Shown piece after piece: positions 1-59,402 of a stretch of 59,402 nucleotides of DNA. A model generated the notes under the pieces. The model saw only the letters and a program-made list of their open reading frames with translations, was not told the origin of the DNA and did no database searches. Numbering within the stretch: the first letter of the stretch is position 1; each line of letters opens with the position of its first letter. The DNA comes from Gammaproteobacteria bacterium. GTDB lineage: Bacteria; Pseudomonadota; Gammaproteobacteria; S012-40. The position numbers and the translations under genes were made by a program. Location: NCBI GenBank assembly GCA_919902765.1, contig CAKKRP010000095.1, forward strand, positions 1 to 59,402, read 5' to 3'.

Positions 1-1451
1 CAGTAATAATGCGCTTTGTAGGCCGGTGAGGAGGTGGTTTGCGCCGAAGTCGGGAGCCGGGCGCCAAATGGCGACCACGCGGGTTCGCCTATGTCCGCAC
101 CTGCGATAGAAAAAAATTGCTTGACATGGCCATCGACCGAAACGACGGACAAGACGCTTTTTTGTTTTCCGCCTTGGGCAATATTCGTTGCGTAAATGAT
201 CATGCGTCCATTGGGCGAGAAGTTTAGCGATTTTACATTGCCCATTTTATCAACGGTGCGTATTTTTTGCGTGGCCAAGTCCATGATCATGACCTGGTTT
301 CGATTATCTGCCGTGTCTGTAATGAACGCGATGGACAGGCCGTCTGGCGCAAAAATAGGGTGATGATTCCGCAGTCCTGACAACGTCAATTGCCGGTCTT
401 CCCCGGTGGCAACATTGTACTGATGTATCTGCCCGCTGCCGCTTTGGCCGGAGGTGTATAACAGACTTTTGCCATCGGGCGCCCAAGCGGGGTCGGCTAT
501 GACTCCAGGGCGATTGATTACACATTGCAAAGCCTTGGATTGCACCTCCAGCAAATAGATGCAGGGTTTGGTCTTCTGCGCTAGCGACAACGCCATTTTT
601 TTTCCGTCCGGCGACCATGCGGGCGTGCTGGTTAAATTATTGAGGTCGGCAAGCAAGCGGCGTCGGCCTGTCGCGAGGTGTTGTAAATAAATTTGCGGAT
701 GGCGTTTCTCCATCGTTACATAGGCGATGTCATTGCCGTCCGGTGACCAAACGGGTGCATAGAGGGGTTCGCGCGACACCACAATCGACTTGGGATTCGC
801 CGCATCAGCGTCGGCGATTTCTATAGCATATTGATCATCGCCCTTTGCATCACGTTTTTTGGAGGAAAAGGCGATGCGGGTGGCAAAAGCACCGCGCTGT
901 CTTGTCAGCGCTTCATAAATTAAGTCACTGACCTCATGCGTGCGCCGACGCAAATCCTCGGTGTGACTTTCTAGAACAAAACCTATCAGCATTTCGCCTT
1001 GGTAGGCGTCGAAAAGTTGAAAGCGTATCGTATAGGCATGCGAATTTTTCGGTTGGGAAATATTTTTGTATAACTGGCCGATAACGAAATAGGGGATGCC
1101 GCGCATGCGCCATTTCTTGTATTCGACGGGCATCGAGTCGTCGGCAGGCTCCGAGGGCTCCGGTAAATTTTCTACGGCGGTGGGTGAAAAAAGGCCGCTA
1201 CGGCGTAAATCGGCGGCGACTATGCTCGAAATATTGATAGGCGCTGCGCCCTGACCACGCCACTCGAACGGTGCAATCGCAAGCGGTATATATTCGCCGA
1301 TTTCGCTGGCAACCGGTGAGCCCGTCACATCGCTGTGGTCGATTTTTACCTCTTTTGCCCCACTACAAGCACTCAAAATCAGTGCAGGTAACACCCTGGC
1401 CACCGTTCGCATTAGCGTTTTTTTCAACTTATCGCACTTGGTGTCGGCCAT
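1..1451 (-). CDS. TolB-like beta-propeller protein, 3' end outside window
   Basis: The frame stays open from an ATG at 1449-1451 to the window edge (483 full codons). The N-terminal domain carries the TolB pattern IAPFEW followed by IVAADLRRSGLF, and the rest has repeated propeller strands of the SPNG/WSP type. TolB is the periplasmic partner of Pal in the Tol-Pal envelope-constriction system. The usual family C-terminus (PAWSPY) appears as PAWSPF about 25 codons before the edge, so this copy has a C-terminal extension. The signal region ends in LILSACSG, which reads as a lipobox; classical TolB is a soluble periplasmic protein. No tolQRA or pal gene lies upstream, so it may be a stand-alone paralogue. 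The family call is firm. The start is less certain: an in-frame ATG 13 codons on is an alternative and no strong ribosome site is visible. Confidence 0.85.
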   Translation of the reverse strand, partial: MADTKCDKLKKTLMRTVARVLPALILSACSGAKEVKIDHSDVTGSPVASEIGEYIPLAIAPFEWRGQGAAPINISSIVAADLRRSGLFSPTAVENLPEPSEPADDSMPVEYKKWRMRGIPYFVIGQLYKNISQPKNSHAYTIRFQLFDAYQGEMLIGFVLESHTEDLRRRTHEVSDLIYEALTRQRGAFATRIAFSSKKRDAKGDDQYAIEIADADAANPKSIVVSREPLYAPVWSPDGNDIAYVTMEKRHPQIYLQHLATGRRRLLADLNNLTSTPAWSPDGKKMALSLAQKTKPCIYLLEVQSKALQCVINRPGVIADPAWAPDGKSLLYTSGQSGSGQIHQYNVATGEDRQLTLSGLRNHHPIFAPDGLSIAFITDTADNRNQVMIMDLATQKIRTVDKMGNVKSLNFSPNGRMIIYATNIAQGGKQKSVLSVVSVDGHVKQFFSIAGADIGEPAWSPFGARLPTSAQTTSSPAYKAHYY

Positions 1452-1486
1452 AGTAAAAATCAACATTATTGACGATTGCATGGTTC

Positions 1487-1492
1487 ATTATA
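1487..1492 (-). promoter_or_regulatory. Possible -10 box upstream of the TolB-like gene
   Basis: A perfect TATAAT lies on the minus strand about 36 bases before the TolB-like start. I see no convincing -35 box at 16-18 bp, so this is tentative. Confidence 0.3.
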
Positions 1493-1714
1493 CTATAGGT
1501 GAACTAACATCCGCGCGCGATACGGTCTATTTTAGAATATACACATACTGGTGGAATGTAAGGCTTGACCAAACGCAGCAACATCAATCAAACTAACAAA
1601 TTAACGTCTTATTATAGATTAAAGCGTCTATACTTGAAGTTGATTTGCGTACAGTACAGGCGTTTTACAGCACACGAAAACTTGGAAGTTTTTCATTAAC
1701 TAATAGGAGGAATC

Positions 1715-1903
1715 ATGGGTCCGAATACCAAGTTACACGACGGAATTATAGGCATAGCGCTCGTTGCCGGGGCATTGCTGGCTTATTATTCCAGTGTCTA
1801 TTTTTTGGTTCTTTTGGGCGTTATCGGCGTTGTGATGGTGCAAAGTTCTTTTACCGGATTTTGTCCCATCTATTATACGTTGGGGAAAATCAGTAAAAAA
1901 TAA
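1715..1903 (+). CDS. Small DUF2892-type inner-membrane protein
   Basis: This is a 62-residue protein preceded by a strong ribosome site (AGGAGG, 7 bases before the ATG). It has an N-terminal polar stretch, two closely spaced hydrophobic segments (about residues 10-27 and 29-44), and the ending TGFCPIYYTLG. That matches the DUF2892 family, also found as the membrane part of YgaP, where the pattern is a glycine-rich helix pair followed by GxCPxYxxLG. The biochemical role of stand-alone members is not established; some occur with rhodanese or thiol-stress genes. It stands alone here, divergent from the TolB-like gene and convergent with the dihaem operon. An overlapping longer frame (1645-1896) is a shadow. 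Confidence 0.8.
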   Translation: MGPNTKLHDGIIGIALVAGALLAYYSSVYFLVLLGVIGVVMVQSSFTGFCPIYYTLGKISKK

Positions 1904-1915
1904 TCTAATTCAGCA

Positions 1916-1942
1916 ATCCCCTCCCGCCACTTGGAGGGGGGG
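1916..1942. terminator. GC-rich hairpin between convergent genes
   Basis: A CCCCTCC stem pairs with GGAGGGG across an 8-base loop. It lies between the DUF2892 gene and the end of the dihaem operon. No strong T tract follows directly on either strand, so termination is inferred mainly from its position. Confidence 0.4.
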
Positions 1943-1968
1943 ATGCGTCCATGCGCCTTAAAGGCTCC

Positions 1969-3810
1969 CTATAACGTCTTCAAGTACTCGATCAATGCCC
2001 AGGCCCCGGCAGGGTCTTTGCTCCAATCCAGTTTATAGGTCTTGCCATTTTCGATGACGTCGTGGTCGTGCCCTGCATGACTGGTCGCAGGAGAAGCGTT
2101 GGTATCATATAAGTAACCTTCATTTTTATCTATCCAGTCTTCTTGCCGCCAATTAAACCCGACATTCTTTTTATCGTAATCGAGTCGGCTTTTGACAAAC
2201 ACGGCGGGGCGCTCGGCAGGGATCAACATATGATAAAGCGTAGGTACGGAGCCGTTATGTAAGTAGGGCGCCTGTGCCCACAGTCCTCGCAACGGTAGCG
2301 CATTGTACCCATTGTGTACGCGTGGCGGTAACATCGCTTGTTTGCTGTTTCCCTTCAGCGATACGCCGCGATATTCCGCGCATGGTTGGACTTGTTTTCC
2401 CCCCATTTCGATGGTGGTTGCGGGTGAGCAATCCGCATCGCCGGTGAACCCTGATTGCGCAGCTAAGGTTATAATAGTGCCCGCGATAATCGCGCGGCCC
2501 ATGTCGGTGCCCATTTGTATATAAACTTTTCCGTTGTTCGGCTGATGACAATCCGCGCAGTTATCCGTAAACAACTTTTGGCCGACGCGAGCTAAATCGA
2601 GATTGACGTTGAACGGATAAAGCGGCGATGGCAGGTTTTTTAGCAAGCGCTCCGCGTGCGCGGACACGCTGATATCCAGATCGCCGAAACCCAGAGTCAC
2701 CTGCGCGGCGATATTTTTATAAATGGGCAACGGGATGTGACCATTCCACTGACCTCCGCCGTTGATCAATCTGGTCTTATCCTCGTTCCAGCGCGGATCA
2801 TGCGTATCCTGATCCCACACCACCATAATGTCGGTAATCCCGTGCGACTGTGGCAATGCCAAAGAAGCGAACAGGCTGGTCAGCTTTCCGGCTTGCAGAT
2901 TTTGATAGGCGGCTGCGGCGTTAAATCCCAGCGCATCCTCCATGCCGCCGAATCCGGCGCTGATGCGTTCTTCAATGGTGGGATAGAATTTGTTGGCGAT
3001 GATTTTCCATCCCGCATAAACCGCCTCTTGGTGATTAATAAACTCCGTAATCACCGCATCCGCTTTCTTTTTGAATAATGTAATCTGCCCGGCTTCGTAT
3101 CGCGTGTCGAAGCTGCGCCCTTTGTAAACATAATTTTTGTAGAAGTAGGCTGGGTTTTCTTTGTGCGTGTTTTCTAGCGCAGCCAATATCGCCTGTATGA
3201 CCAATTGATTTTTCTTGCCGCGATCGGTTTCCGCGCCATAGACTTTATTTAGGGTTTGCACAATGCGTTGCCGATAGCCCACGACGTTGAAGGCGGAATT
3301 GACCCCGCCATCCAAATATTGATATTGCCCATTGTCTAGCCGTACCCGGCCGATGTGGCAGCCGCCGCAGGTAAACGACGCATAATCTATATCGGTGTTC
3401 AGATCTTTGCGCACCAGCCCGGTGAAACCTATGCCGCGTGGAAAGGGATACCCGGCCAATCGTTCATCATTGTACAACCCCATGACGGAAAGAAAGTTGT
3501 CTTTACCGCCCCAGTATTCGGGCGCCAGCGTGGGAAGCAATTTGAGCACGATCAACGGTATGCCTTGCGTTTTGCTTACCGGGAAATTCGCGAAGTGATC
3601 GAAATTTTCCTGATGTCCCGCTAAGTGCGCGGCGATTTCCGCCTTTCTTTGCGTTTGCGCCGCGCCCCAGTCAGTAGGAACGGAAAATACAACAGCGGGT
3701 GGCGGCGGCGCTGTCAAACGTGAATCAAACAAACCACTTACGCGACCGTACCACACCAAGGCCACGACAGGTACAGCGACAAACAACACCAGGACAATGC
3801 GTTTCAACAT
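1969..3810 (-). CDS. Dihaem c-type cytochrome, RoxA/MauG-like superfamily (small paralogue, signal-anchored)
   Basis: This is a predicted periplasmic dihaem oxidase or oxygenase of 613 residues. The haem motifs are CGGCH (about residues 148-152) and CADCH (about 418-422). Conserved blocks include INGGGQWNG in the middle and APYLHNGSVPTLYHML near the C-terminus, shared with its two paralogues and with MauG/RoxA-type proteins. An N-terminal hydrophobic segment (about residues 4-21) serves as signal peptide or anchor. I chose the ATG at 3808-3810, which has AGGA nearby, over an upstream TTG. It lies 33 bp downstream of its closest paralogue and ends the operon. Family members include rubber oxygenase RoxA and the fatty-acid oxygenases PA2077/PA2078; the substrate here is unknown. 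Confidence 0.8.
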   Translation of the reverse strand: MLKRIVLVLFVAVPVVALVWYGRVSGLFDSRLTAPPPPAVVFSVPTDWGAAQTQRKAEIAAHLAGHQENFDHFANFPVSKTQGIPLIVLKLLPTLAPEYWGGKDNFLSVMGLYNDERLAGYPFPRGIGFTGLVRKDLNTDIDYASFTCGGCHIGRVRLDNGQYQYLDGGVNSAFNVVGYRQRIVQTLNKVYGAETDRGKKNQLVIQAILAALENTHKENPAYFYKNYVYKGRSFDTRYEAGQITLFKKKADAVITEFINHQEAVYAGWKIIANKFYPTIEERISAGFGGMEDALGFNAAAAYQNLQAGKLTSLFASLALPQSHGITDIMVVWDQDTHDPRWNEDKTRLINGGGQWNGHIPLPIYKNIAAQVTLGFGDLDISVSAHAERLLKNLPSPLYPFNVNLDLARVGQKLFTDNCADCHQPNNGKVYIQMGTDMGRAIIAGTIITLAAQSGFTGDADCSPATTIEMGGKQVQPCAEYRGVSLKGNSKQAMLPPRVHNGYNALPLRGLWAQAPYLHNGSVPTLYHMLIPAERPAVFVKSRLDYDKKNVGFNWRQEDWIDKNEGYLYDTNASPATSHAGHDHDVIENGKTYKLDWSKDPAGAWALIEYLKTL

Positions 3811-3843
3811 GAGACATCCTTTCAAAAACAACTGGGCCGATGA

Positions 3844-5676
3844 TTACAACGTTTTGAGATATTCGACAATCGCCATCGCCCCCGCTTGGTCGTCCGACCA
3901 ATCTAATTTATAGCGCTGGCCGTGTTCTTCGATATCGACAGCGTGTCCCTTGTTGCTTAACGCGGGAAAGCTTGTGCTATCGAATAGATAGGCCGCTGAC
4001 GCCGCCCCTTGCGGGGTTGGCGGTGGCGCGCTCCACGCAAAACCGGCAAATTTCTGGTCATACTCCAGCCGACTCTTGTAGAAAGTGGTTGGTCGTTCCT
4101 TGGGCACGAGTAAATGGTATATCGTCGGCACCGATCCATTGTGGAGGAAGGGCGCTTGCGCCCAAATGCCGTTCAGGGGGCTGGCATTATATCCATGATG
4201 TTGGTCGTTCGGAGAAATGATGAGGTCTTTTTTGCCCTCTAGCGAAACGCCTTCAAATTGGGCGCACGGCGCACTGACGACGCCTTTCATAGACACCGTG
4301 GTTGTGGGAGAGCAGATGTCATGAAATGCATTCATGCCTCCGCGACGTATCAACCAGTTCACCACATAACTGCGGTCTAGATTGGTATCCAGATTTGCGT
4401 ACACCTTGCCGTTGTGCGGTTGATGGCACTGCGCGCAGTTTTTTGCGAACAGGCGTTCGCCTTGTTTGGCCAAATTAATATCGACATCAAATGGATAGAC
4501 GGTGGCCGGTAGTTTGTCCAGCAATTCCACCGCGAAGGCGGACACGCGGATATCGATATTAGATAAACCCAAGGTGGATTGCGCCGCCAGATTGCGGTAT
4601 ATCGGGATAGGGATATTGCCGTTCCATTGTCCGCCGCCGTTGATCAGCGCTTTATGCGCGCTGTCCCATTGGGCCTTGCGATCGGTTTGCTCCCAGACCG
4701 CCATAAAATCGGTAATGCCGGGTGAATCCGGCAAAATAAAGGTGGCGAACATACGCGTGAAAAACCCTTGTTGGGCGGAATTGTAAGAATTCACCGTATA
4801 AATGCCGGTCGCATCGGCCATGCCGGGAAAGCCCTGCAACGCGCGGGCTTGAAAGCCTTTGTAGTTTTTGTCGAGCAAGGCCCCAAACCCTGTATAGTCA
4901 ATGATCGATTTATTCAGAAAGGCGTTGAGTAATTCCGTCGCCTTTTCTTTGAATAAATCGATTTGTTGCTTTTCGTAGGCGGCGTCCAGGTGTATCCAAG
5001 GTGTCTTGTAATCCCGATAAAAAAACGTAGCGCTGCTTTTTTGAGCCTGATCCAGCGCCGCAAGGAATGCAGCGACGGCCAGCCGTTGCCGTGTGGCGCT
5101 ATCCGTTTCACTGCCGAATATTTTTTGGAAGGTCTGGTAGACCTTGACTCGATAGGCGACGATGTTGAATTCCGTATTAATGCCGCCGTCGATATAGACG
5201 GTTTTGCCGCCCTCTCCGGTCACGCGACCGATGTGACAGGCCGCGCATGTGAAGGAGGTGTAGTCTACATCGCTACGGTGTGTTTCGCGCGCCAAGGCGC
5301 TGATGCCGATGCCGCGCGGCATCGGGTAGCCATTCTGGCGCGGGTCGTTGAATAATCCGACCACATCCAAGAAATTTTCTTTGCTACCCCATAACTCCGG
5401 CGCGATTACCGGCAGCAGACGTAGTGCAATATAAGGTGTGCCATCGCTTACACTGAACGCAAAATCGGCGAACCAATCGAATGCCGCCTGATGGTCTTGA
5501 ATGTATTTAGCCTTTTTTGCAATACGTTCGGATTGATTGGCGGGCCAGTTATCGGGGGTGCTTTTTACGACGGGGGGCGGGGCGGGCGCATCCAAGGGTT
5601 TATTTGAACATGCGGCGGTCATAACTACACCGCATACCAACAATACACAAAAACCATGCTTCACTGATAATGTCAT
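3844..5676 (-). CDS. Dihaem c-type cytochrome lipoprotein, RoxA/MauG-like superfamily (small paralogue)
   Basis: This 610-residue protein is clearly paralogous to the following gene along its whole length. The haem motifs are CAACH (about residues 144-148) and CAQCH (about 413-417), and it has INGGGQWNG and APFLHNGSVPTIYHLL blocks. The N-terminus ends in MTAACSN, a lipobox with Cys at about residue 23, so a membrane lipoprotein is predicted; the sister gene lacks this. The ATG at 5674-5676 has an AGGAAGG ribosome site 7 bases away and is preferred to an upstream TTG. A strong terminator separates it from the P450 gene. Tandem placement and size resemble the PA2077/PA2078 oxylipin-forming pair of P. 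aeruginosa, but orthology is inference. Confidence 0.8.
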   Translation of the reverse strand: MTLSVKHGFCVLLVCGVVMTAACSNKPLDAPAPPPVVKSTPDNWPANQSERIAKKAKYIQDHQAAFDWFADFAFSVSDGTPYIALRLLPVIAPELWGSKENFLDVVGLFNDPRQNGYPMPRGIGISALARETHRSDVDYTSFTCAACHIGRVTGEGGKTVYIDGGINTEFNIVAYRVKVYQTFQKIFGSETDSATRQRLAVAAFLAALDQAQKSSATFFYRDYKTPWIHLDAAYEKQQIDLFKEKATELLNAFLNKSIIDYTGFGALLDKNYKGFQARALQGFPGMADATGIYTVNSYNSAQQGFFTRMFATFILPDSPGITDFMAVWEQTDRKAQWDSAHKALINGGGQWNGNIPIPIYRNLAAQSTLGLSNIDIRVSAFAVELLDKLPATVYPFDVDINLAKQGERLFAKNCAQCHQPHNGKVYANLDTNLDRSYVVNWLIRRGGMNAFHDICSPTTTVSMKGVVSAPCAQFEGVSLEGKKDLIISPNDQHHGYNASPLNGIWAQAPFLHNGSVPTIYHLLVPKERPTTFYKSRLEYDQKFAGFAWSAPPPTPQGAASAAYLFDSTSFPALSNKGHAVDIEEHGQRYKLDWSDDQAGAMAIVEYLKTL

Positions 5677-5720
5677 AACCAAACCTTCCTATGGCATAGT
5701 TAAAGCGGATGTATGAGAAT

Positions 5721-5747
5721 AAAAAAAGCCGCCGCCGGGGGCGGCGC
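5721..5747 (-). terminator. Intrinsic terminator between the P450 gene and the dihaem pair
   Basis: On the minus strand a 7-bp all-GC stem (CGCCGCC with GGCGGCG, loop CCC) is followed by GC and seven T. It lies 25 bases past the P450 stop and 45 bases before the next start. Confidence 0.75.
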
Positions 5748-5771
5748 TTTGTTACTTTTCAAATGTCCGGA

Positions 5772-7103
5772 TTATTTCCACGCGAGTTGATATTCCTCGG
5801 GGAACGGCCCGTTTTTATAGTTCATCGGCGACGTTGCGCGGATATCGGTGCGTAACATTACTTGCCGCACCATCTCGGGTATCATCGCCATGCCTACATA
5901 TTTTCCTAGGCAGTCGTGGGAACCGAAGCCATAGTTGAAATTATGATACCACTGGCGATCTGATTTAAATTCGTCAGGATGATCGTACGCGTAGGTGTCA
6001 AACATCGCGGATTGGGTCAGCGTTAGGACGTTCGTACCCTTGCGTATGGTGGTTTCGCGGTCGGTACCTTTGGCGATGGTATAATCCTGCGCCGCCTGTC
6101 TAAACATATAAGGACTTATCGGTACGAAGCGCAAGGCCTCCCACACCATGGCGTCCACTTCGGCGGTATCGGCACGCGCCGCCGCCGCCTTAATACGCGC
6201 CAATAACTCGGGGCGATTTATAAAAAACTCGATGACCTGCGCGACGGCCTGGGAAGTGGTTTCAACCGCGCCTATCAATAAACCGCCCGCATTGACGCCA
6301 ATCCGCGTCAATGGAAAGTCTACTTGATCCGCAAACGCCGAACGCAACATACGTTTGACGATGTCATCCTTAAATTTTACGGGTGGCTTTTTAAAAATGG
6401 CGCGCAGGATGTTGAGAATTCGGCGACCGAGCCCAAACACGCGGTCGATAATTTTAACGGCAAGCACCTTGCGGACCATCAAGACGGTGATGTATTCCGT
6501 CAATTCCTTGGAGCACTCGGCGTGGGTGTTGACGATGCGGTTGAATTCTTCTTTCGAATTTAAATCGAACGGTTGATTATGAAACGTATTATATTGATTC
6601 CAAAATGACCATTTCAGCAGCTTTTTGCAGGCTATGCCGTCGAGTCCGAAATATTCTTGCACCATAATGGCCGGCACCATGCGGCAGTAGTTGTTGACGA
6701 TTTCAATGCCGCCGCTGGCGTCATCGAGTATGCCTTTGGCGGCGTCTTCAACGATTTTTCTGACACGCGGAATATCGTCCCGATTCAACATGCCTTGCAT
6801 CAAAGATTTCTCTCTATAATGCAGGGCGTCATCGTCATGCGCCATGAGATAGCCGGGGTCGGTCGCCGTCACCCCCATTTTCGGTTTATACAGATCCACC
6901 GTGAAAATCTTGGGCATTTGCAACACGTCCCGAATATCGGTAAACAGCGCCAATAACGTACATTCCGGCGTTACTAACACTGGACGTTTTTCGCGAAGCT
7001 GTTTAAAAAACGGCAATGGCGTTGTCTTCATCCATTGTTGCGCCAACGGGTATTTTTCCGCATCGGTGGCCGCATCGTATTCCGCAAGAAAATCCTTCGT
7101 CAT
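5772..7103 (-). CDS. Cytochrome P450 monooxygenase
   Basis: This is a soluble 443-residue bacterial-type P450. Visible motifs are the I-helix oxygen-activation site GAVETT (residues 278-283), the ExxR pair E322/R325, and the haem loop YGFGSHDCLG with cysteine ligand C398; the usual first Phe of that loop is Tyr. P450s insert one oxygen atom into an unactivated substrate using electrons from a reductase or ferredoxin. No ferredoxin or reductase gene is adjacent, so it probably uses a partner encoded elsewhere. There is no signal peptide, so it should act in the cytoplasm, unlike its exported dihaem neighbours. It begins 12 bp after the large dihaem gene (ribosome site AAGGA), which implies co-transcription. 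Confidence 0.93.
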   Translation of the reverse strand: MTKDFLAEYDAATDAEKYPLAQQWMKTTPLPFFKQLREKRPVLVTPECTLLALFTDIRDVLQMPKIFTVDLYKPKMGVTATDPGYLMAHDDDALHYREKSLMQGMLNRDDIPRVRKIVEDAAKGILDDASGGIEIVNNYCRMVPAIMVQEYFGLDGIACKKLLKWSFWNQYNTFHNQPFDLNSKEEFNRIVNTHAECSKELTEYITVLMVRKVLAVKIIDRVFGLGRRILNILRAIFKKPPVKFKDDIVKRMLRSAFADQVDFPLTRIGVNAGGLLIGAVETTSQAVAQVIEFFINRPELLARIKAAAARADTAEVDAMVWEALRFVPISPYMFRQAAQDYTIAKGTDRETTIRKGTNVLTLTQSAMFDTYAYDHPDEFKSDRQWYHNFNYGFGSHDCLGKYVGMAMIPEMVRQVMLRTDIRATSPMNYKNGPFPEEYQLAWK

Positions 7104-7115
7104 GTCTTTTTTCCT

Positions 7116-9251
7116 TTACAGCGTTTTAAGGTATTCTATTAAATCCCAGCGTTCATCCGGCGTCAACGCCGGCAGTTGGGCGCCATCCAATTGTGGCGTC
7201 CTACCGGCACCGTATTCATGGCCGCCGTTCAGGTCACCGACGCGCGTGGCGTTGAAAGTAAAGCCGCTATAACCATCCGCGCGGAACCCGATTTTAACGG
7301 GATCGAATTGGCGGCTGCCGACGACAAAGGAGTCAGGACGGTATTCCTCGGTTTTCAGATCTTTATCGCGCTTCTTCGGCAGCAATAAATCATATAACGT
7401 CGGTACCGAGCCGTTGTGCAGGTAGGGCGCGGTGGCCCATATACCGTTTAAAGAGCGGCCTTTGTACGCCAACAAGGAGTTATACGGTTGGGCCGTGGTG
7501 TCGGGTTTGTAGTTGCCGCTTTTAATAGTATTCGGAATGCTGTTTTCAAAAAAAGACGCCGCTATCGTATAGAGGGTGTCCAACCAGCGACGTATAAACC
7601 ACTTATCTGCGTCCGGCGTGGCGATGACCCCTTTGGTCACGGAAGTCAGAATCTGCACTACCGGGGCATCCTCGGCGATGATCAGATTGCCGACGGCGGT
7701 CGATTGCACGGTATGTTTTAGGTTGCCGGATTTGCCCTTGTAGGCAACGGCATTGTTTACCGCCGCCGGATCGGTGCCGACAAAATTCACGTCCGTCATT
7801 TGAGCGACGACGATCCTATCCCAGTTGTCCCGCTCTATCACTTCGTGGCACGCTTCGCAATACTCTGCATAGACTAAGCGCCCACGTGCGGCCTTTTGCT
7901 TGTCGATTACACCCAAGATGTTTTCCGGCCATTGCGGGGATTGTAGACTCTTGAGATGAGCCTCCAGCCGTCCGATATTGACGATATCGGCCGACGATTT
8001 AAAATCGACGATTTCATTCTTTTTCTTTTGCCCCGTCAGTGTCGCGGCGAGGCTGAATCCGTTTGGCTTTTTGGAAGTCCAATCGAGCGTGGCGAAGACA
8101 CCGATCACTTCCCCTGTATTGCGTCCCAGCGGGCCTACATCGCTATTATGCGCGACACCGTTCCATTGCACATAGTCGGATTTGGCGATGTCCCACAAGA
8201 AGGGATAACTGACGGGCGCGTTGGGTTCGTTGAAAATTCGATCACGCACGCGCAGTAAATCGCGTTGATTCAACCCTGGATAATCCTTTTCTTTGGACGC
8301 CAGACGATCAAGGACGATGCCGAGTTGCTTATCGACGAGGATATTTTCACCCACACCTTCCAGCACTTTGCCGATTTGCGCATCGGTCAAAATGCGTTGA
8401 TGTGCGGGCGACACGACCATTTGCAAAGCATGCGCTAGCTGATTTTTGTTGATCACATGTTGCAATACGCGGTTATAAATACGACCGAAGGCGTCCAATC
8501 GCGCATAGCCGTAATCAATATGGCTATGATTGACGGTGTTATAGAGACGCACCGTACGTGTCCATTGGTCTAGGTCTGCAACCACTTCTTCCTGACGATG
8601 GTAGTCGTTGCGGCGCGCTAACACCTTGTCAATGAAGCGCTGTTTTTTGTCCGGCTGCACCAGCGTGGCGTGCATGGCCTTTTCGAGGTCGGCCAAGAAG
8701 CTTGACATATCCGCCATGGACGGGCCGCCATCGATTCTAATGGCTGTGGTTTTACCATTTTTGCCGGTATAGTTTACCTGGCTGGTATGGCACGCCGCGC
8801 AGGTATAGCCCATAAAATCTTTGCCTTGATAGGTATCTTTCGTAAATCCGACAGGCAGGCCGTCAGGATTAAAAAATGTCGGTTTTTGCGGTAGGTAACG
8901 ATAGCGGTCCATGTTTTTGTTCGAGCGCAGGGGTTGCTGAGAGTTTTCCTCTTCCAACACCATAAAGAAATCATAAGGGATAAGATCGGAACCTTGGGTG
9001 GTGTTATAAAACCACATGCTGTCGGACGCCGACCATCCTTGATCAAGATATACCGGTGTAGAAAAATTTTCGCCAAATGCGCCGTCCTCCATGGCAATCG
9101 CGCCGCGTGTCGGATCGCTATCCCAATTTTGATAGATTTTCCCTACGCCGACGGCGAGCAGTGTCAGCGCCACGATACTAAACAGAAATAACCACTTGTG
9201 TTTGAGTAAATAAAAGATCGCCGCGAGCAAGCGCTGAAACAATGTAGCCAT
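7116..9251 (-). CDS. Dihaem c-type cytochrome, RoxA-like, N-terminal membrane anchor (large paralogue)
   Basis: This is a 711-residue exported dihaem protein. A hydrophobic anchor spans about residues 20-38. The haem motifs are CAACH (151-155) and CEACH (465-469). Blocks typical of RoxA-like proteins are visible: DSMWFYNTTQGSDLIPYDFF (75-96), SYPFLWD followed by YVQWNG (348-365), and YLHNGSVPTLYDLL (about 610-624). RoxA/RoxB cleave polyisoprene outside the cell; other relatives oxidise fatty acids. This copy is about 100 residues longer than the tandem paralogues and looks the most RoxA-like of the three. It is translationally close to the P450 (12 bp) and 208 bp downstream of the giant lipoprotein gene. 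Confidence 0.85.
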   Translation of the reverse strand: MATLFQRLLAAIFYLLKHKWLFLFSIVALTLLAVGVGKIYQNWDSDPTRGAIAMEDGAFGENFSTPVYLDQGWSASDSMWFYNTTQGSDLIPYDFFMVLEEENSQQPLRSNKNMDRYRYLPQKPTFFNPDGLPVGFTKDTYQGKDFMGYTCAACHTSQVNYTGKNGKTTAIRIDGGPSMADMSSFLADLEKAMHATLVQPDKKQRFIDKVLARRNDYHRQEEVVADLDQWTRTVRLYNTVNHSHIDYGYARLDAFGRIYNRVLQHVINKNQLAHALQMVVSPAHQRILTDAQIGKVLEGVGENILVDKQLGIVLDRLASKEKDYPGLNQRDLLRVRDRIFNEPNAPVSYPFLWDIAKSDYVQWNGVAHNSDVGPLGRNTGEVIGVFATLDWTSKKPNGFSLAATLTGQKKKNEIVDFKSSADIVNIGRLEAHLKSLQSPQWPENILGVIDKQKAARGRLVYAEYCEACHEVIERDNWDRIVVAQMTDVNFVGTDPAAVNNAVAYKGKSGNLKHTVQSTAVGNLIIAEDAPVVQILTSVTKGVIATPDADKWFIRRWLDTLYTIAASFFENSIPNTIKSGNYKPDTTAQPYNSLLAYKGRSLNGIWATAPYLHNGSVPTLYDLLLPKKRDKDLKTEEYRPDSFVVGSRQFDPVKIGFRADGYSGFTFNATRVGDLNGGHEYGAGRTPQLDGAQLPALTPDERWDLIEYLKTL

Positions 9252-9459
9252 TACCGTAATCCCTTATATCAATTAGGAGAAAAAATGCCCAACTTTCTAA
9301 CAAAGTGCATTCCAGCGTAAAAAGGATAGACACTCTACTTCCATAAGTCCAATGGTAATTGGTGGATTTTTGGGTTGTCTTGCGCGCGGTTTGACGGGCA
9401 TCGGTTTAATGCAAAACATTTTAGTATCGGAACGGCATCGTGAGCGACTATGTCGTTCC

Positions 9460-12400
9460 CTATAGCGCATTGACCACAAATATAGTCGGCCCAAACACAT
9501 TGCCCGCGCGATCCGTGGCGGTGACGGTCAAGAAGTTGGGTCCTGGCGTCAGGCCGCTCACCGTAAATTGTCCGCTGGAGTTCACCGCCCATGCGACGCC
9601 GTTGATGGTGATCGTGGACGGCAACGTCGTGTCAGTGAGGGTGCCGCTGACGGCGCCAACGGTGGCTGTCGTCGTGGGGAGCGTCACGGTCGGTTTTATG
9701 GTGTCGAGTATGACCTTCACGGTGCTGGAATTTCTGGAATTTCCTTGGGTATCGTTCGCGGTCGCGACGAGATTGTTTTCGCCTTCGCTCAAGACCAACG
9801 CAATTCCTGGCGACGCAAATGCCGCGTAACTTACAGCGGCGCTGGTGCTTAATGTGACACCGTTGATATCTTTATCGACCACAACCACCGTGCCGGGATT
9901 CGCGTCGCTGGCCGTGCCTGAAATAACGATGGTTGAAACATTCGTTGGGCTTGCGGGATTGCTCGTTATAGATACCGAGGGCCTGTTGTTATCGCTATCG
10001 CGCGTGACGTTGACTGAGTTGGTTGACGAAATTTTATTATACGCATCGACGGCTGTAAGATCATAGCGATTGTCACCGAGCAGTAGATTGACGGTGAAAC
10101 TGTAGTTGCCAATCGCGCTGGCGGCTGTCGGATTAGGGATATCTTGAGCTACGATCAGTTGTGAGCCGACTTTTACCGTGACGGTGACTGGATTCGGCAG
10201 CGGATTGCCGTCGTTGATGCTGACGGTAAATGCGGTTGCGGCAGATTGCGTGCTGCTTTCATTGTTAGGGGCCGAGATTGTTAACGTCGGCGCACTGGTA
10301 TCGCGGATTAATAATGGCGTTAGTGTCGTCTTGTTGCCGACACCATCAACAACGTCAACGGTGTACACATAACTGCCATCGAGCGTTAGTTTATAACTAT
10401 CTGTGTATACGCCTGAAGAACTGCTGGTGATGACGCGCGGGGTGGTGTTGCCGCCGCCGGAAAACGTAACGCTGGTGATGCCGCTATTCCCGGTGGCGGT
10501 ATCGCTGGCGGCGATGCTCAATGCCGATTGCGTAGTGACCACGGTATTACCGACGAGCGTCCCGCTGTTGGCGATGCTGGCCGTGGGCGACAGTTTTTCA
10601 ATGGCGGCGATAATACTGCCGCTGGAGGTGCTTTTGCCGGTCTTGTCGGTGACCACTAAACTGATCGTGTTATCGCCGGGCGCTAAGGCCACTGTGGCGA
10701 CGCCGCTATTATTGCTGAGATTGAAGTTGAGAGAACCTGTGGCATTGCTTGCGCTCAGGGTACTGAGGGTGGTGGTCCCGGTACAATTTAAACTGGCGGT
10801 GACGGAGGATGAGGTAGCGCCTACACTATTGACCAAACGGATGTTGGCTAGATTGGCCTCGTTAACAGTAAAATTGACAGTGGTCGTCGCCAGGCTTGTA
10901 GATGCAGCGCCTAGCGTCACCACGGGTGCATCGGCGTCATATATGATATCCACAGTTTTGGTGGCGGCGTTGTTGACACTGTCGGTCGCAGTGAGATTAA
11001 ATTTGTAGCTGCCTTGGGCGGGTAGCGTCCCCGTCCAATTTTGCGTGCTCGAAGTCACGCTGCTCAAGGTCAAATTTGTTGCAGTGCCCAACTGACATTG
11101 ATTATTGCGTGTTTGATAGCGGCCCGCCAAGGTGACCGGAAAACTTTCATCAATGGCCGCGCCGCTAAGCGTCGCGCCGGCAAATATGGCAGTGTTGCTT
11201 GAGGTGTCCAATCCCGTTACGTTGATGGTGGGCGCAACGTTATCCAAGCGCGTATTAAACGTGACCGCATATTGATTGTCGGCCAAATCCAGCGCCTTCA
11301 CGACGATGGTATTTACACCCGCGCCTAAATTTATACTTCCGCTCAATTGGCCGGTCGTGGTGTCGTAGGTCAAACTGCCGGTAGTATTGGTGAGGGCGCT
11401 CGCCGCCGTCACGTCCAAAATAATTTCACCCGTAATCGGTGTGCTGCCGGCGGCGGAAACCGATGCCGACAATGTTTTTAAATTGGCCTCGCTGAGTTGT
11501 ACGACAAAACTAGTTTTAGCGGCCGCCACTACCGCAGGGGGCGCGGTGACGATGCTGAGTTGCGGTGCGAGGGTGTCGCGGTACAGCGTAAAATCCTTGG
11601 CTGCGGGGTTGCCTACACCGTCTTTCGCGGCGATATGCACCGTATTTGCGCCCTCCAACGTCAGCGGGATTTGCACGCTGACGGTCAACGCGTGCGCCCC
11701 TTCCGCGAGTACGATCCCGCCGTTGACTTGCACCGCGCTAGAAATCGGCGCAGTGCCGTCACTCACATTATAACTAAGCGTGGTGCCGGTGGTTTTGCGC
11801 CACAGGCGTTGGCCGGTAGTCGGCGGCAGCACCGGGTCCGTGACCTCAATCAAAGGAGATACGGTGTCTAATTTTACGCTGAATTGCTGCGTACTCGTGT
11901 TCGCCAATTCGTCTTGCGCCTTGATCGAAAATAGGCGCTCGCCATCGGCGGAGGCGCGCGGAGGCGTGTATGACCATTGATTAGTTGCAGTTGCCATCGC
12001 CGCAACACCATCTACCGTGACGCCTGCAACGTTGCCGCCCTCGCCATCCACTGCTTCGATAATCAAGGTATAGGGATTGAGACGTGTGCTGCCGGGTGAC
12101 ACCATACGCAGATTGGGCCCGACGCTATCTAAAAAAAAGTCCGCATTTTGTGCCAGCAATTCATTGCCCGCGATATCCAGTGCGCGTATCGCAATGGTAT
12201 TTTTACCTTGTTGCGTTAGGCGCACAGTGCCTGTCCATTCGTGGGCATTGGCACCTGCGGTCGCGGTGACAGTGCCCAGGCGTACGCCACCGACCGTGAT
12301 CGTACCAGGCGTGACGCGGACCCGCAGCGAATAGTTGGTCAACGTCGTCGTGGTGGTGGACGTTAATACGGATATGCTGGGCGCTTGGGCGGCGATGGGA

Positions 12401-15231
12401 ATGGCGGTGAACCCGTCGAATTTTGCGTGCGCGCTGGTGGCCCAAATCTGCACATTTTGTAACACGGTTTGCATCGCCGGCGCGCTCAGTGTGTAGTTGC
12501 GCATAACATACGTCAAAGCGTTATTGGCGAGTTGATATCGATAGGTGTTGGCATCTAAGGCCTGGTCGCCTAACGTCAGTGACCAGGGATTTTTTTGTTC
12601 ATCGAGCGTCACACCGTTTAATAAGCCATCCGTCACGGCGTCTTGATAGAACATCTGCGCGGCATTCACGGATGTGTATTTAACATCTGGAGCGGCGGTG
12701 CTGACGGGGCGGATTTTGCTAGTCCATTCGGACAATCCCGCCAATAACAGCGCGTAACGCGCCGCATTACTTAGCGGTACATTGCTAATATTCAAGGCAT
12801 TAGGATTGGCGGGCACGGTGGTGAATACGTCAAAGCCATAGATGGAGGTGAGGTCTGCTGCCGTTTGCGCATAAGACGCGGCGACGCTGCCACCGTTATC
12901 CACGCCGTTTTTTAACAATCCGGCACCCAAGTGCGTAAATGGCGTGACGACGACTTGCGCGTCTTGCCCAGCGTATTCGATCACGCTGGTCAGTATCTCG
13001 TTCGTTGACAACGGAGCATCCAGTTGGGTGGCGGGCTCAAAATAGCCGCCCTCGTTCAGTGCGATATAGAGAAATTGTTTGTCGGTTAAAACGCGTATCG
13101 TGCATGCGCCCTGATCGTCCGTTGTACACGCACCTACTTGCCCGCCTGGTACACCGCCTACAAAGGTATAGGCCGTAGCATGGCCTTGTTTTATGCGCGA
13201 CGCGATGCGCAATTTCGGTACATCAAAATAGGCGCGAAACTCCAAGTTGCGGGTCGCAATATTGCCTGCGGCATCGCCGATTTCCAGTGCAATGCTGTGT
13301 ACATCGGTGGGATCGCTTTGGTACCAGTCGTCAGCGAGCACCTGTTTTATCAGCGGTAGGACATACAGCGCGCCATCAGTCGCCGTGGCTTGGAAACGCC
13401 GCCATGTCGTTTTTGCGACGCCGTTTATGCGGTATTGCATATTTAGTGCGATAGCGTCGGCGCTAGTATTGTCGCTGACACGCAACGTAAAAAAAGGGAT
13501 TTTGGCATTGTTAAAAACTTGTGGATCTGCGGTAGGATTGGTATAACCCACGCGTGCGCTCGGGACATATAACGGATCTCCGGTGGCGCTTGCCTTGGCG
13601 AGATTGTCCGCTACGACGAGATTGTTGCGATAAAATTCCGCGCCGCTGTAGGTGACCGTCAATTCCGGTTTTGTATCGTCCAGCGTAACGGTGCGTACGA
13701 TCTCGCGCGACAGTCCTTGGTTGTCGGTGATGGTTATGTACAGAATATTCGCGCCGCTGGAGAGCGCCAGATCGGCGCTCCACAGCGCGTTTACAGCGTC
13801 TATCTGCGCGTTATAAACCTGTGTGCCTGCCGTCACGGTGATCGATTTAATGCCGGTGTTGCCTTCGTCTATGAAACTTCCGCTGGCAAGGTACACGCCA
13901 TTGTTGGTCAATAGCGGCGCGCCAAATTCAACGATAGGTTTGCCGTCCGGTAAGGCGACATCGAATGTTTGACGCGTAATATTGCCGACTAAATCCGTTG
14001 CCTCCACCCGCATGCGGTGTGCGCCCGGTGAAAAATCGCTGATATACAAACGTGCCAGTTTGCCGGGGAGTATATTGTCGATGTACGCAGGTTTGTCTTG
14101 CGGTGTATCTGCGTCCATGCGCACCGCGACATGCCGCAAACCGATGGTGTCCGTCACATCGACGCGATATTCGACGTATTTTTGCACGCGGTTGTAATTG
14201 ACTAGCTCAACAGGGGCATTTGAAAACACTGGCGGGTCCGTGTCAAAGGGCGGCGCAAGCGCACCTCCAAACAGCGGGTCATTGTTTTCCGCTAATGCGC
14301 GCGCCGCATTTAATATTGCGTCCATCGATAGGCGCGCGCCGACGGATTGCGCGAGCGCCACGCGCCACGCGCCTACGCCCAATTCATGGCGGTAATTGGC
14401 ACCATCCAAGGCGACGCCGCCGTATTCCAGTGCGCCGATATCGCCGTTTAGATCCCGCGTTTTACCGTCCAAGAGACCGTCGGCGCGGATATCGGCATAC
14501 ATGATTTGCAATAAACCTACGGCGGTAAAACTAGAATAAGGCGGTGAATTCGCCTGTTCGCTAATCGCTTTAGCGTAAGCTGAAAAGGCCGCCGCATACA
14601 TTCCATAGGCATATTCCTTGGTCAATACGCGTACGCTTTCATCCGCATCGGCAATACGCGCAGGCCGCGTCGTCACGATGTTGATGTCATTGCCCAATAG
14701 ACGAGCGATGCTAGCGTTGGCCTCAGCAATCGCGGTCGCCACCGCAACGTGTTGCTGGATATGAAATTCGGCAAGGCCTGTCGCAAGCGTCGTGTACGGT
14801 GTGACGTTAAACAACTCGGCGCCTGTGGCCGTGAGTAAGCCCACTGCGTAGAGTTTCTGCTCGCCCAGCTCTGAGTTGGCCAATTTCACTACCGCGCCAT
14901 TGGGTGAAATATCTTCTACGTAAGCGCCGGAGGTGGCCTCGACCAGTATCGGACCATCGGCGATGCGCCGGATATTGGCCTTATAAAATCCTAGGCGATC
15001 AGTTTGTGCGTTTCCCAATAGTGTTCCTTTGATACCCTCGGTAAAGGCGAAAATTCGCACCGTCGCTTTGTCGATGGGGCCGTCAACCACGTATCCGCCG
15101 ATAGACAATGTGCGCGCACGCGGTGCCACCGCTGATCCAGCGCCACACGCTACAAATAATGTAACCAGGATGCCTGCCAGCAGCGCGATAACAATGCGGT
15201 CTAGATACCGTTGTGAGGTAAAGATTGCCAT
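9460..15231 (-). CDS. Giant repeat lipoprotein with Ig-like domains (1923 residues)
   Basis: The hydrophobic N-terminus ends at VAC (Cys29), so a lipoprotein is predicted. Residues 44-320 form a module with GGYVVDGPI, then NVTPYTTLA and a helical stretch with DGLLDG. A diverged second copy spans about 675-935, with VTPFTHLGAG, DGLLNG and ALDANTYR. The rest (about 330-660 and 945-1923) is a series of bacterial Ig-like domains of about 85-110 residues with recurrent DxxGN and D-x-x-xP motifs. Such proteins are usually cell-surface adhesins, scaffolds or polymer binders. It ends 208 bp upstream of the large dihaem gene on the same strand, so it may be the first gene of that operon or an independent unit. 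Substrate capture for the dihaem enzymes is inference. Confidence 0.85.
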   Translation of the reverse strand: MAIFTSQRYLDRIVIALLAGILVTLFVACGAGSAVAPRARTLSIGGYVVDGPIDKATVRIFAFTEGIKGTLLGNAQTDRLGFYKANIRRIADGPILVEATSGAYVEDISPNGAVVKLANSELGEQKLYAVGLLTATGAELFNVTPYTTLATGLAEFHIQQHVAVATAIAEANASIARLLGNDINIVTTRPARIADADESVRVLTKEYAYGMYAAAFSAYAKAISEQANSPPYSSFTAVGLLQIMYADIRADGLLDGKTRDLNGDIGALEYGGVALDGANYRHELGVGAWRVALAQSVGARLSMDAILNAARALAENNDPLFGGALAPPFDTDPPVFSNAPVELVNYNRVQKYVEYRVDVTDTIGLRHVAVRMDADTPQDKPAYIDNILPGKLARLYISDFSPGAHRMRVEATDLVGNITRQTFDVALPDGKPIVEFGAPLLTNNGVYLASGSFIDEGNTGIKSITVTAGTQVYNAQIDAVNALWSADLALSSGANILYITITDNQGLSREIVRTVTLDDTKPELTVTYSGAEFYRNNLVVADNLAKASATGDPLYVPSARVGYTNPTADPQVFNNAKIPFFTLRVSDNTSADAIALNMQYRINGVAKTTWRRFQATATDGALYVLPLIKQVLADDWYQSDPTDVHSIALEIGDAAGNIATRNLEFRAYFDVPKLRIASRIKQGHATAYTFVGGVPGGQVGACTTDDQGACTIRVLTDKQFLYIALNEGGYFEPATQLDAPLSTNEILTSVIEYAGQDAQVVVTPFTHLGAGLLKNGVDNGGSVAASYAQTAADLTSIYGFDVFTTVPANPNALNISNVPLSNAARYALLLAGLSEWTSKIRPVSTAAPDVKYTSVNAAQMFYQDAVTDGLLNGVTLDEQKNPWSLTLGDQALDANTYRYQLANNALTYVMRNYTLSAPAMQTVLQNVQIWATSAHAKFDGFTAIPIAAQAPSISVLTSTTTTTLTNYSLRVRVTPGTITVGGVRLGTVTATAGANAHEWTGTVRLTQQGKNTIAIRALDIAGNELLAQNADFFLDSVGPNLRMVSPGSTRLNPYTLIIEAVDGEGGNVAGVTVDGVAAMATATNQWSYTPPRASADGERLFSIKAQDELANTSTQQFSVKLDTVSPLIEVTDPVLPPTTGQRLWRKTTGTTLSYNVSDGTAPISSAVQVNGGIVLAEGAHALTVSVQIPLTLEGANTVHIAAKDGVGNPAAKDFTLYRDTLAPQLSIVTAPPAVVAAAKTSFVVQLSEANLKTLSASVSAAGSTPITGEIILDVTAASALTNTTGSLTYDTTTGQLSGSINLGAGVNTIVVKALDLADNQYAVTFNTRLDNVAPTINVTGLDTSSNTAIFAGATLSGAAIDESFPVTLAGRYQTRNNQCQLGTATNLTLSSVTSSTQNWTGTLPAQGSYKFNLTATDSVNNAATKTVDIIYDADAPVVTLGAASTSLATTTVNFTVNEANLANIRLVNSVGATSSSVTASLNCTGTTTLSTLSASNATGSLNFNLSNNSGVATVALAPGDNTISLVVTDKTGKSTSSGSIIAAIEKLSPTASIANSGTLVGNTVVTTQSALSIAASDTATGNSGITSVTFSGGGNTTPRVITSSSSGVYTDSYKLTLDGSYVYTVDVVDGVGNKTTLTPLLIRDTSAPTLTISAPNNESSTQSAATAFTVSINDGNPLPNPVTVTVKVGSQLIVAQDIPNPTAASAIGNYSFTVNLLLGDNRYDLTAVDAYNKISSTNSVNVTRDSDNNRPSVSITSNPASPTNVSTIVISGTASDANPGTVVVVDKDINGVTLSTSAAVSYAAFASPGIALVLSEGENNLVATANDTQGNSRNSSTVKVILDTIKPTVTLPTTTATVGAVSGTLTDTTLPSTITINGVAWAVNSSGQFTVSGLTPGPNFLTVTATDRAGNVFGPTIFVVNAL

Positions 15232-15624
15232 TTAAGGGGTACTCTCCGTGTCAGTATGTTCCTTGTTTACAACCCTAGGCGATTTTTTTTAAATGCGCCT
15301 ATACGCCTGACATACTTCCCTAAGTCGTTAACGACCCAAATTACGCTGCGGTGCAGAATTATTCGAGATTGATACGTGAGGCTTGAGTAGTATTCACTCA
15401 ATTCATGCCATCGACACCGGAAAAAATTGAAAAAAAATAGAAATAATTAACGTTATGGCGAGAGGGTGTGTAGAGATAAGTTACCAAGGGGGGCTTAAGA
15501 TTAGATTTTGATGAATTGATGGAGCGAGGTATTTAACTAAATGTGTTGCGCGCTTGTGGAATAATAGATTAAGTCTTATTATAAATATTTTCAGATTCGA
15601 GCTATGCGACGTTGACGTAAATCA
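15232..15624. other. Gene-free AT-rich stretch upstream of the giant lipoprotein gene
   Basis: I see no credible ORF. It holds a 12-bp palindrome, GTCGTTAACGAC (15326-15337), and a TATAAT on the minus strand at about 15579-15584 without a good -35. It probably carries the giant gene's promoter and leader. Confidence 0.4.
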
Positions 15625-15656
15625 TAAACCCCATGCCAATATAGGCATGGGGTTTA
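15625..15656 (-). terminator. Perfect 13-bp hairpin after the small lipoprotein ORF
   Basis: TAAACCCCATGCC pairs perfectly with GGCATGGGGTTTA across a 6-base loop. It overlaps the stop codon of the 46-codon ORF. On the minus strand only TTTA follows, so it is a terminator without a long T tract, or a transcript-stabilising stem. Confidence 0.5.
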
Positions 15657-15794
15657 AAAAGGGTTGGTTAACTCCTTGGTAGGTTCAGAGCTATGATCGC
15701 TTTTTACCTCTTTTAGGCCGTCACAAGCACCCAAGATCAATGCCGGTAACACCAAGGCAAGCGTCTGCTTCAGTATTTTTTCATTTTCTCGCAC
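15654..15794 (-). CDS. 46-codon lipoprotein ORF, truncated copy of the TolB-like gene's 5' end
   Basis: Reading from a GTG at 15792-15794, the product has a hydrophobic segment VLPALILGACDG containing a perfect lipobox LGAC, then LKEVKSDHS and a short tail ending at a TAA inside a hairpin. The TolB-like gene at the left edge reads VLPALILSACSG and AKEVKIDHS at the same place. The DNA matches at roughly four of five bases over about 90 bp by eye, then diverges. The base aligned with that gene's ATG has become ACG, and a one-base deletion shifts the early frame. It may be a decayed duplicate, or a live mini-lipoprotein rescued by the GTG. It lies 54 bp downstream of the barrel gene. Confidence 0.45.
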   Translation of the reverse strand: MRENEKILKQTLALVLPALILGACDGLKEVKSDHSSEPTKELTNPF

Positions 15795-15848
15795 CTGGTG
15801 TTTGCCGTTGGTTTCGACAACCTAAATGGCCGTCGCTTTATGTGGTTC

Positions 15849-17255
15849 TCAGAATTTATAAATTAATGATATCTGTGTTAAAAGTTGATCGGACACGCCT
15901 GATAATAAATAACTGCCTGTGTGTAATATATCTTTATTAATCGTACCATCGATCAAGAATGCATCGTCCAATGCATAACGAATTCCTAACGCCAGTTCTA
16001 CCAGGGGGTCGGCATCGATAGTTTGTTGCCGAGGCGACGATAACGGTTGCGTAACGCCCCCAGCCACCGATGATCCGCCTGAAAATCTGTCTATGCGGTA
16101 TAGATTGCGCGAGGCGCCGCCCCTGAGCGTCCAATGGCCGTCGGCCGCAACCTCGACGCCCAAACGTGCCGGAAAATCCGCGTGGTACAACGAGTTCGCG
16201 TAGGAGTTGCGCAACGGGTTGGCGTTCAGTTTATCTGTCGAAGCAGTTGTATAGGTAGTGTGAAAATATTGCAAGCCGCCTGACGCGATGAGGGTTATTT
16301 TTTCACTGGGCTTCAATAAAAACGTCGCGTAGCCAGCCAACTCGGTGGAGGTCAATGTAGATTCGCCGGTTTGATCGACGGTGGCAGTCCCATTGGTGGT
16401 TTCGCGATTCGTCTGACCGATTTTGAAACTGAAACGGCTGGCCTGCGCAGACAATCTCACGAGGCCTTTAGATAGCGCCAGGACATCCATGCGCGCAGTT
16501 GCGGCGATATTAGTAGTGTCATCCAAAGATGCGTGGCCTTGTCGATCAAGGGTGCCGCCGATAGTGCTGGATTCCTGGTAAACGTAGTTGTTGGTAAAAG
16601 AAGGAAGTCCAATCGACAACGACACGTCGAGTGGCAGGCTTTTAAGCGCCGCGCCGAATACCAGATTGACATCGCTGCCCGACACCTTTTGTTCGTCGAT
16701 GTTGACCGAGGTGCCATTGGCTTGGGCGCCTACAGGATTAAATCGTTGATCCGCGTAACGATTTATATTTACCCTCAGCCCTGCATCCGCGATCCCGAGA
16801 TCCATGGACAGGAAAAGATCTAAGAGATTTTTTACTGCAACGCTCGGAGCGGTCATGGCGATCAAATTGCCCGGCGTTGAGATGAGGCCGGGAGAGAACA
16901 ACGTATTTTGTATTACCCCCGTATACGGACGCCCCATATAAACACCGGCATTGACCGGCCCCAGTGTAAGCTGCCCGCCAGCCAACCGCGCATGCGTGTC
17001 ATCGCCTTGGCTAAATAGGGCGGTGCCCAGCGCGCTATAAACCCGATTGGGATAGGCTTGCAACAGCGCCGGATTGACCCAAATATCGTAGTCATCCTGC
17101 ATCGAAAAATAGTCTTGTTTTAACGCGCTGTTGCGCGCGTTGAGATTGGATACGTCCCAGCCGTCGAAACCATTTGCGGCAGCGCTGCAGAAGGCCAAGG
17201 TTAAGGTAACTATCCCTTTGAAAGATATAAAATAATTTTCAAATCTGTACGCCAT
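15849..17255 (-). CDS. Predicted outer-membrane beta-barrel, TraF-like (PF13729-type)
   Basis: This is a 468-residue protein with an N-terminal signal peptide (cleavage near ANG, about residue 28). It has many alternating amphipathic strands and ends in LLTQISLIYKF, with the terminal Phe typical of outer-membrane barrels. The N-terminus has WVNPALLQAYPNRVYSALG, the NPA-type motif seen in long-chain transporter-like and TraF-like barrels. Despite the family name there is no link to conjugation here. A GGAG ribosome site precedes the ATG by about 10 bases. It is divergent from the BACON lipoprotein gene and upstream of the giant lipoprotein gene; a transport or surface-assembly role is inference. 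Confidence 0.65.
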   Translation of the reverse strand: MAYRFENYFISFKGIVTLTLAFCSAAANGFDGWDVSNLNARNSALKQDYFSMQDDYDIWVNPALLQAYPNRVYSALGTALFSQGDDTHARLAGGQLTLGPVNAGVYMGRPYTGVIQNTLFSPGLISTPGNLIAMTAPSVAVKNLLDLFLSMDLGIADAGLRVNINRYADQRFNPVGAQANGTSVNIDEQKVSGSDVNLVFGAALKSLPLDVSLSIGLPSFTNNYVYQESSTIGGTLDRQGHASLDDTTNIAATARMDVLALSKGLVRLSAQASRFSFKIGQTNRETTNGTATVDQTGESTLTSTELAGYATFLLKPSEKITLIASGGLQYFHTTYTTASTDKLNANPLRNSYANSLYHADFPARLGVEVAADGHWTLRGGASRNLYRIDRFSGGSSVAGGVTQPLSSPRQQTIDADPLVELALGIRYALDDAFLIDGTINKDILHTGSYLLSGVSDQLLTQISLIYKF

Positions 17256-17620
17256 AATTAATATTCTCCTGCTCGGATTTCGATATTATTGATCCCCACA
17301 GGTTCGCGTTAAAGATTCGACCTGTCCCCACACGCGGGATCGAGAATCGCAAGGATAGTGCGTGCCTCGCGCAGTGACAAGTAATTTGTTTAGTTGCACC
17401 GATTAATTGAACGCAAGAATACATTATTAGACGCCTTGTATTGTAACTGTGCTTAGTGCTTACTAACGTAGTTCTTAAGTAACGCAGGTGAATTAAAAAA
17501 TCGTGTGTTGAAACGCACGCTACTAGACACCGGAGTTGCCAATTCTGTTAGAATCCATTGTGCATAGGGTAACACCGCGTAATCTACGAACAATAGGCAT
17601 CAAAAGAGAGGGGGCGATTT
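17256..17620. other. Divergent intergenic region between the barrel and BACON lipoprotein genes
   Basis: This 365-bp AT-rich spacer must carry promoters for both genes. I see a good candidate for the plus-strand gene only. No ORF of note is present. Confidence 0.5.
17546..17554 (+). promoter_or_regulatory. Extended -10 promoter for the BACON lipoprotein gene
   Basis: TG-T-TAGAAT is an extended -10 element that would start transcription near 17561, giving a leader of about 60 nt. No clear -35 is needed for this promoter class. Confidence 0.4.
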
Positions 17621-20600
17621 ATGTCTAAGTTTTCGAGAATTATAGCTTTTTTGGTCTCATTCGCAATAGTCCTGGGCGGCGCAACGGGTTGTGGTAAAGG
17701 GGCATCGACGGCTCCTGGCGCTCCATTGAGCTTGGATCCAAGTTTGGCCAGTGCGTATGGATTAAGGCTGAGCACGCCAGCGCTTTTTTTTGTCGACGAC
17801 TACTACAGCTCGAATGCCAACAGTAAAATAGTCACGTCGTTTGTGTCTTCGGATGTTAAAGCGATTTCGCTCCAGGTGTTTGGCGATAGCGAAACCGCAG
17901 ACTGGCTGACGTTAAGTAAAACAGTCGAGGTTGTCGGTGGCTCGGGCCAAATTGAATTGGCCGCGCGCCGAGTATCAAATAACCCTAGCAATATTTATTT
18001 CGCCACAGTGCGGGTGATCGCAAAATCTGCGGATGACACGCCCATCGCGTATCGGGACATCGACGTGAGTTACGCGATGTTATCCGGATATGTCTCCGCG
18101 ACTTCCTTGCAGTTTCATTCTAGCGAGGGATCGGCCGCAGCGCCACAATCCCAGTTTGTAGATCTAAAATTAACAGGCGATGAGCGATTTGCGATCAATT
18201 ATGTTACAGGTGCGGCCTTTGATTGGTTAAATGTAACCGCTGGGGTAGGCAATAATTCCGGTAAATTGCGGATTTCCGCATCTCCCGAAAATCTTCGTCA
18301 AGGAAATTATCAGGCGCGCGTCTATATCGTTCCGAAAACCTCCCTGCGCGCGACTGTCGTCGATGTCTATTATAATGTGTTGTCCAAAGGATACCCGCTG
18401 CCCACTCCAGTGGATGCATCGGCTTTCGATCCATCGTCGCTGACCTTTAGTATAGGCATCGATACCCTTAAATCCGACCTCACTAAAACGGTTACCGTAG
18501 TTGGGGAAGCAGGCAACACCTGGTCTGCGTCTACGCCGGTTTCCTGGATCAGTTTATCCAAAACCACCGGCAGCGCTGGCGATACCGTGTCGGTAAGCAT
18601 TGTGCCTGCCGGGTTGAAAGATAACTATGAGTTTAATTATTCTTATGGCAATACTGCGCGTGCGTACGTCAATTTTACTTTTAAATCTTCTACGGGCGGC
18701 ACGTTTTCGAGCAATCTTTCCATTAGCGCATCGAAGGTCGCTTTGCCCAGCAATTGGGTCGATTCGGCTCCCTTGAGTTTTATAGCGAGCCCAGATTCCA
18801 GTCTTGAGGATATATCGAAGTCGATAGTGATCGGAATTGCCGGTAGTAATTCCACATGGACCGCGTCTACCTATGCCAACTGGATTTCGTTGTCGTCATT
18901 TTCAGGGGCGGCAGGCGACGTGCTGGCATTGAGCTTAATACCCAGCGTCATAAATAATAATTACAGCGGCCAGTATTACTATAGCATCTCATTGACATTA
19001 AAAAGCGCGTTTGGAATTACCTATACGAGCTCGATTAGCCTAAGCCTCAGCGTTGGAGGTCTGAGCGCGAATTATATTTGGCCTTCGCCACTACAGTTCA
19101 ACCTTAATTCAACGTCAACTCCAGCCGATCTCACAAAGCAGATCAAAGTAGGCAGTACCGGCGCGTCTACATGGAGTGCGCAATCGCCAGCTTCCTGGGT
19201 AATTGTACAGCCGATTAGCGGCAAGGCGGGTGATTCCCCGTCGGTCATCTTGAATGCGAACGAGTTAGCAAAAGTGGAAACTAACCCGGTAAGCACGAGT
19301 ATTACATTTACTATTACTACTGCCACCAATTTTGTGTATACCAGTACAGTCAGCGTGAATGTAAATAACACGATGGCGAAATTCTCGACAATTACGCCCC
19401 ATGTCGTATTGACCGGATTAGACAATCAAGTCGTCCTCATTCGAGGCGCGGGCCTTGCCAAGGATACAAAACCTATTATCGACGGCGTGGAAGTCGCTAA
19501 CGCCACCTTTGTGTCGGAATCCGAGTTAAAAGTGACGTTGCCAAAATTTAGCGCTGACGGTGCGCACACCGTATCCGTAGCGGTGGCCAACCCAGGCCTG
19601 GCATCATTGCAACCGTCGGTGAACTTGATATCCACTACCGAAAGCGCTTTGAGCGGCGCGACTACGCTCAGTTATCCGAATACTGCAGCCAAGCGACCGC
19701 TACGCGTGATATATGATGCCGAACGACACGCGCTTTTAGTCGGCGTCGCCTATCCGCCCACCACGACAAAACCGGCAATATTCGGAGAAATTATTCGATA
19801 TATCGATGTAGGAGGAAATTGGTTGTTAGATAATGCGGCAAAATCATTGAGTGTTGCAGACCTGAGCGATTTTGCGTTGAGCAATGACGCTCAATCGCTC
19901 ATTGCAGTGAGCAAAAACTCGATGAGCGGTTTTGATCCGGTGACATTTGCGGCATCCGGCAAAAAACGTACAATTAGCGCATCAGGCTATGCGAGTGTCG
20001 TCGTCGCCAACGATGCGCAGGCGATGGTATTGCAATTCGAAAATTACCAAACAAATTTATATAGATATTCGTTGCGCGACTGGCTGGCCTCCCCTGCAAT
20101 CATAGTGTCGAACTATACGCCTAATTATTCGAATGTTTCCGAACCCAATAGACTCAGCATCAGTTTGGATGGCTCGCGGGTGGCTTATAATTCAATTGCC
20201 TATTACGGCCATCATGTGCAGCAGTATTCTGCGTCGGCTGTGCCCACGAACTTTGCAATTCAATCCACTTCATTTTCTTTAACGCAGGGTTCTATTATTC
20301 AATTGGATCGTTCTGCATCCAGGCTCGTTGTCAACAACACGAATCAGTATATGGCTTATGATGCGACAGTTATGAACACGCCCGTGGGTGTAGGAGTATT
20401 AGGTGTTACGGGCGGTGCCTGGTCCCTCATTTCCCACGCCGGAGATCGACTCTACACATGCTGCACCTATGTCACTTCAGGTGCGAACGCAACCGCAACT
20501 ATGCACACCTATGACCTTAATTCGTGGATTCCATCTACGGGTTACGCCGAAATAGGGACTGGTCTTGAATTGCCGCAGGATCCTGGTAATGGAGGTACAG

Positions 20601-20692
20601 GAGGCGCAGGCTACAAGATGGCGATTTCGCTTGACGGTAGAACGCTATTCATTGCGGGGGACAACGCTATCGTCGCACTACCTACACCCTAA
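17621..20692 (+). CDS. Surface lipoprotein with BACON-like repeats, IPT-like domain and probable beta-propeller
   Basis: This is a 1023-residue lipoprotein with lipobox ATGC (about residue 24). Two weak BACON-like units (about 45-270, with ADWLTLS and FDWLNVTAG) are followed by three clear ones near residues 274-384, 385-490 and 491-585. Each has the W(S/T)AS, (S)W(I/V) and SGxAGD signature. An IPT/TIG-like Ig domain covers about 590-665, and the C-terminal 330 residues have propeller-like repeats (SLDGSR, SLDGRT, ALSNDAQ). BACON domains are often linked to carbohydrate or mucin binding in Bacteroidetes, but no catalytic residues are visible here. A strong ribosome site (AGAGGGGG) precedes the ATG. 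It is divergent from the barrel gene, which suggests a surface partner. Confidence 0.8.
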   Translation: MSKFSRIIAFLVSFAIVLGGATGCGKGASTAPGAPLSLDPSLASAYGLRLSTPALFFVDDYYSSNANSKIVTSFVSSDVKAISLQVFGDSETADWLTLSKTVEVVGGSGQIELAARRVSNNPSNIYFATVRVIAKSADDTPIAYRDIDVSYAMLSGYVSATSLQFHSSEGSAAAPQSQFVDLKLTGDERFAINYVTGAAFDWLNVTAGVGNNSGKLRISASPENLRQGNYQARVYIVPKTSLRATVVDVYYNVLSKGYPLPTPVDASAFDPSSLTFSIGIDTLKSDLTKTVTVVGEAGNTWSASTPVSWISLSKTTGSAGDTVSVSIVPAGLKDNYEFNYSYGNTARAYVNFTFKSSTGGTFSSNLSISASKVALPSNWVDSAPLSFIASPDSSLEDISKSIVIGIAGSNSTWTASTYANWISLSSFSGAAGDVLALSLIPSVINNNYSGQYYYSISLTLKSAFGITYTSSISLSLSVGGLSANYIWPSPLQFNLNSTSTPADLTKQIKVGSTGASTWSAQSPASWVIVQPISGKAGDSPSVILNANELAKVETNPVSTSITFTITTATNFVYTSTVSVNVNNTMAKFSTITPHVVLTGLDNQVVLIRGAGLAKDTKPIIDGVEVANATFVSESELKVTLPKFSADGAHTVSVAVANPGLASLQPSVNLISTTESALSGATTLSYPNTAAKRPLRVIYDAERHALLVGVAYPPTTTKPAIFGEIIRYIDVGGNWLLDNAAKSLSVADLSDFALSNDAQSLIAVSKNSMSGFDPVTFAASGKKRTISASGYASVVVANDAQAMVLQFENYQTNLYRYSLRDWLASPAIIVSNYTPNYSNVSEPNRLSISLDGSRVAYNSIAYYGHHVQQYSASAVPTNFAIQSTSFSLTQGSIIQLDRSASRLVVNNTNQYMAYDATVMNTPVGVGVLGVTGGAWSLISHAGDRLYTCCTYVTSGANATATMHTYDLNSWIPSTGYAEIGTGLELPQDPGNGGTGGAGYKMAISLDGRTLFIAGDNAIVALPTP

Positions 20693-21142
20693 CTCGAAGA
20701 CCTGTTGTTAACGCCTAACCCAGGGTTGGGCCGGGCCGCGTTCGCGCGTTTGATCGACGATGAATTTATGGAATTTGGAAAATCTGGGCATATTTATCGC
20801 AAGTGCGATGCAGTGGATTATTTGCTGTCGGCGCGCGCGCGGAGTGCTGTTCGGTTGCAACCGTTAAGCCACCGGCCTGGCTGGTCGCGGAATCGTCGGT
20901 AATTGAGGCTGAAGGGTCTGAGATCAAGCTGCGCAGGCCAATAAAGCCTATGGCACTCGCGCAACGAGCAAGGTATAGTGACAAGTTGAGTAACAAAAAC
21001 TACCTTACGGTATAATAGCAAAAGCGGGGCAGCGCCGTTCTGCTGCACAACTAATGGTTGCCCTCTACCGCTTGATGTAGGATCGTCTGGTCAGGAAAGA
21101 GGTGCCACTGCACAATGTTTTTTTACAACTGGAGACAAGTCA
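20693..21142. other. Gene-free region with promoter and long leader for the next gene
   Basis: The short open frames here have no family features or ribosome sites. A sigma70-like promoter lies near its right end. The roughly 120-nt leader is GC-rich at first and ends in a GGAG ribosome site; I recognise no riboswitch class. Confidence 0.45.
20986..21016 (+). promoter_or_regulatory. Sigma70-like promoter for the small barrel gene
   Basis: TTGAGT and a perfect TATAAT (21011-21016) are separated by 19 bp. The predicted start near 21023 is 120 nt upstream of the ATG. Confidence 0.45.
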
Positions 21143-21673
21143 ATGAAGAAAATAGTATTGGTTGCACTGCTTTCTGCTTTTGTCGCCGCGCCTGTGTCGG
21201 CGGCCAGTAAAAAATCGGCATCGACGGGCGACACGCAATACGCCATCGGCGCCGGTTATGGATTGAGTAACAACGGTGTTCTTTCCGTGCGTGGCGACTA
21301 CGATATCTCTGCCCAGGCCAATGCGCCGGTCAAGGTGCGGGTGGGTTGGGATCATTACAAGATAGACTTTAATTTTGGCTACAGTTATTCATGGTCATAT
21401 GACGTGTACTATGCAGGTGCCTATTATGACTTTAATCAGCAATTAAAGCTGGGCGAAAAGATTCATCCTTTTGCGGGCTTGGGTTTTGGTACTGGTCAAG
21501 TCACATTTTCTTGCTCAGGCGGAACCACCGTTTGCGGTAGCCTTTCTTCTCCTTCCATCGGTGGACTCTACTACATCGGCGGCGTTCAATATAACGTAAC
21601 GCCTAACATTGATGCAGAATTGAGTTACAGTGGATGGACGGGTATCTCTCTCGGCGGTAACTTTAAATTCTAA
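21143..21673 (+). CDS. Small predicted outer-membrane beta-barrel protein
   Basis: This is a 176-residue protein with a textbook signal peptide (lysines, then a hydrophobic core, cleavage after PVSAA near residue 21). The mature part has alternating hydrophobic/polar strands, many Tyr and Gly residues, the turn-rich stretch HPFAGLGFGTG, and ends in LGGNFKF with a terminal Phe. This fits an eight-stranded barrel of the OmpA/OmpW size class; I cannot name a specific family. Two cysteines (about residues 117 and 124) in an extracellular-type loop could form a disulfide. It has its own promoter and a GGAG ribosome site. Function unknown. Confidence 0.65.
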   Translation: MKKIVLVALLSAFVAAPVSAASKKSASTGDTQYAIGAGYGLSNNGVLSVRGDYDISAQANAPVKVRVGWDHYKIDFNFGYSYSWSYDVYYAGAYYDFNQQLKLGEKIHPFAGLGFGTGQVTFSCSGGTTVCGSLSSPSIGGLYYIGGVQYNVTPNIDAELSYSGWTGISLGGNFKF

Positions 21674-21750
21674 GCCAGTATGACGTGTGTGGGTCGCGGG
21701 TGATTTGCGCGGCCCATGCGCTTATGTTTGTGAACCCGCCTCCTTGAAGC

Positions 21751-22221
21751 ATGCACATCCATCTCATCGCCGTCGGTAAACGCCTGGATGCCTGGGTGCA
21801 GCAGGGCTACAACGAATATGCCAAGCGCCTGCCGCGTGAATGCACCCTGCGTTTGATCGAGATCGAACCGGGTCGGCGCAGCAAGGCCGGGGATGTCGCG
21901 CGCGCCAAGGCGGAAGAAGAGCAAGCCATACTCGCGGCCATCCCTGCGCGGGCGCAGGTCGTGGCGCTGGATGAGCGCGGTAAGCTGTGGAATACGCTGC
22001 AATTGTCGCAAAAACTTGATGGCTGGTTACAGGGCGGGGCGGATGTCGCGTTGTTGGTCGGCGGGGCCGATGGGCTCACCGATGCGTGTCGCGCGCGCGC
22101 GCAGGAGGTGTGGTCGTTGTCGAATCTGACGCTGCCGCATGGTTTGGTGCGTATGGTGCTCGCCGAGCAACTCTATCGCGCCTGGAGTATACTGCACAAC
22201 CACCCCTATCATCGCGCTTGA
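21751..22221 (+). CDS. rlmH: 23S rRNA pseudouridine(1915) N3-methyltransferase RlmH
   Basis: RlmH is a SPOUT-fold methyltransferase that uses S-adenosylmethionine to methylate pseudouridine 1915 in helix 69 of 23S rRNA on the assembled 70S ribosome. At 156 residues it has the normal family length. The knotted cofactor site is visible as LVGGADGL (about residues 103-110), and the highly conserved C-terminus reads LTLPHGLVRMVLAEQLYRAW followed by NHPYHR. It is followed 7 bp later by hemW, probably in one transcript. The rsfS gene that often precedes rlmH is not here. Confidence 0.97.
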   Translation: MHIHLIAVGKRLDAWVQQGYNEYAKRLPRECTLRLIEIEPGRRSKAGDVARAKAEEEQAILAAIPARAQVVALDERGKLWNTLQLSQKLDGWLQGGADVALLVGGADGLTDACRARAQEVWSLSNLTLPHGLVRMVLAEQLYRAWSILHNHPYHRA

Positions 22222-22228
22222 AATCCGC

Positions 22229-23395
22229 ATGCCGTTAGTCCTTCAACACCCCCCTCCGTTGGCGTTGTACATCCATATCCCGTGGTGTGCGCGCAAATGT
22301 CCTTATTGCGATTTCAATTCGCATGTCGCCGAACAAATCCCCGAAGCCGCGTATATAGACGCATTGCTCGCCGATGTGCAGCACGAATTGCCGTTGGTAT
22401 GGGGGCGGCGCATACACAGTGTTTTTATCGGCGGCGGTACGCCTAGCCTGTTTGCGCCGCAAAATATCGAACGCTTGTTGTTGCAATTGCGGGCATTATT
22501 GCCAATATCACCTCACGCAGAAATCACTTTAGAGGCCAATCCCGGCAGCGTCGAGGCCGCGCGTTTTGCGGAATTTCGCGCCGCAGGCGTCAATCGTTTA
22601 TCGATAGGCGTGCAGAGTTTTAATGATAAACATTTGCGCGCCTTGGGCCGTATCCACGATGCGCAGGCCGCGACACGCGCGATTGAAACGGCCTTGCGCG
22701 CCGGATTTGCGAGTGTGAATATTGATTTAATGTACGCCTTGCCGGAACAAACCCTGGCCGAGGCCGTGGCTGATGTTGCTACCGCCATCGCCTTGCAGCC
22801 GGGACAGATTTCGTATTATCAACTCACGTTGGAGCCCAATACGGCGTTTCATCACGCACCGCCACCGCTGCCGGACGACGACAATGCATGGGATATCCAA
22901 CTCGCGGGGCGCGCGGCCTTGGCGGCGGCGGGTTATGCGTGTTACGAGACCTCGGCGTTTGCGCGCGCGGGCCACCAATGCCGGCATAATATCAATTATT
23001 GGCAATTCGGCGATTATCTCGGCATAGGCGCGGGAGCACACGGCAAGTTGACGTATGTCAATGATGGACGCATTGAGCGGCGTTGGAAATTGCGGAGTCC
23101 GCGCGATTATATGCAACACGCGGGCGCGCCCGCGAGTGTAGCGGGGCGGCAAGACCTCAGCATTGCGGAATTGCCGTTTGAATTTATGATGAACGCCTTG
23201 CGTTTGACCGCAGGGATAGAAACCGAATTTTTTTCGGCACGTACTGGGTTGCCATTGGCGTCTATATCCGCGCGCTTAGATGAATTGGTCAAGGATGATT
23301 GGTTGGTGCGCGATCAGGCCTTAGGTTTTATCCGGCCCACGCAAAAAGGCCGCGATTTTTTGAATGAAATGTTGGTTAAATTTTTGCCGGATTAG
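22229..23395 (+). CDS. hemW: HemW-type radical SAM protein (haem chaperone)
   Basis: This 388-residue protein begins at the ATG at 22229, chosen over an upstream in-frame ATG because it places the family N-terminus LALYIHIPWC correctly. The radical SAM cluster motif is CARKCPYC (Cys 20, 24, 27), and the GGGTPS motif follows near residue 73. HemW was long annotated as oxygen-independent coproporphyrinogen oxidase. It lacks the extra N-terminal region of true HemN and is now regarded as a haem-trafficking chaperone for respiratory enzymes. That role fits a genome with several c-type cytochromes and nitrate reductase. Confidence 0.93.
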   Translation: MPLVLQHPPPLALYIHIPWCARKCPYCDFNSHVAEQIPEAAYIDALLADVQHELPLVWGRRIHSVFIGGGTPSLFAPQNIERLLLQLRALLPISPHAEITLEANPGSVEAARFAEFRAAGVNRLSIGVQSFNDKHLRALGRIHDAQAATRAIETALRAGFASVNIDLMYALPEQTLAEAVADVATAIALQPGQISYYQLTLEPNTAFHHAPPPLPDDDNAWDIQLAGRAALAAAGYACYETSAFARAGHQCRHNINYWQFGDYLGIGAGAHGKLTYVNDGRIERRWKLRSPRDYMQHAGAPASVAGRQDLSIAELPFEFMMNALRLTAGIETEFFSARTGLPLASISARLDELVKDDWLVRDQALGFIRPTQKGRDFLNEMLVKFLPD

Positions 23396-23436
23396 CAAGC
23401 TGAAATATGCGATTTTACCGGCACAGAGGCGTGTTT

Positions 23437-24240
23437 TTAGTTTATATATTTCCCCCATTCCACCTGCGGATCGCCCACGGCGATAAAATTTGGATTGTAA
23501 AGATGACCTTTGGTGTTATAGCGCAAGGGTTTGAGGTGGGTGTCGAGTACGGCTCCGCCCGCTTGTTCGACGATACATTGCGCGGCCGCCGTATCCCATT
23601 CGCTGGTGCGGCCGAAGCGCGCATAGATGTCGGCTTGGCCCTCGGCGATTAAACAGGATTTTAGCGAACTGCCCATTTGTATCAATTCATACTCACCCAT
23701 TTTGGAAAGCAGGGTTTGCAATGTTTGTCCGGCGTGGGAGCGACTGCCGGCGATTATTTTGCGCACTGCAGGCGCGCGCCGCGTGTGTATGGGTTGTGCG
23801 GGTGCGTTGGCCGTTTGTTTATAAGCGCCCAGGTCGCGGGCGGCGAAATAAGTCACATGGGCGTCCGGCACGTAGATGACGCCTAACACCGGCGCATGGT
23901 CGGCGATTAAGGCGATATTGACGGTGAATTCGCCATTGCGTTTGATAAATTCGCGCGTGCCGTCCAGCGGATCGATCAACCAGAGATAGCGCCAGGCGGC
24001 GCGTCGCGCATAATCCGCCGTCGGCGATTCTTCACATATTTGCGGCATTTCCGGCGTGATACGCGTAAGGCCTTCCCGTATAATGCGATGCGCCGTCAGA
24101 TCCGCCTCGGTGACCGGCGTGTCGTCTTGTTTTTGCGTGACCGAAAACGCCGTGTTATATATTTTCATGATCGCCAAGCCGGCGGTATGCGCCAATGCGC
24201 ACACCTCGGGCAGCAATTTTGCCAAGTCTAATTCGCTCAT
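23437..24240 (-). CDS. cysQ: 3'(2'),5'-bisphosphate nucleotidase CysQ
   Basis: This 267-residue protein of the inositol-monophosphatase superfamily hydrolyses PAP, the by-product of sulfate activation, to AMP. The metal-binding motifs are EESP near residue 73, the signature WLIDPLDGTREF near residues 89-100, and the second signature SEWDTAAAQCIVEQAGG near 210-226. I start it at the ATG at 24238-24240, which overlaps the nudE stop codon as ATGA and indicates translational coupling; the longer open frame starts inside nudE. The nudE-cysQ pairing is also seen in enterobacteria. Confidence 0.93.
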   Translation of the reverse strand: MSELDLAKLLPEVCALAHTAGLAIMKIYNTAFSVTQKQDDTPVTEADLTAHRIIREGLTRITPEMPQICEESPTADYARRAAWRYLWLIDPLDGTREFIKRNGEFTVNIALIADHAPVLGVIYVPDAHVTYFAARDLGAYKQTANAPAQPIHTRRAPAVRKIIAGSRSHAGQTLQTLLSKMGEYELIQMGSSLKSCLIAEGQADIYARFGRTSEWDTAAAQCIVEQAGGAVLDTHLKPLRYNTKGHLYNPNFIAVGDPQVEWGKYIN

Positions 24241-24788
24241 GCGTGGGCGAGGTGTTCGCGCACCAGGAACAGTGCCGCGATAGAGCGCGCCTCGGTGCAT
24301 TCCGCATGATTCAATAATTCATTGAGTTGCGATAAACGCCACGGCACGACCTCGATTTCTTCGGGCTCGTCGCCAGGGTGACGCTCGGGGTAAAGGTCTT
24401 GCGCCAATATGATATGGGTGGCGTGGCTCAAATAACTGGGGGCCAATGTCAACGTCCGCAAATGTTGCAAACGACGCGCACCATAGCCGATTTCCTCCAT
24501 GATCTCGCGGTTGGCGGCCGCGAGTATTTCTTCATCTAGTTCCATGCGCCCTTTGGGTAAGGCCAATTCATAGCGTTGTACGCCAGCGGCATATTCGCGT
24601 ATCAATAATACGGTGTCATTATCCAACATCGGCACCACCAACACCGCGCCCCGCGACGGACTGCGCAGGCGTTCATACTGCACTTCCACGCCGTTTTTAA
24701 AGCGCAAACTGATTTCTTCCACATGGAATAATCGCGTTTGGGCGAGCATTTTAATATCGAGCACGTCGGGCAGATCGGTTTGCGCCAT
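24237..24788 (-). CDS. nudE: ADP compounds hydrolase NudE (Nudix)
   Basis: This Nudix hydrolase acts on ADP-ribose, diadenosine oligophosphates and NADH-type compounds. The Nudix box GX5EX7REUXEEXGU is perfect (starting GRMELDEE and ending EEIGY). The flanking ELALPKG and the conserved LAPSY and EARSIAALFLV segments match NudE specifically. The frame opens with a GTG at 24818, but the ATG at 24788 aligns with the E. coli N-terminus (about 20 residues before RLF), so I use that; neither has a strong ribosome site. The product is then about 183 residues. It overlaps cysQ by 4 bases. Confidence 0.92.
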   Translation of the reverse strand: MAQTDLPDVLDIKMLAQTRLFHVEEISLRFKNGVEVQYERLRSPSRGAVLVVPMLDNDTVLLIREYAAGVQRYELALPKGRMELDEEILAAANREIMEEIGYGARRLQHLRTLTLAPSYLSHATHIILAQDLYPERHPGDEPEEIEVVPWRLSQLNELLNHAECTEARSIAALFLVREHLAHA

Positions 24789-24872
24789 GAGTTTATAGGG
24801 GTTGGGGTCAACCTTCACTATAGCACCGTAAGCGAACCGCGCAACCCCGTTTTATGCGGGCTACCGCGATGT

Positions 24873-25298
24873 TTAAAACGGCCGCACGATCACGAGGATC
24901 ACCACCACGATCAGCCCTAAGGCGGGTATCTCGTTGAATAATCTATAAAATAGATCGCTGCGCTGAGTGTTCCCGGCGTTCAGTTCGGCGACCAGGCGGA
25001 TACAATAAAGATGATAGGCAATGAGCCCCAGCACGCACAATAATTTCAGTTGCAACCAGTAACTGGTATGGGCATAGGCCGTCCACGCGTAGGCGAATAA
25101 TAACCATAATCCGAACACCGCCGTACCGATCCCGCCGATGTGAGTCATCACCAATAGTTTGCGTTCCATGACCTTAAATCGCTCACGACCGGCGATATCT
25201 TGCGTTAAAGCATGGTAAACGAATAGGCGGGGGAGGTAGAATAGGCCGGCGAACCAAGTAACCATAAAGATGACATGCCAAGTCTTAACCCACAACAT
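24873..25298 (-). CDS. hemJ: Protoporphyrinogen IX oxidase HemJ
   Basis: HemJ is the membrane protoporphyrinogen oxidase used by many Gram-negative bacteria lacking HemG/HemY. This 141-residue protein has four hydrophobic helices. The conserved N-terminal block WVKTWHVIFMVTWFAGLFYL contains the invariant His proposed to bind haem, followed by PRLFVYHA. I use the ATG at 25296-25298, which has a GAGGGG ribosome site, in preference to an upstream GTG-type extension. It is divergent from the YqaA-like gene (44 bp). Confidence 0.93.
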   Translation of the reverse strand: MLWVKTWHVIFMVTWFAGLFYLPRLFVYHALTQDIAGRERFKVMERKLLVMTHIGGIGTAVFGLWLLFAYAWTAYAHTSYWLQLKLLCVLGLIAYHLYCIRLVAELNAGNTQRSDLFYRLFNEIPALGLIVVVILVIVRPF

Positions 25299-25342
25299 AC
25301 TCACCCCTCGTTGATGCGTAACCAAGTAGCGAAAGATAGCAT

Positions 25343-25774
25343 ATGTTAGATTCCCAGTTTAGTTTGATTGGTCTTTTTGTCAGCGCGTTATTTTCCGCGT
25401 CGATTTTGCCGGGCGGGTCGGAGGCCGTGTTGGCGGCCTTGATGTCGCGTCATGTGCATGCGCCTTTCACCTTGTGGGCGGTGGCCACCCTTGGTAATGC
25501 GCTCGGTGGCATCAGCACTTGGTATCTAGGCGTGTGGATGCGGCGTAAATGGCCGGGCCGCAAACTCAAACAAAAACATATGCGGGCGGTGGCGCGGGTG
25601 CGTGTGTATGGAGCCCCGGCGCTATTATTTTCGTGGTTGCCGATCGTGGGGGATGCCTTGTGTTTGGCCGCCGGGTGGTTGGGCACACGTACCACGCCCA
25701 CGCTGGTGTACCTGGTATTGGGTAAGGGCGTGCGTTATGCGGTGATCGTCGTCGCGATGGCGATGACGGCCTAG
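25343..25774 (+). CDS. YqaA-like inner-membrane protein (DedA/SNARE-associated superfamily)
   Basis: This 143-residue membrane protein matches the small YqaA branch of the DedA/VTT superfamily. The start SALFSASILPGGSEAVL contains the re-entrant-type loop residues. A conserved GNALGG region follows, and a later segment LLFSWLPIVGDALCLAAGWL forms the second membrane hairpin. DedA-type proteins influence lipid scrambling and envelope homeostasis; YqaA itself has no assigned reaction. It is divergent from hemJ and followed 63 bp later by the large FAD/Fe-S oxidoreductase. Confidence 0.85.
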   Translation: MLDSQFSLIGLFVSALFSASILPGGSEAVLAALMSRHVHAPFTLWAVATLGNALGGISTWYLGVWMRRKWPGRKLKQKHMRAVARVRVYGAPALLFSWLPIVGDALCLAAGWLGTRTTPTLVYLVLGKGVRYAVIVVAMAMTA

Positions 25775-25837
25775 AATGATCATTGCATAGCAATGACATG
25801 ATACACTTGGATTTGTCGCTCATAGCTTTACAAACAC

Positions 25838-28800
25838 ATGCGTATTCGTGAAATTCCCTATAACTACACCTCTTTCTCCGATCGCGAAATAATTATTCGC
25901 TTTTTGGGTGAAGAGATGTGGCAGGTGTTGAATGACCTGCGTGGCGTACGTCGCACGGGGCGCTCGGCGCGCATGTTGTTTGAAATCTTGGGGGATATGT
26001 GGGTGATTACACGCAACCCCTACATCCAAGACGATTTATTGGAAAACACGCGGCGGTTGCAATCGTTGATCGACACGCTTTATCAGCGGTTGGAGCAAAT
26101 CGTCGCGCGCGCCGATCATAACGAATTAACGGAAAAATTAATCGCTAGCGCGCGGTCGGCGATAGAAAAATTCGAGCAATGGTTTCCCGCGCAAGATTTG
26201 TTGCGGCGGCGCGTCGCGCGACGCTTAGGCAAAGTGACGCGGCGCGACAATATCGATTTCAGCGGCTTGGCGCGCGTCTCCCATGTCACCGATGCGACCG
26301 ATTGGCGCGTTGAATATCCGTTGGTGGTGATCAATCCCGATACCGAGCAAGAAGTCGCGGATATCGTGGCGGCGTGTATAGAATTAGGCCTCACCATCAT
26401 CCCGCGCGGCGGCGGCACCGGCTATACCGGCGGCGCCGTGCCCTTGCATCCCGACAGCATTATTATCAATACCGAAAAACTAGAACGCCTGGATAATGTT
26501 GTAATGCGGCGCATCCCCGGCGTGGATCATGCCGTCCCCACAGTGCGCGTCGAGGCCGGCGTGATCACCAAACGCGTATCAGACGTGGCGGAAAAGGCCG
26601 GCTATGTGTTTGCGGTCGATCCCACGTCGCAAGATTCTTCGACCATAGGCGGCAATATCGCCATGAATGCGGGCGGAAAAAAGGCCGTGTTATGGGGCAC
26701 GACCTTGGACAATCTGGTGTCGTGGCGCATGGTCACCCCGCATGGCGGGTGGTTGGAAGTGGAGCGTCTGAATCACAATTTGGGCAAAATTCACGAACAA
26801 GAAACCGTAATGTTTAGAGTGACGCATTATGCGGGTGACGCCAAAACCCGCGTCGGCGAACCTGAATTATTGCAAATGCCCGGTCAGGCCTTGCGCAAAG
26901 AAGGCTTAGGTAAGGATGTCACAGATAAATTTTTGTGCGGCCTGCCCGGCGTGCAAAAAGAAGGTTGCGACGGCATGATCACCTCAGGGGTGTTTTTGTT
27001 GCATCGCATGCCCAAATATACGCGCACGGTTTGTCTCGAATTTTTTGGTCACGACGTGCGGCGCGCCGTCGGTGCGGTGGTCGAAACCAAGGATTATTTA
27101 GATGCACGCGCGGATGTTGTGCTGTCCGGTTTGGAGCATTTGGACGAACGTTACGTAAAGGCGGTCAAATACACCACCAAGGCGGCGCGCCGCGAATTGC
27201 CTAAGATGGTGCTGCTGGCGGATATTTCCAGCGATAATGAAAATGCCGTCGCTGAGGCGGCGTCGGCCGTGGTGCGGCTGGCCAACGCGCGGGACGCCGA
27301 AGGTTTTATCGCGGTGAGCCCCGAGGCGCGGCGGCGCTTTTGGCATGATCGTAGCCGCACCGCCGCCATCGCCGCGCATACCAACGCCTTTAAAATCAAT
27401 GAAGATGTCGTTATCCCGTTGGACAAACTCGCCGACTATAACACCGGCATCGAGCGCATCAATATCGAATGTTCGATAAAAAATAAGCTGCGCATCCTTG
27501 ATGCCATCGCCGATTTTCTCGACCAAGATTGGCGCACCTTGCTGGTTGCGGAAGGCTTAGAGGCGAGCGCTGAAAACGACGCCATCGTCCACCAAAAAAA
27601 ACGCGCCGCGTGTGACATCGTGCATCGCGTCCGTTCCACTTGGCAGGCCTATCTGGAGGCCTTCGACGGCCCGGCAAATGCGGTATTAAACAGCGTTCAA
27701 TTACAGACGCCGGATCCGCAAGTCACGTTGATCGATCTATTATTGCGGCGCGAATTGCGCATCTCGTATCGCCACGCAGTCGAACAACCGCTCAAGGAAA
27801 TATTCGCAGGCCTGGAAATGAAGGCCGTACGCGACTGCATGTTGGAAATCCATCGTAGCATACGCACTTCGCGCTTGTTCGTGGCCACCCATATGCACGC
27901 CGGTGACGGCAACGTACACACCAATATTCCGGTCAATTCCAACGACTACGATATGCTGCAAGAAGCGGATCGAATGGTCGATCGCATCATGGCCCTGGCC
28001 AAGGAATTGGGCGGCGTCATTTCCGGCGAACACGGCATCGGTATCACCAAAATACAATATCTCGATGACGCGCAAATAGACGCATTTGCGGCCTATAAAC
28101 AACAGGTAGACCCGGCAGGCAATTTTAATCGCGGAAAGTTGTTGCGCGGCGCCGGTTTGGAGCGCGCCTATACGCCGTCCTTGCGTTTAGTGCAGCAAGA
28201 GGCATTGATTCTGGAGCAAAGCGAACTCGGCGCGTTGAATGACGACATCCGTCATTGTTTGCGCTGCGGCAAGTGCAAGCCGGTGTGCAGCACCCATATC
28301 CCGCGCGCCAATCTTGCCTATTCGCCGCGCAACAAGATACTCGCCACCGGGTTGATCATCGAAGCCTTTTTATACGAAGAGCAAACGCGGCGCGGCATAT
28401 CGTTGCGTCATTTCGACGAAATGAATGACGTGGCCGATCATTGCACCGTTTGTCATAAGTGCCTCAATCCGTGTCCGGTGAACATCGATTTCGGCGATGT
28501 CAGCATGCGCATGCGCAATATTTTGCGCGCGCGCGGCAAAAAAAATCTCAATCTGGGTAGCGCGGTTGCGATGGCGTTTTTAAACATCACCGACCCTGCG
28601 ACCATCAAGATCATGCGCAAATTCATGGTCGATTGGGGTTTTCGTGCGCAACGTTTTATGCACAAACTCGCCAAGCAGAAAAAGTGGTTTGCGCGCGCCA
28701 AATTGCCCGAATCGACCACCGGAAAAACGCCGGTTAAAGATCAAATCGTACACTTTATCAAAAAACCCTTGCCCGCGCATATGCCGACGCAGACGACGCG

Positions 28801-29662
28801 CCAACGCTTAGGATTGGAAGACAAACAGACCATCCCGATAGTGCGCGATCCGCGCAAGGTGACGGATGACAGTGAGGCGGTGTTTTATTTTCCGGGCTGC
28901 GGTTCTGAGCGTTTGTTCAGTCAGATCGGCCTCGCGACGCTGGCAATGTTGTATGAAGTCGGCGTGCAAACGGTGTTGCCGCCGGGATATTTGTGTTGCG
29001 GTTATCCGCAGGCCAGCGCCGGAGACGAGCCGCGCAGCCAGAAAATCACCACCGACAATCGCGTGCTGTTTCATCGCGTCGCCAACACGCTCAACTATTT
29101 GGACATCAAAACAGTGATCGTGTCGTGCGGCACCTGCATGGATCAATTATTAAAATATGAATTCGAGCGCATCTTTCCCGGTTGTCGGTTGCTCGATATA
29201 CACGAGTATCTCGCGGAGCGCGGCATCACCAGTCAAGGGGTCGCCGGACAACACTATTTATACCACGACCCATGCCATACGCCGATGAAAGTGCATAATC
29301 CGATTACCGTGGCGCAGCGTTTGATGGGGCAGGCGGTTCAGCTTTCGGATCGTTGCTGTGGAGAGGCGGGCACCTTGGCGACCGCACGGCCCGACATCGC
29401 CACCCAAGTGCGCTTCTTGAAACAAGAGCATTTACATGCGGGCATACAAGCACTGACCGGCGATATGCAGGCGCACGGCAAAGTGAAAATGTTGACGTCT
29501 TGTCCGGCCTGTCAACAAGGTTTGGCGCGTTTTAGCGACGATACCGGTATGGAGACCGATTACATCGTCGTGGAGCTGGTGAAACGTCTACTCGGCGAGC
29601 GTTGGGCGGATGAGTTTGTGGCGCGCGCGCAACAGGGTGGGGTGGAGCATGTGTTGTTATAA
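25838..29662 (+). CDS. Large FAD/Fe-S oxidoreductase, DUF3683 type (D-lactate dehydrogenase-like)
   Basis: This is a 1274-residue fusion. An N-terminal DUF3683-type helical region (to about residue 150) precedes an FAD_binding_4 domain with [15 protein letters not shown] (about 187-201). The FAD-oxidase C domain shows [13 protein letters not shown] (about 688-700) and a GEHGIG motif. Two 4Fe-4S motifs follow, CGKCKPVC (about 809) and [12 protein letters not shown] (about 869). At the end are two cysteine-rich CCG-type domains (CCGYP near 1052 and DRCCGEAG near 1169). This is the architecture of membrane-associated 2-hydroxyacid dehydrogenases feeding electrons to quinone. The natural substrate of DUF3683 members is not known to me; D-lactate or a related 2-hydroxyacid is inferred. 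It has its own upstream gap and no lactate permease nearby. Confidence 0.92.
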
Positions 29663-29689
29663 ATGCCTGTTTGACATTAATTAAACATT

Positions 29690-29868
29690 GTTTAATTGTA
29701 ACTATTCAGCATGTGACCCTCCCCCTTTGCAAAAGGGGGATAGAGGGGGATTTAATCACTCTGCGCACTGATTTTATCGAGAAAAGTGGCAGCAAATCCC
29801 CCCTAGCCCCCCTTTTTCAAAGGGGGGACACTCAATATCAAGTATGTGCTGAATAGTTACGTTTAATT
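29690..29868. mobile_element. MITE-like element with 14-bp inverted repeats and 8-bp target duplication
   Basis: The element proper is 29698-29860 (163 bp). Its ends are GTAACTATTCAGCA (29698-29711) and the exact inverse TGCTGAATAGTTAC (29847-29860). Directly outside both ends is GTTTAATT (29690-29697 and 29861-29868), an 8-bp direct repeat expected from target-site duplication. The interior has long imperfect C-run/G-run inverted repeats, so the transcript could fold into one extended hairpin. It encodes no transposase and the short ORF inside it is spurious. It lies between the FAD/Fe-S oxidoreductase gene and the next operon. Confidence 0.85.
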
Positions 29869-29952
29869 AACGCGCTATGTAAATTTCCGCACCGTGACAA
29901 CCTATTGTTTTAGGCGGAATATCCCGGCATTTTCGCTATCAAGCGCATCCTA

Positions 29953-29961
29953 TGCTACACT
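29953..29961 (+). promoter_or_regulatory. Possible extended -10 promoter of the ubiB-mpl operon
   Basis: TG-C-TACACT resembles an extended -10 element about 80 bases before the first gene. No good -35 box is seen. Confidence 0.3.
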
Positions 29962-30041
29962 ACTATTATGAATAGTGTGGAATATTCGGCGAATCCAAAT
30001 TGATGTACACGCGGCGTGATAGTCGCGCAACGAGGTGTTCT

Positions 30042-30695
30042 ATGACGCAACACGATTTGACTGCACGCATCCAGCAATTGACCCAGCATGTGTTAAGGCA
30101 AGGCGCGGATATCCAAAAAGAAATTCGCGATGTCACGTTGTTGGCCTTGCGCGAAGGCAAACTCAATCGCGGCACTGCAGCGGATATTATTCGCGCCGTT
30201 GTGCAAGGCGCGCAGCAGGCGCGCGCGGCCTCTGAGCCGCCGCCCTCGTCACCGTTCGCACACGCCCTGCGCGGGATGGAAGAAGCGCTCGCCTATAGTG
30301 CCGAGGCAATGAAGCTGGCGCTGCAAGAGGCGGCCTCGCGCACGCGTGAGGCGACACTGCGTGAATTGCAACGCGGCAAGGACGATTTGGTGGCGCTGGA
30401 ACAAATGTTTATCGAGATCGTCACCGCCGCGACCCAAGGCGCGCAGCAGTCTACGCAACACACGTGGGATGATTTCTCCAAACACATGACCGACAATACC
30501 ACACGCTTGCGGGCTCAGGTGCAAGATGTAGTGACGCAATTGCAACAATATCTCGAACAAGAAGCTAAGCAAACCTTGCGCAAAGGCTCGGATACGGCAG
30601 TGCGTGTGGTGGACGGTCTGGCCAACAGCGTAGCCGACGCCTTGGGCCGTTTGGCCGCAACCTTGCGGCGCGACGAAGCCCCGCACCAGAAATAA
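30042..30695 (+). CDS. Helical protein encoded upstream of ubiB (DUF6781-like)
   Basis: This 217-residue protein starts at an ATG with a GAGGTG ribosome site, preferred to an upstream ATG at 30003. It is almost entirely predicted alpha-helix and rich in Ala, Gln and Glu, with no membrane segment or signal peptide. It has heptad-like stretches in the second half, reminiscent of phasins and apolipoprotein-like coils. The gene ends 4 bp before ubiB, so the two are co-translated. I think it belongs to a family (DUF6781) often found beside ABC1/UbiB kinases, but the name is from memory. A role in ubiquinone biosynthesis or lipid binding is inference. Confidence 0.7.
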   Translation: MTQHDLTARIQQLTQHVLRQGADIQKEIRDVTLLALREGKLNRGTAADIIRAVVQGAQQARAASEPPPSSPFAHALRGMEEALAYSAEAMKLALQEAASRTREATLRELQRGKDDLVALEQMFIEIVTAATQGAQQSTQHTWDDFSKHMTDNTTRLRAQVQDVVTQLQQYLEQEAKQTLRKGSDTAVRVVDGLANSVADALGRLAATLRRDEAPHQK

Positions 30696-30699
30696 CCGC

Positions 30700-32391
30700 A
30701 TGTGGTGGGATGCCCTCATTAATAACCGTGATCTGACGCGTATGCATGAGATCGCGTCGGTATTGTTGCGTTATGGCTTTGATGATGTAGTTTCGCGTTT
30801 GGGCATGGCGCGCACCTTAGAACGCGCCGGGCGTTTGCTAAAACGTCACGGCGGCGCGGATAAATCCGCCTTATCTTCACCCGAACGCCTGACCGAGGCG
30901 CTACAAATTTTGGGGCCGACATTTATCAAGCTCGGGCAGATTTTAGCGACGCGGGTGGATTTATTCGCGCCGGAATGGATACGCGCCTTCGAGACCTTGC
31001 AGGATCGCGTACCGGCGGTCGAATTTGACGCAGTGCTGGCACAGTTGCGTGTCGATTTAGGCGGCGATCCGCGCGATATTTTCCGTTATTTAGACACCCA
31101 ACCGTTGGCGGCGGCGTCGTTGGCGCAAGTACACAGGGCGCAACTGCAAGATGGCACGGATGTCATTTTGAAAATTCGTCGCCCCGGCGTGCGCGATGTG
31201 GTGGAGGCGGATTTGCGGTTGTTGGAGCGCGTGGCCGAGATCGCCGAACATGAAGTCACCGACCTACGGCGTTACCAGCCGCGCCAAATCGTCGCGCAAT
31301 TCGCCGTAACCTTGCGGCGCGAGTTGGACTTCGCCGTGGAATGCCATAGCGCGGAACGCATTGCCGCGCAGTTTGCGGACGCTAACACTCACATCATTAT
31401 AGTGCCCAAGGTGTATTGGGAATGGACCTCCGAGCGTTTAAATGTGCAGCAGTATATATCAGGCATACACGGGCGTGATTTAGCCGCCGTAGACGCCGCC
31501 GGTTTGGATAAAAAATTACTCGCCAAACGCGGTGCCGAGGCGGTGTTAAAAATGGTCTTGGAGCACGGCTTTTTTCACGCCGATCCACACCCCGGAAATG
31601 TGTACTATTTAACGGACAATCGCCTCGCGCTCATCGATTTCGGGATGGTCGGCCATTTGTCGGACGAGCGGCGCGCGGAAGTAGTGGATCTGTTATGGGG
31701 CTTGATGCGCAGAGACACGCGGCGCATCATCGACGTGTTGCAAGATTGGACGGAAGACGCCGCTGCCATGGAGCAGTCGTCGCGGCTGGCGCAAGACATA
31801 GATTTGTTTTTGGATCGTTATCACGGCTTGCCGTTACAACGCCTGGATTTAGCCGCCATGTTGCGCGATCTGGCGGCGTTGATCCGTGCCCACCAATTGA
31901 CCTTGCCCCCCGATTTGGCGGTGCTCTTCAAGACGCTGATTACGTTGGACGGTTTTGGCCGCATGTTAGACCCCGACTTCGATATCGTCGGCACGCTCAC
32001 GCCGTTTTTACAACGTTTGTTATGGCGGCGTTATCGTCCTGAAAATTTATTACGGCGTGGCGCGGCGGAGGTGTCCGGCACCTTGCAGGCGTTACAGAAT
32101 GTGCCGGTGGAATTGCGCAGGATTTTGCGCAATTTGCGTCGCGGATCGTTGCAAATCAACCTGGATATGCGGCGTTTGGATCACTTCGGTCACCAAATAG
32201 ATCGCGCCGCCAGCCGCGTGACCGTGGGCCTGGTGACGGCGGCGTTGATTATCGGGTCTTCTATCGTGGCGACCTTAGCGGAAGGCGAGGGTTGGCTGGG
32301 TATCCCGCCGCTGGGAATATTGGGCTTTGGCGCGGCGGTCGCCGGTGGGGTATGGGTGTTGCTCTCGATCTGGCGCGGCCGCAAAGATTAA
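30700..32391 (+). CDS. UbiB/ABC1-family atypical protein kinase
   Basis: This 563-residue protein has the UbiB-type motifs. These are an N-terminal KxGQ-type segment FIKLGQILATRVDL (about residues 74-87), an Ala-rich nucleotide loop AAASLAQVHRAQL (about 137-149), the catalytic HADPHPGN (about 294-301), and LIDFGMVG (about 312-319). Two C-terminal hydrophobic helices (about 505-525 and 535-555) anchor it in the inner membrane. UbiB-like proteins have ATPase activity and promote ubiquinone biosynthesis. Several paralogues can occur per genome, so I give no symbol. It follows the helical protein by 4 bp, and ubiX, also a ubiquinone-pathway gene, lies three genes downstream. Confidence 0.92.
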   Translation: MWWDALINNRDLTRMHEIASVLLRYGFDDVVSRLGMARTLERAGRLLKRHGGADKSALSSPERLTEALQILGPTFIKLGQILATRVDLFAPEWIRAFETLQDRVPAVEFDAVLAQLRVDLGGDPRDIFRYLDTQPLAAASLAQVHRAQLQDGTDVILKIRRPGVRDVVEADLRLLERVAEIAEHEVTDLRRYQPRQIVAQFAVTLRRELDFAVECHSAERIAAQFADANTHIIIVPKVYWEWTSERLNVQQYISGIHGRDLAAVDAAGLDKKLLAKRGAEAVLKMVLEHGFFHADPHPGNVYYLTDNRLALIDFGMVGHLSDERRAEVVDLLWGLMRRDTRRIIDVLQDWTEDAAAMEQSSRLAQDIDLFLDRYHGLPLQRLDLAAMLRDLAALIRAHQLTLPPDLAVLFKTLITLDGFGRMLDPDFDIVGTLTPFLQRLLWRRYRPENLLRRGAAEVSGTLQALQNVPVELRRILRNLRRGSLQINLDMRRLDHFGHQIDRAASRVTVGLVTAALIIGSSIVATLAEGEGWLGIPPLGILGFGAAVAGGVWVLLSIWRGRKD

Positions 32392-32504
32392 TGCCGGTTT
32401 TATCGAATTTTTAGAATTTCCGTTAAAAATCCTTGTAATATATCGGCGTGATTGCGCGCCCGGTGGCGCGCCGCAGGTGCCGCGATATTTCAAACAGGTG
32501 TTAC

Positions 32505-33017
32505 ATGGGTTCTTTTTTTAGACAGTGTTGGGGTTTGTGCGTTTTAGAAGTCCCGCCCCAGGATCTGCCCTTTTCGCGCCTCTTACAAGCGTTGACCATA
32601 TGCGCCTATTTTGGCGTGGGGCTGATCGTGAATACGATTTTTCAGTCCTGGGGTGTCGCGGCGGTGGTGTCGGCCTTGGACACGGGGTTGTTGATAGGCA
32701 TAACCTACGCCGCGTTGTGGGTGCGCGAATTTTTACCGCGCGCCACCCAGGCGACCACGGCCTTGGCGGCCAGCGGGGCGCTGCTGGGGCTGGTCGCCTT
32801 ACCGATATTTATTACGTTTAGGGATGCCACAGGGATCTTGCAAGGCGTAGATGGGCTGTTATTTCTGGGTATGTTGACGTGGCAAATCATCGTCGTGGCA
32901 CATATTCTGCGTCATGCGCTGTCAGTAGCGTTTATTGCGGCCTTAGGCGTGTCTTTGGTATATGCCATCGTGGTGTATAAAATTACCAATATCTTGATTC
33001 CAACTCCGGCAGGTTAG
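32505..33017 (+). CDS. Polytopic membrane protein, YIP1-like in appearance
   Basis: This 170-residue protein begins at the ATG at 32505, which is preferred because the longer frame begins within non-hydrophobic, arginine-rich sequence. It has four to five hydrophobic helices (about residues 24-47, 50-70, 85-103, 112-130, 136-158) and a short N-terminal cytoplasmic segment. I recognise no catalytic motif and the family is uncertain. It ends 1 bp before the mpl start, so it is surely in the same transcript. Confidence 0.7.
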   Translation: MGSFFRQCWGLCVLEVPPQDLPFSRLLQALTICAYFGVGLIVNTIFQSWGVAAVVSALDTGLLIGITYAALWVREFLPRATQATTALAASGALLGLVALPIFITFRDATGILQGVDGLLFLGMLTWQIIVVAHILRHALSVAFIAALGVSLVYAIVVYKITNILIPTPAG

Positions 33018-33018
33018 T

Positions 33019-34374
33019 ATGCATATCCATATTCTCGGTATTTGCGGCACGTTTATGGGCGGGCTGGCCTTGGTGGCGCGGCAACTGGGTTATAAAGTGA
33101 CCGGCGCGGATTCCCAAGTCTATCCGCCGATGAGCACTCAATTGCGCGAACAAGGCATCCCGTTGATCGAAGGTTATGACGCCGCGCAATTGCAACCCGC
33201 CCCCGATCTGATCGTCGTCGGCAATGCGATGTCGCGCGGTAATCCGGCGATAGAATATATGTTGGACAAAGGCCTGCGCTACACCTCCGGGCCGCAATTT
33301 TTATCCGAACACGTATTGCGTGAACGTTGGGTGTTAGCGGTGGCGGGCACCCACGGCAAGACCACCACCAGCAGTATGGCGGCGTGGATTTTAGAATACG
33401 CCAAGCTTGCGCCGGGATTCGTCATCGGCGGTGTGCCGAATAATTTTTCAGTATCGGCGCGGCTCGGCGATAAACCTTTTTTTGTCATCGAGGCCGATGA
33501 ATATGATACGGCGTTTTTCGACAAGCGTTCTAAATTCGTGCATTACCATCCACGCACCTTGATCGCCAACAATCTGGAATTCGATCACGCCGATATTTTT
33601 CCCGACGTGGCGGCGATACAGCGCCAGTTTCATCATTTGTTTCGCATCGTTCCGCAAACCGGTTTGATCGTGATGCCCAAGGCCGATGCGCATCTCGCCG
33701 AGGTGCAAAAAATGGGTTGTTGGACGCCGGTGGAATATATCGGCGACACAGAAAACGGGTGGTCCGCCGAACCGGTGCGCGACGACGGTTCGGCGTTTGC
33801 GGTGGCACTACGCGGTAAGCGCATAGGCACGGTCGAGTGGAGTTTGATGGGCATGTACAATATTCAAAACGCCCTGGCGGCTATCGCCGCGACGCGCCAT
33901 GCCGGCGTAGATCCCACCTATGCGTTAGATGCGCTGAGCGAATTTCAAAATGTGAAACGCCGCCAAGAACTGCGTGGCGAAGTCAATGGCATACGCGTAT
34001 ACGATGATTTTGCGCACCATCCCACGGCGGTGCATGTCACGCTCGACGGGTTGCGTCGTAAGGTCGGCCGGGAACGCATCATCGCTGTGTTAGAGCCGCG
34101 TTCGAATACCATGAAACTCGGTGTGCATAAAGACGATTTAATGCATGCCTTGGCCGCCGCCGACGCCGTATATTTTTATCAAGCGCCCAAGCTGCAATGG
34201 AATTTGGATGAAGTCGCGCAGGCGGTTGGAAAACACGCGCAGGTGATGCATAAGGTGCAGGATATCGTCGATGATATCGCCAAAATCGCGCGGCGTGGCG
34301 ACCATGTTTTGATCATGAGCAACGGCGGTTTTGAAGGCATACATGAACGCGTGTTAGAGGCCTTACGCGGGTGA
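33019..34374 (+). CDS. mpl: UDP-MurNAc:L-Ala-gamma-D-Glu-meso-DAP ligase Mpl
   Basis: Mpl is a cytoplasmic Mur-ligase paralogue that attaches recycled murein tripeptide to UDP-N-acetylmuramic acid, sparing de novo synthesis. The 451-residue length is typical. The N-terminus MHIHILGICGTFMGG is diagnostic. The ATP loop AGTHGKTTT lies near residues 109-117. The C-terminal Mur domain has DDFAHHPTA (about 331) and LEPRSNTM (about 358). Its stop codon overlaps the GTG start of ubiX. Confidence 0.97.
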   Translation: MHIHILGICGTFMGGLALVARQLGYKVTGADSQVYPPMSTQLREQGIPLIEGYDAAQLQPAPDLIVVGNAMSRGNPAIEYMLDKGLRYTSGPQFLSEHVLRERWVLAVAGTHGKTTTSSMAAWILEYAKLAPGFVIGGVPNNFSVSARLGDKPFFVIEADEYDTAFFDKRSKFVHYHPRTLIANNLEFDHADIFPDVAAIQRQFHHLFRIVPQTGLIVMPKADAHLAEVQKMGCWTPVEYIGDTENGWSAEPVRDDGSAFAVALRGKRIGTVEWSLMGMYNIQNALAAIAATRHAGVDPTYALDALSEFQNVKRRQELRGEVNGIRVYDDFAHHPTAVHVTLDGLRRKVGRERIIAVLEPRSNTMKLGVHKDDLMHALAAADAVYFYQAPKLQWNLDEVAQAVGKHAQVMHKVQDIVDDIAKIARRGDHVLIMSNGGFEGIHERVLEALRG

Positions 34375-34991
34375 CGGATCGAGACTCCATCAGCTTGGCG
34401 ATCACCGGCGCGTCGGGGGCGGCGTATGGGTTACGCTTGCTGGAATGTTTAATCCAAGCCAAACAACGCGTACAGTTGATGGTGTCTGCACCGGCGCATG
34501 TGGTGTTCGCGATGGAGATGGATTTGCAAATACCGTCGCGTCCGGCGGAGATGCAGACCTATTTCAGCAAGGCGTATGGGGCGGTGCCCGGTCAATTGCA
34601 GGTGTATGGTCGTGACGAGTGGACGGCACCCATTGCCAGCGGATCCAACGCGTCGCGCGCGATGGTGATCTGTCCTTGCTCGTCGGGCACCTTAGCGGCG
34701 ATCGCGCACGGCTTGAGCCGCAGTTTAATCGAACGCGCGGCGGATGTGGTGCTAAAAGAACGTCGCCAACTGATCTTAGTGCCGCGCGAAACTCCGCTTT
34801 CTGCGATACATTTAGAAAATATGTTGGCGCTGACACGCATGGGCGCCTTGATATTGCCTGCCGCGCCGGGGTTTTATCATAAGCCGCACAGCGTCGCCCA
34901 ATTGGTCGATTTTATCGTGGCGCGCGTGCTCCAACACTTGGATATCGGTCAAGAATTAGTGCCGCGCTGGGGCGAGGTCGTGGATGAGTGA
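34371..34991 (+). CDS. ubiX: Flavin prenyltransferase UbiX
   Basis: UbiX prenylates FMN with dimethylallyl phosphate to make the prenyl-FMN cofactor used by the decarboxylase UbiD in ubiquinone synthesis. The flavin-binding start ITGASGAAYGLRLLE, the central CPCSSGTLAAIAHG and the VPRETPL block are all present in 206 residues. The start is a GTG whose bases overlap the mpl stop (GTGA), and the end overlaps the next gene by 8 bp. Confidence 0.96.
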   Translation: MTDRDSISLAITGASGAAYGLRLLECLIQAKQRVQLMVSAPAHVVFAMEMDLQIPSRPAEMQTYFSKAYGAVPGQLQVYGRDEWTAPIASGSNASRAMVICPCSSGTLAAIAHGLSRSLIERAADVVLKERRQLILVPRETPLSAIHLENMLALTRMGALILPAAPGFYHKPHSVAQLVDFIVARVLQHLDIGQELVPRWGEVVDE

Positions 34992-35574
34992 GGTGAAATT
35001 ACCCCTTTTTCCGCTGCATACCGTGCTGTTTCCCGATGGGCCGTTACCGTTGCGCGTATTTGAACCGCGTTATCTCGATATGATCAGCGACTGTCTGCGC
35101 AAAGGCGGCGATTTCGGGATTAGTTTAATACGCGAGGGCAGCGAGATCGGCAAGGCCGCCAGCACGCATGAGATAGGCACTATCGCGCATATTCACGATT
35201 GGCACATGCGGCACGACGGATTATTGGGCGTGACCGTGCGCGGCGGCGAACGTTTTCGCATCGTGCGGGAACATGTGCAGACCAATCAGTTGGTGGTGGC
35301 CGACGTGGAATTATTCGCGCCGGAAACCGTGATGGATGTGCCGCAAGAATATCTCGCCTTAGGCGATTTAACGCGGCGTTTGATCAGTCAGATCAGTTTT
35401 CGTTATATGGATTTTCCCAAGCGCTTCGGCGATGCCTCATGGTTAGGTTTTCGTTTGGCGGAATTATTGCCGATCAAGCTTTCACAGAAACAATATTTTT
35501 TGCAACTCACAGACCCCGTGCTACGCTTGGAACGTTTGGGCGCGGTCTTGGAACAATTGGAATTACAGGTTTAG
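34984..35574 (+). CDS. Lon N-terminal-domain protein (peptidase S16, substrate-binding domain only)
   Basis: This 196-residue protein consists only of the Lon substrate-recognition domain: LPLFPLHTVLFPDGPLPLRV at the start, then FEPRYLDM. There is no AAA or protease domain. Such stand-alone Lon-N proteins are widespread, and their role is unproven (adaptor or substrate sorting is often proposed). The ATG overlaps the ubiX end by 8 bp, so it is translationally coupled. It is convergent with the zinc-ribbon gene 11 bp away. Confidence 0.9.
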   Translation: MSEVKLPLFPLHTVLFPDGPLPLRVFEPRYLDMISDCLRKGGDFGISLIREGSEIGKAASTHEIGTIAHIHDWHMRHDGLLGVTVRGGERFRIVREHVQTNQLVVADVELFAPETVMDVPQEYLALGDLTRRLISQISFRYMDFPKRFGDASWLGFRLAELLPIKLSQKQYFLQLTDPVLRLERLGAVLEQLELQV

Positions 35575-35585
35575 ACGTTGTTTGC

Positions 35586-35900
35586 CTAATCCACACTACG
35601 CATCGCCACCAACGGCACGTACACCGCAAAAAATTTCAAGATTACGATCACCGTCAACATCACGATTAAATAAAGCATGCCGGAGAACGTGTCCTGCGTT
35701 TGGTAATTCACAAAAGATACGTATCCAAACAACAAGATATCCCACACCAATAAAAAATACAGCGCCCCCAACACCAGGGGTTGAGCGCAAGACGGCTTGC
35801 CACACTGCGGGCAGCGCACTACGCCCCATAGAGAGGCGACGAGCTTGGCCTTAAGGCCTAGAGTTTGGGCTTGGCAATGCGGGCAGCTAAACGACGACAT
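35586..35900 (-). CDS. Small zinc-ribbon membrane protein
   Basis: This 104-residue protein has an N-terminal CPHC and CPQC pair (residues 6-9 and 30-33) forming a putative zinc ribbon, followed by two hydrophobic helices (about 43-64 and 72-95). The arrangement suggests a soluble metal-binding head on an inner-membrane hairpin. I recognise no named family. The start is the ATG near 35900, with GAGGAATCC just upstream on the minus strand. It stands alone between the mpl operon and the next barrel gene. Confidence 0.75.
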   Translation of the reverse strand: MSSFSCPHCQAQTLGLKAKLVASLWGVVRCPQCGKPSCAQPLVLGALYFLLVWDILLFGYVSFVNYQTQDTFSGMLYLIVMLTVIVILKFFAVYVPLVAMRSVD

Positions 35901-36105
35901 GGATTCCTCCGAGTTGCGCTATTTTACCCCGTTTCGGGGTCGTAGCACAGCCAAAATTCGCCCCCAAATCAGCCGCTTAAAAATCGCAAAAGTTCTCCCT
36001 ACTAGACGCCGATAACCACGCTAGGCAATGGCGTAACTGAGCGTAGTCCCGTTGTCTGCCGACCGAGTATTCAATAGTGAATGGCTAACAAAGGACTCCA
36101 TATAT

Positions 36106-37446
36106 ATGCGTAGATTGCGGACATTAGCACTGATGGGCCTGGTGACCACACCAGCGCTGGCGACCCCGGTATTTCATCCCTCCGGCGCGAGTTTGACCTA
36201 TGGCGACGGCGCGAGCATTACCCAAAATATTTTTTCTAACGTGCAGAACCCGGCCTCCGGTGCCAGCATTTTTGCGGTTGATAATGCGCGCGGCGAGTTT
36301 CGTATGGGGGTGTTGAGCTCTGTCGGTTTAGATATAGAACTTGGCGATGTAAACGGTTTGAAGACTTCGATGGATAAGATATCTACCGATTTAAATTCCG
36401 CGCAAGGCAGCGCTAGTCTCGCCACCTTACAAACCGCGATCAATGGCGCAAACAGCTTTTTAAAACAAGCAGGCGCGTTGCCTTATATCGTGCAATTCGG
36501 TCTTGGCGGCCACCTGCCGGTGTTCCCGTTAGTGATTGCCAGAAAAAATTGGGGTGGCAGTTTTGTGTTAGACGCCAATTTCGCAGTGCAGTCCAAGGTC
36601 AGTTTGCTGGACAGGCCTTTTGATATCGTCACCACCATAGATCCGGTCACCGGCAATCCAAGCTACGCGCCGAAAAATAATAGCGGCATTTATTTAAAAG
36701 CGGCCAATGTTAATGAGATATCGTTAGGGCATAGCCGTCCGGTGATGGAACTGCCGGTGGTCGGCAATTTATATGCGGGTGGGCGCTTGAATTATTACAT
36801 GGCAGGCATGCGCAAGACGGTGGTCAGCGCGACACAGGCCAACAACTTCAGCACCTTGATGCAGGATGAAGCCAACAAGGGCATGGAGTTCCAGCAAGGT
36901 TTCGGTTTGGATATCGGCGCCTTAGTAGTCAACGAGCGTTACCAATTCGGCGCGACGTTTAACAATGTCAACAGTCCCAGTTTCAAATACGCGCCTATCG
37001 GGCAAAATTGCGCGGCCTTGGTGCCCGGCCCGGCGCAAGACAATTGCTATAGTGCGGCATCTTATGCCGACAAGATTGATTTGAATGAAAAACATGTGAT
37101 GAACGCACAAATGCGCGTCGATGGCGCGGTGTATTCGAGCAATAAAAATTGGGTGTTTGCGGCGGGTGCGGATGTTAATCCAGTGAATGACTTTTTGGGC
37201 AATCCGGCGCAGCGCGCCGGCATCAGCGCCGGTTACGCCTCACGCAGTTGGATCATCCCCGGGATACGTTTAGGCCTGCACACCAATATGGTCGGCACGC
37301 GTTTGAGCTATGCGGCCCTGGGCTTGTCGTTCTTCAAGTTGCTGCATATCGACGCCGCAGTGGGTTTGGACCAAATCAAAGTCGATGCGACGCAAAGCAT
37401 ACCGCGCAAATTGGCGCTGAATATCGGTTTAGATTTCAATTTTTAA
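36106..37446 (+). CDS. Predicted outer-membrane protein, TraF-like family (PF13729-type)
   Basis: This 446-residue protein starts at the ATG at 36106, where a signal peptide (MRRLRT, hydrophobic core, cleavage after ALA) follows AAAGGA. The longer frame would bury the signal. The mature start FHPSGASLTYGDG, the following NPASGA and the block SLGHSRPVMEL match a gammaproteobacterial outer-membrane family labelled conjugal transfer TraF-like, and the protein ends LNIGLDFNF with a terminal Phe. No conjugation genes are nearby. It is followed 27 bp later by a lipoprotein gene, presumably co-transcribed. This pairing resembles the barrel and giant-lipoprotein arrangement at 9460-17255. Confidence 0.75.
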   Translation: MRRLRTLALMGLVTTPALATPVFHPSGASLTYGDGASITQNIFSNVQNPASGASIFAVDNARGEFRMGVLSSVGLDIELGDVNGLKTSMDKISTDLNSAQGSASLATLQTAINGANSFLKQAGALPYIVQFGLGGHLPVFPLVIARKNWGGSFVLDANFAVQSKVSLLDRPFDIVTTIDPVTGNPSYAPKNNSGIYLKAANVNEISLGHSRPVMELPVVGNLYAGGRLNYYMAGMRKTVVSATQANNFSTLMQDEANKGMEFQQGFGLDIGALVVNERYQFGATFNNVNSPSFKYAPIGQNCAALVPGPAQDNCYSAASYADKIDLNEKHVMNAQMRVDGAVYSSNKNWVFAAGADVNPVNDFLGNPAQRAGISAGYASRSWIIPGIRLGLHTNMVGTRLSYAALGLSFFKLLHIDAAVGLDQIKVDATQSIPRKLALNIGLDFNF

Positions 37447-37473
37447 TGCCATCCAGCACAGAGGAAAATACAC

Positions 37474-39018
37474 ATGGTTAAGTTAAATTCGATAATGGTT
37501 GCGATGGCGGGAAGCTTGGTGTTGGCCGGTTGCGCCACCAATCAAGATGCGGGCAGCGGTGTCGCTAAATCGATCAAAGGCCTGGCGGTGGATGGCTATC
37601 TGGCCGCCGCGCAGGTCTATGTGGATACCAATAATAACAACAAACTCGATGATTGGGAACCGCATGCCTTGACGGATAAAGATGGTTATTTCTCGTTTAA
37701 TCCGTTGACGGGAAAAAATTATTGCGTGGAAGGCGCGCCGTTGACCGATGCCATGTCTTGCTTGCAAACCACCTCGACCGAAAGCAGCGCGCGTCTGCGC
37801 TTCGTGGGTGGTTATGATCTGACGACATCGACTAAATTCGTCGGCACCTTGGCGGCGGTGGTGGCGGTGGACGCGACCAGCGTGACCAATCCGGTCACGA
37901 CCTTGTTGAGTTATATGACGGATGCGCAAAAGGCGGCGTTTATCGTCAATGAAAGTGCAGCGGCGACAACAGCGAAGAGCGCGACGGTTACGTTGACTGC
38001 CGCCGATTTGGCGATGGACTACACCGCATTGGGTGGCGGCAATGCGACGGATGCGCAGGCCTGGGTGGCGAAGCTTTCGATGGAAATCCACAAAGTGGTG
38101 GACGTGCTCGAAGCGGGGTTGGTCAGTCATGGCCTAACCGATGCGCGTAGCGCGGTCTACAAGGCCTTGGCCGGCACAACGTATACGACGGCGGGCTTTG
38201 GTGCGTATCTGGTAAACGGCGGCGCAACCACGAATTTGCAAACCATTGTTACTAATTCCGTGGGCATTTCGACCTTAAGTTCGCCGCTGACAAACGCGCC
38301 GACAACTGCGGAAATTGCCATGCGTGCATTTGAAGTCGCGCAGTTATCGGAGTCATTATTCGCGACGATACCAACAATGAATAGTGTCGGCCTCAAGGGC
38401 CGTATGCGCGCGATCGAGGTATTGACGGCAGGCCTGCGCGAATTAGGCGCCACCGCGATGGGCGCTCCGCCGCACGCCGCGCGCGCTGCGGCGGCGGCGA
38501 ATGGCGATGCAGCGACCTATCTCTCAAATCTAGGTGACGATACCAAATTCGTCTTCACGTTGGTGAAAAATAAATTTTTCCCCAACGTGAGCTACACAGT
38601 CGCGGCTGACGTGTCGTTCACACCCCAAAACATAGTCACTTTGGCGGGTGGCGGTACCACCTTGGACGGCGCAAAATTAGCGGTGGGCAGCAGCACAGAT
38701 GGCGCTAGTCTGAGTTTTGGTGCGGACAATACCTTGTCGTTGAACATCAGTACGGCTAGCGGTAGCTCGGTATTAGGCGGCTCGAATACCATCGCCGGCA
38801 CCTATCAAACGCTGCCAGACGGGTCTTTGGTGCTGAATCTGGAGCCCGTACCGGGTGTAATTGTTCCGGCAATGGTGCAGGTAACCACTGCTGTTCCCCC
38901 CGCTACGGGATACGTCTATAACATCGATTTCAATAACACAACAACGTCTTATAGTATACCTACTGGGACAGGTTTTTGTCCCCCAGGTAGCACCAGCACA
39001 ACGGCAGGCGCGTGTTAA
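37474..39018 (+). CDS. Lipoprotein with Ca-binding-type loop and VDGYL module
   Basis: This 514-residue lipoprotein has lipobox LAGC (Cys19). An early domain, GLAVDGYLAAAQVYVDTNNNNKLDDWEP, carries a D-x-N-x-N-x-L-x-D loop of dockerin/EF-hand type that should bind calcium. A helical part follows with VTNPVTTLLSYM. The C-terminal third is beta-rich, with repeated glycine and serine. The GxxVDG and TTL elements resemble the N-terminal module of the giant lipoprotein (GGYVVDGPI, VTPYTTLA). It forms a pair with the upstream barrel and is closed by a terminator. Surface display is likely; function unknown. Confidence 0.75.
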   Translation: MVKLNSIMVAMAGSLVLAGCATNQDAGSGVAKSIKGLAVDGYLAAAQVYVDTNNNNKLDDWEPHALTDKDGYFSFNPLTGKNYCVEGAPLTDAMSCLQTTSTESSARLRFVGGYDLTTSTKFVGTLAAVVAVDATSVTNPVTTLLSYMTDAQKAAFIVNESAAATTAKSATVTLTAADLAMDYTALGGGNATDAQAWVAKLSMEIHKVVDVLEAGLVSHGLTDARSAVYKALAGTTYTTAGFGAYLVNGGATTNLQTIVTNSVGISTLSSPLTNAPTTAEIAMRAFEVAQLSESLFATIPTMNSVGLKGRMRAIEVLTAGLRELGATAMGAPPHAARAAAAANGDAATYLSNLGDDTKFVFTLVKNKFFPNVSYTVAADVSFTPQNIVTLAGGGTTLDGAKLAVGSSTDGASLSFGADNTLSLNISTASGSSVLGGSNTIAGTYQTLPDGSLVLNLEPVPGVIVPAMVQVTTAVPPATGYVYNIDFNNTTTSYSIPTGTGFCPPGSTSTTAGAC

Positions 39019-39039
39019 TCTGCAATCCAACCTAACCCT

Positions 39040-39069
39040 AGGGCGCCTGTGGGTGCCCTTTGTTTTTTC
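39040..39069 (+). terminator. Intrinsic terminator after the barrel-lipoprotein pair
   Basis: AGGGCGCC pairs with GGTGCCCT (one GT wobble) across loop TGTG and is followed by TTTGTTTTTT. Confidence 0.8.
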
Positions 39070-40025
39070 TAGAACCGCATCCCCATGTTCATCGCCATGC
39101 CACGCGCATCATCTGTGCAACTTTTATATGCCACATCAACAAGCACGTAGGCCCAATGGCTGCCCAGCCCGAGATGGCCGCAGGTCACCGGGCTACCGCG
39201 CAGGGATGTAGAGAGACCCGCGCGCAATAACAAGGCCTCGTCAACGATACGATATTCAATCCCGCTGGCCAATGTTTGTTGCGGCGCGACGGGGCCATAG
39301 CCAGGGCGCGCCAGTAAATCCAGCGCCGCCGTCCACAGCGCGCGACCGCCACGCCAACTGACGCCGAGATTGGCTTGCGGGCGCAGTTGATAAGTGTCGG
39401 TACCGCCCTTAAACGGGACATCTTTGGCGAGCAAATCGGACAGATGGAGGCCCCATTTCCATGCATAATCAAACTCATGTATCAGGCCAAGGTCGAAATT
39501 GAAGAGCGCCGCGTGATAGGGGGTGTGTATCGTTTGGGTAGAGTAGGCGGTGTATATTGTTTGGGTGTAGTCGGTTTTTAAGGACACCAATTGAGGGCGC
39601 AAACCCACCGCTAGCCGATGTGTGCCGCCCGGTGTTTGTCGCCAAATTCTGGCCACCGTAACGCCGGTATCGGTGCGTGCGACGCGGAAAGTCTGGCCTG
39701 CGGCCAGGCGTTCGTTGTAGAAAAAGTCTTCCCGAAAGCCCTGGTAGACGTGGGCTGCTAGCGCATAAGGCATGCGGGGCAGGGCGACTTGTCTACCCGC
39801 CGCTACATCGAACATATTACCAGTGTTGTACTCAGACGTCAGGATTGCCACGATATCCGCGTTGCCGCCTATCATCGCCAAACCCGCAGGATTGGCTTGG
39901 TGGTAGAGGTAACCGGTGTTGGCCGTGGTCGCGCCGCCCAGACCCTCAGCGGCCGCATCGACACTCGTCGCCTGTGCCAGGTGAGTGGTCACTAAGCCCA
40001 GGATCAACAATATGAGGTGCCGCAT
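39069..40025 (-). CDS. Predicted outer-membrane protein, TraF-like
   Basis: This 318-residue protein has a signal peptide (cleavage after AQA, about residue 19). The N-terminal EGLGGATTANTGYLYHQANPAGLA contains the NPA motif seen at the plug of this barrel group, and the protein ends MAMNMGMRF with a terminal Phe. A cysteine pair near the C-terminus (SPVTCGHLG and KSCTDD) could form a loop disulfide. A short 24-bp tandem duplication encodes TQTIYTAYS/TQTIHTPYH (around 39520-39575). It is convergent with the preceding lipoprotein gene. Ligand or function cannot be told from sequence. Confidence 0.65.
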   Translation of the reverse strand: MRHLILLILGLVTTHLAQATSVDAAAEGLGGATTANTGYLYHQANPAGLAMIGGNADIVAILTSEYNTGNMFDVAAGRQVALPRMPYALAAHVYQGFREDFFYNERLAAGQTFRVARTDTGVTVARIWRQTPGGTHRLAVGLRPQLVSLKTDYTQTIYTAYSTQTIHTPYHAALFNFDLGLIHEFDYAWKWGLHLSDLLAKDVPFKGGTDTYQLRPQANLGVSWRGGRALWTAALDLLARPGYGPVAPQQTLASGIEYRIVDEALLLRAGLSTSLRGSPVTCGHLGLGSHWAYVLVDVAYKSCTDDARGMAMNMGMRF

Positions 40026-40269
40026 CGCCGTCCAATAAAGAGTGAGTGGAATGGGCTAACTATCATACTGTAACGATGCTGCGCAAGTATTTTTATCAAC
40101 CGACGGATAGTTTTACATTACGGATGCAATGGAAGTGTCGATTTATCGTCGCCGCTTGATTAGAGATTACTTATGTTATTGATTTATAAAGATTTATTAT
40201 TATGCTTACAAAATAATCAAACTAACGGAAAGGGACGTGTGGCGGCAGTTTTTTTTGTTTAATCCCAAG

Positions 40270-40304
40270 TCATCCACAAAGTTATCCACAGGTGTTGTGG
40301 ACAA
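40270..40304. promoter_or_regulatory. Cluster of three DnaA-box-like sequences
   Basis: The plus strand shows TCATCCACA (40270-40278, one mismatch) and TTATCCACA (40282-40290, perfect consensus). TGTGGACAA (40296-40304) is the inverse of a one-mismatch box. They abut an AT-rich tract on the left. Confidence 0.45.
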
Positions 40305-40344
40305 AATGTTAGCGATAAGGTAATCGCGTCATCAGGTATCAGTA

Positions 40345-40679
40345 CATACATGGCATCCAACAAACGGGTTTTGCCGACGCCCGTGGCCAACGCAAAACAC
40401 AGCGCAGGGAATGCCCGCTCGAAACTCCGCACAGTGGGGTATCGCTGCCGGTCCAGGTGAGTTCGAGTTTTTGCGGTTTCGTCATTCTTGATCGTCCTGT
40501 TCACCAAACCGCGCCAGTAAGCCGTTTCTTTCCCGGCTGGCCGCATAGAGGGTCAACTTGAGTTCCATGTGGTCGATCTGTTGGCGCGTGGACAGACGCT
40601 CGCTCGCTTCGAGGATGGTTGGCACACCCTCGCCGCGCAAGCTATGAACTGAAACCGGTGGTTGAATAGCATTCGGCCT
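40345..40679 (-). pseudogene. Degraded type III-like restriction-modification remnant
   Basis: On the minus strand an open frame ending LLARFGEQDDQE stops in an ATGA overlap (40482-40485) with a second frame beginning MTKPQKLELTWTG, the characteristic start of some type III-type adenine methyltransferases. After about 20 codons that frame loses similarity. In another frame the same DNA reads FPALCFALATGVGKTRL, a helicase Walker A motif as in Res subunits. The juxtaposition suggests that a methyltransferase 5' end and a helicase segment were fused by a large deletion, with the original operon coupling preserved. The first ORF fragment is unrecognised. The assignment rests on short motifs. Confidence 0.5.
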
Positions 40680-40911
40680 TCATATCAATTCTGTATTCTA
40701 CAAATTGGGTTACAGTCATCAAGATTCCGCCTATTGTAACGAGGTAATTGCTCCCCTTATAGCGAAGGAATCCGTGGGAATGCGGACCCCCGTACGTAGG
40801 CGCAATTGAATGTGATAGCGTCCATATTGATATCCGTCCTCATTATACTACAGCAATCACCCGCCCAAACGACCCTCCTAAGTAGGAGCTATGGATGAAT
40901 TCTTTAAGGTT

Positions 40912-41211
40912 TTAAAACTTAAACAACACCCAGCGCGGAATCAATAGGTCGGGCGTCAATTCCGACTGGCGCGTTTCAAACACGCCGTCGCCATCCGAAT
41001 CGACCAAATAATAAGGCAGGCCTTTGGTGGGGGTAATCTTGATCATGTAGAACAAGCCATTGATACGATATTCTTCCACGATATCTTGCTTGCCGGGGCT
41101 GATCAAGACTTCGGGATGGGGTAAGACCTGGCTACTGCTGCGCTTGCCCGCCGCCCAACTCGCGCTTGCCGTGGCCACCAATACGACAACTAACGCACAG
41201 CGCATCCACAT
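40912..41211 (-). CDS. DUF2782-family secreted protein
   Basis: This 99-residue protein has a signal peptide (cleavage after SWAA, about residue 21). Its compact mature domain matches DUF2782: PEVxI, EEYRINGLFYMIKITPTKG and PYYLVDSDGDGVFE, with a calcium-type DxDGDG loop. DUF2782 genes commonly sit beside polA in proteobacteria, as here, but have no known function. The ribosome site GAGGAG precedes the ATG by 6-7 bases. It follows the LOG gene by 34 bp on the same strand. Confidence 0.88.
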   Translation of the reverse strand: MWMRCALVVVLVATASASWAAGKRSSSQVLPHPEVLISPGKQDIVEEYRINGLFYMIKITPTKGLPYYLVDSDGDGVFETRQSELTPDLLIPRWVLFKF

Positions 41212-41245
41212 AAACTACTCCTCGATAAACCCAGCGACAGCCCTA

Positions 41246-41971
41246 TTATAAATCAAGCATGACCTCGCGTTCCGCTTCTGTAGGCTCAAAATCTTGACTT
41301 TCGTAGTGATGGAAAATGGTGTCCACGACTTCTTGAGGCGTATTGACGATTTTCATCAAGTCCAGGTCTTTGGCGTCTATCATGCCTTGCGCGATCAAGG
41401 TCTCGCGAAACCAGTGTAATAAACCGTCCCAATAGGGGGCATGCACCAGCACGATGGGGATGCGGCGCGTCTTGCGCGTTTGCACCAAGGTCAGGATCTC
41501 GGCCAGTTCGTCGAGCGTGCCAAAGCCGCCGGGACACACCACATAGGCCGAGGCGTATTTAACAAACATTACCTTGCGTGAGAAAAAATGCCGAAAACTC
41601 AAGGAGATATCCTGATACCCATTGCCCGACTGCTCATTCGGCAATTGAATGTTAAGGCCTATGCTAGGGCTTTTGCCCGCAAATGCGCCTTCGTTGGCGG
41701 CCTCCATGATACCGGGGCCGCCGCCGCTGACCACGCTGAATCCCGAGTCAGACAGGGCGCGCGCAATCTCCTTGGTGAGTTTATAATAGGGATGGTGTTT
41801 GGGTGTACGTGCCGACCCGAATATACTCACCGAGGGTTTGATTTGGGCCAAGCGCTCGAAACCCTCGACAAATTCGGCGATGATTTGAAAAATTTTCCAC
41901 GACTCGCGCGTCAGTACGGTATCGTTGATGGGCCGTAAGCTGGGGTGCGAAAATTTTGCTGGATTCTTCAT
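41246..41971 (-). CDS. LOG-family protein (TIGR00730-like Rossmann fold)
   Basis: This 241-residue LOG-type protein shows the nucleotide-binding motif GGGPGIMEAANEGA (about residues 83-96) and the diagnostic PGGFGTLDELAE (about 147-158). LOG enzymes release the base from cytokinin-type nucleoside monophosphates; many bacterial members act as nucleotide nucleosidases. It is divergent from polA by 39 bp, so the two probably share a promoter region, and it leads a short operon with the DUF2782 gene. Confidence 0.92.
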   Translation of the reverse strand: MKNPAKFSHPSLRPINDTVLTRESWKIFQIIAEFVEGFERLAQIKPSVSIFGSARTPKHHPYYKLTKEIARALSDSGFSVVSGGGPGIMEAANEGAFAGKSPSIGLNIQLPNEQSGNGYQDISLSFRHFFSRKVMFVKYASAYVVCPGGFGTLDELAEILTLVQTRKTRRIPIVLVHAPYWDGLLHWFRETLIAQGMIDAKDLDLMKIVNTPQEVVDTIFHHYESQDFEPTEAEREVMLDL

Positions 41972-42010
41972 CGGATTCCTTTCAGTGCTCGTCGCAACTA
42001 GGTTGGTAAC

Positions 42011-44731
42011 ATGACAACAAAAATTAGACCCGTTTTGCTAGTAGACGGTTCGTCATATTTGTACCGCGCGTTTCATGCCTTGCCGGCGCTGACGAATTCG
42101 CGCGGCGAACCGACGGGCGCGGTATACGGTGTGATCAATATGTTGCGCAAATTATTGGCGCAGTATCAACCGCAATTCGCGGCCGTGGTGTTCGATGCCA
42201 AGGGCAAGACCTTCCGTGATGATTTGTATGCCGAATATAAAGCGCATCGCCCGCCCATGCCTGAAGAGCTCAAAGCACAGATCGCGCCATTGCATGCCAT
42301 CGTCCAGGCCATGGGCCTGCCTTTATTATGCATAGAAGGCGTAGAGGCCGATGATGTGATCGGCACCTTGGCGCGGCGCGCGGTAGAACATGGATTGGAT
42401 GTCGTGATTTCGACCGGCGATAAAGATATCGCGCAATTAGTGGATGAACATATCACGCTAATAAATACAATGAACGACAGTGTATTGGATCGCGCTGGCG
42501 TAATAGAAAAATTCGGCGTCGCGCCGGAACGCATGGTCGATTATTTGGCCTTGGTGGGCGACACTTCCGACAATGTGCCGGGGGTGCCCAAGGTCGGCCC
42601 GAAAACCGCAGTCAAATGGCTGGCAAGCTACGGCGATCTGGATAATATTATCGCGCGCGCGGCGGAATTCGACGGAAAAATAGGTGAAAATTTGCGCGCC
42701 CATTTGGCGATGTTGCCGTTAACGCGTCAGTTGGTGACGATCAAATGCGATGTGGATCTGAATTTTCAACCCGAAGATTTGCGTATCCGCGCCGCCGATC
42801 CAGCCGCCTTGCGTGAATTATTTCAACATCAGGAATTCAGAACTTGGCTGAAAGAGACGCTAGACCAAAAATCCGCAGACGAAAAATCAGTGTCGGCAGT
42901 GGATGCTGTTACGTCGGCCGATACAGCGACAGCGCATTATGAATGTGTGTTGACTAACGCCGATCTCGCCATTTGGTTGCAACGCTTGCGCGCCGCGCCG
43001 CTATTTGCCTTCGACACTGAAACAACGAGTCTGGATTATATGCAGGCGCACATCGTCGGCGTGTCGTTTGCGGTGGAGGCGCACCACGCGGCCTATGTGC
43101 CATTGGCGCATCGCAACACCTCCGGGCAGTTGCCGCGCGAGGCGGTTTTAGCGCAATTAAAGCCAATTTTAGAAGATCCCGCGCGTTTGAAGGTAGGTCA
43201 AAATTTAAAGTACGACATGAGCGTATTGGTCAATCACGGCATACATTTGCGCGGTATCGCCCATGATACCATGTTGCAGTCCTACGTGCTCGACAGCACC
43301 GCCACCCGCCACGACATGGATTCCTTGGCGCTGAAATATTTGGGCTATAAAACAGTCACTTATGAAGAAGTCGCGGGCAAGGGCGCGAAGCAAATCGGTT
43401 TCGATGATGTCGATATCGAGACCGCGACGCGCTATGCCGCCGAAGACGCCGATGTGACGCTGCGCCTGCATCAAGCCTTGTGGCCGAGTTTGGAAAAATT
43501 GGCGACATTGCGCGCCTTGTACAGCGATATCGAAATGCCGCTGGTGCCGGTGTTGTCGCGCATGGAGCGCTTGGGGGTGTTGATAGATGCGGACTTGTTG
43601 TATATCCAATCCGGTGAATTGGCGCGTAAAATTATTGAAATAGAACAGCGCGCGCACAATCTTGCCGGTCACAGTTTTAATCTCAGTTCGCCCAAACAAA
43701 TCCAAGAAATATTTTTTGTAAAATTGGGCTTGCCGGTGCTGGAAAAAACGCCTACCGGCCAGCCGTCTACGGCGGAATCGGTGCTGCAAGAGTTGGCTGA
43801 AAATTACGAATTACCGCGCGTTATTTTAGAGCATCGCGGCCTGAGTAAATTGCTTTCGACATATGTCGATAAACTGCCGTTATTGATTGATAAAAACAGC
43901 GGTCGCGTGCATACCTCGTATCACCAGGCCGTGGCGGCGACGGGGCGGTTGTCGTCGTCCGACCCGAATCTGCAAAACATACCTATTCGCACGCCCGAGG
44001 GGCGACGCATACGTCAAGCGTTTATTGCGCCGCCGGGATATCGCATAATGTCCGCCGACTACTCACAAATCGAATTGCGCATCATGGCGCATTTGTCCGG
44101 CGACGCCGGCCTGTGTCGCGCCTTTGCGAGCGGGCAAGATGTGCATAAACGCACCGCCGCCGAGGTGTTTGGGGTGCCGCTCGATGGGGTCGGCGATGAA
44201 CAACGGCGGCATGCCAAGGCGATCAATTTCGGCTTGATTTACGGCATGTCGGCCTTCGGCCTGGCGCGTCAATTGGGCGTGACGCGCGAGGCCGCGCAAG
44301 ATTATATGAATTTATATTTTGCGCGTTATCCCGGCGTCAAAGACTACATGGAAGGCACGCGTGCGACGGCGCGTAAACAAGGTTATGTGGAGACACTCTT
44401 CGGCAGACGCTTGTATTTGCCCGATATCAAGGCCAGCAATGCGCAACGCCGCCAATACGCCGAGCGCACGGCCATTAACGCGCCCATGCAAGGCACGGCG
44501 GCGGATATCATCAAACGCGCGATGTTGACCTGCGATTTGTGGTTGCAAGGCAGCCACGCGCCCGCGCGCATGATTATGCAGGTGCATGACGAATTGGTGT
44601 TCGAGGTGGCTGAGGATGCTGTAGCATCTGTCACACAGCAAGTGCGCGACCTAATGGTTGCGGCTGCTGAACTACGGGTGCCGTTGGTCGTAGATGTGGG
44701 TGTAGGCGATAATTGGGACGAGGCGCATTGA
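42011..44731 (+). CDS. polA: DNA polymerase I
   Basis: This is a 906-residue family A polymerase with all three domains. The 5'-3' exonuclease starts LLVDGSSYLYRAFHALP and includes EADDVIGTLA (about 116-125). The 3'-5' proofreading domain retains the catalytic DTET (about D335, E337) and YAAEDADVT, so proofreading should be active. Polymerase motif A is DYSQIELR (about 682-689), motif B is KAINFGLIYG (about 737-746), and motif C is VHDE (about 858-861). It processes Okazaki fragments and fills repair gaps. An insert of about 20 residues rich in Ser/Ala/Asp precedes the exonuclease domain near residue 300. Confidence 0.98.
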   Translation: MTTKIRPVLLVDGSSYLYRAFHALPALTNSRGEPTGAVYGVINMLRKLLAQYQPQFAAVVFDAKGKTFRDDLYAEYKAHRPPMPEELKAQIAPLHAIVQAMGLPLLCIEGVEADDVIGTLARRAVEHGLDVVISTGDKDIAQLVDEHITLINTMNDSVLDRAGVIEKFGVAPERMVDYLALVGDTSDNVPGVPKVGPKTAVKWLASYGDLDNIIARAAEFDGKIGENLRAHLAMLPLTRQLVTIKCDVDLNFQPEDLRIRAADPAALRELFQHQEFRTWLKETLDQKSADEKSVSAVDAVTSADTATAHYECVLTNADLAIWLQRLRAAPLFAFDTETTSLDYMQAHIVGVSFAVEAHHAAYVPLAHRNTSGQLPREAVLAQLKPILEDPARLKVGQNLKYDMSVLVNHGIHLRGIAHDTMLQSYVLDSTATRHDMDSLALKYLGYKTVTYEEVAGKGAKQIGFDDVDIETATRYAAEDADVTLRLHQALWPSLEKLATLRALYSDIEMPLVPVLSRMERLGVLIDADLLYIQSGELARKIIEIEQRAHNLAGHSFNLSSPKQIQEIFFVKLGLPVLEKTPTGQPSTAESVLQELAENYELPRVILEHRGLSKLLSTYVDKLPLLIDKNSGRVHTSYHQAVAATGRLSSSDPNLQNIPIRTPEGRRIRQAFIAPPGYRIMSADYSQIELRIMAHLSGDAGLCRAFASGQDVHKRTAAEVFGVPLDGVGDEQRRHAKAINFGLIYGMSAFGLARQLGVTREAAQDYMNLYFARYPGVKDYMEGTRATARKQGYVETLFGRRLYLPDIKASNAQRRQYAERTAINAPMQGTAADIIKRAMLTCDLWLQGSHAPARMIMQVHDELVFEVAEDAVASVTQQVRDLMVAAAELRVPLVVDVGVGDNWDEAH

Positions 44732-44782
44732 TGGTGCTGCTGTAACCGCCTATGGCCCGCTATATGCACTACCGCCGGTGCT

Positions 44783-45499
44783 ATGGCCGATGACATTGAA
44801 CAAGCGCTGATATATCGAGTCGCAAACGCGACGGTATATGATTATCCCTACCCGCATGTCTACATCCAAGATATTTTCCCTGTAGAGTACTACAAACAAT
44901 TGCTTGTCCATTTGCCTGGCGATGAACAATATGCGCGTATCACCGACACCGGGCGGGTGAAGGGCGAACGCTATGATGCGCGTTTGGTGATCGACCTTGC
45001 GGCATCGAAATTGGAACAACTATCGGTCCCGCAACGGGAATTTTGGCAAACCTGCGCGCGTTATTTATTGAACGGACCTTTTCTAGCGGGCGTGATGAGT
45101 CGTTTTAAACGTCCGATAGAAGACCGCTTTCGCTCACCAGCGGGCGCTAGAATTTCGCTGGAGTCTCAGTTGTTGTTGACCCGCGATAAGACGAGTTATA
45201 ACATCGGGCCGCATACCGATGCGCCAAGCAAGTTGCTGACATTATTATTTTATTTGCCGCACGACCACAGTCAAATTCATTTGGGCACGTCGATATATGT
45301 AGCGAAAAATCCTGATTTTCGCTGTGCGGGAGGGCCGCACCATCCATTTTCAGAATTCAAAAAAGTGACAACCGCGCGTTTCGCCCCTAATACCGTATTT
45401 GGATTTTTACGCACCGATCAGTCGTTTCACGGTGTGGAGACGATCACGGATGCCGGCGTTTCGCGCAATCTGCTCATTTTTAATGTCAAGATCAAGTAG
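44783..45499 (+). CDS. 2-oxoglutarate/Fe(II)-dependent oxygenase
   Basis: This 238-residue double-stranded beta-helix oxygenase has the iron triad HTD (H144, D146) and distal H216 (SFHGVE), with R228 (SRNL) positioned to bind 2-oxoglutarate. The N-terminus YPYPHVYIQDIFPVEYY resembles proteins annotated as 2OG-Fe(II) oxygenases of the prolyl/aspartyl hydroxylase type. It would hydroxylate a small molecule or a side chain. It lies between polA and a convergent TPR gene whose end overlaps its own by 8 bp. The acyl-ligase fusion gene follows, which makes a role in modifying an acyl product possible but unproven. Confidence 0.82.
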   Translation: MADDIEQALIYRVANATVYDYPYPHVYIQDIFPVEYYKQLLVHLPGDEQYARITDTGRVKGERYDARLVIDLAASKLEQLSVPQREFWQTCARYLLNGPFLAGVMSRFKRPIEDRFRSPAGARISLESQLLLTRDKTSYNIGPHTDAPSKLLTLLFYLPHDHSQIHLGTSIYVAKNPDFRCAGGPHHPFSEFKKVTTARFAPNTVFGFLRTDQSFHGVETITDAGVSRNLLIFNVKIK

Positions 45500-46079
45500 G
45501 TTTGGTGGTTTGCGCAATACATGCGCCAATGGCCGCGTAGGCGAGATTGAGTTGCGCGATGCCGTTTTGCGGGGCGCGCTGTAAGGCTTGTCGATAACTG
45601 CTTATCGCCGATGAAAATTCACCGCGTTGAAATTGTACATGGCCTAGGCCTAGCCATGAGGCTACCAAGTGCGGCGCGTCGCGCGTTAGCGCCGCATAAT
45701 GACCGAGCGCCGCGTCATATTTCCCTATTTTAAATAAAACCTGCGCGAATTTCTCGCGCGTTTCAGGATTGCCGGGTTCCAGATTATGCGCCGATTGTAA
45801 GTGAATTAATGCGTTTTCCAGATCGCCGCATTGATCGTAGGCGACGCCTATATTGATTTCTAACGCGGCATTTTGCGGCGCAAATTTTAGCGCCGCGTTA
45901 AGTGTCTCGATGGCCTGCGCATGTCTTCCGCCCCGCAGGTAGCAGGCGCCCAGAATATTCAATACCGCCACATCGGAGGGATATCGGCGATAGGCCTCTG
46001 CGGCGTGTTTAATGGCATCCTCGATGCGGCCCGAATTCAATGCCGTCAACGCGAGTTCTAACGCCTGTGGTGTATCCAC
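45492..46079 (-). CDS. TPR-repeat protein
   Basis: This 195-residue protein is made almost wholly of about five tetratricopeptide repeats (for example NILGACYLRGGRHAQAIETL, and INIGVAYDQCGDLENALIHL). It has no signal peptide or membrane segment. TPR proteins scaffold other proteins. Its 3' end overlaps the convergent 2OG oxygenase by 8 bp, and it diverges from the acyl-ligase gene across 42 bp, so the three genes are physically interlocked. TPR segments are often paired or fused with 2OG oxygenases (as in prolyl and aspartyl hydroxylase families), which supports a functional link as inference. Confidence 0.88.
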   Translation of the reverse strand: MDTPQALELALTALNSGRIEDAIKHAAEAYRRYPSDVAVLNILGACYLRGGRHAQAIETLNAALKFAPQNAALEINIGVAYDQCGDLENALIHLQSAHNLEPGNPETREKFAQVLFKIGKYDAALGHYAALTRDAPHLVASWLGLGHVQFQRGEFSSAISSYRQALQRAPQNGIAQLNLAYAAIGACIAQTTKPT

Positions 46080-46121
46080 GGTTATTCCCTTTTACATGTT
46101 GGCCATAGATATGCAAGCACT

Positions 46122-49091
46122 ATGCAGAGTGTAGACAACCCACAGCCCATTATGCCCGAACTAGACACCCTCCACGCGCGCATTGCCGGCAATTTAGGTC
46201 GCTTAGGCGAGCAACCCTTTTTGACCCTGGTGCATGAGGGCCGGGAAGACCGGCACCTGACTTACCGTGAGTTATGGTGTGCGCAGCAGGGCTGGGTGGC
46301 ACGCTACCAGGCCGCTAAAATACCCCCGCGCAGCACTATAATTTTAGTATTGCCACATAGCGAGGCGCTCTACGCGGCCTTAGGTGGGGCGCTGTTGGGA
46401 GCCTATATCCCCGCAGTATTTAACATTCCATCACCTAAATTGACGGAAGATATTTATTTAAAAAATATCTCTACCTTGATTGCGCAAAGTAATGCCACGT
46501 TGATCGTGACCTACACCGGCTTTGCAGAGAAATTACGTAACCATCTATATGCACATAACATACAAATACCGGTCATAAACAATGTGCCGGTTCCAGGGGA
46601 GCCGACGGGCGCGGATTTACAGCGTGTAACGCCGGATGATATCGCATTTTTACAATATTCTTCCGGTACCACGGGTCTGAAAAAAGGGGTGGCGGTGAGT
46701 CATCGCGCGTTATTGTGGCAGGTCGATGGTTATGCGCGCGCCGTGGATTTGCAGCGCGACGATGTCATTGCGAGTTGGCTGCCGCTTTATCATGATATGG
46801 GTTTGGTCGCGTGTTGGTTTTTATCATGGTTGACAGGCGTGCGGTTGATCGCGATGTCGCCATTCGAGTGGGTGCGACGACCGGTGTTGTTACTGGAAAA
46901 AATCAGTGCCTATCGGGCAACCCTATGTTGGCAACCGAATTTCGCCTATAACCATCTCGCCGCGTATATTGACCGCAATGGTTGCGCAGGCTGGGATTTA
47001 AGTCCGATGCGCATGTTTATCAATTGCTCGGAACCGGTAAGCGCGGCAAGTCATGTCAAATTTTTACACGCGTTGGCTCCCACAGGAGTCTCTGCATCCA
47101 AGCTGGCCACTTGTTACGCCATGGCGGAAAATACCTTTGCGATTACCGCAAGCCGGCCGGGGGTCCAGGTGACGGTGGAGCGCGTAGACGCGCACGAATT
47201 TACTACAGAACAACGCGCAAAACCGATATCGGAAGTATCGTCTTACAAGGAATTTGTCAGTTCCGGATCGCCCTTGCCGGGGGTTGAAATTATGATTATT
47301 GATGCAGCGGGAGGTGATCTGGGCGAACGTAGGGTCGGAGAACTGGTGGTGTATTCGCCTAGCCTATTCCAGGCATATTTTAATAACGCGGAAGAAACAG
47401 CGAGAGCTATTCATGGGAAATTTTTCCATACCGGCGATTTGGCCTATCGCGCGAATGGCGAATATTTTATCGTAGGCAGGAAAAAAGATGTCATCATCGT
47501 CGCCGGAAAAAATATTCATCCACACGACATAGAGCACGAAATAAATAATATCAGCGGTGTCATCCCCGGTCGTGGAGTGGCGTTCGGGATTGTGGATGAG
47601 ATCAGCGGCACGGAAAAAATTGTTATTATAGTCGAGACCCACGCGACCGCCGTGGATGAATGTGCGGTCTTGCAGCGCTCAGTATATAACTGTGTACATG
47701 CGCATACTGAGGTCGTCCCTGCCGATGTGCAAGTAGTCGCTCATCAATGGTTGATAAAATCCAGTTCCGGGAAAATATCGCGGGCGTTGACACGCGAAAA
47801 ATATGTATCTTTGCGGGAAAATATCGTTGAATCGGACGCACCTCCGATTCTGCAAAGCGCGTGCATACGCGACATCGGAACGCGTGTGCGAGAGACCCTA
47901 AAAAAAACCCTGTCGGGTCCGGCATTTTCGATGGTGCAACACGACGATAGTCCGTTGTTGACCGGCGGTCTATTGGATTCGTTGTCATTTGCAGGGCTAT
48001 TGGCGGCATTAGAGCGGGAATTTAAATTGCATTTTCCAACTGATATTACCCGCGATATAGATCAATTCGACAGTATTTTTAAATTGACTGCGTTGATAAC
48101 GAAAATATCGGCTATGCCTCTTTCAAACGACGCGCCACCCACGGATTGGTACGCCCACGTCGCGCAGCAATTTATCGCCGGCGAAGACCGGCGTAAATAT
48201 CAAATTGCGCCGCAACTCGCGGATGCCGATCGTTTGCCCGCGCAGCCGGATCCGGTTCTGGGAATGATTAGCGCAGCAAATTATCGTTCAAAGACGTTAA
48301 ATACCGATGCGCGCGGTTTTCGTTGCACCATACGCAACGCGCAAGCGCTGACCTTGGAAGAATTCGGTCGGTGCGCGACGCGTCGTGGTGTAGTGTTGGG
48401 AAATAGTGTCGCCTATGGCATAGGCGTCAGTGGAGATCAATATACGCTGGCGAGTCAGCTCAACGCGCACACACCGGATATCTGTTGGTACAACTTGGCG
48501 ATACGACGCTCGACGTTGGCGCAAGAAGTAGAAGCGCTGCGTCGTAATAGCCAACGGCCTATGGACTATGTGATTTGGTTTTCGGGGGTCAATAACCTGA
48601 ATTTTTTTTTGGCCGGCTTGGCGAGTCACCTGCTTACACGCACGACTGGGAAAATATCCTTAGATGAGGCGGATTGGGCCAGTAAATATGTGCGTTTTAA
48701 ACAAGGGGTGCAGGCTGAATTGACTTCGTTGGCACGTATACTGCCGGGAAATGGTGTGAGCGTTATGTTTTGCTTACAGCCGTTGTGGACATGGGCGCGA
48801 AAGCCGCTGACTTGGCAAGAATCGGCGCTTTTTTCTATTTTTGATGCCAGTGTGGATAAGCCATTGCGGCGGCCGTTAGGTGCGTTAATCGGGCCTCTAT
48901 ATCAGGACTATGCGCAATGTGTCGCCGCAGCTTGCCGCCAGGCGGGTTATCGCTTATTGGACTTTAATCGCCATCCCGAATTTAATATAAGAGGGATGTG
49001 GACCTATATTGATAGGCTGCATCTCACCGATTTTGCGCATGCCCAAGTGGCCGCCATCCTGGAAAAACATTACATAAAAAATCGTTTATAA
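46122..49091 (+). CDS. Acyl-AMP ligase / acyl carrier / SGNH hydrolase fusion protein
   Basis: This 989-residue protein contains three parts. Residues 1-570 are an adenylate-forming domain: AMP loop YSSGTTGLKKG (179-189), FHTGDL (435-440), GRKKD (452-456) and C-terminal lysine K551 in SSSGKISR. The layout fits fatty acyl-AMP ligases that load an acyl group on a carrier. Residues 590-665 form a carrier-like domain with GGLLDSLSF (S620 as phosphopantetheine site). Residues 755-985 resemble SGNH hydrolases: GNSVAYG (nucleophile S762), a GVNNLN block III, and DRLHLT near the end giving the Asp-His pair. I infer activation, carriage and release or transfer of an acyl chain by one polypeptide; product unknown. 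Confidence 0.82.
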   Translation: MQSVDNPQPIMPELDTLHARIAGNLGRLGEQPFLTLVHEGREDRHLTYRELWCAQQGWVARYQAAKIPPRSTIILVLPHSEALYAALGGALLGAYIPAVFNIPSPKLTEDIYLKNISTLIAQSNATLIVTYTGFAEKLRNHLYAHNIQIPVINNVPVPGEPTGADLQRVTPDDIAFLQYSSGTTGLKKGVAVSHRALLWQVDGYARAVDLQRDDVIASWLPLYHDMGLVACWFLSWLTGVRLIAMSPFEWVRRPVLLLEKISAYRATLCWQPNFAYNHLAAYIDRNGCAGWDLSPMRMFINCSEPVSAASHVKFLHALAPTGVSASKLATCYAMAENTFAITASRPGVQVTVERVDAHEFTTEQRAKPISEVSSYKEFVSSGSPLPGVEIMIIDAAGGDLGERRVGELVVYSPSLFQAYFNNAEETARAIHGKFFHTGDLAYRANGEYFIVGRKKDVIIVAGKNIHPHDIEHEINNISGVIPGRGVAFGIVDEISGTEKIVIIVETHATAVDECAVLQRSVYNCVHAHTEVVPADVQVVAHQWLIKSSSGKISRALTREKYVSLRENIVESDAPPILQSACIRDIGTRVRETLKKTLSGPAFSMVQHDDSPLLTGGLLDSLSFAGLLAALEREFKLHFPTDITRDIDQFDSIFKLTALITKISAMPLSNDAPPTDWYAHVAQQFIAGEDRRKYQIAPQLADADRLPAQPDPVLGMISAANYRSKTLNTDARGFRCTIRNAQALTLEEFGRCATRRGVVLGNSVAYGIGVSGDQYTLASQLNAHTPDICWYNLAIRRSTLAQEVEALRRNSQRPMDYVIWFSGVNNLNFFLAGLASHLLTRTTGKISLDEADWASKYVRFKQGVQAELTSLARILPGNGVSVMFCLQPLWTWARKPLTWQESALFSIFDASVDKPLRRPLGALIGPLYQDYAQCVAAACRQAGYRLLDFNRHPEFNIRGMWTYIDRLHLTDFAHAQVAAILEKHYIKNRL

Positions 49092-49152
49092 AATTCATCT
49101 ATCACCGCTATCCGATTAGGATTATGCTTAAATTTAATTCAGAGATAAACGC

Positions 49153-51390
49153 ATGTTGATCAAGAGAAAACTGCAACTGACCGGTCTTTCCGTTGTCGTG
49201 ATAATTGTAATAGGCATCGCGGTGCAATATACCACGCTTAACTCCGTCGTCGAATTAAGCGAGGAAGCTGAGTTGTTATCGGAAATCGAAATTAACATGG
49301 ATAAATTGATACGCCATGAAAGGGATTTTTTGGCGCACAAAGACCCTGCCAATATTGCAAGTTTTAATAAGACGCTGGCGGCGATGTTGGCGAATCTCGG
49401 TATCTTAAAGGAAAAATATTTCGATTCTACAGCGGAAATGCGCCATATTATAGGCGCAGAGGGGGCGCTCAATGAGTATAAGAAAATATTCGAGGAAGTC
49501 GTCGCGCTCCAAAAACGCATAGGTTTAGGGCCTGGGGATGGGCTCTACGGCCAGCTCCGCGCCGCCGAGCATAAGGCCGAGGTGTTGATCGTCGCACAAA
49601 AAAGCGACGTCATGTTGAGTCGTATGCTGATGTTACAGAGGCATGAAGAAGAGTATATGCGGCGCAGGGACGAGGCCTATGTTAAACAGTATGAGACCGA
49701 ATTTAAAGAATTTATGCAGGTTTTGGCGACACGTTCATGGCCAACCGAAACACGTAAACAAGTCGCGGACTTGACGGCTGAATATCGTCAACATTTCATG
49801 GATTTGATTGCAAGCGAGCGAATCAAAGGGGCCAAGCTGGAAGAAGGTAAGACCGGCCAGTCACGGTCCGCCATTCAAGACATAGAAAGCGTGTTGGATG
49901 AAATGAATAAAGCGTTACAGATGAGAACGGACAAGCGCGTAAAGATTGCCGAAATATCACAAATCGCGATGGCTGTGGCGATGCTGGTATTCGTAATGTC
50001 CGCGCTATTTATCGTTTATAAACGACTTGTGGGATCTTTGGATCGCTTGTTGAATGGCATGGCGAACGCGGCGAAAAACAAAGATCTATCTATACGTATT
50101 GATATATTAGGGGTAGATGAATTTGCGCAGACGGCCCACGCATTTAATCAGATGTCCTCTGAATATGACGCTATTATGCGGCGTCTGTCGCAATCCTCGC
50201 TGGGCTTGAGCACCACTGCGAGCGAGTTGAATGCGATTACGGAACGCACCAATCAAGGCGTCAATCGGCAATATCAAGAAAGCGATCAAGTGGCGACCGC
50301 CATGAACGAAATGGCGGCGACCGTGCAAGAGGTCGCGCGCAATGCCGCAGAGGCTGCGAAGGCATCGGGTAGCGCGTCGGAATATGCGATGCAAGGTAAA
50401 GATGTCGTGACGCGGGCGGGCAACGGTTTGCGCGCGCTGGCCGACGAGGTGACGAATACCGCCAAGGCGATTTCACAATTGGAAAAGGAAAGCGATAACA
50501 TCGGCACCGTCTTGAGTGTCATACAAAGCATCGCCGAACAAACTAACCTATTGGCCTTAAACGCCGCGATTGAGGCCGCGCGCGCCGGCGAGTCCGGGCG
50601 CGGCTTCGCGGTCGTCGCCGATGAAGTGCGTACGCTTGCGCAGCGCAGCAAAGTGTCTACCGAGGAGATTAAGGCGATTATCGAGCGTTTGCAAACCGTT
50701 GCGCGTACTGCGGTACAAGCGATGGATGCAGGGCTAAAACAAAGTTCTATTGCGGTTGAGCAGGCGGACGCTGCGGGCGCGACCTTGGAACAAATCGCCA
50801 ATGCGGTATTGCAAATTAACGATATGAATTCGCAAATCGCCACTGCGGCCGAGGAACAATATGCGGTGGCGGAAACCGTCAATGCGAGCGTGACGACCAT
50901 CGCGAGTATATCCGATGAAACCGCGCAATTGGCGAAAAAAACCCTCGAAACCGGTAATCACCTTGCAACCCTGGCGATGGAGTTGCACCAGGCGATAGGC
51001 GTATTCAAGCTGGGTTCTCATTTGGATCTCTCTAAGGCCAAGAGTGCGCATCTGGCATGGAAGGCGAAATTGCGCTCGTTCTTGGATGGGCAGCAGACGC
51101 TGAGCCTGGAAGAAGCGGTGTCGCATAAGCATTGTGTGCTGGGTAAATGGTATTACAGCGACGGGTTGCAAAAATTCGGGCATATCCAGGCGATGCAAGA
51201 GGTCGAGCATCCCCATGCAGAGATGCACGGATTGATTAAAAATATCATTGAACTGAAACAAAAAGGCGATCACGCAGCGGCCGAAAAAATTTACGCGCAG
51301 GTGGCTCCATTATCTGAACGGATTGTGGCCTTGTTGTCGGATGTCGAACAGGCCGCCAATGCGGCTCCAAAGCTAGCGGCGAATTCCTGA
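49153..51390 (+). CDS. Methyl-accepting chemotaxis protein with C-terminal CZB zinc-binding domain
   Basis: This is a 745-residue chemoreceptor. TM1 lies at about residues 8-28, followed by a long helical periplasmic sensor (about 30-265, HBM-like helical bundle by appearance) and TM2 (about 272-292). A HAMP linker follows. The cytoplasmic signalling tip reads [19 protein letters not shown] (about 461-479), which contacts CheA/CheW. The C-terminal 100 residues form a CZB domain with HLAW, HxxCxLGKWYY (about 657-667) and EHPHAEMH, supplying the His3-Cys zinc site. CZB domains sense zinc or oxidants such as hypochlorous acid. No che genes are adjacent. The ribosome site (AGAGAT) is moderate. 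Confidence 0.93.
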
Positions 51391-51400
51391 GCAGGATACA

Positions 51401-51434
51401 AAAAAATTCAGGGGCGGGTTAGTGCCCACCCCTG
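51401..51434 (-). terminator. Minus-strand intrinsic terminator between the chemoreceptor gene and fbp
   Basis: On the minus strand the stem CAGGGG-T-GGG with CCC-G-CCCCTG (one internal mismatch) is followed by GAA and seven T. It faces opposite to both flanking genes. Confidence 0.6.
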
Positions 51435-51599
51435 GAGGGTGTAATCAATGGTGTTGATACCGAGGAATTGCCTGGCATATAAAAGTCGCGCAAGAGGTGT
51501 GATTACTATTGCGGCCTTAGGGTGTATGCCAATCCGTTGGCGAGCCCGGTCTACCTGCATGTAGAATACAAGAAAAAACCTCGGAAAATAGGCCATTAG

Positions 51600-51608
51600 T
51601 GGTAGAAT
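51600..51608 (+). promoter_or_regulatory. Extended -10 promoter of fbp
   Basis: TG-G-TAGAAT is an extended -10 element. Transcription would start near 51615, about 53 nt before the fbp start. Confidence 0.45.
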
Positions 51609-51618
51609 AGCCGCCCCT

Positions 51619-51632
51619 GCCGACGCGTCGGC
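51619..51632. promoter_or_regulatory. 14-bp perfect palindrome in the fbp leader
   Basis: GCCGACGCGTCGGC lies a few bases downstream of the predicted fbp transcription start. This position suits an operator or a short leader hairpin. It could also occur by chance. Confidence 0.35.
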
Positions 51633-51667
51633 GTGCGGTATTGAGTTTCATATTGAGGATCTAGACA

Positions 51668-52669
51668 ATGCAAATTGGCGTTACCCTGCAACAATATCTG
51701 CTCATAGAGCAAAAGAAAAATTCCAAGGTAGACAACGACTTAATCGGTTTGTTCGGCGATATCACGGTCGCTTGCAAGAACATTTCGAACGCGGTGCGCC
51801 ATGGCGCTTTATATGGCGTATTGGGCAGCGCGGGCAGTGAAAACGTGCAAGGCGAGACCCAAAAGAAGCTGGATGTGATGTCCAACGACGTGTTTATCCA
51901 TTCCACTGAGCGCAACGGCTATTTGGGCGCGATGGCGTCCGAGGAAATGGATGATATTTATCATATCCCCGATCAATTCCCGCGCGGCAAGTATTTGCTC
52001 ACCTTTGACCCGTTGGATGGTTCGTCGAATATCGATGTCAACATTACGGTGGGATCGATTTTTTCCATTTTAAAAAATCCTAAGGGTACGGGTAAACCGG
52101 ACACCCAAGATTTTTTACAACCCGGTACGCAACAAATCGCAGCGGGCTTTTGTTTGTACGGCCCATCCACCATGATGGTGATGACGGTCGGGAACGGCAC
52201 GCAGGGCTTTACGTTAGATAGCGGTATAGGCGAATTCATTTGGACACATGAAGACATTGAAATTTCGCCCGACACCAAAGAGTTTTCAATTAACACCTCT
52301 AACCAGCGCTTTTGGGAAGATCCGGTCAAACGCTATATCCAAGAATGTAAAGACGGCAAAACCGGTCCGCGCGCCACAGATTTCAATATGCGCTGGGTCG
52401 CGTCGATGGTGGCCGAAGTTTATCGCATACTTAATCGCGGCGGCATTTTCTTGTATCCGCGCGACACCAAAGATCCTAGCAAAGCGGGCAAGCTGCGTTT
52501 GATGTATGAAGCGAACCCGATGTCGTTTATCGTCGAGCAAGCCGGCGGCGGCAGTACCACGGGATATGAACGTATCATGGAAATTAAACCCGAGGCCTTG
52601 CATCAACGCGTGGCGGTAATTTTGGGATCGAAAAACGAAGTGGATTTAGTGCGCCGGTATCACCAGTGA
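51668..52669 (+). CDS. fbp: Fructose-1,6-bisphosphatase class I
   Basis: This gluconeogenic (or Calvin-cycle) phosphatase hydrolyses fructose-1,6-bisphosphate to fructose-6-phosphate. At 333 residues it matches class I enzymes. The metal site [13 protein letters not shown] (about residues 112-124) and the C-terminal [10 protein letters not shown] (about 294-303) are complete. GAGGAT precedes the ATG by 5-6 bases. It is a single-gene unit with its own promoter and a strong terminator. No Calvin-cycle genes are in the window, so the pathway cannot be decided. Confidence 0.97.
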
Positions 52670-52692
52670 TGTTTATATTTTATTGAAATACG

Positions 52693-52720
52693 AACCCGGC
52701 CGGGCGCCGGGTTTTTTTTT
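52693..52720 (+). terminator. Strong intrinsic terminator after fbp
   Basis: AACCCGGC pairs perfectly with GCCGGGTT across loop CGGGC and runs into nine T. Confidence 0.92.
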
Positions 52721-52754
52721 GTCCGAGATTTGATCTGATATCCCATGTTGGCGC

Positions 52755-52768
52755 TTGATAGGTGTCAA
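52755..52768 (+). promoter_or_regulatory. FNR/Anr-like site upstream of the nitrate operon
   Basis: TTGAT-AGGT-GTCAA matches the FNR consensus TTGAT-N4-ATCAA at nine of ten bases. It lies about 100 bp before the first narK start, between the fbp terminator and the nitrate genes. A separate TTGACA-18-TAGACT promoter-like pair (52817-52846) is nearer the gene. Confidence 0.5.
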
Positions 52769-52862
52769 TAGGGCACCGCTAATGCATAGGGAGTTGGTTG
52801 ATTACATGAAACATTTTTGACATCAGTCCCGTGAGAGGGCTAGACTGAATCCATCGAGGGAG

Positions 52863-54122
52863 TTGTACATGCAGGGTAAAAGAACCAAGCAATTTAGTGT
52901 GTTATTCGCCAGCACCTTTGCCTTCACCGTATGTTTCGCAGTGTGGATGATGTTCGCGGTGATCGGTATCCCCATTAAAAAAATACTTAATCTGAACGAA
53001 ACGGAATTTGGATTGTTGGCCGCCACGCCAGTATTGACCGGGTCGTTGATACGCTTGCCATTAGGCATGTGGACGGATAAATACGGTGGCCGCATTGTAT
53101 TTTTCCTGCTGATGCTTGCGACGATAGCCCCCATTTATCTCATCTCTTACGCAACGGAGTTTTGGCAATTTCTGGTCGCCGGATTGTTTGTAGGTATGGC
53201 CGGAGGTTCGTTTTCAGTAGGGATCGCCTATTGTGCGCGTTGGTTCCCTATGGAAAAACAAGGCCTCGCGATGGGTGTATTCGGTGCCGGTAATTCCGGC
53301 GCGGCGGTCACAAAATTCGTTGCGCCCGCAATCTTGGTGGCCTGGGGTTGGCAAATGGTGCCGCAAATCTACGCCGTCGCAATGTTGGTGACGGCGTTGG
53401 TGTTTTGGATGTTTACCTTCAGCGATCCCGCCCATAAAGTTCCGGCAACCGTGACGATAAAAGATCAGTTGGCGGTGTTGAAAGATTGGCGGGTGTGGAA
53501 ATATTGTCAGTATTATTCTATCGTGTTCGGCGGCTATGTCGCGCTATCGCTATGGATGGTGAAATATTATGTGACCGAATACGGATTCGATATCAAATCC
53601 GCCGCATTATTGGCCGCATGTTTTTCATTGCCGGGCGGCGTGTTGCGCGCCGTTGGCGGTTGGTTGGCGGATAAATGGGGTGCGCATACGGTAACGTGGT
53701 GGGTATTTTGGGTGTCATTATTATGCCTGTTTTTGCTTTCGTATCCACAAACCGATTTTACCGTGCATACTGTCAATGGCCCGCAGAGTTTTCACGTTGG
53801 ATTGAATCCGGTGGTATTTACGCTATTATTATTCGTAGTTGGCGTAAGCTGGGCGTTCGGCAAGGCATCCGTATTTAAATATATATCCGATGAATATCCG
53901 CATAATATCGGCGTGGTATCGGGTATCGTGGGTTTGGTAGGCGGCTTGGGTGGATTTGTATTGCCGATATTATTCGGCGTGTTAGTGGATCTGACCGGCG
54001 TGCGTTCTTCAGCGTTTATGGTGTTATTTGCGGTCATTTGGGCCTCATTGATGTGGATGTATTTTACAGAGGTTAAGCCGCTTTACCCAGCGAAGAAAGT
54101 ATTGTTGAAGCAAAAAACTTAG
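52863..54122 (+). CDS. narK: Nitrate/nitrite MFS transporter, NarK1 type
   Basis: This 419-residue, 12-helix major facilitator of the nitrate/nitrite porter family carries the family signatures GMAGGSFSVGIAYCARWFP in helix 5 and GVFGAGNSGAA following it. It belongs to the short NarK1-like type, which is thought to import nitrate with protons. It has a GAGGGA ribosome site. The next transporter starts 9 bp later and narG follows, so this is the first gene of a respiratory nitrate operon, consistent with the FNR-like site upstream. Paralogue numbering varies among organisms. Confidence 0.92.
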   Translation: MYMQGKRTKQFSVLFASTFAFTVCFAVWMMFAVIGIPIKKILNLNETEFGLLAATPVLTGSLIRLPLGMWTDKYGGRIVFFLLMLATIAPIYLISYATEFWQFLVAGLFVGMAGGSFSVGIAYCARWFPMEKQGLAMGVFGAGNSGAAVTKFVAPAILVAWGWQMVPQIYAVAMLVTALVFWMFTFSDPAHKVPATVTIKDQLAVLKDWRVWKYCQYYSIVFGGYVALSLWMVKYYVTEYGFDIKSAALLAACFSLPGGVLRAVGGWLADKWGAHTVTWWVFWVSLLCLFLLSYPQTDFTVHTVNGPQSFHVGLNPVVFTLLLFVVGVSWAFGKASVFKYISDEYPHNIGVVSGIVGLVGGLGGFVLPILFGVLVDLTGVRSSAFMVLFAVIWASLMWMYFTEVKPLYPAKKVLLKQKT

Positions 54123-54131
54123 GAGATTGTA

Positions 54132-55742
54132 ATGGCTGCGGATATCAAGGATTGGAACGTAGAAGACCCGCAATTTTGGGAAACCACCGGCAAGCGTATC
54201 GCCTATCGTAACTTAGCGATATCCGTTCCCGCGTTGTTATGCGGTTTTGCGGTGTGGATGATGTGGGGTATCATCACCGTACAAATGTATAATCTGGGTT
54301 TTCCGTTTAGCAAAGACGAATTGTTCACACTCACCGCGATTTCAGGTTTAGCGGGCGCGACGATGCGTATCCCGTCGTCATTTTTTATTCGCTTGGCGGG
54401 CGGCCGCAACACCATATTTTTAACCACTTTTATGTTGCTCGCGCCCGCGTTGGGCACTGGCATCGCACTCCAGCACCCGGAATGGCCGCTGTGGGTGTTT
54501 CAAATAATGGCCTTATGGTCCGGCGTCGGCGGCGGAAATTTTGCGAGTTCGATGTCCAACATCAGCACCTTTTTTCCTAAACGCCTGCAAGGTACGGCGC
54601 TCGGAATCAATGCCGGGCTGGGTAATTTCGGTGTTACCACGATGCAGATACTCATACCGCTGGTGATGACCGTAGGCATATTCGGCGCTATCGGCGGCGC
54701 GGGCATGGACTTGGTGAAGGATTCCGGGTGGATCTTCGGCAAAATACCGGCAGGCACACACACCTATATCCAAAATGCTGGATTTGCTTGGGTGATATCG
54801 TTAATCCCGCTGGCCGCGCTGTGTTGGTTCGGAATGAATAATTTGTTGTCGGCGGCGCCGGATATCGGGGGCGCGTTGACGGCGTATGCGAAAATAACTT
54901 GGTTATACACCTTATCTTTTGCACCCGCCATTATCGGTCTTTATCTATATTTACCGGCGCCGACCGGACTGGGTGTGTTGAACATGTGGATCGCCCTGCC
55001 GCTGATTATGACCGGTACGTTGATGCTGATGAAACTCGCCGCATTGGGGACGATGAAGGACGCCATTGCAAAACAATTCGCCATTTTTTCGAACAAACAT
55101 ACATGGGCGATGACGGCGCTATACGTAGTGACGTTCGGCTCGTTTATCGGCTTTTCAATGGCGCTGCCGTTGTCGATTACGGTCATCTTCGGCGATAAAC
55201 ACATCCTCGATCCGCTTACCAATACCTGGCAGCATCTAAAAAATCCCGCCGCGCCTTCGGCGTTGACCTACGCGTGGATAGGGCCTTTTCTGGGCGCACT
55301 GGTGCGTCCCGCCGGTGGATGGATATCGGATAAAGTCGGTGGCGCGAAGGTCACGCAAATCATCTCGGTGGTCATGGTCGCGGCGTCCGCCTATGCCGGC
55401 TATGTCTTATTTCAGGCCTACCGCTCTGCGACTCCAGAACAGTATTTCGTGGAGTTTTTAGCGGTGTTTATGGTGTTGTTTGCCGCGACGGGGATAGGCA
55501 ACGGCTCTACATTCCGTTCCATAGGCGTGATCTTTAACCGCGAACAAGCGGGCCCGGTATTGGGCTGGACATCGGCGGTTGCGGCCTATGGTTCTTTTAT
55601 CGCGCCGGAAGTGATTAAAGGACAGGTGAAGTCCGGCACGCCCGAAATGGCCATGTATGGTTTCGCGATATTTTACGCCTTATGTTTGATCGTTAATTGG
55701 TGGTTTTATTTGCGCAAAAATTCCGCAATAAAAAATCCATAA
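54132..55742 (+). CDS. narK: Nitrate/nitrite antiporter, NarK2 type
   Basis: This second nitrate/nitrite porter is longer (536 residues). It shows the NarK2-like signature GVGGGNFASSMSNISTFFPKR (about residues 135-155) and GLGNFGV, with extended loops between helices 6 and 7 (about 190-225). The NarK2 type is generally considered to exchange nitrate for nitrite, complementing the proton-linked type 1 porter. In several denitrifiers the two are adjacent or fused; here they are separate genes 9 bp apart. The end is 116 bp from narG, leaving room for an additional promoter. Confidence 0.92.
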   Translation: MAADIKDWNVEDPQFWETTGKRIAYRNLAISVPALLCGFAVWMMWGIITVQMYNLGFPFSKDELFTLTAISGLAGATMRIPSSFFIRLAGGRNTIFLTTFMLLAPALGTGIALQHPEWPLWVFQIMALWSGVGGGNFASSMSNISTFFPKRLQGTALGINAGLGNFGVTTMQILIPLVMTVGIFGAIGGAGMDLVKDSGWIFGKIPAGTHTYIQNAGFAWVISLIPLAALCWFGMNNLLSAAPDIGGALTAYAKITWLYTLSFAPAIIGLYLYLPAPTGLGVLNMWIALPLIMTGTLMLMKLAALGTMKDAIAKQFAIFSNKHTWAMTALYVVTFGSFIGFSMALPLSITVIFGDKHILDPLTNTWQHLKNPAAPSALTYAWIGPFLGALVRPAGGWISDKVGGAKVTQIISVVMVAASAYAGYVLFQAYRSATPEQYFVEFLAVFMVLFAATGIGNGSTFRSIGVIFNREQAGPVLGWTSAVAAYGSFIAPEVIKGQVKSGTPEMAMYGFAIFYALCLIVNWWFYLRKNSAIKNP

Positions 55743-55858
55743 TCGGTATTCCAATTTTTTCTATTATCGGCGGGATACCGTGAATATATACGTGTAAGAC
55801 CGGTCATTCGCGTAGTGACGTATTCGCTATATCGCAGTCGCATTGAGGGAGTTTAACG

Positions 55859-58800
55859 ATGAGTCATTTTTTGGACAGGCTGAAATTTTTTTCCCGCGTT
55901 AAAGATACATTTTCGAACGGTCACGGCATCGTCACGGATGAAGATAGAAAATGGGAAGATGCCTATCGTCATCGTTGGCAACACGACAAGGTGGTGCGCT
56001 CTACGCACGGCGTGAATTGCACCGGTGGGTGTTCATGGAAGATTTTTGTCAAAAACGGCTTGGTTTCCTTTGAAATGCAGCAAACGGATTATCCGCGCAC
56101 GCGCCCTGACATGCCAAATCATGAACCCCGCGGTTGTCAGCGCGGGGCGAGTTTCTCGTGGTATTTGTACAGCCCTCATCGCGTCAAATATCCACTCATT
56201 CGCGGGCGATTATTGGAACTATACCGCGCTGAACGCAAGGCGGGAAAAGATCCGGTGGAGGCCTGGACGGCAATCCAAAATGACCCGGAAAAACGCAAAA
56301 AATACACCGCAGTACGTGGTTTGGGCGGGTTTGTGCGCACGGATTGGGATGAAGTGACGGAAATCATCGCCGCCGCAAATGTGCATACGATCAAAAATCA
56401 CGGCCCGGACAGGATATTCGGATTTTCACCCATCCCCGCGATGTCGATGATCAGTTACGCGGCGGGGTCACGTTATCTTTCATTGATCGGCGGTGTCTGC
56501 GGCAGTTTTTATGATTGGTATTGCGATCTGCCGCCCGCCAGTCCGCAAACTTGGGGCGAACAGACCGACGTACCGGAGGCGGCGGATTGGTATAACTCGA
56601 CTTACCTCATTGTGTGCGGCGCAAATCTACCGATGACGCGCACCCCCGATGCGCATTTTTATTCCGAGGTGCGTTATAAGGGCGCGAAAGTCGTGTCTAT
56701 GGCGCCCGATTACGCCGAATATGTGAAATTCGCCGATTTGTGGATGCCGATACGCCAAGGTACGGATGCGGCGGCGTTTTTGGCCATGGGGCATGTCGCA
56801 TTGAAGGAATTTTATATCGAAAAGCAGCACGCGTATTTTCAAGAATATGCGCGCACCTACACGGATTTTCCTATGCAGGTGATGTTGCGCAAACGCGATG
56901 GCGTATACACCATGGATCGCATGCTGCGCGCCGCCGATTTGCAAGGAAATTTAGGACAAAACAATAATCCGGAATGGAAAACGATAGTCTTTGATAAAAA
57001 ATCCAATGCCTTTGTCGTGCCCAACGGGTCTATCGGCTTTCGTTGGGGTGAAGAAGGTAAGTGGAATACCTTGGAAAAGCAAGGTGCGGCCCAGCAGGCG
57101 ATAGAGGCGGAATTGTCGTGTATTGAACACAAAGATGCCGTGGTGCAGGTCGCGTTTCCGCACTTCGCGGCCGGCGAGCCCAAGCTGTTGACGCGGAATG
57201 TGCCGGTGCGGAAATTGAAGCTCGCCAATGGCGAGGAGGTTATGCTCACGACAGTGTTCGACCTCACGTTGGCGCAGTATAGCCTGGATCGCGGGCTGGG
57301 CGGCGGCAATGTTGCGAAATCATACGACGATAACGTCGCCTATACACCCGCGTGGGCGGAAAAAATCACCGGCGTCAAACGCGCCGACCTCATGCGCACG
57401 GGGCGCGAATTCGCCGATAATGCGGCAAAGACGCGTGGCAAATCGATGGTGATTTTAGGCGCGGCGATCAATCATTGGTATCACAATGATATGAATTATC
57501 GGGCGATTATGAATTTGCTGCACATATGCGGTTGCGTGGGCCAATCCGGCGGTGGTTGGGCGCATTATGTGGGACAAGAAAAATTGCGGCCGCAGGCGGG
57601 CTGGGCGCCGGTCGCGTTCGCGTTGGATTGGCATCGTCCGCCACGCCATATGAATAGTACGACATTCTGGTATTTTCACACCGATCAATGGCGTTATGAA
57701 ACGGTCAACGCCGATGAGTTGATGGTGCCGTACGCCGATTCAAAATATAAAGGTTACGCGCTGGCGGATTACAATGTCGTTTCCCAACGCTTAGGATGGT
57801 TGCCGTCGGCCCCGCATTTTAATCGCAATCCGCTGGATATTACCCGCGACGCCGAGCTGGCAGGGGCCGCAGACGAGGCGGGTTTGGCAAAACACATCGT
57901 AGAAAAATTGAAATCCGGCGAATTGGACTTTGCCTATGCCGACATCGACGATCCAAAAAATTGGGTGCGTAATTTATTCGTATGGCGCGGCAATTTGATA
58001 GGTAGTTCCGCCAAAGGTCACGAATATTTTCTAAAACATTTATTAGGTGCGCAAAACGGCGTGATGCAAGAAGGCGGTGCGGGACGGCATGTCAAAGAAA
58101 TAAAATGGCATGAAAACGGCCCTATCGGCAAATTGGATTTGATGGTCGATATTAATTTTCGATTGAACTCCACCGGGGCCTATTCGGACATCGTGTTGCC
58201 CACGGCCACTTGGTATGAAAAAAATGACTTGAATACCACCGACATGCACCCCTTCATTCATCCGTTATCCGAGGCGGTCAAGCCGGCGTGGGAGTCTAAG
58301 AGCGATTGGCAAATATTCAGACGTATCGCTAAGGCGTTTTCGACGCTGGCGGCCAAGCATATTGGCGTGCGCAAAGATGTCATCGCGTTACCGTTGTTGC
58401 ATGACACACCCTCGGAACTCGGACAGGCCCTAGGCGTAAAAGATTGGAAGCGCGGCGAGTGCGAACCGATTCCCGGCAAGACGCTGCCATTGATGAAAAT
58501 GGTAGAACGCGATTACGGCGCGATATACAAAAAATTTAATGCCTTGGGGCCGTTAATGGTCAAGCTGGGCAATAATACCAAGGGCATAGATTGGGATACC
58601 GGGCACGAATATGAGGAACTCAAACACCTCAACCACGTCATCACCGAAGAAGGCATCACCAAGGGCATGCCGTCGTTGGGCGAGGACTTGGAGGCGTGCG
58701 AGACGGTGTTGCGTATGGCGCCTGAGACCAATGGCGAGGTTGCGCATAAATCGTGGACCAGTTTGTCAAAAAAAACCGGCATAGATCACTCGCATTTATA

Positions 58801-59402
58801 TGCCGGGCGGCGCGAAGAAAAGATCACATTTTTAGACATACAGGCGCAACCGCGTAAGATCATTACCGCGCCCACATGGTCGGGTATAGAATCCGAAAAG
58901 GTCAGCTACAACGCGGGATATACCAATATTCACGAACACATCCCGTTCCGCACGCTGACAGGGCGCGCGCAATTTTATCAAGATCATCAATGGATGTTGG
59001 ATTTCGGTGAAGGCCTATGTTCGTTTCGTCCGCCGGTGGATATGAAATCCACCGCTCAAGTGCCGCAGTCTATCCTGAAAAAGCCGCATCTGGTGCTGAA
59101 TTGGATCACGCCGCATTCCAAGTGGGGCATACACTCGACTTACACCGATAATTTACGCATGCTCAATCTGTTTCGTGGCGGGCCGACGATGTGGATCTCT
59201 GAAGACGACGCCAAGAGTATCGGACTCATTGATAACGACTGGGTGGAGGCGATCAACACCAATGGCGCGACCGTCGCGCGCGTGGTGGTGTCGCAACGTA
59301 TACCGAACGGCATGGCGATGATGTATCACGCGCAGGAAAAAACCATTAACGTGCCGGGCTCGAATTCCACAGGAAAACGCGGCGGAATATTGAATTCTGT
59401 CA
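55859..59402 (+). CDS. narG: Respiratory nitrate reductase alpha subunit, 3' end outside window
   Basis: This is the catalytic molybdenum subunit of the membrane-bound NarGHI reductase, which reduces nitrate to nitrite on the cytoplasmic side with quinol electrons. 1181 codons are present, close to the usual 1220-1260. The FS0 cluster ligands are H50, C54 and C58 (HGVNCTGGC) with C93 (RGCQRG). The molybdenum-coordinating Asp is D223 in WYCDLPPASPQTWGEQTD. The N-terminus lacks a true Tat signal, as in other NarG proteins. The ATG at 55859 has TGAGGGAG upstream. narH, narJ and narI are expected beyond the edge. Confidence 0.97.
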   Translation, partial: MSHFLDRLKFFSRVKDTFSNGHGIVTDEDRKWEDAYRHRWQHDKVVRSTHGVNCTGGCSWKIFVKNGLVSFEMQQTDYPRTRPDMPNHEPRGCQRGASFSWYLYSPHRVKYPLIRGRLLELYRAERKAGKDPVEAWTAIQNDPEKRKKYTAVRGLGGFVRTDWDEVTEIIAAANVHTIKNHGPDRIFGFSPIPAMSMISYAAGSRYLSLIGGVCGSFYDWYCDLPPASPQTWGEQTDVPEAADWYNSTYLIVCGANLPMTRTPDAHFYSEVRYKGAKVVSMAPDYAEYVKFADLWMPIRQGTDAAAFLAMGHVALKEFYIEKQHAYFQEYARTYTDFPMQVMLRKRDGVYTMDRMLRAADLQGNLGQNNNPEWKTIVFDKKSNAFVVPNGSIGFRWGEEGKWNTLEKQGAAQQAIEAELSCIEHKDAVVQVAFPHFAAGEPKLLTRNVPVRKLKLANGEEVMLTTVFDLTLAQYSLDRGLGGGNVAKSYDDNVAYTPAWAEKITGVKRADLMRTGREFADNAAKTRGKSMVILGAAINHWYHNDMNYRAIMNLLHICGCVGQSGGGWAHYVGQEKLRPQAGWAPVAFALDWHRPPRHMNSTTFWYFHTDQWRYETVNADELMVPYADSKYKGYALADYNVVSQRLGWLPSAPHFNRNPLDITRDAELAGAADEAGLAKHIVEKLKSGELDFAYADIDDPKNWVRNLFVWRGNLIGSSAKGHEYFLKHLLGAQNGVMQEGGAGRHVKEIKWHENGPIGKLDLMVDINFRLNSTGAYSDIVLPTATWYEKNDLNTTDMHPFIHPLSEAVKPAWESKSDWQIFRRIAKAFSTLAAKHIGVRKDVIALPLLHDTPSELGQALGVKDWKRGECEPIPGKTLPLMKMVERDYGAIYKKFNALGPLMVKLGNNTKGIDWDTGHEYEELKHLNHVITEEGITKGMPSLGEDLEACETVLRMAPETNGEVAHKSWTSLSKKTGIDHSHLYAGRREEKITFLDIQAQPRKIITAPTWSGIESEKVSYNAGYTNIHEHIPFRTLTGRAQFYQDHQWMLDFGEGLCSFRPPVDMKSTAQVPQSILKKPHLVLNWITPHSKWGIHSTYTDNLRMLNLFRGGPTMWISEDDAKSIGLIDNDWVEAINTNGATVARVVVSQRIPNGMAMMYHAQEKTINVPGSNSTGKRGGILNSV

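Follow-up and report, generated by a model that had tools for sequence, protein, structure and literature searches.

The window, as the whole analysed stretch of 59,402 nucleotides from a Gammaproteobacteria bacterium (GCA_919902765.1, contig CAKKRP010000095.1) is called here, carries within about 4.3 kb three genes whose open reading frames were all confirmed at the positions assigned to them in the first-pass annotation. These genes, the parts of the largest one and a conserved neighbour are as follows.

44783..45499, plus strand: gene for a predicted Fe(II)/2-oxoglutarate (2OG) oxygenase, 238 aa, with H144, D146, H216 and R228
45492..46079, minus strand: gene for a TPR protein, 195 aa, five TPRs
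45492..45499, on both strands: 8-bp overlap between the oxygenase and TPR genes at their convergent 3′ ends, of equal length in the genome G001
46122..49091, plus strand: FAAL-ACP-SGNH fusion gene, 989 aa
46236..47813, plus strand: acyl-AMP ligase domain of the fusion, residues ~39-564, putatively FAAL-type from its best matches, its place in the tree and its A5-A7 spacing
Ligase motifs: A3 YSSGTTGLKKG, residues 179-189; A5 YAMAE, 332-336; TGD, 437-439; A10 lysine, K551
47874..48101, plus strand: acyl carrier domain, residues ~585-660, GLLDSL with S620 (codon 47979-47981)
48198..49088, plus strand: CgnD-like SGNH domain, residues ~693-989
SGNH residues: S762 (48405-48407), N824 (48591-48593), D964 (49011-49013) and H967 (49020-49022)
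49153..51390, plus strand: methyl-accepting chemotaxis protein (HAMP, MCPsignal and CZB), a conserved neighbour downstream of the fusion

The TPR gene is convergent with the oxygenase gene and divergent from the fusion gene, from which it is separated by a 42-bp gap. The three genes had been called interlocked, which is right insofar as the TPR gene overlaps the 3′ end of the oxygenase gene by 8 bp; however, the two genes share ends on opposite strands and do not form one operon with the fusion. The TPR protein matches the TPR_16 family of Pfam (E = 1.5e-26), and a chance antisense frame is ruled out by the TPR profiles together with the 54% protein identity kept in G001, a second species of the genus. 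The trio is flanked by polA and by the CZB-domain chemoreceptor; the latter is kept beside the trio in the genus and, as a neighbour, is a putative member of the system at most. No sugar or flagellar genes adjoin the locus, and neither PKS/NRPS genes nor a carbamoyltransferase were found in the window neighbourhood. A promoter and terminator scan of the locus gave signals at chance level.

The same gene order, with the same overlap and gap, is found in G001, where the locus spans two contigs with the break inside the fusion; one of the contigs is public as JAOUGF010000016.1, from a Gammaproteobacteria MAG. Protein identity between the two species is 79% for the oxygenase, the best conserved of the trio, 54% for the TPR protein, 60% for the ligase-carrier part and 68% for the SGNH part, compared to 89-90% for PolA and FBPase. 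The dN values range from 0.13 to 0.39 across the three genes, with dS near or beyond saturation. Judged from this comparison, all three genes are real and under purifying constraint, evolving faster than their housekeeping neighbours, and are not products of chance.

When 398 Pseudomonadota genomes were searched with a profile, a 1003-aa fusion was also found in G394, a member of another class of this phylum. It is colinear with the window fusion (35% identity over 978 residues), keeps all the motifs and has its AMP-binding, PP-binding and GDSL_2 domains arranged as in the window. The first-pass annotation had proposed to look for this domain order across databases; the order does recur in G001 and in another class, but the fusion was found in no other genus of the window's own order. 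The genomes sampled numbered 369 from the class, 398 from the phylum, 48 from the order of G394 and 337 from another class, and this survey is a sample, so that further fusions may exist. One scan of public genome contigs gave matches only to G001 and a Saccharopolyspora relative. An assembly artefact is ruled out by the same-genus copy and the distant copy. Because the G394 fusion is colinear and shares domain order and motifs, and because the ligase domains of the three fusions form one clade in a tree with support of 100/100, the architecture is a real enzyme family that most likely arose once and then spread, most simply by horizontal transfer.

The AMP-binding family matches residues 39-420 of the fusion (Pfam, E = 1.1e-43), the best NCBIfam and PDB matches of the ligase are FAALs, and the ANL core motifs A3, A5, A7 and A10, including the catalytic lysine, are all intact. 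The A5-A7 spacing, a length that serves as a proxy for the FAAL-specific insertion and not as a structural test, is 99 residues in the window ligase; other FAAL-type ligases have 96-109, and the CoA-ligase-type members of the same set 63-74. The window ligase would therefore be classed as a FAAL from its sequence features, and it is predicted to reject CoA and to accept holo-ACP. The PKS/NRPS context typical of bacterial FAALs is lacking here, with no condensation domain in the genome and no PKS or NRPS genes nearby; FAALs outside such a context are described in PMC8460268, so context is no bar to membership. For the carrier, the PP-binding match of the window protein (E = 0.13) does not reach the Pfam cut-off, while those of G001 (2.9e-5) and G394 (2.5e-5) exceed it. 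The phosphopantetheine serine is kept in the motif GLLDSL in the window and G001 and GLIDSF in G394, and the genome encodes one PPTase-family protein.

The SGNH part matches CgnD (PDB 8a2n), with an E-value of 8e-23 for the single sequence and of 2.8e-45 for a profile, and even the profile finds no thioesterase structure. Its GDSL_2 match is below the Pfam cut-off in the window (E = 1.7e-5) and above it in G394 (E = 1.5e-8). The block I Ser, block III Asn and block V Asp-x-x-His (S74, N136, D276 and H279 in domain numbering) are invariant in nine homologues, and the alignment has several invariant glycines as candidates for the oxyanion-hole glycine of block II. An AlphaFold2 model of the carrier and SGNH part, built on a three-row alignment, is of low confidence (pLDDT 49), and PHROGs searches with the SGNH domain and the oxygenase gave nothing informative. 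The first-pass annotation had suggested that one polypeptide might activate an acyl chain, carry it and release or transfer it, an idea that loss of S620 or of the SGNH residues in homologues could have undermined. These residues are conserved and all domains and catalytic residues are intact, so the fusion would be capable of all three activities in principle.

In an SGNH tree whose rows did not include CgnD itself, the domains of the fusions and a stand-alone copy of the window genome form a clade (99/96). The next-nearest SGNHs by this tree have as neighbours Wzm/Wzt genes for polysaccharide export in one locus (L093) and aminosugar genes in another (L094). A separate clade (100/100) lies beside NodU-type carbamoyltransferases, in secondary-metabolite-like clusters resembling the crocagin setting, several of which also carry haem-oxygenase-like enzymes. 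A crocagin-like RiPP cluster was considered for the window and rejected, since the SGNH groups with the glycan-cluster copies and no carbamoyltransferase stands beside the fusion. The stand-alone copy (L037:9132-10112) belongs to a flagellar glycosylation island that also encodes GT41 enzymes, flagellin, FliD and hook proteins, the flagellins being about 10 kb away; linkage to flagellin or glycosyltransferase genes is present only for this paralogue and absent at the window locus. It follows a radical SAM-SPASM gene homologous (46% identity) to the one that ends 4 bp upstream of the G394 fusion.

For the oxygenase, no Pfam family scored above the cut-off and a PDB sequence search gave nothing informative. 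An alignment of 28 sequences keeps the HxD...H iron triad (H144, D146 and H216) and the 2OG arginine R228, and the AlphaFold2 model (pLDDT 94) has a double-stranded beta-helix, with the best Foldseek matches to PolD and PasI (E ~1e-11), both oxygenases of nucleoside antibiotic pathways. The product of 44783..45499 is accordingly named as a predicted Fe(II)/2OG oxygenase, from its alignment and modelled fold. Relatives in the same bacterial family adjoin FkbM methyltransferases, and one such pair lies in a flagellar island (L055); 63 viral contigs encode further relatives. In the three viral contigs examined, the relative comes after an FkbM methyltransferase, and in one of them a P22-like portal gene follows immediately. 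One virus encodes a fusion in which the relative is preceded by MptE-like and FkbM domains. Owing to these FkbM neighbours in the flagellar island and phages and to the MptE-like/FkbM fusion, the family looks like a glycan-tailoring enzyme.

Collectively, we tentatively favour the reading that the fusion is a self-loading acyl-decoration enzyme for a glycan, most likely a flagellar or surface one. It is probably a self-contained tool for adding or removing an acyl group on the sugar coat and not a part of an antibiotic assembly line. The FAAL domain would adenylate a carboxylic acid, for which a fatty acid or a short hydroxy acid is probable, and the acyl group would then move onto the S620 phosphopantetheine of the carrier in the same chain, bypassing CoA. 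S762 of the SGNH domain could then take the acyl group from the carrier and deliver it to a hydroxyl group on a glycan precursor in the cytoplasm or on a glycosylated protein, a flagellar or surface glycan being the likeliest; alternatively, the SGNH domain may act in the last step as a trimming esterase that removes an acyl group from the glycan. Within the genus, either the sugar that is decorated or the acyl group may be hydroxylated by the neighbouring 2OG oxygenase, and the TPR protein may dock the partners. We infer the acyl substrate, transfer over hydrolysis and any cooperation of the fusion with its oxygenase and TPR neighbours, as well as the glycan acceptor, which is drawn from the gene context of the SGNH and oxygenase relatives, sugar genes being absent at the window locus itself. 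Stated more specifically, a cytoplasmic SGNH would acylate a flagellar or surface glycan from the thioester on its own FAAL-loaded carrier, by a CoA-independent, one-protein route, with a 2OG oxygenase here and a radical SAM enzyme elsewhere modifying the same glycan; this fuller version is possible, if doubtful.

The intact motifs, the SGNH and oxygenase relatives in glycan clusters, the PPTase and the lack of any NRPS condensation domain in the whole genome count for the acyl-decoration reading. The last point, with no PKS/NRPS genes nearby, also led us to reject an NRPS/PKS pathway, a setting that by the first-pass annotation would have refuted its proposal. In Enterobacteriaceae, ACPs and fatty acid CoA ligases are frequently encoded in flagellin glycosylation islands (PMC4875605). 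Counting against this reading are the polA and chemoreceptor neighbours, the confinement of the link with the oxygenase and TPR protein to one genus, the fact that sequence reveals no substrate, the low confidence of the carrier-SGNH model, and the activity of CgnD, the sole characterised SGNH relative, which is a slow peptidase and not an acyltransferase (PMC10070186). In the earlier suggestion of lipid or acyl tailoring, the lipid part has less support than glycan decoration, given the glycan clusters in which the nearest SGNH and oxygenase relatives lie.

The idea of a three-gene functional module is not supported in the form first proposed, as the set occurs in one genus only, the G394 genome has no relative of the window oxygenase, and oxygenase relatives also occur without the FAAL-ACP-SGNH fusion. 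The oxygenase, TPR protein and fusion might be unrelated neighbours, with the fusion acting by itself or together with a radical SAM enzyme from another locus. The opposite orientation of the TPR gene, the restriction of the trio to one genus, the lack of the oxygenase family in G394 and the homologous radical SAM-SPASM genes that precede both the G394 fusion and the own-genome SGNH agree with this. Nevertheless, we consider it rather unlikely, given that the 8-bp overlap and the 42-bp gap are exact in a species at 54-79% protein identity and that, within the same bacterial family, flagellar islands contain relatives of the SGNH domain as well as of the oxygenase.

If the genes do act together, the acid on S620 could be hydroxylated in trans by the 2OG oxygenase and then freed as a hydroxy acid by the SGNH domain, which would here serve as a thioesterase. 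Models for such a cassette are the nikkomycin A-PCP/hydroxylase/thioesterase sets and the FAAL/ACP/2OG/thioesterase genes of isonitrile lipopeptides, and genuine thioesterases, TesA among them, have the SGNH fold. A ligase, carrier, oxygenase and hydrolase lie side by side in two species, and the oxygenase is the most strongly conserved gene of the three. This explanation is nonetheless unlikely: G394 has a fusion and no member of the oxygenase family, the oxygenase relatives lie beside FkbM methyltransferases without an adjoining acyl carrier, and the SGNH domain is CgnD-like, with a profile that matches no thioesterase structure. Radical SAM-SPASM enzymes often act on peptides, and a peptide matured by such an enzyme and the 2OG oxygenase could be N-acylated or esterified by the ligase-carrier part, with the SGNH domain acting as CgnD does. 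CgnD is the sole solved SGNH relative, and it cleaves off a leader peptide in a pathway that includes a dioxygenase (PMC10070186). Peptide modification is still very unlikely here, as the crocagin-like SGNHs form their own clade tied to carbamoyltransferases, which are absent here, and a candidate precursor peptide was not noticed in an unsystematic look at short ORFs.

Acyl decoration of a glycan by the fusion, which we continue to favour, can be set against known systems. The isonitrile lipopeptide cassette consists of a FAAL, an ACP, a thioesterase, a 2OG oxygenase and an NRPS, activities comparable to those of the window set; however, the window has no NRPS, an SGNH domain in place of the thioesterase, the ligase, carrier and hydrolase in one chain, and an oxygenase nearest to PolD and PasI. 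FAAL-ACP didomains and FAAL fusions (eLife 2021, PMC8460268; the ambruticin FAAL-ACP) have, like the window, the same ligase type with a fused carrier that replaces CoA. Known bacterial FAALs lie beside PKS/NRPS genes or are fused to a lysophospholipid acyltransferase or aminoadipate reductase, and an SGNH partner is not mentioned in the part of that paper available (PMC8460268), whereas the window fusion has one in a genome without a condensation domain. ACP-FAAL-LPLAT proteins of ~940 aa in related Gammaproteobacteria (L009-L017) share the logic of activating, carrying and transferring an acyl group in one protein, but they have an N-terminal carrier and, by eye, a C-terminal PlsC-like acyltransferase. 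The fusion was rejected as a protein of this type, since the domain order differs and their ligase lies outside the fusion clade.

CgnD of crocagin (PDB 8a2n) has a homologous SGNH domain (profile E = 2.8e-45), but it is a stand-alone, slow leader peptidase in a RiPP cluster with a carbamoyltransferase, whereas the window SGNH is fused to FAAL-ACP and groups with glycan-cluster SGNHs. Flagellin glycosylation islands (PMC4875605) host the nearest SGNH and oxygenase relatives and may carry ACPs or CoA ligases, and the window locus lies outside such islands. A literature search returned no paper combining an acyl-AMP ligase, an SGNH domain and an acyl carrier protein, in line with the earlier impression that this three-domain order had not been described, although such an absence is not proof. 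The fusion thus apparently presents known domains in an undescribed, recurring order and an unusual context. FAALs are known mainly as loaders of polyketide and peptide assembly lines, and here the loader, with its carrier, is joined to a CgnD-like SGNH outside any assembly line; the recurring, apparently horizontally spread fusion points to acyl decoration that bypasses CoA, in the form of a compact one-protein enzyme that is directly testable in vitro.

Outside the fusion gene, the window contains a group of cytochrome genes and a putative surface protein, arranged as follows.

1969-9251, (-): cytochrome group around a P450
1969-3831: RoxA-like cytochrome c gene (Pfam match)
5772-7103: cytochrome P450, within the cytochrome group
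9460-15231, (-): putative surface protein of 1923 aa with bacterial Ig-like domains

Two more cytochrome-like genes at 1969-9251 resemble the RoxA-like gene in sequence when compared by eye. The grouping of such genes around a cytochrome P450 is unusual.

Elsewhere in the same genome, a flagellar glycosylation island (G000:C63:1-44000, covering loci L162, L037, and L163) contains several TPR/GT41 glycosyltransferases, FkbM-type methyltransferases, and a radical SAM-SPASM and SGNH pair, which are followed by FlaG, FliD, FliS, and flagellins.

Relatives of the window's 2OG oxygenase were also found in viral contigs.

L102:1899-3660, L103:2222-3702, and L111:1659-3690: FkbM methyltransferase, then oxygenase-family gene
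L100:799-3627: oxygenase-family domain fused behind FkbM

These phage FkbM-oxygenase pairs suggest phage-encoded glycan tailoring. In L102, a P22-like portal gene lies directly 3' of the pair, and the 942-aa MptE-like/methyltransferase/FkbM protein of L100 ends in the oxygenase as its C-terminal part. A more distant oxygenase relative (L098, G040:C213) adjoins an ATP-grasp-like gene, with a second 2OG oxygenase and a glycosyltransferase-like gene nearby.

NodU-type carbamoyltransferases repeatedly accompany CgnD-like SGNH genes, in nine loci (L053, L058, L059, L060, L061, L062, L095, L096, and L097) spanning Actinomycetota and Pseudomonadota. In several of these loci, further genes encode an iron enzyme of 700-740 aa that is haem-oxygenase-like, exporters of the LysE type, or ATP-grasp enzymes. 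The L059 cluster resides on an Acinetobacter 'plasmid' record (NZ_CP104448.1), which, judged from its 4.09 Mb, is probably a mislabelled chromosome. Collectively, the SGNH-carbamoyltransferase loci apparently constitute a widespread, little-described type of biosynthetic cluster.
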